From Candidatus Woesearchaeota archaeon (GTDB lineage: Archaea; Nanobdellota; Nanobdellia; SCGC-AAA011-G17; JACPNG01): 34,056 bases of DNA. The notes beneath the pieces were generated by a model that was not told where the DNA came from, did no database searches, and worked only from the letters and a program-made list of their open reading frames with translations. Shown here piece after piece: positions 1-34,056 of this stretch (position 1 is the first letter of the stretch; every line of letters begins with the position of its first letter). The position numbers and the translations under genes are program-made. The stretch lies in assembly GCA_016203135.1 (NCBI GenBank), contig JACQNI010000089.1, positions 1 to 34,056 of the forward strand, given 5' to 3'.

Positions 1-509
1 ATACAATTTTCTCTTTAACAAGCTTAACAATATTTTCCTTATTATTTTTACTGCTGCCTTTCATTATGTATTTTATTTATAAAAAGCTTGATTTAAAAAA
101 AATTTCTTATTTGTTCATAATATTTTTTCTTTTATCAAGTCTAATAAGCTACTCAGCTATTTATTTTAATTCAAATGAATATTGGTATAATAGCGATGAA
201 ATGCAGCTTGGCTTGTGGTTTAATAATTTTGACAAAGGAAACTCAAAAGTTTTGATCGATTCAAGTTATGATGGTAAAATATATAAAACTAATAGGGAAA
301 ATCTTTACTTTGGAGAAAGGGGAAGATCCTTTACGATTGTAGGCTTTTTCATGAATAATGAAATCAAAATCGGCAATGAAAATGATTTTAAAAATTTTGA
401 TTATTTCATAACCAAAAAAGAGATTGATTATCCATTGGTTAAAAAAATGAACAATCTTTATATATATGATATAAGGAGTTTAAAAAATGACAGACAAAAA
501 GCCAATTGA
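1..509 (+). CDS. C-terminal part of a membrane protein, probably a GT39/PMT-like or other polytopic glycosyltransferase (truncated by window start)
   Basis: Frame is open from base 3 with no stop (TIFSLTSLTIFSLLFLLLPFIMYFIYKK...). Hydrophobic helices are followed by a soluble tail. ORF-track start at 66 is internal. Family assignment is weak. Confidence 0.5.
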   Translation, partial: TIFSLTSLTIFSLLFLLLPFIMYFIYKKLDLKKISYLFIIFFLLSSLISYSAIYFNSNEYWYNSDEMQLGLWFNNFDKGNSKVLIDSSYDGKIYKTNRENLYFGERGRSFTIVGFFMNNEIKIGNENDFKNFDYFITKKEIDYPLVKKMNNLYIYDIRSLKNDRQKAN

Positions 510-1182
510 CCCGCATGATGTAGATGCTGCATTTCTAATACCTTATTATAGAAATCTATCTTTTATTATAGCTGAAAAAATCAAGAATACCAAAATAACT
601 CCAATGCAGATAACTTTTATTGCGCATTTCCTTGGCTTTCTTTCTGGTTTTTTCTTTTATCTTGCTGAATACAAATATTTAGTCATCGGAGTCATAGTCA
701 TATTTTTATCAAATCTGCTTGATTTTCTTGATGGATCTCTGGCAAGAATAAGAAAAGAAAGAACAAGGCTTGGCGGCTTTACAGATTATCTTGGAGATGC
801 ATTTAAATGGACAGCCATGTTTCTAGGTATAACTCTAGGAGTTTATAAAAATACAAATGACACAAGATTCTTGATTTTAGGCTTCCTGGCAACAACTTCT
901 TATATCTTGGCTAGGCTTGCTTATGAAGTTTATTTAAGATATTTTAGCGAGGTTGCTAATGATATAATAAAAACGCAGAAAGCTAAAAATAAAATAATAA
1001 CTCAATTTTTCTATGACGGCCAGCAATTGCTTCCATTGATAATGATTGCTGCTTTGCTAAACAAACTAAACTGGTTATTAATTCTATTTGGAATCTATGG
1101 TCCGATTTTTATTTTTATTGAATTTTTTGTAATGAGGTATAAAATTAAAAAAATAGATCCAAGAGGATTTCCTAAAGACTAG
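487..1182 (+). CDS. CDP-alcohol phosphatidyltransferase family membrane enzyme
   Basis: Full signature DG-x2-AR-x8-G-x3-D-x3-D: DGSLARIRKERTRLGGFTDYLGD, with several TM helices. SD-like AAGGAG lies upstream of the ATG at 487. Confidence 0.93.
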   Translation: MTDKKPIDPHDVDAAFLIPYYRNLSFIIAEKIKNTKITPMQITFIAHFLGFLSGFFFYLAEYKYLVIGVIVIFLSNLLDFLDGSLARIRKERTRLGGFTDYLGDAFKWTAMFLGITLGVYKNTNDTRFLILGFLATTSYILARLAYEVYLRYFSEVANDIIKTQKAKNKIITQFFYDGQQLLPLIMIAALLNKLNWLLILFGIYGPIFIFIEFFVMRYKIKKIDPRGFPKD

Positions 1183-1715
1183 ATTAGTTTTTTCTCGTCT
1201 AAAAAATTTACTAGTTTCTTTAAGCTTTCTTCTGGTTTTTCCTTATAAGGATATAAAACCAAGGCAGCATCTTCTGGCTTGTTAAACGGTAAGTCTATTC
1301 CCCTCAAGTCTGGCTTTTCTAGCTTCATGTTTTTTGCATAAACTCCTTTTGGATCATTTTTTATACAATCATTAATATCAGCATCCATGAATATTTCCAT
1401 GAAGTCTACTTTGTTTTTCATCATCTTTCTTAATTCTTCTGTGCCCATTATGCAGGTTATTACAACATCCTTTCCATTGCTAGACAATAAGCTAGCCCCA
1501 AAGCATAATCTTCTTCCTGATTCAGCCCTTGCCTCTTCTCCATAAGCTAAGTCATGATCAAAGAACTTCCTTGTTACATCCCCATCCAATATATAGATGT
1601 CTTTATTTCTTTCTTTATTCAAATAATCTTTTAGTAAATTAGCTAGATATGATTTGCCAGATCCAGATAAACCGCTGATTAAAAGTACAAATCCATTTTT
1701 GCTTTCTAATGTCAT
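1179..1715 (-). CDS. APS-kinase-fold P-loop kinase; candidate cytidine diphosphoramidate kinase (Cj1415-like)
   Basis: Walker A GLSGSGKS, LDGD motif, DPKGVYAK...GIDLPF as in CysC/Cj1415. The APS-kinase ISPYR segment is replaced by IMGTEELRK. No sulfate-assimilation genes in the window. Confidence 0.8.
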   Translation of the reverse strand: MTLESKNGFVLLISGLSGSGKSYLANLLKDYLNKERNKDIYILDGDVTRKFFDHDLAYGEEARAESGRRLCFGASLLSSNGKDVVITCIMGTEELRKMMKNKVDFMEIFMDADINDCIKNDPKGVYAKNMKLEKPDLRGIDLPFNKPEDAALVLYPYKEKPEESLKKLVNFLDEKKLI

Positions 1716-1755
1716 AAATTAATTAAGAACTAATATTTTAAAAATCTATCTTAAC

Positions 1756-2673
1756 TTAATATCCTTCAGCACGTCTCTCTAAGGCTAAGGTATATGTAAT
1801 TAATGCACCAGCACCAATTCCTGTAAAACTTTGTGGTTGTGAATTTACCAAAGTTTCAATAGATTTTTTATCATCTGGGATACTTAGCAGAACAGAATGT
1901 TCATATGCATCTGGTGGCAAATTTCTCTTTCTTAATTCCTCAGCTATTTGTGATTTTGAAGCTTTTTTTTGAGTTAGTTCTTCATATAAATTGTTCGCTT
2001 CCCTATTTGCCCTACAGATATGTTCAAATGTTGCATCTGTCCTTAAAGAATAAACAAAACTTGTATTTATTGGTCCAGGTCTATTTGCTTTAAAAACTCC
2101 AATTAATTCTTCATATGTAATACTGAAGTTCCCAACTTCTTCTAAAAATTCCTTTCTAGCAGCCTTGGCTATTGGATCTTCTAAATCAAAAGTAACCCAT
2201 CCAGCAGGTAAAACTCCATATAAACCCCTGCCGATTTTCTCTTTAGTTTCTGGGGTTATTTCAAGCCCTCTAACTCCAAACAAAATCTGATTTTCTTTAG
2301 TTTTTAAAATACATTGCACAGCAACTGGAGAAAATGGAATCTTATCACCAAAATATCCCTTATTAGCAGCTTTTATATCATAATTTGTAATCCAGTTTGT
2401 GCATATTAATGGAGTATCATCCATTTCTCCTGCATGCCAACTCCATAAACTAGGGTTAAATTGTATACTTATGTTATCCTTCAAATTTAAAATCTTCTCT
2501 CCATCAGAAACTCCTTTCAAACCGTAAACACTCGCCAACTCTTCCCATTTAACCTGTGGTTTATATAGTTCTATATTTGGTCTGCCTTCAAAATCTTCAA
2601 TACTATCACCGAACCTAAAATGAAGTAACTCAGCCTTAGGAAGTGCATATGCATGACTAAAAAGTTCGCTCAT
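1756..2673 (-). CDS. Nudix-hydrolase-like protein
   Basis: Nudix-box-like G(WVTFDLEDPIAKAA)RKEFLEEVG. ORF extends to 2745, but a TATA-like box (about 2696-2705) lies about 27 nt upstream of ATG 2673, so the shorter start is preferred. Confidence 0.7.
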   Translation of the reverse strand: MSELFSHAYALPKAELLHFRFGDSIEDFEGRPNIELYKPQVKWEELASVYGLKGVSDGEKILNLKDNISIQFNPSLWSWHAGEMDDTPLICTNWITNYDIKAANKGYFGDKIPFSPVAVQCILKTKENQILFGVRGLEITPETKEKIGRGLYGVLPAGWVTFDLEDPIAKAARKEFLEEVGNFSITYEELIGVFKANRPGPINTSFVYSLRTDATFEHICRANREANNLYEELTQKKASKSQIAEELRKRNLPPDAYEHSVLLSIPDDKKSIETLVNSQPQSFTGIGAGALITYTLALERRAEGY

Positions 2674-2704
2674 AAAATTAAACATTTCAAGTAATATATA
2701 AACT

Positions 2705-2741
2705 TTTCTATTTTTTACCACTAAAAAGTTTATATTATTAA
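2705..2741. repeat. Copy A of a 37-bp dispersed near-identical repeat
   Basis: tttctattttttaccactaaaaagtttatattattaa; 20-bp exact core accactaaaaagtttatatt shared with 4718-4737. Confidence 0.8.
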
Positions 2742-2778
2742 ACAAAATACTTAAAAGATTATATAATTAAATTAAAAC

Positions 2779-3336
2779 ATGAAATACAAGATTTTAGTTG
2801 GCGTCTCAAATAGGCATGTTCATATTTCAAAAGAACATTTAGAAATATTGTTTGGTAAAGGCTATCAATTAAAAGTTTTAAGAGAGATAAGGCAGCCAAG
2901 GCAATATGCAGCAGAAGAAACAGTTACATTGCTTGGAAAACAAGATTTGCAAGCAAGAATAGTGGGCCCATTAAGAGAAAAAACCCAAGTAGAAATACTA
3001 ACAACAGATCAATATGTTCTTGGTATAAAAGTTCCAAAAAAAGTCTCTGGTGATTTAGATAATACTCCAGGAATAAAGATCAAAGGTCCAAAAGGAATAA
3101 TAAATTTGGAAAACGGAGTAATTATTGCAGAAAAACACCTGCATTTATCTCAAGAAGAATCAGAAAAACTTAATCTATCAAATGGTTCTAGGGTTAATTT
3201 AGTACATGAAAATGGAACTAAATTTAATGCCATTGTCAGATCGGGCAAAGATCATTTATCAGAATTCCATTTAGACAAGGATGAAGCAGAATCTTTAAAC
3301 ATTAAAACCGGAGATTATGTAGAAATAGAATATTAA
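2779..3336 (+). CDS. pduL: PduL-like phosphate acyltransferase (phosphotransacylase)
   Basis: VGVSNRHVHIS..., QPRQYAAEETVTL, TQVEI-TD, AEKHLHLSQEE, EFHLDKDEA are PduL-family motifs, including the His metal ligands. Confidence 0.88.
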   Translation: MKYKILVGVSNRHVHISKEHLEILFGKGYQLKVLREIRQPRQYAAEETVTLLGKQDLQARIVGPLREKTQVEILTTDQYVLGIKVPKKVSGDLDNTPGIKIKGPKGIINLENGVIIAEKHLHLSQEESEKLNLSNGSRVNLVHENGTKFNAIVRSGKDHLSEFHLDKDEAESLNIKTGDYVEIEY

Positions 3337-4133
3337 TTCTTTTCTCCTATAACCACAACAACATTTCCAAAAGAGTTAGGAAATAATGTTGTTAAAGTTT
3401 TATATATGAAATTTCCGACTTTGTTTAATTTAAAGCCTTCGCTTCTTGCAGTTGGTTCTATCAATGAAGTAGATTTATCAATTTTTTGCAGTTCTTTCTT
3501 TCTAAAGATTTTTATTTTGAATAAAAAAGGCATGTTTGTAACAACTTGAACGCTCTCTACTTTTACTCCAGAATCTTCAACCATTTTCTTAAATTCTTTA
3601 GGCTTAAAAGACCATTTGTAAAACTTGTCCTTTTTCTTGTTTCTTGACTTGAATGCAACAATCAAATCTCCAATAGTATTTTCAAAATTATCTGCCCTTA
3701 CAGTAGCGCAAAATCTTCCATTTTTTTTTAAGCATCTTACAGTTTCATTTATTGTTCCTTGGACATCATTTTCAATGTTATGATATAATCCAAAAGAAAC
3801 TATGTAATCAAAAGTTTCATTCTTAAAAGGCAGCTTTCTTACATCTCCTTGCATCACATTTATATCTGGATGTTGTTTCTTTATTTTTTCTACTGCTCCT
3901 TTGTCATATTCTAACCCAATTATCTTATGTCCTTTAAGATGGTAATGCTTCAAAACCCTTCCTAAACCACAGCCACATTCAAGAATTAACCCATTTTTGT
4001 CTTTAATTGTCTGCATTGCATATTTTATTGGGTATATCTCTAGGTTATCAAAGTAGTCTTTATCTTCTCCTGCCTCTCTCCATCTCTTTTCCCAATAGCT
4101 TACAATATCTATGTCTCGATAAACCTTTTTCAT
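3333..4133 (-). CDS. Class I SAM-dependent methyltransferase
   Basis: Motif I LILECGCGLGRVLKH, motif II GDVRKLPF, FDYIVSFGLYHNI. Confidence 0.88.
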   Translation of the reverse strand: MKKVYRDIDIVSYWEKRWREAGEDKDYFDNLEIYPIKYAMQTIKDKNGLILECGCGLGRVLKHYHLKGHKIIGLEYDKGAVEKIKKQHPDINVMQGDVRKLPFKNETFDYIVSFGLYHNIENDVQGTINETVRCLKKNGRFCATVRADNFENTIGDLIVAFKSRNKKKDKFYKWSFKPKEFKKMVEDSGVKVESVQVVTNMPFLFKIKIFRKKELQKIDKSTSLIEPTARSEGFKLNKVGNFIYKTLTTLFPNSFGNVVVVIGEKN

Positions 4134-4230
4134 GATTTTCTAAATTAAGAAAAATTTATAATATTATTGCATAACTTCAGTCATTGCTAAAAAATAGTCT
4201 AAAAATACTTCTCTCAAAATTCTAAAGATT

Positions 4231-4722
4231 TTATTTCTTTTCAACGGGTTCAACAGCTTGGATATAATAATCTGTGCTGCCTCTCCAAGGCCAGCCCCAA
4301 AGAACTTCCCTATATCTTACTTTAACTTGAGTACCAGACTCAAGATATTCTTGTGCTTTTTTTGCTAATTCTTCTATGTTCTCTTTGTTTCTTGCTTGAT
4401 TGTCGATGCTAAAATCCCACACATTTGCCCCCATACGTTGCCCATCAGAAACTATACCTTCAAGAGCCATTTGTCCTTCGTAAGTTTTCCAAATAAGTCC
4501 TTTTTTAGAAATCTTATTGATCATGCCGGTTCTAATGCCATTAGAATACTCATGTGAGTTTGTATACGACCCACACCCCCCACCAAGAACAAAAACCAGA
4601 AAACCTATTCCAACAGCTTTATTAAAGCCCGAAATTATTTTACTAGCTATATCATAATTATCATCATAAACCATTAGGGGTATTAAACATGGGTTATTTA
4701 TTAATCTTTCTATTTTTACCAC
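4231..4722 (-). CDS. Small membrane-anchored hypothetical protein
   Basis: One hydrophobic segment (AVGIGFLVFVLGGGCGSY), then SNGIRTGMINKISKKGLIWKTYEGQMALEG, a motif type I associate with small conserved hypothetical proteins. GTG start at 4722 or ATG 4674 is uncertain. Confidence 0.55.
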   Translation of the reverse strand: MVKIERLINNPCLIPLMVYDDNYDIASKIISGFNKAVGIGFLVFVLGGGCGSYTNSHEYSNGIRTGMINKISKKGLIWKTYEGQMALEGIVSDGQRMGANVWDFSIDNQARNKENIEELAKKAQEYLESGTQVKVRYREVLWGWPWRGSTDYYIQAVEPVEKK

Positions 4723-4743
4723 TAAAAAGTTTATATTTATTAA
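4707..4743. repeat. Copy B of a 37-bp dispersed near-identical repeat
   Basis: tttctatttttaccactaaaaagtttatatttattaa; differs from copy A only by two single-T indels. Confidence 0.8.
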
Positions 4744-4750
4744 GAAAACC

Positions 4751-6031
4751 TTATATAAGCTTCTTCTCTTTCAAAGCGCCATAGATTATTTTAGCAACAA
4801 ATTGATTTCCTTCATTGCTTATATGAGCTCCATAAACAGTTTTCTCAGAATACAAAGAATCTATATCTGGATGATTTATTATCGGAGTTGTAACATCTAT
4901 TGTATCTATTTTTTCACTTATCTTTTTAAAAAAAGGCATGTAAAATTCTCCTTCATTTTTATAATATAACGCTTCATTTTTCTGTGGTAAGAAAACAAAA
5001 ACAGGCTTGAACTTTAATTCCTTGCTTAAATCCAAAAATCTATCAACCAATCTTTCCATTAAATCAACAGCATAAGCCTCATTATACAATCTGACAGCCC
5101 ACAAAAGATTTATTCTTCTTATTACCAGCATTGCATCAGAATCCATTGGCTCCATAACCTTATATTTCTGAGAAAATTTTTTCATAACAGTTTGTTTTGC
5201 AACTTTATAGATTATGCTTAAATTTCTTCTTGGATTCTTTAAAACATGAAATGAATAAGGAAATTTAATTAAGTCTTTCAAAAATTTTTCCTTGTAAAAA
5301 TAATCATGCTTTTTTAATTCATCAATATATTTTTCCAGTTCATAAAATTTTTCTGGTTTGTCAATTAAATTAGGCACCAATCTTAATTGTTTATTTACAT
5401 CCAGTTCATACCTTGGCTTGAAAGCCCAAACATTTCCATATTCATAAAAATGCTTCCAGTAGCTTACTACCCTGCTTATTGTATCAGGAACATTAGCCAT
5501 TATAACAATTTTAGTTTTATTTTTAGGAAACTCTCTCTCAAGTCTTAACAAAGCCTGATCCATTCCATGATTTCCAATACCCCAATTTAGAACATTTGAT
5601 TTGGTTAATTTAGACAAGTAATAGCACCAAGTTTCATTGTCATTAACTTGCCTAGAAAAAGTAAATGAATCTCCATAGCAAGAAATAAGCTTGTCATTTA
5701 AATTTTCCAAATCTTGATTATTTCTAGAACTCCTTTTGTTTATAGTCCAAGGAGCTTTTCTATAATCCCAATCCCCATCATCTTTTTGATAAAATATAGT
5801 GTCATTTCCAGTTGTATTTGGCTTCCTCACCCAGCCTAGTTCTGAATCAAAACCCTTTTCAAAATATTTTGTCTTCTCTAAAGCTTCTTTGTCGATAAGA
5901 GGTATCTCGTCATCTTTCTTTGTTATTAGCCATTGAAATCTTTTTCTAGTAGATCTAACTAAAACATAAGACGCTAGCTCTAAAACAACAATAATTAAAG
6001 CTACAATAACTAAGGAGATTAATAATGACAT
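4751..6031 (-). CDS. Single-TM SGNH/GDSL-like hydrolase or transferase
   Basis: N-terminal TM helix. SGNH block I YGDSFTFSRQVNDNETWCYYLSK, GIGNHGMDQALLRLER, and C-terminal His block AHISNEGNQFVAKII. Confidence 0.75.
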   Translation of the reverse strand: MSLLISLVIVALIIVVLELASYVLVRSTRKRFQWLITKKDDEIPLIDKEALEKTKYFEKGFDSELGWVRKPNTTGNDTIFYQKDDGDWDYRKAPWTINKRSSRNNQDLENLNDKLISCYGDSFTFSRQVNDNETWCYYLSKLTKSNVLNWGIGNHGMDQALLRLEREFPKNKTKIVIMANVPDTISRVVSYWKHFYEYGNVWAFKPRYELDVNKQLRLVPNLIDKPEKFYELEKYIDELKKHDYFYKEKFLKDLIKFPYSFHVLKNPRRNLSIIYKVAKQTVMKKFSQKYKVMEPMDSDAMLVIRRINLLWAVRLYNEAYAVDLMERLVDRFLDLSKELKFKPVFVFLPQKNEALYYKNEGEFYMPFFKKISEKIDTIDVTTPIINHPDIDSLYSEKTVYGAHISNEGNQFVAKIIYGALKEKKLI

Positions 6032-6045
6032 AAACCTTAACCTTA

Positions 6046-6828
6046 CTAAAATTTAATAAACCTTTTTATAGAGCCATCTTCAAGCCAAGAATTAGCCTTT
6101 TCATAATCTTCATTGTTGTCAAATTCCATCCAGCCCCTAGTCACTATTATTGGTTCAACTTCATAGCCATTATTTATCAAAGCCTGCAGCATGCAAGTCA
6201 TATAAGCTTTTTTAAAGGATTTAGACCTTAACCAAGGCTCATTTTTATCATAATATTTTTTTCTATTCTCATGATAAACTTTCTTTAAAGCTTCAATCCC
6301 TTTCTTTGAAAATTTTATTAATCCAACATATCTTACTTTAGCTTTGTCCAAACTGCAATGTGTTTCCCCCAATTCAACTATTCTTCCATTATTAATAACT
6401 AAACTTTCTACATCATCTTTATAATTATCCATCCTTGCTTTCCAGTAATCCCAATAATCATCATCAACAGTAACCCCAATATCAGCTTTGCTTTGCAAAA
6501 TTTTTTGGATGATTCTTTCTTCATATAAAATATCTGCATAACAAACCAGAATTTCATCATTTAACTCATTTTCAGCTGCAAACAATGTTTCAACCATGTT
6601 CGTATCTGCAAAATCTTCATTGAGATAGTATTTTACCCCTTTAATATTTATTTTATCAGGCATATATCCTTTGACAATTGTTATATCATTTATCCCAGCT
6701 TTTCTCAAGGTTTCAACCTGTCTCTCAATCAAGGTTTTTCCACTAAAATTTAACATACATTTAGGTAAACCTTCAGTATACTTAGCTAATCTAGTACCCA
6801 TTCCTGCTGCAAGAATTATTGCTTTCAT
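6046..6828 (-). CDS. Sugar-nucleotidyltransferase-fold cytidylyltransferase (LicC/Cj1416-like; candidate CTP:phosphoglutamine cytidylyltransferase)
   Basis: MKAIILAAGMGTRL...LPKCML, NMVETLF, CYADILYEE, NNGRIVELG, RYVGLIKFS, YMTCMLQALI, GWMEFDNNEDY. ATG at 6828 preferred over the TTG at 6849. Confidence 0.85.
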   Translation of the reverse strand: MKAIILAAGMGTRLAKYTEGLPKCMLNFSGKTLIERQVETLRKAGINDITIVKGYMPDKINIKGVKYYLNEDFADTNMVETLFAAENELNDEILVCYADILYEERIIQKILQSKADIGVTVDDDYWDYWKARMDNYKDDVESLVINNGRIVELGETHCSLDKAKVRYVGLIKFSKKGIEALKKVYHENRKKYYDKNEPWLRSKSFKKAYMTCMLQALINNGYEVEPIIVTRGWMEFDNNEDYEKANSWLEDGSIKRFIKF

Positions 6829-6940
6829 TTTATCGATAAAATTAATCAATCAATTATTTTAATCTTTCTATTAAAACTTTATAGTGATAAAAAAGGAAGG
6901 TTTTTAAACTTTTTTATTATCTATAAATTTGGGGTTAAAA

Positions 6941-7855
6941 ATGAAGCATTTGATAAAATTACATAGGCATGGGCCAAAAAATAATAATCCAGAAGCGCAT
7001 CAAACAGGAGTAGAAGCTTTACTAGATCCTGAAAAAATACCAGAGATAAAAAAATACGCACTTAATCAACTAAATCGAGATGAATTAGCTGGATTAGCTT
7101 ACAATACAGATACCACTTCAATAGAAATTGAAACAACCCCAATTGATAGATCAAAAGCTACTGGTGAAATAGTATACAACACCCTTATTAATTATTACAC
7201 TGGTCTTGATGAGATTTATTGGCCCGCTTTAAAAATTACAAAAAATCCAAGGATTAATGAACTAATTGGATCAGCTGGAATAAACCCGAAAACTGGCGAA
7301 GCAGTAAACCTAGGGCCTAGAGCAATGTCAAATATTTGGGGAGAAGCAAAAAAACATGAAGATTACAAACACTTACAAGGAGAAAATAAACCCCTTTATG
7401 CTTGGTGTAGACAAGGATTTGATAACACTCAAGCTAACAACCAGAGTGATCCAGGAATATCATTGAGAGAGATTGCTTGTAGAATAGGAACATATGTTTA
7501 TAATAAATTTACACAAACAGAAGGAAATCAGAATGATAGAATTCTTACATTAGCCTTAGGTCATTCAGGGGATATTGAACCTTTCTTATATTTATGCTTA
7601 GAAATGCAAGCAGGTAGAGATGGTAAAGATCCTGAAGCGATGACAAAATGGTTTAAAGAAACTGGTGGAGCATTGGAACCTCTTAAAGGAATTGAAATAT
7701 TAAAAGAAAAGTTAGGGTTAGAATTACATTATCATAAAACACCTCACAACACATATCTAAGTCCTATTGGTCTTGAAATTTTCCAACAACAGGCCCAATG
7801 GTTCAAAGAATATGGAAAAAGCAAGGAAGTTCTAGAGCAAAAATTAAGATTATAA
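6941..7855 (+). CDS. Histidine phosphatase superfamily-like protein
   Basis: N-terminal LHRHGPKNN and C-terminal ALGHSGDIEPFL His motifs. ATG at 6941 preferred over the upstream TTG. Confidence 0.75.
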   Translation: MKHLIKLHRHGPKNNNPEAHQTGVEALLDPEKIPEIKKYALNQLNRDELAGLAYNTDTTSIEIETTPIDRSKATGEIVYNTLINYYTGLDEIYWPALKITKNPRINELIGSAGINPKTGEAVNLGPRAMSNIWGEAKKHEDYKHLQGENKPLYAWCRQGFDNTQANNQSDPGISLREIACRIGTYVYNKFTQTEGNQNDRILTLALGHSGDIEPFLYLCLEMQAGRDGKDPEAMTKWFKETGGALEPLKGIEILKEKLGLELHYHKTPHNTYLSPIGLEIFQQQAQWFKEYGKSKEVLEQKLRL

Positions 7856-7856
7856 A

Positions 7857-8837
7857 ATGAAAAGTCATATTATCGGCATAGGTAAAGAGCCTAGATGCAT
7901 ATTAGTGGAAAAAGTTAAACATTATGCTAGAGATTTAATTGACGATGATGTTGGATCTAGAGAAAACTGGATTGATGTGATACAGAATCATACACATTAT
8001 TCTCCTAGACAAAACAAACCCAGTTTAAAAGACACACGCACAAATGCTTATGGTAGGCCATTTAAAATAAGGATCGATTCATTAGACGACCAGAAATATG
8101 TTGAATTTCAAACTTTACTAAGACAAGAAATTACTAACCATGCCTCTAGTAGATCAATAAATCTTGAAATAGATAATGAAATTGGATTAGATAAATCATT
8201 AGAAGGACTTATTTTTTATAATGCAGGTGAACCTGATTTAGTAGCCCAAGGGTTAGGAATTGGAGTCTCTATGGACAATAGAGCTTTAGATGAGACTAAT
8301 AAGAGTCTTAATGTCCTATTGGTGGATAAAGAAGCCCTATTTTTTTATCTTTATTTTATGGAAAAACTAGAAAAGAAATCTAATCTTAATTTTATGATAA
8401 ATAAAATCTTTGACAGTACTTATTATTCTGATAAGCCTCTTGATGTTTTTCTCGCTGATTATTTTGCAATTCCAAATTGGAATAAAAAATTTCACAAAGT
8501 TTTGTCTTCTATTACCAGTAAAGAAGTTAATAAAGTTAGATGGTTAGCTTCCAGAAAGGATCTTTTAGAAAGCTCTTCTAATGGCACTTCTCTCAAATTT
8601 CACTTTTCTCCTGATTTCAGAACTTATTCACCTTTGTGTAATGCTGAATTTTTATATTATGAAACCGATGGATCTGACTATTTAGAAATAAGATCAAATA
8701 TAAAGCGGATGAAAACCAATTTTGGTTCTATACATATTAATAAAACTGATTGTTATGCTACTCCAATAGGGATCTTTTTACAAGTCCATAATGATCTATT
8801 AAATTTCTCAGAGAGTAAGAAAATGATAAATGTTTAA
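7857..8837 (+). CDS. Hypothetical protein, no recognised domain
   Basis: Long ORF immediately after the preceding stop in the same operon. No motif recognised. Confidence 0.7.
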   Translation: MKSHIIGIGKEPRCILVEKVKHYARDLIDDDVGSRENWIDVIQNHTHYSPRQNKPSLKDTRTNAYGRPFKIRIDSLDDQKYVEFQTLLRQEITNHASSRSINLEIDNEIGLDKSLEGLIFYNAGEPDLVAQGLGIGVSMDNRALDETNKSLNVLLVDKEALFFYLYFMEKLEKKSNLNFMINKIFDSTYYSDKPLDVFLADYFAIPNWNKKFHKVLSSITSKEVNKVRWLASRKDLLESSSNGTSLKFHFSPDFRTYSPLCNAEFLYYETDGSDYLEIRSNIKRMKTNFGSIHINKTDCYATPIGIFLQVHNDLLNFSESKKMINV

Positions 8838-8862
8838 AGATATTATTTATTCAATAATTTAA

Positions 8863-9825
8863 ATGACAAAATTACCTTTTTTATGGCAAGTAAAAAAGAA
8901 TGAAGCGGTTTCTTATCTACTTGGAACAGCTCACCTAAAAGAAAAAGATGAGTCAATAGAAGAATCAACAAAAGATTTAGCATCAAAAGTAAGAGTTATG
9001 TATGTAGAAACACCAGAAGACTTCCAATTACAGGAACGCCACATTACTCTTCCAGAAGGTCAGAGAATAGATGATTTTCTAACCCAAGATGAAATAGATA
9101 ATATGCATTCATTTTTCCAAGAACATTATCAAAGATTCCTTTTTCCAGAAGAGATAAAAGAAAAATTTGATGAAATGCACAGAAAAAAATTATGGTATAT
9201 AACTTCAGAAATTTCAAGCATCGCTTATTCTGATGAAGAAATTGAATATCTAGCCGCTTGCAAAAGATTAAAAGAACTTAAGCAAAGATTTTTTGGATCA
9301 ATTATATTACCACAAAGAGAAGAAATCTTAAATATAAGATCTGAAGCAATCGATTTAGTAAAAATAATTCAAAATTATGAAACCAAAACAGATAAATCTA
9401 TACCAACATTAGACAATTCTCTTAGATTTGCTATGAAATCATCTGGAATAAAAATAATTGGTTTAGACGAACCAGATGAATACTCAAAAATTTATGATAG
9501 TTTAAGTATTGAAGCTCAAAAACAAATATTATTTAAAGAGATTGAAGAGGTAAAATCTGGAAAATTTTTTAATAATGATCAAATTAGATCATATAAAAAA
9601 GGAGACTTAGAGGCACAACTAAAAAGTTTTGAAGCAAAAAATCCAGTAGATCAAGAATTTGTAGATAATGTTTGTCACGGAAGAACAGCATTATGGTATC
9701 CTAAGACTCAAGAAGATATAAAAATTGGAAGAACTCTTATTGCAGTTGGTACATCTCACTTCTTAACAGAACATGGTTATATTGCCATGCTAGAAAAAAA
9801 TGGATACGAAGTAAAAAAGTTATAA
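8863..9825 (+). CDS. TraB/GumN-like (Tiki/ChaN superfamily-like) protein
   Basis: N-terminal SYLLGTAHL and C-terminal IAVGTSHFLTEHGYIAMLEKNGYEV, typical GxxH/TraB blocks. Confidence 0.8.
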   Translation: MTKLPFLWQVKKNEAVSYLLGTAHLKEKDESIEESTKDLASKVRVMYVETPEDFQLQERHITLPEGQRIDDFLTQDEIDNMHSFFQEHYQRFLFPEEIKEKFDEMHRKKLWYITSEISSIAYSDEEIEYLAACKRLKELKQRFFGSIILPQREEILNIRSEAIDLVKIIQNYETKTDKSIPTLDNSLRFAMKSSGIKIIGLDEPDEYSKIYDSLSIEAQKQILFKEIEEVKSGKFFNNDQIRSYKKGDLEAQLKSFEAKNPVDQEFVDNVCHGRTALWYPKTQEDIKIGRTLIAVGTSHFLTEHGYIAMLEKNGYEVKKL

Positions 9826-9828
9826 ATT

Positions 9829-10515
9829 TTATTTCCAAAACAATTCCCTATTCAAAAAAGCTTTGATTAATTTTTCATTTTCTTTTTCATTTAGACTTTT
9901 TCTTTCTGGATGCCAGTTTATTCCAACAATAGGCAAGCCACTATGATAAAATCCCTCTATTACTCCATCTTTAGCCCTTGCAAATATTTTTAACTTAGGA
10001 GATAAATTTTTTTTATCGCTTCCATAATTATGATAAGAATTCACTTCCATTTTGCTTCCAAATAATTTTTTTGCTTTTTCATCAACGATTTCAACTTCAT
10101 GAACAGAAGCAACATGATTTACTTTATCCCCAATAACTTCTTTTATATTAATCAATTTTCCTCCGAAATAAACATTGATAAATTGAGATCCTCTACAATT
10201 TCCTAAAACAGGCAGCTTTCTCTTGACAGCAATGTCCATTAATTTTCTTTCAGTATTATCCCTTTCATTAGTAATGCTCATTCCATTTTTAATTTTTTCT
10301 CCATAAAGCTCAGGATTCACATCATTCCCACCAGTCAAGATAATCCCTTCAATAGGAAGTTTCTTAAAGTAAATATCCAAGTTTTTGCTTGAATTTGGAA
10401 CTACAAACAATTCTATTCCAAATTTCTCATAGTAACTTACATAATTATTTTCTAGATTGTCAATTAAATCCCCATGCTTGTTTTTGTCATTTCTTTGTGA
10501 AATAGCTATTAACAT
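9829..10515 (-). CDS. Class I glutamine amidotransferase-like / peptidase C26-like hydrolase; candidate gamma-glutamyl-CDP-amidate hydrolase (Cj1417-like)
   Basis: ILTGGNDVNPELYGE, nucleophile elbow GNCRGSQF (Cys codon 10195-10197), HEVEIV, INWHPER His/Glu. Lies 1 nt from the glutamine-kinase-like gene. Confidence 0.88.
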   Translation of the reverse strand: MLIAISQRNDKNKHGDLIDNLENNYVSYYEKFGIELFVVPNSSKNLDIYFKKLPIEGIILTGGNDVNPELYGEKIKNGMSITNERDNTERKLMDIAVKRKLPVLGNCRGSQFINVYFGGKLINIKEVIGDKVNHVASVHEVEIVDEKAKKLFGSKMEVNSYHNYGSDKKNLSPKLKIFARAKDGVIEGFYHSGLPIVGINWHPERKSLNEKENEKLIKAFLNRELFWK

Positions 10516-10516
10516 T

Positions 10517-13420
10517 TTACTCCCTCAATGGAACTATTTTTTTATTCTCGCAGTCTAATAAAATAGAAGAAGAATTTTTTAACCTTTCGAATGATTCACC
10601 GCATCCAATAGCTGCTGGAATCCCAAATTCAGCGCATCTAACAGCCATATGCGATGCAACCCCGCCGTATTTTGTCACTAATCCAGCTATATCCTTTGTA
10701 AAAATCCAGTCATAGCCAGGATCACCATTTTCAAGAATTACTATCTTGTTCCTTAAGTCTGGCAGATCTTCCTTTTCCATTTTGCTTAAGTCTACAATCT
10801 CGCTTTCTATTTTCTTATTAGTTATAAAATTAGGTTTCGCCATGTAATAAGGAACAACATCAAAATCCTTCTGGGAAAATACAACTGAAGGTAAGGAAAG
10901 CTTATTGTTCAATGTCCTTTCTTGCTTTCTTACTTCTATTAGGCTTTTCCAAAATTCCTTTGTCTCAAAGCTGCCATTCTTGGCAAAATCAATTAAGGTT
11001 TCAACATCCAAGTTAGCTAATTCCTCCCTAGTAAATCCCATAACCTTTCCAGCATCAGAAATTAATTCTAAAGCATGGCTTAAATTCTTGCTGAACTCAA
11101 ATTTTAATAACTCCCTGCCTTCTAAAGACTCTTGAATAAATTCAAACAATTTTTCAGAATTAAAATCTAGTCCATTTTCCTTTAAAGTCTTTGAAATATT
11201 TTCATGAATTTCTTTATCTATAACAAATTCTGATTTTTTATTCTCAGAATTTTTAACTATGTTTGCATTGTTAAAGATATTATTGTTTTTATCATATCTT
11301 AAGCTTGTTATATCATAAGTTCCAGGCCTTAAATGTCCATATCTCTCTAAAAATTCTTCCTGGGTTAATTTTCCATTAACAAGTTGGTTAAAATGAGCAT
11401 TTATTTCAGTCGCAACAGTATTTATGGAATTTAAAAAATTATCATAAAATTTTTCATCAATAATTTTTTCCTTGACCATGCTCTTAAGCAATATCTTTCC
11501 TATAAATGCAAGCCTTGCAACCCTGGAAAATTGCAAAGTTCCATTTTCCTTGCAATCATCTAAAAGAAATACAGCTTGTTTTACTAAATCTTTTGGGTCA
11601 TTTGAATTTTTCATGTTTTCTTTTGTTTTTTTTCTTGACTCTTCCATCTTGATTGCAGCATTCATATCTTCATCAATGTCTTTGTCAGAATTATTTACAA
11701 GCTTGTTTGTCAATTCAATCAAAGATCTCTTGAAAACTTCTACTTCTTCTTTAGTAAAACCAGCTTCAATTAATTCCTTGCTTCTTTTGTCAAAAGTCAA
11801 GTCATAGCAGGTATAAACAATATCAAATTCTACCTTATCTTGTAATTCTGGATTTTTTTTCAATTTGTTCATGTAAAAATGAACAAGTTTTTCCCTTAGA
11901 CTTCTATTAATAGAATTTGGTATAAAAGAATTGAATGTATTCCTTACATCAACATATGGCTTGTTTCCAAATAATACTACCAATCTAGCAGGATTTACAT
12001 TATTATATCCTTGGGAAGATCTTGCTTTATGCCATATGTCATTTGTTATTATATAATCATATAAAGAATAAGACAAATGATTTGGATTATCTCCTATGAT
12101 TTCTGCAGGATTCCAGTCAGGCATGTCTCCAAAACAATTAAAGTCTCCAGAAATATGCTCCTTTTTCCTTGATAATTCAAAAAACTTTGTTTTTATGCTT
12201 TCTACCTTTTTTCTTATCTCATTATCAACTACTTCATCATCATGATGCTTTGCAGCAATTGGCCTCACTTGAAATATGACAATATCATTATCCTTTGTTA
12301 CAGCAAACTCAATATCTAAAGCTATTCCAGGAATCAAATCCTCTATTTCCTTGACAGCCTCAAATAATTTTGTAAAATTTCCTGGATAATCTTCAGGCTT
12401 GCAAAACCTTGAGATCTTTACAGTTTTATTTTCAAATCCAGAAGTAACTCTATTGGTTAAATTTGTTGTGTCATCATAATTTATTACATAATATGGGGCA
12501 TTATTTTCAATGGTTCTTGTAAAAATAACCCCGCTAAGTTTAATATTCTCTGTCTGGGATTGTATAAGTATTTGATTTAATGGATTTTCAAAATTACCAT
12601 CCTTGTAAGACTTAACAACCCTTTCTATTGCTTCTTCAGTCTTTTTTATGTCATTTGATTTAACATTTAATTCAGTATAAAATCTTCCTGCCATAGACGA
12701 TTGAAATGTATCTTCATTTAATGCAGAACTTCTGACAACAATATCTCCTGGAGAAAACTCCTCTTTAATCTTTGATAACAAATCTTGTTTATTTTCATCC
12801 CATTCAGAAGAAGTAAATACAAATGTTTTTTCTACTTTTGATTTTTTTAAAAAAGGAAACAAAGATCTTAAAGTATCAGCTTTAGTTGAAACAATTGTCT
12901 TTCTTGCCTTTTCCTTGTCATAGTATATAAAATCCTTAAGCCTGAAATAATTGGTAAATTCTTCAAAATGCCTGAACTTCCCCCTATACTCTTCAAGTAA
13001 TCTATTAATAATATTAACTTCAGAAATCCTTAATTCTGGTGTTGGTTGTTTTATCTCTCCATTTATTTCTTTTATATAATCCTCTCCAGGAATTTCTTTC
13101 CATCCAGAGCCATAAACCAATATAATTTTAGCATCCTTAAATCTTTCATGTATCTTCTTTAAATTTTCAGTAGGATCAACTTGATCTTGAACAATAGCTT
13201 CATCTACAAACCTTAGATTCTTAACTACCTCTAGTCTTTCATCAAGATTTGATATTGGTTTGTTTCTAGCATCCTTAGCAGCCTTATCACTTAAGACCCC
13301 GCAGATATGATAATCCCCCTGGGAATTAGCAAACTTTAGTAGCTTTAAGTGCCCATAATGAAAGATATCTCCGACTATTGGACTATATACAATTCTCTCT
13401 ATTTTTCTACCCTCTTCCAT
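10517..13420 (-). CDS. Fusion: N-terminal HxGH cytidylyltransferase + PEP-synthase-like ATP-grasp + central region + phosphohistidine domain; candidate L-glutamine kinase (Cj1418-like)
   Basis: N-term VGDIFHYGHLKLL...DERLEVVKNLRFVDEA. ATP-grasp VVRSSALNEDTFQSSMAGRFYTELNV and IEFAVTKDNDIVIFQVRP. C-term TKYGGVASHMAVRCAEFGIPAAIGCGE, His codon at 10649-10651. Confidence 0.9.
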   Translation of the reverse strand: MEEGRKIERIVYSPIVGDIFHYGHLKLLKFANSQGDYHICGVLSDKAAKDARNKPISNLDERLEVVKNLRFVDEAIVQDQVDPTENLKKIHERFKDAKIILVYGSGWKEIPGEDYIKEINGEIKQPTPELRISEVNIINRLLEEYRGKFRHFEEFTNYFRLKDFIYYDKEKARKTIVSTKADTLRSLFPFLKKSKVEKTFVFTSSEWDENKQDLLSKIKEEFSPGDIVVRSSALNEDTFQSSMAGRFYTELNVKSNDIKKTEEAIERVVKSYKDGNFENPLNQILIQSQTENIKLSGVIFTRTIENNAPYYVINYDDTTNLTNRVTSGFENKTVKISRFCKPEDYPGNFTKLFEAVKEIEDLIPGIALDIEFAVTKDNDIVIFQVRPIAAKHHDDEVVDNEIRKKVESIKTKFFELSRKKEHISGDFNCFGDMPDWNPAEIIGDNPNHLSYSLYDYIITNDIWHKARSSQGYNNVNPARLVVLFGNKPYVDVRNTFNSFIPNSINRSLREKLVHFYMNKLKKNPELQDKVEFDIVYTCYDLTFDKRSKELIEAGFTKEEVEVFKRSLIELTNKLVNNSDKDIDEDMNAAIKMEESRKKTKENMKNSNDPKDLVKQAVFLLDDCKENGTLQFSRVARLAFIGKILLKSMVKEKIIDEKFYDNFLNSINTVATEINAHFNQLVNGKLTQEEFLERYGHLRPGTYDITSLRYDKNNNIFNNANIVKNSENKKSEFVIDKEIHENISKTLKENGLDFNSEKLFEFIQESLEGRELLKFEFSKNLSHALELISDAGKVMGFTREELANLDVETLIDFAKNGSFETKEFWKSLIEVRKQERTLNNKLSLPSVVFSQKDFDVVPYYMAKPNFITNKKIESEIVDLSKMEKEDLPDLRNKIVILENGDPGYDWIFTKDIAGLVTKYGGVASHMAVRCAEFGIPAAIGCGESFERLKNSSSILLDCENKKIVPLRE

Positions 13421-13435
13421 GTTATCAGCATTTCA

Positions 13436-13447
13436 ATTAAATTTATT
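13436..13447. promoter_or_regulatory. Shared TATA-like element between divergent genes 13420(-) and 13469(+)
   Basis: attaaatttatt with palindromic core taaattta (13438-13445), about 21.5 nt from the minus ATG and 27.5 nt from the plus ATG. Confidence 0.5.
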
Positions 13448-13468
13448 AAGCTTGCCATAAATCTTTTG

Positions 13469-14419
13469 ATGAAAAGCTATTTAAACCAAATTCAGGCTAA
13501 AACCAAGATGAAAAAGATTTACTGGAATTTCTTGAAATCAATCCTAGGAATTATGCTTTTAGTCATTTTATTCAATAAACTTGGCTTTTCAAATGTCTAT
13601 AAAATATTAATAGACACAAGCATAACTCATATCTTTCTTGCAGTTTTAATTTCTATCTCTTCAATCCTGCTTGGGGCATTTAATCTAAAAATTCTTCTTC
13701 ATTTCATTAAGGCTAAAATAAGTTTCTCAGATCTTTTAAAAGTCTATTCTTTAAGCTGGTCAATCGGATTATTTCTTCCTGGAAGAATAGGAGACTTTTC
13801 CATAATCCCCCTTCTGGGAAAAAAGGGCTTAGATTTCGGAAAAGGGGCTGCAATCTCATTCCTTGATAAATTAATAACTTTTATTGTATTATCAATATTG
13901 ACAATTTTTGCTGTTTTTATCTATCTCCCTATTGAACAGGCATGGATAATATTAATTGTAATAGTCTCTATAATAATTTTAACAGGTTTATTCTTAATTT
14001 TGGATAAAGGCAGACAATTTATAAGAAGCTTATTTCCCAAGAATTTAATTGAAAAATTTTCAGGATTTTCCTATATTTTGTTTGATTTTCTTAAATATGG
14101 AAAAACATACATATTCTTGAATTTTTTAATAACAATTCTTAAGCAAGTTATTTTAGCATTGATAATCTATGCCTTCCTTGCAAGTTTTAACATCTATTTG
14201 TCATTTATCGAGATATTATTAATAATTTCGGCAATAACAATAATTACCTTGATCCCAATTTCAGTTTCTGGCTTGGGCATAAAAGAATCAGCTGCAGTAT
14301 TTTTGTTTGGCTTAGCAGGATTAGATAAAATAATAGTTGCGGCAATATTTACATTATTACTTATAGCAAGATATGTTATAGGAGCACTATTAATCTATTT
14401 CATTAAGCTAGAAAATTAA
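13469..14419 (+). CDS. Lysylphosphatidylglycerol synthase TM-region / UPF0104-like membrane protein
   Basis: Polytopic; LPGRIGDFSIIPLLGKKGLDFGKGAAISFLDKLI and SVSGLGIKESAAVFLFGLAGL. ORF-track start 13349 runs antisense into the neighbour; ATG 13469 fits the promoter (13508 also possible). Confidence 0.85.
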   Translation: MKSYLNQIQAKTKMKKIYWNFLKSILGIMLLVILFNKLGFSNVYKILIDTSITHIFLAVLISISSILLGAFNLKILLHFIKAKISFSDLLKVYSLSWSIGLFLPGRIGDFSIIPLLGKKGLDFGKGAAISFLDKLITFIVLSILTIFAVFIYLPIEQAWIILIVIVSIIILTGLFLILDKGRQFIRSLFPKNLIEKFSGFSYILFDFLKYGKTYIFLNFLITILKQVILALIIYAFLASFNIYLSFIEILLIISAITIITLIPISVSGLGIKESAAVFLFGLAGLDKIIVAAIFTLLLIARYVIGALLIYFIKLEN

Positions 14420-15969
14420 TTTTCTGCAACAGCAAGTTCTTGCCCGCTTCCTGCTTCAATGCCAATACTTTCCTTGCCTTTATGTTTTATACTCTTAACT
14501 TCAACCCCATAATCTAAGTCTTCAGAATAAAAGTTTTGTGTAGCAATTAAAGTTCTTAAGCTTCTATACAATCTTGGTACATCAGAAAATCTTCTTATTG
14601 TTTTTAATGTCTGCCAGTAAAATCTAGGCCTAAAATAAAACTCATTATACATTTTTGCCAATATACCTTCAACATATTCCTTATTGGTATTATCCTCCAT
14701 TTCCATCAAAACCCCATGAGTCATATCCCAGTCGCTCCACTTCTTTGCTTTTAACTTTCCTTGTAATTTTGCCTCTTCATATAAAGGAGTTCCTGGAAAG
14801 GGCAATGCAATTGAAGTCTGCATGACATCTGGATTTATTTCCTTTACAAAATCAAGATTTGCTTGTATCGATTCCTTTGAGTCAGACCAGAATCCAAACA
14901 TGAAACCACATAAGCATAATATTCTATATTTCTGAACCATTTTAACTCCTTGCCTTATCTGGTCTAATGTTAAATTCTTTCTTATTGCTTTTAAAACCTC
15001 TGGAGTGCTAGCTTCAACCCCAAATCTCAACATCTTGCATCCGGTTTTTCTCATCCATTTCAACATCTCTTCCCCAAGTTCTGCATTTCTTGTTAAATTG
15101 TCAAACCTGGCATTTGCTGTCCATATTAACTTTATATCATTTCTATGTAATGCCTTGCAAAACTCAATCACTCTTTCAGGTCTTATTGTAAAAGTTGGAT
15201 CATCAATATTTATTTCTTTAATGCCATAAACCTCAATCAATTCCTTTAATTCAGCAATTACATTTGGTATAGACCTCATTCTCCATACCTTTCCTTCCAT
15301 AACATTATTAGAAATGCAAAACGTGCAAGCTTGAGGACATCCCCTTGTTGTTTGTATTGTTGTAAATGGCCTTACATTATACCATGCCTCTCCATAATCT
15401 TTTATTGGTATTATATCTCTAGCAGGAAAAGGTAATCTATCTAAATCCTTTTCCCATCTTCCAGGCCCATTGTCAAATACTTCTCCTTTAGATCTATAAG
15501 CAATCCCTAATACATTAGTTAAGTCATCCTTGTTTTCTAGAATTCCAGGTATCCAAGGGTCAAATTCTCCTTTGACAACAACATCTATTGCATCACACTC
15601 TTGCAGCGATTGAACTGGCAATGCTGATACATGCTGTCCTGCAGCTATCAAAAATAAATTTGGTAATTTTTCTTTAACCCTCCTCATGAATTCAAAATCT
15701 GCTAAAATAGAAGGGGTTGTTGTTTCAAGCAGCATAGCATCAGGATTTATCTCTTCAATTTTTTTTAGTGTTTCATTTAGATCTATTTCCTGAATAACTG
15801 AGTCAATCCAATAAACCTCATGATCATTTTGCCTTAGATTAGAGGCAGCATATGATAAAAACAATGGGTATTGCAAGAATTTGTCAGCCCTATGTTTTAT
15901 TATTCTATTTTGTGATCTAGTTCCATATCCCTTTCCAGGCCAAGGCGGATTTATAAGTAAGACTTTCAT
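14416..15969 (-). CDS. B12-binding-domain radical SAM protein
   Basis: N-term MKVLLINPPWPGKG Rossmann-like domain. Radical SAM cluster TTRGCPQACTFC. LPFPGTPLYEEA. Confidence 0.92.
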   Translation of the reverse strand: MKVLLINPPWPGKGYGTRSQNRIIKHRADKFLQYPLFLSYAASNLRQNDHEVYWIDSVIQEIDLNETLKKIEEINPDAMLLETTTPSILADFEFMRRVKEKLPNLFLIAAGQHVSALPVQSLQECDAIDVVVKGEFDPWIPGILENKDDLTNVLGIAYRSKGEVFDNGPGRWEKDLDRLPFPARDIIPIKDYGEAWYNVRPFTTIQTTRGCPQACTFCISNNVMEGKVWRMRSIPNVIAELKELIEVYGIKEINIDDPTFTIRPERVIEFCKALHRNDIKLIWTANARFDNLTRNAELGEEMLKWMRKTGCKMLRFGVEASTPEVLKAIRKNLTLDQIRQGVKMVQKYRILCLCGFMFGFWSDSKESIQANLDFVKEINPDVMQTSIALPFPGTPLYEEAKLQGKLKAKKWSDWDMTHGVLMEMEDNTNKEYVEGILAKMYNEFYFRPRFYWQTLKTIRRFSDVPRLYRSLRTLIATQNFYSEDLDYGVEVKSIKHKGKESIGIEAGSGQELAVAEN

Positions 15970-16086
15970 AAAGATCCCTTTTTGCAGTTGATATTGTTAT
16001 TCTGCTATTTAAAAGTTTTACTATGGTGAATTAATATATCCATTTAATTCATCAAGTAGTCTATGGCTTAACTTATGAAATTTAAA

Positions 16087-16103
16087 AGAAAATTATTTAA
16101 GTA
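16087..16103 (+). promoter_or_regulatory. BRE/TATA-like promoter of ROK kinase
   Basis: agaaaattatttaagta centred about 26 nt upstream of ATG 16123. Confidence 0.55.
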
Positions 16104-16122
16104 TATGGTATAAATCTCTAAA

Positions 16123-16995
16123 ATGTCCATTGAATGCTATGACATTGGGGGTACTTGGATTAGAGGGGCTATTTTTAATGAAAACAGAAAAATTGTTAAA
16201 AAAATAAAAAAGGAAGTAGTAAAAGACTTCTGCTCACAAATAAAACAAATTCACAAAGATCTATCTTCAAAATCATCATCAAAAATTTCTATTGCAGTTC
16301 CAGGTCCAGTTTCAAATGGCTTATTGACAAAGGCACCACCATTAGGTATAGACTATCCAATTGATTTAAAGAAAGAACTAAAAGATCTTGGCAAAGAAAT
16401 TTATATTGAAAATGATTTAAATGCAGCAGTTGAAGCTGAATTAAATTTCGGAACAGGAAAATATTGTAATAATTTCTACCTGCTAACAATAAGCACCGGT
16501 ATTGGTGTTGGATTAGTTCTTAATAAAAATATAATACAAGGAACATCAGGTGAATTTGGTCACAATGTACTTGAAAGGAGAAATGAATTTCTATTTAAAT
16601 GTGGCTGTGGAAATTATGGTTGTTGGGTTTCGTTATGTGGCGGGAATGGTATAAAAAATCTTGAAAATAAATTAATTGGCAAAAATTTAAGTCCTGCAGA
16701 AGTTTTCGAAAGAGCAAAATCAGGGGATAAAAAAGCAAAGGATTTAGTTAAAAGAGTCAGGGATTACAATGCACAAGGTCTCGGCATCATGATAAATGCA
16801 ATAGAGGTTGATAAAATAATTATCATGGGATCAATCGGTTTAGAGCAATTCTCTCAAATAATTCCAAAATATTCTCAAATAAGAAATTATACAATAAACA
16901 AAATACCAAAAATAGAAAGGACTTCTTTAGGAGATGATATCTGCCTGATAGGGAGTTATCTCATTGCAAAAGATGGAAGAAATAAAGATTTGTAA
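16123..16995 (+). CDS. ROK family sugar kinase
   Basis: YDIGGTWIRGAIF, ENDLNAAVEAELNFGTG, STGIGVGLVL, GEFGHNVL, Zn motif CGCGNYGCWVSLCGG. Confidence 0.9.
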   Translation: MSIECYDIGGTWIRGAIFNENRKIVKKIKKEVVKDFCSQIKQIHKDLSSKSSSKISIAVPGPVSNGLLTKAPPLGIDYPIDLKKELKDLGKEIYIENDLNAAVEAELNFGTGKYCNNFYLLTISTGIGVGLVLNKNIIQGTSGEFGHNVLERRNEFLFKCGCGNYGCWVSLCGGNGIKNLENKLIGKNLSPAEVFERAKSGDKKAKDLVKRVRDYNAQGLGIMINAIEVDKIIIMGSIGLEQFSQIIPKYSQIRNYTINKIPKIERTSLGDDICLIGSYLIAKDGRNKDL

Positions 16996-17036
16996 CAAAC
17001 TCAGCCTAAAATTCTGCTGTTTAAATATATTTTGAT

Positions 17037-17051
17037 AAAGATTTATAAATA
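17037..17051 (+). promoter_or_regulatory. BRE/TATA-like promoter of GT2
   Basis: aaagatttataaata centred about 28 nt upstream of ATG 17073. Confidence 0.65.
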
Positions 17052-17072
17052 TATTACCTATAAGAAATCAAA

Positions 17073-17957
17073 ATGAAGGTCATAATTACCATCCCAGCAT
17101 ATAATGAAGAGTCTACCATAGTTAAAGTAATTGATGAAATTAAAGAAGCTATGGAAAAAACAAGATATGACTATCAAATACTAGTCCTTGATGATGGCAG
17201 TTCAGATAAAACTGCATATCTGTCAAAAAAAGCTGGTGCAGTAGTTTACTCAAATAAAAGAAATATTGGATTGGCAGCAACTTTCAGAGAAGAAATAAAA
17301 CAATGTCTAGCCCTAAAAGCAGATATAATTGTTCATACAGATGCAGATGGTCAATATGTAGCTTCCTCAATACCAAGATTGATAGAAAAAATTGAACAAG
17401 GTTTTGATTTAGTTCTTGGAAGCAGGTTTCTTGGAAGGATTGAGCACATGCCATTGATGAAAAGGTTAGGCAATTACGCATTTGCTATAGTATTAAGCCA
17501 GTTGACAAGAACAAGATTAACAGATACAACAACTGGCTTCAGAGCTTTTACAAAAAACCTTGCTGAAAATATCCAGTATATTAATACATTTACCTATACA
17601 CAAGAGCAAATAATAAAGGCTGCAAAACAAAATTTCAAGATTGCAGAGATACCAATTACAACAAGAAGAACTAGAGAGAGCAAACTATTCAAAAATTCAT
17701 TTGAATATGCATTAAAAGCATGGATAAATATCCTAAGAATTTACCGGGATTACGAGCCATTAAAATTCTTTGGATTGTTTGGATTGTTTTTTATTTTTCT
17801 GGGTTTGATAATAGGTTTTTGGTTGTTATATTTGTTTTTTACAACTGGCAAAGTCGGCCATATACCTTCGCAAATACTTTCATTGATGTTGATGGTTATC
17901 GGAGTCCAGATAAGCTTATTTGGTTTCCTTGCAGATATGAATAGAAAATCTAGCTAG
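17073..17957 (+). CDS. GT2 glycosyltransferase, polyprenyl-phosphate mannose/glucose synthase-like, with C-terminal TM helices
   Basis: TIPAYNEESTIVKVI, LDDGSSDKT, HTDADGQY, two C-terminal hydrophobic helices. Confidence 0.92.
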   Translation: MKVIITIPAYNEESTIVKVIDEIKEAMEKTRYDYQILVLDDGSSDKTAYLSKKAGAVVYSNKRNIGLAATFREEIKQCLALKADIIVHTDADGQYVASSIPRLIEKIEQGFDLVLGSRFLGRIEHMPLMKRLGNYAFAIVLSQLTRTRLTDTTTGFRAFTKNLAENIQYINTFTYTQEQIIKAAKQNFKIAEIPITTRRTRESKLFKNSFEYALKAWINILRIYRDYEPLKFFGLFGLFFIFLGLIIGFWLLYLFFTTGKVGHIPSQILSLMLMVIGVQISLFGFLADMNRKSS

Positions 17958-17990
17958 ATTAGTTTTATTTCTTTAAAGTAGATACAAACA

Positions 17991-18005
17991 AAAGATTTTT
18001 AAATA
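17991..18005 (+). promoter_or_regulatory. BRE/TATA-like promoter of 18025 gene
   Basis: aaagatttttaaata centred about 27 nt upstream of ATG 18025. Confidence 0.65.
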
Positions 18006-18024
18006 ATTCGGTTTACATATTTAA

Positions 18025-19026
18025 ATGACAATTGAACCTGTTAAAGAATTAGAAGAAATTTTGCAACACTTATATAATTTTGAACGGGAGCATGGAAAAG
18101 AATTATTTATTGATAAATTTATTCAAGATAATCCAGATCAAGAAACTTCTGCAAAAGTTATTTTATTGGATCATAATCGCTTGTTAAACTTCAAAAGGTA
18201 TGAAGCAAGTTATTCTTTATTAGATATGATAAGATTCGATCTCGTGCCTGAAGAATACGGAAATTACCATGTGCTGTTAAATGCTGGAGATTTTTTAAGG
18301 GAATTCTTGCCAACTTATAAGCAGCAATCATTATCCCTAGCACAAGGAATTGAAGATATTTCGAAAATTCGAAAAAAGATTCCAGAACAAGTTATTAGAT
18401 CTTATCTGGATTTTGTAATTGATTTAACATATAATGATAGGCAGGATTATCTGAATTTCATTGAAAACACTTTCCGTGCCAATCAAAGTACAGATGACAT
18501 TGCTCATTTTCAAATAAAATTTACGTTAAGAAGAGGGATGCCGGTCTTTAAAGAAAATATGCTATTCCTTCAGTCATATGAGAGTATTAAGAAAATAAGA
18601 GATAGATATAAAGATGTCCTTACAGAACACCTAAAGTCTCCCCAAGAAAGAGTTAGAGAAAGATCTTACAGAAAGGTTATGACAGAATTTGCATTAGATA
18701 TAACTTCTAAAGGATTTAAAATTCTTAATGAACATTGCAGCTCTAAAGGATATGAAGATAAAGATAAGCTAGCTTTGCAAGCAATTCATTTTATTGTTTT
18801 TGGTTTTGAATTAGGAGAGCAATCATATACAGTAAATGAGATGTTAGATCAAATCGTTAGTAATCCGGCTTATGGAAGAGAATTATTAAAACTAAGTGAA
18901 TCTACTGGAAAGCAAGAAATGAAGGATATACTTTTTACAATGGCCTTTGATCGCGGTTACGCAACAAAAATGCAGGGCATTTATGAGAATGAAATTAAGC
19001 CATTAATAAAACCCCTTCTACATTAA
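18025..19026 (+). CDS. Hypothetical, probably all-alpha protein
   Basis: Long ORF preceded by a strong BRE/TATA-like box. Residue pattern suggests alpha-helical composition. No domain recognised. Confidence 0.75.
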   Translation: MTIEPVKELEEILQHLYNFEREHGKELFIDKFIQDNPDQETSAKVILLDHNRLLNFKRYEASYSLLDMIRFDLVPEEYGNYHVLLNAGDFLREFLPTYKQQSLSLAQGIEDISKIRKKIPEQVIRSYLDFVIDLTYNDRQDYLNFIENTFRANQSTDDIAHFQIKFTLRRGMPVFKENMLFLQSYESIKKIRDRYKDVLTEHLKSPQERVRERSYRKVMTEFALDITSKGFKILNEHCSSKGYEDKDKLALQAIHFIVFGFELGEQSYTVNEMLDQIVSNPAYGRELLKLSESTGKQEMKDILFTMAFDRGYATKMQGIYENEIKPLIKPLLH

Positions 19027-19033
19027 TTTAGTG

Positions 19034-20122
19034 TCAAGACAAATTATAAGCAGGGACCATTTCTTGTGGCTTATATCTGGTTCCTTGAATTAATTTTAAC
19101 CAATTTTTCTGGTCAAACGTTAGGTTCGTATTATGGAAACAAGAATGGGTGCAATGACATTTTTTCTCGTCAATGGATTTTCTTAATTCTTTTGCCTTAT
19201 CAGAATTCCATATTTCTTGGAATGTATTTTGTCTTATGTTTCCTACCTTGCTTAACAACTCGCAGAAATATAAGTCTCCATTGCTGTCTAAAACAGAATG
19301 AACTATCCCGGCATAGCAAGGGGTTGTCCTCTTCTGTGTTTCTATAGTATCTAAATAAAAATCAAATAGCATTTTTTTTGCATTGTTTGCTATAGTTGAC
19401 TTGATGTTTCTTCCATAAAAATTATACTTATCCCATACAGAAAAGATAAAAGGCCTTATTTTTATTAACTCCTCCATTGTCGGAGCTACATAATTTTTGT
19501 CATAAGGATCTCCTCTTACAATCTCAAAATTATGATGATCTAAGTTTGGCATTCTTTTCCAAACATCCTTATGCAGGTCTTCTATTAAATGAATATTAAA
19601 TTTTGTAATAACTGTGTTGACTTTGATAAATAAATAAGGAAATTCTTCTTTTAGGTCAGATAATAAATTATAGGCATCAAAAACCTTTTCATAGCATTCA
19701 AGCTTTCTCATTTCATCATGATATTCTTTTGTTCCATCAAGGGAAAGGTTTATACTTAAGCTTTCTACAGACCCCTTTTCAAGCATTGCCTTTGTTTTCT
19801 TGTAAATTGACTGTACAAAAAATCCATTTGTTGGTATGGTTATGTTTGAAACTTGATTGTTTGTTTTAAATATTTCATATACCTTGTCTATATCCTGCCT
19901 TATAAATGGTTCTCCCCCAGTCAAAGAAAGCCAAACAACCCTTCCAAGTTGTTTAGAAAACTTTTCTATTTCTTCTGTAGATAAATCCTTGAAAGTTGGG
20001 TTGTTTATCCCATAAAAACAATGAGCGCATCTTGCATTGCACCTGTTTGTTACATACAAAATTAGATAGATTGGAGTAGATAAATTGTTCTTAATTAAAG
20101 AATAATAAACCTTGTCTAACAT
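19034..20122 (-). CDS. Radical SAM protein with SPASM-like C-terminal Cys region
   Basis: YVTNRCNARCAHCFYG (CxxxCxxC), SLTGGEPF, C-terminal CYAGIVHSVLDSNGDLYFCELLSKVGNIRQNTFQEIWNS...CHCTHSC. Confidence 0.92.
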   Translation of the reverse strand: MLDKVYYSLIKNNLSTPIYLILYVTNRCNARCAHCFYGINNPTFKDLSTEEIEKFSKQLGRVVWLSLTGGEPFIRQDIDKVYEIFKTNNQVSNITIPTNGFFVQSIYKKTKAMLEKGSVESLSINLSLDGTKEYHDEMRKLECYEKVFDAYNLLSDLKEEFPYLFIKVNTVITKFNIHLIEDLHKDVWKRMPNLDHHNFEIVRGDPYDKNYVAPTMEELIKIRPFIFSVWDKYNFYGRNIKSTIANNAKKMLFDFYLDTIETQKRTTPCYAGIVHSVLDSNGDLYFCELLSKVGNIRQNTFQEIWNSDKAKELRKSIDEKKCHCTHSCFHNTNLTFDQKNWLKLIQGTRYKPQEMVPAYNLS

Positions 20123-20168
20123 TTTACCCTCTAACTTTTATATCTTTTATATCCCTATTTAAGGTTTG

Positions 20169-21227
20169 CTAAACCTTGGTTTTCTTTAATTCATCTATTC
20201 TTTTAACAATGCCTTTTGCTATTTTATTCCAAGACATATTTTCCCTTACGTATTTATATCCAAGCTTTTCCCTTCCATCAGATTTTAATGCCTTAAAGCA
20301 TGCTTGAAGAGCTTCATTCAAGTCTTTTGAATTGAACTGATAGGTATACTTCTTAAATTTTTTCAGGTCTCCAAAAGAATTGCAGACAACTGGCTTCTCC
20401 ATGGCCAAGTATTCCCTGATTTTCATCGAAGCCCTATACTTATTTGCCTCAATTTCTGGATAATGCACTATACAAATATCAGCTTTAGAAATAAACTCAG
20501 CTGTTTTTTCTGGTAAAACATATCCAGTGAATTCTATATTTTTAATATCTAATTTTCCAGCTAACTTCTTGTATTTTTCTAGCTTTATTCCCCCGCCAAC
20601 CACAATAAATTTTATCTTTTCCTTTTTAGATAATTCAGAAAATATCAAAAGTATATAGTCTAAATCGCTAGTTCTTGATAAATGCCCAGTATAAACTATT
20701 GTTTTATAATCTGATTTTTTCTTTTTGTATTTATTCTTGTCAAAAATATCAAATCTTACTCCTTGCTCTATTCTATAAATTTTTTCTTTTGGTATTTTTA
20801 ATTTTTCTGTTAATCTTTTATATAACTCATCATTATGCACAGTTATCAAGTCAAAATATTTTATAAAAGGATCTTGGAGCTTTGATATTATCCAAGAAAA
20901 CCTTGAAAATCCAGAATCAAGATCATCTATGTCTATTATTTTTATAGCATTCCTTTTCAACAATGCTGGAATCATTGCATTGGGAAAAGTCTTCAAGCAA
21001 ATAACAACATCATATTTTTTAAAAAAAGATTTAAACAAATAATAAGGTAGAGAAAAAATATAATATGCTTCAAAAGGCAATCTTCTAAATGGCTTAATAA
21101 AATCAACTTGATTTCCTAATTCTTTTAAAGATTTTTCATAATAAGTTCCCCTTAAATAGGCCCCTGTTCCCTTTGCTAAAGAACATATCATTAATATTTT
21201 ATGCTTAGGAGAAAGAGATTGAACCAT
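20169..21227 (-). CDS. GT4-like glycosyltransferase
   Basis: IVYTGHLSRTSDLDYILLIFSEL, FVVGGGIKLEKYKKLA, IEFTGYVLPEKTAEFISKADICIVHYPE, KIREYLAMEKPVV. Start ambiguous (ORF extends to 21245 and overlaps the upstream gene). Confidence 0.87.
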   Translation of the reverse strand: MVQSLSPKHKILMICSLAKGTGAYLRGTYYEKSLKELGNQVDFIKPFRRLPFEAYYIFSLPYYLFKSFFKKYDVVICLKTFPNAMIPALLKRNAIKIIDIDDLDSGFSRFSWIISKLQDPFIKYFDLITVHNDELYKRLTEKLKIPKEKIYRIEQGVRFDIFDKNKYKKKKSDYKTIVYTGHLSRTSDLDYILLIFSELSKKEKIKFIVVGGGIKLEKYKKLAGKLDIKNIEFTGYVLPEKTAEFISKADICIVHYPEIEANKYRASMKIREYLAMEKPVVCNSFGDLKKFKKYTYQFNSKDLNEALQACFKALKSDGREKLGYKYVRENMSWNKIAKGIVKRIDELKKTKV

Positions 21228-21915
21228 TTTTATACTCTTCAACAAACCTATCGATGGATTTTTCTGCAGCTTCTTTGATTAGTCTAAATGCTTTCATATG
21301 TTCTTCTTTATGTGGCGATCCAAAATATGCTCCAGAAAGTGGATCGGTTTCAGCATAATCCGAAAGCACTTTTATTCTTGGAAAAAGATTATGGTTATTA
21401 TAGAGCCCCCTAACTTTTTCAGCATTAGTTGTATCCATTGGGAGGATAAGTCCAACATTAGGATTTATCTCAGTTTGTTTATTTGATTTTCCTTTATATT
21501 CTAATCTAAAACTTTTTAAAAATCCATTTCTATGTTCTGTCTCTTCTCTTAAAAAATGATCTCTTGTTTTTACAGCTAAGGTGTTTGTTCTGTTTCTAAA
21601 ATTCTCATCTGTTTCATATCTATTTGAAGCATTTTCTTGAAAGATCTCTTCCACCAATTCTAATTCATCAAAAGAATATAACCCAGGAATTACAATATTA
21701 TATTTATCCCCTTTTTCAACAAAAATCTTAGCAAATTCAAAAGAGGTGATTGGTTCTATAAAAGCATTGGAATTAGTTCCACTTGAAGAAATTATAATAA
21801 TATCTGATAAATGACTATAAAACTGTTTTAAATTATTCCTAGCTACAGTTTCAGCTAATGGAGATCTACCATTGTTACCAGTATCAACATATTCTATGCC
21901 TATTTTATCTACCAT
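21205..21915 (-). CDS. Low-molecular-weight protein tyrosine phosphatase-like protein with substituted catalytic loop
   Basis: EYVDTGNNGRSPLAETVARN aligns with LMW-PTP VCTGNxCRSPxAE, with both loop Cys replaced (Asp, Gly). C-terminal DPLSGAYFGSPHKEEHMKAFRLIKEAAE resembles the DP..F...I region. Confidence 0.65.
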   Translation of the reverse strand: MVDKIGIEYVDTGNNGRSPLAETVARNNLKQFYSHLSDIIIISSSGTNSNAFIEPITSFEFAKIFVEKGDKYNIVIPGLYSFDELELVEEIFQENASNRYETDENFRNRTNTLAVKTRDHFLREETEHRNGFLKSFRLEYKGKSNKQTEINPNVGLILPMDTTNAEKVRGLYNNHNLFPRIKVLSDYAETDPLSGAYFGSPHKEEHMKAFRLIKEAAEKSIDRFVEEYKNGSISFS

Positions 21916-21993
21916 TTTATAGATAATAAGGTAAAAAATAAAAAGGTTTCTATGAAATTTTTGTCTTTACGCTAACCTATTAGCAATACAGAA

Positions 21994-23424
21994 TCAAGAA
22001 AGATTTAAATTGCTTTTTAATTTCCTAAAGGATTTCCATAAGCCTGTGCCTATTTTTGTTACAGGCTGTCTAAGCGGCTCTATTCTCCAGAAGCCATATC
22101 CAATAGCCCCCAAAACCGACCCAAACTCTTTTTTAATTATTTTTTTCATCAAAAGATTTTCGCCCATTTTCAAGGCCTTTTTCTTTTCTTCTATTGTAAA
22201 TCCTGGATATTCAAACAAAGGCTCGTCTCCCATTATTGTTGTTTGGCTTAAAAATTCATTTGGTTGCATTAAATAATTTCCTTTATCAATGATCATCTGG
22301 TGTAATTCTGTTCCTGGATAGGACAAGGCATTATAGAATCTTACCTCCTCAAAGTTATATTTTTGTACTAACTTATAATTCCTCATGAATTTTTCAAATG
22401 TATCCCCTGGCAAGCCAACAATTATTGTTATTCCAAATGGTATTCCAGCCTTCTCAGAATCTTCTATGGCCCTAAAAACCATATTGGATGTTATTCCCTT
22501 TTTCATAGTTCTCAAAACTTCATCGTCAAAATGTTCAACAGATAAAACAAAGTATATGCATCCTGCTTCCTTCATCTTCATTAATAAATCATAATTTACT
22601 TTATCTACTCTTATTCCGTTTCTCAAATCCCATTTTATTTTAATGCCCCTTCTTATTATCTCATCACATAGTTCAATGAATTTGTTTGTATCCTGAGCAA
22701 CATTGTCGTCAACAAAAGGAAAGTAATTATATCCTTTTTCATACCAGTATTCCATCTCATCAACAACATTCTTTGCACTCCTATGCCTTAATTTTTTGCC
22801 AGCAAATTTAGGAATCTCGCAAAAAATACAGCTATGAGGACACCCTCTAGAAGAGACTATTGGAATCTTTTTATCAGTATACCTGTCTAAAGGAAATAGA
22901 TCAAATTTTGGAAAAGGCAAGTCATCAAGATTTTCATTAAACTCCCTCGGCATGTTTACAACAATATCATTTCCATTCCTCCAGACCAATCCCTTTATGT
23001 CCTTTAAATTTTTTCCAGAAAGTAATTCAGCTAAGGTCAACTCTCCCTCGCCATAAACAGCAAAATCTACTTTTGACTCTTCTAAAGCCTGTTTTAGAAA
23101 TAAACTTGCATGGGGGCCTCCAATTACTATAGGTATCTTGGGATATTTCTCCTTCATTCTATCTATAAACTTGTAAATCTGCTTATAGCCAAAGCTCATA
23201 AAAGAAACACATATATAATCTGGATTAAAGTTTTTTATCTTCTCATGCATTTCATATTCAGTTTCTACCCTTAAATCGGCTGCCTCTACATTATGTCCTT
23301 CCCTCAATATCATTGAAGCAAGAAATGCCAGTCCAGTAGGGGGAGAAGTAGCTGCACTTAAAGTTCCTAAAGTAGTATCTCCAAAAACATTCGGTAAAAT
23401 AAAAAATACATTTAGTTTTTTCAT
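21994..23424 (-). CDS. B12-binding-domain radical SAM protein
   Basis: GGPHASLFLKQAL, GEGELTLAELL, SSRGCPHSCIFC, GITIIVGLPGDTFEKF. Confidence 0.93.
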   Translation of the reverse strand: MKKLNVFFILPNVFGDTTLGTLSAATSPPTGLAFLASMILREGHNVEAADLRVETEYEMHEKIKNFNPDYICVSFMSFGYKQIYKFIDRMKEKYPKIPIVIGGPHASLFLKQALEESKVDFAVYGEGELTLAELLSGKNLKDIKGLVWRNGNDIVVNMPREFNENLDDLPFPKFDLFPLDRYTDKKIPIVSSRGCPHSCIFCEIPKFAGKKLRHRSAKNVVDEMEYWYEKGYNYFPFVDDNVAQDTNKFIELCDEIIRRGIKIKWDLRNGIRVDKVNYDLLMKMKEAGCIYFVLSVEHFDDEVLRTMKKGITSNMVFRAIEDSEKAGIPFGITIIVGLPGDTFEKFMRNYKLVQKYNFEEVRFYNALSYPGTELHQMIIDKGNYLMQPNEFLSQTTIMGDEPLFEYPGFTIEEKKKALKMGENLLMKKIIKKEFGSVLGAIGYGFWRIEPLRQPVTKIGTGLWKSFRKLKSNLNLS

Positions 23425-23497
23425 GTTTTAAATATCCCCTTTTATATGGTTTAAAAGATAGATTATAGATTAAAAATAGATTATAAAGATTTCTATA

Positions 23498-24382
23498 CTA
23501 TAGTGAATATTGGTATTTTGGCTTATTTTCATAATTTATCTTTTCTATGATATATCCATACTGCTGCAGTATAAAGCTTAAAAAAAGCAATGGAACTATC
23601 AAAAAGATTTCTTTCCTAAAAAAGTTATAAGTAATAACATTCACTGCATACCACATCCTCAATCTTACCAGATCCCAAACCTTGCCTACTTTTCTTTTAA
23701 AGTGAAAGTTTCCTTTCCCCCTTGTTATCTGCCATTTTATAAAACTGCTTAAGCTGTCTCTTGGCATATGATAAACCAGTGGTTTTTCTGAATATTTTAT
23801 TTTAACCCCTTTTTTATAAATTTTTATAGAAAACTCAGGGTCTTCAGATCCAGCATAAGGAAATGTATCGTCAAAAAATCCATATTTTTTAAAAATACTT
23901 TTCTTGATCCCAAAATTACAAGATGTTATATGATCTGTATAGCCATTCTTCACTTTCCAAACCATTTCAAATCCAAGATTTCCCCCCCCTGGAAAACCAA
24001 GCAAAGAAATAGAATTTCCAATGTAGTTTGATTTTGGTATTTTTACATTGCCCATAACAGCATCTTCTTTCTCAAGTTCTTTGTAGATATTTTTAATCCA
24101 GTCTTTGTCAGCAAAACAATCAGAATCTATAAATGCAAGCTTCTCAGTTTTAGCCCTTTTTATTCCAGTATTCCTAGCGCCAGCTGGCCCTTTTCTGCCT
24201 TTGTTTTTAATTACATTTCTGAAAAATCTTTTAGCAACATCTATGGTGTTGTCAGTTGAATTGTCATCAACTACTATAACTTCAAAATGTTTTAAACTTT
24301 GATTTTTTAAGGATTTTAGAGTTTTATCTAATGTTTTTCCAGCATTATAAGCCGGCACTATTATAGTTATCTTTGGTTTCAT
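23498..24382 (-). CDS. GT2 family glycosyltransferase
   Basis: TIIVPAYNAGKTLDKTLKSLKNQ, VVDDNSTDNT, ARNTGIKRAKTEKLAFIDSDC, AGSEDPEFSIKIYKKG, C-terminal TM. Confidence 0.93.
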   Translation of the reverse strand: MKPKITIIVPAYNAGKTLDKTLKSLKNQSLKHFEVIVVDDNSTDNTIDVAKRFFRNVIKNKGRKGPAGARNTGIKRAKTEKLAFIDSDCFADKDWIKNIYKELEKEDAVMGNVKIPKSNYIGNSISLLGFPGGGNLGFEMVWKVKNGYTDHITSCNFGIKKSIFKKYGFFDDTFPYAGSEDPEFSIKIYKKGVKIKYSEKPLVYHMPRDSLSSFIKWQITRGKGNFHFKRKVGKVWDLVRLRMWYAVNVITYNFFRKEIFLIVPLLFLSFILQQYGYIIEKINYENKPKYQYSL

Positions 24383-24398
24383 AAAGATAAAACATTAT

Positions 24399-24411
24399 AA
24401 AAATTTATAAA
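24399..24411. promoter_or_regulatory. Shared palindromic TATA box of divergent pair 24382(-)/24433(+)
   Basis: aaaaatttataaa; palindrome tttataaa (24404-24411) is 25.5 nt from both start codons. Confidence 0.65.
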
Positions 24412-24432
24412 CCTGCTTATTAAAATCTTTAG

Positions 24433-25974
24433 ATGTCTAATGAAAAGCCATTGGAAACAATAACTATTGGAGCTGGAATAGTTTTTTTAGGCTTGATAAT
24501 ATCAAAAATTCTTGGATTTTTTTATAGATTGATAGTAGCAAGAATTGGAACAGAAGAATTTGGCTTGTTATCTCTTGGCTTGGTAATTTATGGTGTTTTT
24601 GTTGTAATTTCAATGCTTGGATTAAATGAAGGCGTTTTAAGATATGTTTCATATTATCGAGAGAAAAAAGAATTTTCTAAAGTAAAAGGAACTTTAGTTT
24701 ATTCATTAAAGCTGACTTCATTGATAAGCATAATTTTTGCAATCTTAATATTTATTTTCTCTGATTTTATCTCAATTAAAATATTTCATGACCAAAGATT
24801 AAGCGTTATACTAAAAATAGTTTCCCTTGCTATTCCATTTGATGTATTCAGGAATATTTTATATGAAGTTGCAAAGGCATATAAGAAAATACAATATATG
24901 GTAATATCAAAAAACATTGTAGAAAACTTGACAAAAGTCATTCTAACATCCATCTTTGTTTATCTTGGCTTTGGAGTTATAGGAGCGGCTTGGGCATATT
25001 CCCTAGCAATACTTGCATCTTTCCTGTTAATCTTTTTTAATATAGAAAAAAGTGTTTTTTCATTTGTTAAAAATAAAATAACTTCAGTTTACAATAAAAA
25101 ACAATTGCTGTCTTATTCAATACCATTGCTATTTTATTATGCTGTTATCCTTGCAATTTCATGGATAGATACATTATTTTTAGGGATATTCAAGACAGCA
25201 TCAGATGTAGGAATATACAATGCTGCATTGCCCATATCATCTTTGATATACCTATTTCCAACCGCATTGCTGGCTTTATTTGTTCCTGTGCTTACTGATC
25301 TATATGCCAATAAAGATGAAAAAAGATTTTCTCTAACTTATACAACAGTTACAAAATGGATTTTCATGATAAACTTAATCCTGCTTTCTATGTTTGTTTT
25401 TTTCTCTAAAAAGATATTGCTGACATTATTTGGTTTAGATTATATTTCTGGCTATTCAGCCTTAATTGCCTTGTCTATAGGAAGCTTCTTTTATGCCTTG
25501 TCATTAACCTCAAATCAACTGCTTTTGGTTTACGAAAGAACAAAAACAATATCACTGATAACTTCTAGCGGTGCTTTGATAAATATAATTTTTAATTTAA
25601 TCCTTATTCCAAAATATGGAATTTTTGGTGCTGGAATAGCAACAGCAATCTCCTTAATTATAATGTCTTTAAGCTTCTTCATGATTTCATTTAAGATAAC
25701 TAAAATAAATCCCTATAAATCCCCTTATCAAAGGATAATTATCTCTGCAATAATATCGTCAATCGCTGCCTATTACTTAATAAAATTATTTAACTTCTTG
25801 CCTAATTTAATGTCATTAATATTGACTGCAATAATTTTATCTGTATTCTATTTCATAACATTATTGATCACAAGATCCATAAATGAAGATGACTTAACAA
25901 TATTAAGATTAATACAAAACAAATTAAATATTAGAATTCCTTTTTTAAATAAGTTAATAAGAAAATTTATATGA
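24433..25974 (+). CDS. Wzx/MATE-like polysaccharide flippase
   Basis: Polytopic 513 aa; ILGFFYRLIVARIGTEEFGLLSLGLVIYG, GIYNAALPIS, LIPKYGIFGAGIATAIS. Confidence 0.92.
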   Translation: MSNEKPLETITIGAGIVFLGLIISKILGFFYRLIVARIGTEEFGLLSLGLVIYGVFVVISMLGLNEGVLRYVSYYREKKEFSKVKGTLVYSLKLTSLISIIFAILIFIFSDFISIKIFHDQRLSVILKIVSLAIPFDVFRNILYEVAKAYKKIQYMVISKNIVENLTKVILTSIFVYLGFGVIGAAWAYSLAILASFLLIFFNIEKSVFSFVKNKITSVYNKKQLLSYSIPLLFYYAVILAISWIDTLFLGIFKTASDVGIYNAALPISSLIYLFPTALLALFVPVLTDLYANKDEKRFSLTYTTVTKWIFMINLILLSMFVFFSKKILLTLFGLDYISGYSALIALSIGSFFYALSLTSNQLLLVYERTKTISLITSSGALINIIFNLILIPKYGIFGAGIATAISLIIMSLSFFMISFKITKINPYKSPYQRIIISAIISSIAAYYLIKLFNFLPNLMSLILTAIILSVFYFITLLITRSINEDDLTILRLIQNKLNIRIPFLNKLIRKFI

Positions 25975-26685
25975 TTATTTCTGAAAAAACCCGCCATCAT
26001 TGTCAAGTTTTATTATCTTAATCTTTAATTTTCTTTTTTTAATGAACTCATCAACTGCCTTTTTGCATCCAATAAATCCAAAGTAATCATCAAGTATGAC
26101 ATAACCATTTTTAACAACATTATCAAACATATTATCCAGGCATGATTTGGTAGATTCATAAAAATCAGCATCGATCCTAAGTATTGCTATCTCTCCAACC
26201 TTGTCTTTAAATTTAGGCAAGGTAATATTAAACCATCCCTTTACTATTTTTACATTTTTTCTATCAAGCCCTAATTTTTTAAAAAGATTATCGACTTCTT
26301 CTACAGAAGCCAGGTTATCGCCTTGCTTTAGTATTTTCTGGTCTTTCTTAATTCTTGTCTTTGGCATTCCTTCAAAACTATCAAACAGCCATACATCTCT
26401 ACCTTTAGCCAATTTTATGAATACTGTAGCACTCCCGCCTTTCCAAACACCGCATTCAACAAAACAGCCCTTTAGCTTTTTTCTATTTGCTTCTTTAGCA
26501 AGTTCATAGTTATTTGAAAGCCTTGCATAATTTAGCTGTGTATAAGGAAAAATTCTTATAATAAAAGCCAGTTTTTTAAAGTTGAAAAAATCTACAAAGG
26601 AGATTTCTCTATATCTTTTTACAAGCAAGTATAATCCTACAATAAGCTTATTTTTCTTTAACAATCCCTTTATGTTTCTCATCAT
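25975..26685 (-). CDS. TylF/MycF-like O-methyltransferase
   Basis: GCFVECGVWKGGSA, VWLFDSFEGMP, LRIDADFYESTKSCLD, VILDDYFGFIGCKKAVDEF. Confidence 0.9.
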   Translation of the reverse strand: MMRNIKGLLKKNKLIVGLYLLVKRYREISFVDFFNFKKLAFIIRIFPYTQLNYARLSNNYELAKEANRKKLKGCFVECGVWKGGSATVFIKLAKGRDVWLFDSFEGMPKTRIKKDQKILKQGDNLASVEEVDNLFKKLGLDRKNVKIVKGWFNITLPKFKDKVGEIAILRIDADFYESTKSCLDNMFDNVVKNGYVILDDYFGFIGCKKAVDEFIKKRKLKIKIIKLDNDGGFFQK

Positions 26686-26701
26686 GTATCATAATCAATG
26701 A

Positions 26702-26717
26702 CAAGATATTTAAATAT
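26702..26717. promoter_or_regulatory. Shared palindromic TATA box of divergent pair 26685(-)/26736(+)
   Basis: caagatatttaaatat; 12-bp palindrome atatttaaatat (26706-26717), 26.5 and 24.5 nt from the two ATGs. Confidence 0.65.
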
Positions 26718-26735
26718 TGTTGATAAAAAATATTT

Positions 26736-27725
26736 ATGAAATCTGTCTTTTTATACAATAGTGAGCATCGTGGCTATAAAGGCCATCCAGTTCATGAAGA
26801 ATGGGCTAAAAGCATTAATGCCATTTTCATAAATGACAGGGATAAACTGCAAATTCCAAACATCTCAAGACCAATTAAATCATTTTTTACTGCTAAAAAA
26901 ATACCTAAAGATGTTGATCTAGTCTTATGCGAAGGCGGTTCTCAAATTTTTTCAGGGGCCATATGGAAAGTAAAAAACAAGGATAAAAAACTAGCGTTAA
27001 TAGTTTCAGATCCAAAATGGTTTTATCTAAAGACAATGAATCCAAAACTAAAGAATATCTACATGAATGCCCTTTCAAAATATGATCTCTTTATTCCAAC
27101 ATCCCCATTGATGTATTCACTAATACCAAAAGAACTTCCAGGAAAAAAATCAATAGTATTTCCATTCGCAGATCCAAGATTCTTTAAATACAAGGCAGAT
27201 CTTAATTCTAAAGGCATTGTATTTACTGGAAGAATTGGTTTAGAAAAAGGAACAGACATCTTGCTTGAGGCATTTTTAAAAATTAGGCAAGATTTTCCAG
27301 AAAGTAGGGTATATGTTCTCGGATTTGGAAAATTAAAAGATAAACTAGAAAATAAGAGGATAAAAAATGTAATTTTCCCTGGCTGGATAGATAACCCAGA
27401 AAAATATTTAGAGAAATCATCAATATATATGAGTCTTGCAAGAATAGATCCAGCAGGAGTTGCAGTTCTTGAAGCGATGTCTTCTGGTCTTGTTCCAATA
27501 GTCTCCAAAGGTGTTGGCAATAGCTACATTGTAAAGAAAATAAATAAAAATTTGGTGGTAAACGATAAATCAGAAGTTTCAAAAATAATCAAAAGGCTTT
27601 GGACAAATAAAAAATTCTTAAAAATTCTATCAAGTAGATCAATTAAAATAGCAAAAGAATACAACAAAGAAAAAAGCATAGCTTTATTTAAAAAAACTAT
27701 CAAGGATTTTATTGAAAATAACTAG
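26736..27725 (+). CDS. GT4-like glycosyltransferase
   Basis: IVFTGRIGLEKGTDILLEAF, NVIFPGWIDNPEKYLEKSSIYMSLARIDPAGVAVLEAMSSGLVPIV. Confidence 0.9.
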   Translation: MKSVFLYNSEHRGYKGHPVHEEWAKSINAIFINDRDKLQIPNISRPIKSFFTAKKIPKDVDLVLCEGGSQIFSGAIWKVKNKDKKLALIVSDPKWFYLKTMNPKLKNIYMNALSKYDLFIPTSPLMYSLIPKELPGKKSIVFPFADPRFFKYKADLNSKGIVFTGRIGLEKGTDILLEAFLKIRQDFPESRVYVLGFGKLKDKLENKRIKNVIFPGWIDNPEKYLEKSSIYMSLARIDPAGVAVLEAMSSGLVPIVSKGVGNSYIVKKINKNLVVNDKSEVSKIIKRLWTNKKFLKILSSRSIKIAKEYNKEKSIALFKKTIKDFIENN

Positions 27726-27728
27726 AAA

Positions 27729-28163
27729 ATGACTCCAAGATTTTTAAGAAACAATGGTTATCTTGAACTTATTAAAATATTTTTATTTCCAATAATAATA
27801 TTGATTATAGATGCATTTCTTGACTATTATAATATTTATCAAAAAATAACCTGGATTGACATTCCTATGCACTTTATCGGAGGAATTACAATCGGCTTAA
27901 GTTTTTCTTTGCTTCTTATATTCCTTCAAAAAAAAGGTTATATAGGTCATATGAATGAATTCGTATTTTTTATATTCGTAATCTCTCTTGTATCTTTAAT
28001 TGCCCTCACTTGGGAGTTCAATGAATTTATTCTTGATTTAATAGACTTAAAAACAAGGCAGATAACAATAGAAGATACAATGGCAGATTTATTTCTAGGT
28101 CTTTTAGGCGGCTGTTTTGGCTATTTATATTCAAGATTTAAAAACCACAGCTCTTTTTTCTAG
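27729..28163 (+). CDS. Small polytopic membrane protein, DUF2238/VanZ-like
   Basis: Four hydrophobic segments; DIPMHFIGGITIG and EDTMADLFLGLLGG. Confidence 0.6.
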   Translation: MTPRFLRNNGYLELIKIFLFPIIILIIDAFLDYYNIYQKITWIDIPMHFIGGITIGLSFSLLLIFLQKKGYIGHMNEFVFFIFVISLVSLIALTWEFNEFILDLIDLKTRQITIEDTMADLFLGLLGGCFGYLYSRFKNHSSFF

Positions 28164-28193
28164 AAAACTTTATAAAGAATTAACTATAGTTAA
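28163..28193 (+). promoter_or_regulatory. TATA-like box plus perfect 16-bp palindrome (possible operator) upstream of 28212
   Basis: aaaactttataaag (28163-28176), then attaactatagttaat (28178-28193), which is its own reverse complement. Confidence 0.5.
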
Positions 28194-28211
28194 TACTTAA
28201 AAGGTGTCACT

Positions 28212-29672
28212 ATGTCTAAACCAATAGCCCTGGCAATGGTATCAGAAGAAAGAGATATGAGAGTAGCTCCTTTGTCATTGCTTTACATTGGAGGTCATCT
28301 AAAAAAAAATGATTATGATGTCCAAGTTTTTCACATTTCTGAAGATCAAATAGATAAAGCAGCTCAAGACATCTACAATATAGATCCTTTATTTGTCGGA
28401 GTATCAAGTATAACTGGAAATCAGACAAGGCATTCTGCTTTATTGTCAAAAGAATTGAAAAGATTAAATCATGAAACAAAAATTATGTGGGGCGGCGTCC
28501 ATCCAAGTTTATTGCCTTTGCAATGTGCAAAAGAAGATTACATTGATTATGTCGCAGTAGGTGAAGGAGAAGAAACCACATTAGAATTGGCTCAGGCATT
28601 AGAAGGAAAAAGAGACATAAAAACAGTGAAGGGAATTATTTACCAAGATGAAAAAAGAATAATAATGAATGAAAAGCGTGAGCTAAAACCAAACATAGAC
28701 GATTATACAATTGATTTTTCCTTAATAGACCTAGAAAAGCATCTTGACTTTCAATGGGGATCAAAAAAAATATTGTCATTTATAACAAGCAGGGGTTGTC
28801 CTTTTGATTGTGCTTTTTGCTATAATCTAAGGTTTAATGAAAGAAGATGGAGGCCACACTCTGCAGAAAAAGTTATTCAAGAAATAAATGAATTAAAAGA
28901 TACTTATGATCTGGATGGAATAAGATTTTATGATGATTTGTTATTTTCCAACCCACAAAGGGCTTTGACATTGATTAAAGAAATAAACTTGCCTTGGTAT
29001 GGAGAAGTAAGAATTGGAATGGTAAATGAAAAGTTTGTAGATACTTTAATAGAAACCCATGCCATGGAATTATTGTTTGGCTTAGAATCTGGCTCTGACA
29101 GGATGTTAAAGTTAATAAACAAAATGCAGACAGTAGAACAAATAAAGAAAGGTGTTCATTTATTAAAAAGGGCGAAGGGCACAAGAACTGTTGGTTCATT
29201 TATTTTAGGTATGCCGACAGAAACCAAAGAAGAAACATTTGAGACAATTGATTTGATTTTAGAGCTGTCAAAGATTCATCCAAACATGAGATTTTCTGCA
29301 GGATTTTACATGCCTTACCCAGGCTCTGATTTATATCATCTAGCTTTAGAGAAAGGTTTTATTCCCCCATCTAAAACAGAAGACTGGGATCAGCTTGATA
29401 GATGGGACGGAAAGATGGAATTGAAATGGCTTGAGTGGCAGAAAAACTCTGATTATTTCACAACAATAAGGGATTATGTTAATTTATTGCCCCTAAGGGA
29501 TTTAAATTTGCCTGTAATAAGCAATCTACCAGATAAGAGATTAATAGAAAAAGATTTCTCGCATGAAAAAGAGATTGCCTTTCTAAGGGGATTACAAAGA
29601 CAGTATTCAATCAAAGATACCACAATAGGAAAAGTAGGTAGAAAGGTCTTGCCTTATCTTAGAGCAGAATAA
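28212..29672 (+). CDS. B12-binding-domain radical SAM protein
   Basis: WGGVHPSLLPLQC, VGEGEETTLELAQAL, TSRGCPFDCAFC, SFILGMPTETKEETFE, MPYPGSDLYHLA. SD-like AAGGTG before the ATG. Confidence 0.94.
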   Translation: MSKPIALAMVSEERDMRVAPLSLLYIGGHLKKNDYDVQVFHISEDQIDKAAQDIYNIDPLFVGVSSITGNQTRHSALLSKELKRLNHETKIMWGGVHPSLLPLQCAKEDYIDYVAVGEGEETTLELAQALEGKRDIKTVKGIIYQDEKRIIMNEKRELKPNIDDYTIDFSLIDLEKHLDFQWGSKKILSFITSRGCPFDCAFCYNLRFNERRWRPHSAEKVIQEINELKDTYDLDGIRFYDDLLFSNPQRALTLIKEINLPWYGEVRIGMVNEKFVDTLIETHAMELLFGLESGSDRMLKLINKMQTVEQIKKGVHLLKRAKGTRTVGSFILGMPTETKEETFETIDLILELSKIHPNMRFSAGFYMPYPGSDLYHLALEKGFIPPSKTEDWDQLDRWDGKMELKWLEWQKNSDYFTTIRDYVNLLPLRDLNLPVISNLPDKRLIEKDFSHEKEIAFLRGLQRQYSIKDTTIGKVGRKVLPYLRAE

Positions 29673-30832
29673 ATTTTATTTATTTTCTCAGCTATAACTT
29701 GATTGCTAAAGTTCTTTGAATGTTCTTTAGAAAATCTTCCAAGCTTATTTCTTAATGTCTCGCTGTTTATCAGCATATCTAATTTATTCTCAATCTCATT
29801 CAAATTATCTGGATCTATCAAGAATCCATTTTCCCCTTCAACAACAATTTCTTTATTTCCCCCAAGTCTAGAAGCTATTATTGGTTTCCCGGCAGCCATT
29901 GCCTCAACTATAGCCCCGCTAAAAGGCTCTTCCCATAAATTTGGAAAAACTACAATATCAGAATTGGCATATATCTCTGGTATTTTCTCATTAGTTAATC
30001 TTCCAGTAAATACTACATCATCAAGTTTATTTAAATTCTTAAAGTCAAGCATCAATTTCATTAAAGGGCCGTCTCCAACAAAGATGAAAGAAACATCTTT
30101 ATGATTGTCAAGCACTTTCTTAGCTACTTTCAATAAGTTCATCGCTCCTTTTGTATAAGAAAAAGATCCAACAAACGCAATAACAATCTTCTTCAAATTA
30201 TGTTCTTTCTTAAAATCTCCCTTGTCAACTTTCAAAAAATCTCCTAAGTCTCTTGAATTATGAACAATATAGATATTATTATTTATGCCGCAATATTTTA
30301 ATTTTTCTTTTACAACATTGCTGACAGCTATCTTCGCATCTGCTTTGTTCAATGTTCTCCAGCCTTGCTTGATTGTAAACCATTTATACAAGTCCCATAT
30401 TAATCTTTTTCTTGGATAATCTCTAAGTATGATTCCATAACTGCATACATCATATCTCTTATAGTTTGGAGTTAAGCAACTGCTTCTTGGGCAGCAAAAC
30501 CAGTAATCCCTAAAATGAGCTACAATTGGTATTTTCATTTTGCTAGCAGCTTTAATAGCAGCAATAGTGCTCATTCTATGGTGTGCATGAACTAAATCTA
30601 TATTTTCTTTCTTTATGATGTCGATAAGAAACCTTTTCAAATAATTATTGTAAATTTGAAAAATAGGAAATTTAAATTCCTTGAATAAAAAAGTTTTGAA
30701 CCCATCATAATTCTCAGCAGCTGCAAAAATAACTTCATGTCCCTTAAGCCTTAATTCCTTAGCTAAGTTTAATGTACTTACTTCAGCCCCTCCATGCCCC
30801 AATGATTTATATGTAACAAATAAAATTTTCAT
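29654..30832 (-). CDS. GT4 glycosyltransferase
   Basis: GHGGAEVSTLNLAKEL, HAHHRMSTIAA, AFVGSFSYTKGAMNLLKVA, VVFPNLWEEPFSGAIVEAMAAGKPIIAS. Confidence 0.94.
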   Translation of the reverse strand: MKILFVTYKSLGHGGAEVSTLNLAKELRLKGHEVIFAAAENYDGFKTFLFKEFKFPIFQIYNNYLKRFLIDIIKKENIDLVHAHHRMSTIAAIKAASKMKIPIVAHFRDYWFCCPRSSCLTPNYKRYDVCSYGIILRDYPRKRLIWDLYKWFTIKQGWRTLNKADAKIAVSNVVKEKLKYCGINNNIYIVHNSRDLGDFLKVDKGDFKKEHNLKKIVIAFVGSFSYTKGAMNLLKVAKKVLDNHKDVSFIFVGDGPLMKLMLDFKNLNKLDDVVFTGRLTNEKIPEIYANSDIVVFPNLWEEPFSGAIVEAMAAGKPIIASRLGGNKEIVVEGENGFLIDPDNLNEIENKLDMLINSETLRNKLGRFSKEHSKNFSNQVIAEKINKIYSALR

Positions 30833-30833
30833 T

Positions 30834-31535
30834 TTATTGTTTTTTCTCTCCTTGGATTAAAACCCCATAGCACCATTCAGGTCTGTTTAATCCTGCTTCT
30901 ATTAAAAAATTAAACAAGGTTTTAAAAGGAAAAACATCCGGATATCTTCCAGCCTTAGGTATTAATTGTATATAATATCCATTAACTTTTAGGTTTTTAA
31001 AATAAGGCTTGAACATATTTACAAGTTCCCTTACATTATACTCATAATAATGTTTATCTTCAATTTTATGTCCAAATATTCTTCCAGAAAGTTCATCCCT
31101 GTTTGGAGTTGTCAGATATAATTTCCCATTCTCTTTTAGCATCCTTGAAAAATGTTTTACAGCTTCTTCGGCCTTTTCCCTAGGAACATGCTCTATTACA
31201 TCAAAGCATGTTATCTTATCAAAGCTTTTATCTTTAAACTTTGAAAGATTTAATATATCTCCAATCTTAAACTCAGCATTTTTTATTTTTAGCTCATTAA
31301 AAATAATCCTTGCAAATTCTAAAGGCAGTTTCTGATTGTCCATTCCTATAATTTTTTTAACCCTGCCAGCAATCATTGCAGTCAATCTGCCGTCTCCAGA
31401 TCCAGCATCCAATACAACATCATTGTTGTTAAATTGGTTTAAGATTAATTTGACTGGCCTCTCATATCTTCTTAAATAAAATCCCTCTATTGCCCAGTGA
31501 TACGGAGCCAAATATCTGTTTATTTTCTCTTCCAT
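30834..31535 (-). CDS. Class I SAM-dependent methyltransferase
   Basis: VVLDAGSGDGRLTAMIAGRV, FDKITCFDVIEHV, NGKLYLTTPNRDE. ATG 31535 preferred over 31547 from TATA spacing. Confidence 0.9.
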   Translation of the reverse strand: MEEKINRYLAPYHWAIEGFYLRRYERPVKLILNQFNNNDVVLDAGSGDGRLTAMIAGRVKKIIGMDNQKLPLEFARIIFNELKIKNAEFKIGDILNLSKFKDKSFDKITCFDVIEHVPREKAEEAVKHFSRMLKENGKLYLTTPNRDELSGRIFGHKIEDKHYYEYNVRELVNMFKPYFKNLKVNGYYIQLIPKAGRYPDVFPFKTLFNFLIEAGLNRPEWCYGVLIQGEKKQ

Positions 31536-31555
31536 AATTGAAACCATTAAGAAAT

Positions 31556-31568
31556 GTATTTAAATTTA
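31556..31568. promoter_or_regulatory. Shared palindromic TATA box of divergent pair 31535(-)/31586(+)
   Basis: gtatttaaattta; palindrome atttaaat (31558-31565), 26.5 and 24.5 nt from the two ATGs. Confidence 0.6.
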
Positions 31569-31585
31569 TCTGAATAGTTTTGTTT

Positions 31586-32644
31586 ATGAAGGCCTTTATT
31601 TATAGATTAGAGGATATTTTAAAAGATGCAATACTTTTACTAGATTACTTGCTTTATTTAATTTTCAATCCATTTAAATTTAAAAAATTGCCAAAAGAAA
31701 TTAAAAAGATCCTGATTATAGAACTATTGCAGATTGGAGACTTAATTGTAACAACCCCAGTGATAAAAACACTAAGAGAAAAATACAAAGAAGCAATTAT
31801 AGATGCCTTGATCTTGCCTGAGATGAAGGAAGTTTTAACTGAAAATAAAAATTTAAACAGATTAATTTTATATGAGAATAATTTTAAAAATTTGGTCAAT
31901 AAGATTAAAAGAGAAAATTATGATCTTGCTATAATCCTTCATCCAGGATCGTTTAAGATCAGTCTAGCCTTATTGATGTCAGAAGTAAAATATAGGATTG
32001 GATGCACAAAATCTGGAATTTCTTATGGAAAAGGATTTTTTTTAAATAAAAAGATAAAGCCAAATTTTAAAATCCAGCATAAAATAGAAGATAACCTAGA
32101 TGTAATAAAGCCATTAGATACTGAAATAAAAAATAAATCTCCAGAAATATTCGCAACAAAAGAATCAGAAAAAAAAGTTAAAGAATTCCTTAATAAGAAC
32201 AAGATAAAAAAGTTCATAGTAATTCATCCTGGAGCTAATTACAGAAAAAAAGAGGGTGAAAAAAAAGAATGGGTACTAGAAAGATATGCAGAACTTTCAG
32301 ATAAGATCATAGAAAATTATTCATTGTCAGTAATCTTTACTGGAGGCATTCAAGACAGACCTTTAATAAACAGCATTATAAAATTGATGAAGAATAAGGC
32401 TTATGATTTTTCTGGAAACACAATTAAAGATTTCTTTTCTATAATTAAAGCATCTGAATTAGTAATAAGCGTAGATACTTCAGCATCACATATTGCTGCA
32501 GCCTTTAACAAGCCAATAATAGTTTTATTTGGCTCTCGCTATTCAAATATCTGGTATCCTTATACAGATAAAAAAAGAGTCATATCTAAAAACAGTATGA
32601 AAGAAATAACAATAAACGATATTATGAAGGAGATATCATTATGA
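31586..32644 (+). CDS. GT9 (heptosyltransferase-like) glycosyltransferase
   Basis: ILIIELLQIGDLIVTTPVIKTLREKY, IVIHPGANYRKKE, FTGGIQDRPLI, VISVDTSASHIAAAFNKPIIVLFGS. Confidence 0.92.
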   Translation: MKAFIYRLEDILKDAILLLDYLLYLIFNPFKFKKLPKEIKKILIIELLQIGDLIVTTPVIKTLREKYKEAIIDALILPEMKEVLTENKNLNRLILYENNFKNLVNKIKRENYDLAIILHPGSFKISLALLMSEVKYRIGCTKSGISYGKGFFLNKKIKPNFKIQHKIEDNLDVIKPLDTEIKNKSPEIFATKESEKKVKEFLNKNKIKKFIVIHPGANYRKKEGEKKEWVLERYAELSDKIIENYSLSVIFTGGIQDRPLINSIIKLMKNKAYDFSGNTIKDFFSIIKASELVISVDTSASHIAAAFNKPIIVLFGSRYSNIWYPYTDKKRVISKNSMKEITINDIMKEISL

Positions 32645-33597
32645 AATATCTTGTTACCGGCGGAGCAGGATTTATCGGCTATCACACAGCAAAATTTCTG
32701 CTTGAAAGAAATGAAAGCGTTGTCATTGTTGACAATTTTAATGAGTATTACGATCCTAGTCTAAAAGAAGCTAGGATAAGTAATTTGAAAAATTATCCAA
32801 ATTTAGAAGTCATCAAAACAGATATATCAGATCTTGAAGTTATGGAAAACATTTTTAAAAATCATCGCTTTGATAAAATCTGTCACTTGGCAGCCCAAGC
32901 AGGAGTCAGATATTCCATTATTAACCCATTTGCATATGAAAAAAGTAATATTCTTGGCACATTAAATCTTCTTGAGCTATGCAGAAAATATAGTGTAAAA
33001 CATTTTATTTTTGCTTCAAGCAGCTCAGTGTATGGCAATAATGAAAATATTCCATCTTCAGAAACAGACAAAGCAGATTCCCAAATATCATTTTATGCAG
33101 CAACTAAAAAATCTAATGAGGAAACAGCTCATGTCTATCATAGTCTTTATGGAATTAACTGTACTGGCCTAAGGATTTTCACAGCATATGGCCCATTCGG
33201 AAGGCCTGACATGGCTATTTTTTTGTTTACAAAGCAAATTCTTAATGGGGAAGAAATAAAACTTTTTAATAATGGAGATATGAAAAGGGATTTTACCTAT
33301 ATAGATGACATAGTTTCAGGAATTATTTCAGCATTAGATAAAAGTTACCCATTTGAAATATTTAATCTAGCTAGGGGTAAACAGGTTTTGCTTAAAGACT
33401 TCGTTGATGAAATTGAATTAAATCTAAAAGTTAAAGCTAAAAAGGCTTATTTGCCAATACAGCCAGGCGACGTAAAAGAAACATTTGGGGATATAACTAA
33501 AGCTATAAAAATGTTGAATTATAATCCGAAAACTACAATTAAAGAAGGAGTAAAAAAATTCATAGATTGGTATAAAGAATATAATAAATTAAGATGA
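32641..33597 (+). CDS. NAD-dependent epimerase, UDP-glucuronate 4-epimerase-like
   Basis: VTGGAGFIGYHTAKFLL, FNEYYDPSLKEAR, FASSSSVYGNN, GPFGRPDMAIFLFTKQIL, MKRDFTYIDDIV. SD AAGGAG upstream; ATGA overlap with previous gene. Confidence 0.93.
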   Translation: MKYLVTGGAGFIGYHTAKFLLERNESVVIVDNFNEYYDPSLKEARISNLKNYPNLEVIKTDISDLEVMENIFKNHRFDKICHLAAQAGVRYSIINPFAYEKSNILGTLNLLELCRKYSVKHFIFASSSSVYGNNENIPSSETDKADSQISFYAATKKSNEETAHVYHSLYGINCTGLRIFTAYGPFGRPDMAIFLFTKQILNGEEIKLFNNGDMKRDFTYIDDIVSGIISALDKSYPFEIFNLARGKQVLLKDFVDEIELNLKVKAKKAYLPIQPGDVKETFGDITKAIKMLNYNPKTTIKEGVKKFIDWYKEYNKLR

Positions 33598-34056
33598 AAA
33601 TTTTATTCATTACAAATTATTTCCATCCAGTACAAGGCGGGGTTGAAAATCATGTATACAATCTTTCTAAAGAATTGATAAAACTAGGTCATTCAGTTGA
33701 AGTATGGTGCTCAGATCAGTCTAGAGAAAATATGATTCTAAAAAATGAAGATTCCATAGATAAAATAAAAATAAGAAGATTTCCTACACTTTTTAAAATC
33801 GGAGATTTTGGAGTTATTTTTCCAGGAATTTTCTCTGAGTTAAAAAACAATAACTTTGACATAATTCATGTCCATGTTTACAGGCATATTCATAATTTAA
33901 CTCCATTGTTTACAAGAACTACATGTATATTAACCCCTCACTGGCCTAATTATCCAAAAAATTTAAGGTCAAAAACAACTAATTTTTTAATAGAAATGTT
34001 TGATTATATTCTAGGTAAATTCATCCTAAATAAATTCAAAAAAATACTTTGCATAA
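33594..34056 (+). CDS. GT4 glycosyltransferase, N-terminal part (truncated by window end)
   Basis: MKILFITNYFHPVQGGVENHVYNLSKELIKLGHSVEVW, FDIIHVHVYRHIHNL. ATGA overlap with previous gene. Not in the ORF track because no stop falls within the window. Confidence 0.9.
   Translation, partial: MKILFITNYFHPVQGGVENHVYNLSKELIKLGHSVEVWCSDQSRENMILKNEDSIDKIKIRRFPTLFKIGDFGVIFPGIFSELKNNNFDIIHVHVYRHIHNLTPLFTRTTCILTPHWPNYPKNLRSKTTNFLIEMFDYILGKFILNKFKKILCI

Follow-up and report, generated by a model that had tools for sequence, protein, structure and literature searches.

Putative phosphoramidate donor genes in a Woesearchaeota-like archaeon

Introduction

The Cj1415-Cj1418 enzymes of Campylobacter jejuni convert glutamine, ATP and CTP to CDP-phosphoramidate 3'-phosphate (PMC11800397). 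The glutamine kinase of this pathway was called "C. jejuni-specific" in a 2022 review (PMC9561416). The preliminary description of the DNA studied here held that the pathway had been characterised experimentally in Campylobacter only, and the literature consulted agrees with this. An O-methyl phosphoramidate cluster was predicted by structure-based analysis in Borg extrachromosomal elements (PMC12660748), so the occurrence in archaea is not new as a prediction. Fom1 and other fusions of PEP mutase with a nucleotidyltransferase have a PF01467 or MobA-type cytidylyltransferase as partner (PMC6697681).

Here, a stretch of 34,056 nucleotides (the window) from a Woesearchaeota-like archaeon was analyzed. 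The locus is read as a phosphoramidate donor pathway, with a probability of roughly 0.82 in our estimate. All reactions were inferred, without direct comparison with Cj1415-Cj1418.

Results and Discussion

Locus organization

The preliminary description had proposed four minus-strand ORFs as donor-making enzymes. All four were present and intact, and their family assignments were reproduced, i.e., APS_kinase (1.9e-30), NTP_transf_3 (5.2e-16), Peptidase_C26 (6.5e-37), and PPDK_N with PEP-utilizers. The ORFs are not one contiguous run, because other minus-strand genes also lie between them. Four plus-strand genes are interspersed (2779-3336, 6929-7855, 7857-8837, and 8863-9825), and the six genes of the proposed pathway are spread over 12 kb with these opposite-strand genes in between. 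A surface-glycan context was recognized by Pfam search at 14416-33597, with glycosyltransferases, methyltransferases, a Wzx/MATE-type flippase (24433-25974) and a sugar epimerase (32641-33597). The genome is 93% complete. Four items were not part of the preliminary description, i.e., the N-terminal domain fused to the kinase, the methyltransferase, the SGNH enzyme and the CDP-alcohol phosphotransferase.

Putative glutamine kinase and its fused domain

The predicted glutamine kinase was assigned to the minus-strand ORF at 10517-13420 (967 aa). It is a fused protein, in which residues ~1-150 form a HIGH-type cytidylyltransferase with an HYGH motif, and residues ~171-967 form an ATP-grasp and swivelling phosphohistidine kinase. 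The protein scored 884 bits against the equivalog model NF004508, above the cut-off of 501, which was reached by none of 14 control genomes. The model itself is named just "hypothetical protein", and its equation with the Cj1418 family is our inference. The kinase fold is similar to rifampin phosphotransferase (RPH; 5hv1, E 4e-20), and His924 was invariant in 30 relatives. The alternative of a PEP synthase, which would have refuted the original proposal, was excluded by this score and fold, by a PEP_synth model score of only 46 bits against a cut-off of 740, and by the absence of the C-terminal PEP/pyruvate-binding barrel, as Pfam showed PPDK_N and PEP-utilizers only. A plasmid search returned kinases at only 29-36% identity, labelled "PEP-utilizing enzyme" or similar. 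No Cj1417- or Cj1418-type entries were found among solved structures.

The N-terminal domain was recognized by Pfam as CTP_transf_like at residues ~7-145, and its best fold match was the Fom1 cytidylyltransferase (5x3d, TMt 0.82). The closest relatives of this domain sit in phosphonate clusters, and a phosphonate (C-P) pathway was considered for this reason. Stand-alone domains with 45-52% identity adjoin PEP-mutase fusions in related genomes, and the Fom1 match points the same way. However, no PEP mutase (PF13714) was found in the genome and no phosphonate genes were found in the window. Phosphonate biosynthesis was rejected and retains next to no credibility.

Hydrolase and cytidylyltransferase

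The minus-strand ORF at 9829-10515 encodes a C26/GATase enzyme of 228 aa similar to gamma-glutamyl-CDP-amidate hydrolase. Cys107, His202 and Glu204 were conserved in the alignment. The NCBIfam model of gamma-glutamyl-CDP-amidate hydrolase, NF045546, was the best match, at 103.7 bits and below its cut-off of 250, and all 15 cluster hydrolases tested matched it.

The candidate CTP:phosphoglutamine cytidylyltransferase, of LicC/Cj1416 type, is located at 6046-6828 on the minus strand when counted from the ATG used earlier, or at 6046-6849 from the longest start (TTG). Its best PDB match was LicC (1jyk, 4e-17). No curated model for the Cj1416 family was among its matches, and its assignment rests on the PDB match and on co-occurrence. 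A fusion of hydrolase and nucleotidyltransferase is present in one other locus (L056).

Co-occurrence of the core genes

Within the phylum, 377 genomes were examined for full-length kinases, close hydrolases and close cytidylyltransferases. All three families were found in the same 8 genomes and in no others, always near one another, and the cytidylyltransferase copies of exactly these genomes were 59-72% identical. This co-occurrence in related genomes had been set out in advance as a check on the proposal. The association of the three genes is beyond chance.

In a scan of named genomes, 194 relatives of the kinase were detected across bacteria and archaea. Of 79 loci from many phyla, 66 had the hydrolase close to the kinase, and 63 had the cytidylyltransferase there. 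Campylobacter was not represented in the 80 kinase loci listed. Because close versions of the gene set occur across many bacterial and archaeal phyla, phosphoramidate chemistry is probably widespread and not an oddity of Campylobacter.

A kinase acting on a different amide or amino acid was also considered, in which case the pathway would yield a CDP-activated N-phospho compound other than phosphoramidate. The window kinase was not aligned directly with Cj1418, no substrate tests cover the whole class, and the C. jejuni phosphoglutamine cytidylyltransferase is promiscuous with Mn2+, as the title of one cited study states. However, an enzyme of gamma-glutamyl-CDP-amidate hydrolase type is inseparable from the kinase in the phylum, which fits a glutamine-derived intermediate. 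A different substrate is thus regarded as improbable.

APS-kinase-like protein

The candidate CDP-phosphoramidate 3'-kinase, an APS-kinase-like protein of 178 aa, is encoded at 1179-1715 on the minus strand and has the P-loop GLSGSGKS. It was only 24-39% identical to its cluster relatives. In the tree, it was placed away from E. coli CysC, within a clade of 26 proteins of which 23 were cluster members (support 99/97). Its score against the apsK model was 108 bits, under the cut-off of 138.7, and no ATP sulfurylase (PF01747) was found in the genome, although this absence is no proof because the genome is 93% complete. On these grounds CysC of sulfate assimilation was rejected.

The preliminary description would have been refuted if the four ORFs were unrelated housekeeping enzymes, i.e., CysC, PEP synthase, PuuD-type hydrolase and sugar-1-phosphate nucleotidyltransferase. 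Each enzyme alone is compatible with such broad Pfam names. This outcome is nevertheless contradicted by the exact co-occurrence and the trees, together with the NF004508 score, the fold matches, the hydrolase model, and the lack of ATP sulfurylase and of the PEP-synthase C-terminal domain, and it is very hard to maintain. The phosphoramidate pathway is supported by the examination, whereas catalysis and acceptor are inferred only.

Methyltransferase, SGNH enzyme and CDP-alcohol phosphotransferase

A SAM methyltransferase at 3333-4133 (minus strand) is a candidate phosphoramidate O-methyltransferase. Its homologues were found in 11 phosphoramidate loci at 31-43% identity over nearly full length, and its strong matches were cluster methyltransferases only. 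The membrane-anchored protein at 4751-6031 (minus strand) showed an SGNH/GDSL fold in the AF2 model (pLDDT 87) and is a candidate transferase or esterase. Ser122 and His403 were invariant, and its copies in phosphoramidate loci were 28-61% identical. Both genes belong to the phosphoramidate gene set. Tight six-gene operons were found in some bacteria, in the order kinase, hydrolase, cytidylyltransferase, APS-kinase-like, SGNH, methyltransferase (L097 and L109), or methyltransferase, APS-kinase-like, SGNH, kinase, hydrolase, cytidylyltransferase (L063 and L116). All six genes of these operons have homologues in the window at 24-65% identity.

The CDP-alcohol phosphotransferase (487-1182, plus strand; PF01066, 6.8e-13) is a candidate for the final phosphoramidate transferase. 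The motif DxxDGxxARx8GxxxDxxxD is intact. The gene abuts the APS-kinase-like gene and is the sole PF01066 gene of the genome.

A smaller pathway was weighed at this point, in which kinase, nucleotidyltransferase and hydrolase alone make CDP-NH2, the CDP-alcohol phosphotransferase transfers directly, and the APS-kinase-like enzyme and methyltransferase serve otherwise. None of the other 19 loci with a HIGH-fused kinase had either of these two genes within 10 kb, and part of the window set is thus atypical of fused kinases. Of 20 fused loci, 7 have a CDP-alcohol phosphotransferase close to the kinase. As in the present genome, the gene is the only one of its kind in G133 and G143, where it likewise lies next to the kinase. 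However, the sole copy of G359 is ~380 kb distant, the APS-kinase-like protein of the window falls in the clade of cluster proteins and its methyltransferase has strong matches in clusters only, and exactly these genes are combined in bacterial loci. The smaller pathway is considered unlikely, but it is the rival to be taken most seriously.

Mutual exclusion of kinase fusion and the APS-kinase-like gene appeared significant (Fisher 1e-5), but the tree-based test gave 1.1 pairs one way and 2.5 the other, and exclusion is therefore not claimed. Linkage of the APS-kinase-like gene and the methyltransferase (11/22 vs 1/57 loci, Fisher 8e-7) is suggestive. On the tree, every informative independent pair had the same direction, with only 3-4 pairs (p 0.25).

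Proposed pathway

Gene content, co-occurrence, the conserved operon and intact catalytic motifs were observed directly, as was the family membership of the core, which for the hydrolase and the cytidylyltransferase rests on best matches. Points against the pathway are the dispersed genes, the hydrolase score below the model cut-off, the low identity of the APS-kinase-like protein to its cluster relatives, and the lack of this gene and of the methyltransferase at the other fused kinases. In the predicted phosphoramidate pathway, phosphoglutamine would receive the cytidylyl group of CTP through the LicC-like enzyme or through the Fom1-like domain fused to the kinase. Gamma-glutamyl-CDP-amidate would then be split into glutamate and CDP-NH2 by the C26 enzyme, after which the APS-kinase-like enzyme may add a 3'-phosphate. 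The phosphoramidate would probably be methylated by the methyltransferase, and the CDP-alcohol phosphotransferase or the SGNH enzyme might transfer it to a surface glycan or lipid. The choice of transferase, the identity of the acceptor and the role of the fused domain are the most speculative parts.

A broader idea is offered tentatively, and we hold it to be rather less than an even chance. Surface phosphoramidate may be a widespread prokaryotic trait parallel to phosphonate decoration, with glutamine kinase fused, like PEP mutase, to cytidylyltransferases of two unrelated folds, and with the archaeal CDP-alcohol phosphotransferase making a new phosphoramidate lipid or glycan.

Comparison with known systems

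RPH shares the ATP-grasp and swivelling phosphohistidine architecture with the window kinase, but its substrate domain is different, identity is 14-16%, and RPH inactivates an antibiotic. For the Borg cluster, the same decoration was predicted in an archaeal setting. There, the carriers are extrachromosomal elements found in methane-oxidising archaea, whereas the window belongs to a cellular DPANN genome and has co-occurrence and tree evidence.

The window resembles C. jejuni Cj1415-Cj1418 in that members of what are inferred to be the same four enzyme families lie together in a surface-glycan locus and have the expected catalytic motifs. It differs in its archaeal host, in the kinase fused to a cytidylyltransferase domain, and, as far as Cj1415-Cj1418 are concerned, in the methyltransferase, SGNH protein and CDP-alcohol phosphotransferase that accompany the core genes. 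These three proteins are candidates for the methylation and transfer steps, which are biochemically unresolved in Campylobacter. With the next two enzymes adjoining most of the kinase relatives examined, what was a pathogen oddity would become a general P-N surface chemistry.

In Fom1-type fusions, as in the window, an enzyme forming a P-X bond is N-terminally fused to a cytidylyltransferase. The former make a C-P bond by means of PEP mutase, whereas in the window an N-P bond would be made by a glutamine kinase. The kinase fusions parallel those of PEP mutase, and the role of cytidylyl activation becomes testable.

Candidate phosphoramidate donor genes

The preliminary description had proposed an archaeal pathway to CDP-NH2, a phosphoramidate donor, from four genes. 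The source genome is archaeal (0.91 Mb, 93% complete), and the window is one entire contig of it. By ORF check, the four genes were confirmed on the minus strand with intact reading frames, i.e., the candidate glutamine kinase (KIN, 10517-13420), C26/GATase-like hydrolase (HYD, 9829-10515), LicC-like cytidylyltransferase (NT, 6046-6828), and APS-kinase-like gene (APSK, 1179-1715). Their Pfam families were as described, except that an additional N-terminal CTP_transf_like domain on the kinase had gone unmentioned. The pathway reading was upheld and can be extended. The assignment to Cj families is based on curated models, co-occurrence, and context; no comparison with Campylobacter sequences was involved.

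In KIN, residues 171-965 matched nearly the entire NCBIfam model NF004508 with 884 bits (cut-off 501), and none of 14 control genomes reached the cut-off. This model has no functional name, and its identity as the glutamine-kinase family is an inference from partner genes. ATP-grasp and phosphohistidine domains were present in the Pfam search, and no PEP-synthase barrel was found. The nearest fold to the AlphaFold model (pLDDT 87, pTM 0.76) was rifampin phosphotransferase (5hv1, E 4e-20). Therefore, the architecture is predicted to be ATP-grasp plus a swivelling His domain. His924 of the SHM motif was invariant across 30 relatives.

The N-terminal domain of KIN best fitted the Fom1 cytidylyltransferase domain with CMP-phosphonate (5x3d, TM 0.82 by target). 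The HxGH motif was retained in 19 of 20 kinases fused in this way (HIGH-type). The window kinase has an eroded second motif, RISEVNI, compared with RLSTxKI in several relatives. Phosphonate clusters of ten related DPANN genomes (L039-L048) encode a PEP mutase N-fused to a CTP_transf_like domain, and a separate hairpin plus HIGH-type nucleotidyltransferase of about 180 aa with 45-52% identity to the KIN N-terminal domain.

The top NCBIfam model for HYD was gamma-glutamyl-CDP-amidate hydrolase, with a score under the strict cut-off of the model; all 15 cluster hydrolases tested matched it. Copies of NT in seven further genomes from this phylum were 59-72% identical to it. Full-length KIN, close HYD, and close NT were held by the identical eight of 377 phylum genomes, from differing genera, and one carrier (G206) had the kinase reading frame split into pieces. 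The naive chance of this exact co-occurrence is 1e-16; the genomes are not independent, and the eight span seven families. Trait-linkage statistics were not corrected for kinship unless stated, and tree-based tests were underpowered or negative. In a Pacearchaeota genome, HYD and NT form a single fused 500-aa protein (L056:12399-13901).

APS-kinase-like gene

APSK shared at most 37% identity with anything else in the phylum. In the tree, it grouped with two kinases from phosphoramidate loci, of Omnitrophota (L124) and Cohnella (L065), with support 98/89. The three lie within a 26-row clade, 23 of whose rows are from such loci (support 99/97); E. coli CysC and the majority of archaeal APS kinases lie on the other side of this split. 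The alternative role as CysC is unlikely, because ATP sulfurylase was not found in this 93% complete genome and PF01507 gave only a sub-threshold match. Archaeal APS-kinase-like genes of two genomes (G361 and G092; L133 and L134) also fell inside the clade, and a search of both for KIN gave no match.

Between APSK and the methyltransferase gene, a 329-aa protein (1756-2745) has an apparent Nudix box by eye, without Pfam match or homologue in other loci. A PduL-type phosphate propanoyltransferase (2779-3336, plus strand, by Pfam) is placed amid the cluster genes. The glycan region encodes three B12-binding/radical-SAM type proteins (14416-15969, 21994-23424, and 28212-29672), two Pfam-confirmed and the third by resemblance only.

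Distribution and kinase builds

Across the 85,462 species genomes scanned, 194 relatives of the kinase were identified, and the best 80 were examined. Their hosts were DPANN archaea, Altiarchaeales, and haloarchaea, and, among bacteria, Omnitrophota, Planctomycetota, Bacteroidota, Bacillota, Pseudomonadota, and others. In 79 loci of this best-scoring set, including the window, HYD was near KIN in at least 66 and NT in at least 63. Both counts are minimum values, as the profiles were built from archaeal seed sequences and several contigs stop near KIN. In one locus (L038:9373-11055, G122), a protein matched the kinase in the C-terminal region alone (435-963), and neither HYD nor NT was found nearby; it is either an orphan relative or a fragment.

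The kinases of the 79 loci were unfused (29), HIGH-type fused as in the window (20), or had another N-terminal extension (30). Within the last group, 26 matched the profile of the LicC-like enzyme. Such kinases (about 26), e.g., of Marinobacter, Pseudomonas, and haloarchaea (L071, L078, and L092), have a diverged LicC-like domain at the N-terminus, with a glycine loop of LGAGKPFxG or LGAGRPFAG in place of LAAGxGTRL. The same two fusion kinds are known for PEP mutases (PMC6697681).

Proposed methylation and transfer

The methyltransferase (MT, 3333-4133, minus strand) showed 31-43% identity, over almost full length, to methyltransferases in 11 loci of kinase relatives. The SGNH protein (4751-6031, minus strand) was also common to phosphoramidate loci (28-61% identity). 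Tight operons were ordered KIN-HYD-NT-APSK-SGNH-MT in L097 and L109, and MT-APSK-SGNH-KIN-HYD-NT in L063 and L116. All six genes are present in the window but dispersed, and it alone combines APSK and MT with a HIGH-type fused kinase among such loci examined. The phosphoramidate product is probably methylated, an activity that is inferred.

A CDP-alcohol phosphotransferase gene (487-1182) overlaps the end of APSK by four bases on the opposite strand. Its motif is intact, and it is the sole copy in the genome. Among other single-copy carriers, the gene was 2-3 kb from the kinase in G133 and G143, and far from it in G359. Enzymes of this type replace the CMP in a CDP compound with an alcohol; therefore, CDP-NH2 would suit them chemically as a donor. 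That this enzyme performs the final transfer is no more than a hypothesis, and so is the alternative, the SGNH enzyme; transfer activity is inferred for both. The Campylobacter genes for transfer are Cj1421 and Cj1422; no role has been assigned to Cj1419 or Cj1420 (PMC11800397).

Comparison with known systems

The reading that this DPANN archaeon encodes a complete pathway to a phosphoramidate donor stands, with all enzyme activities inferred. Phosphoramidate chemistry appears common in prokaryotes, and the window is one case. The phosphoramidate biochemistry of Campylobacter (PMC11800397) and a structure-based prediction in Borg elements (PMC12660748) were already known. New findings are the occurrence of the inferred pathway in cellular DPANN archaea, the arrangement of six genes as an operon, the fusion of the kinase to a cytidylyltransferase domain, and candidate enzymes for methylation and transfer of phosphoramidate.
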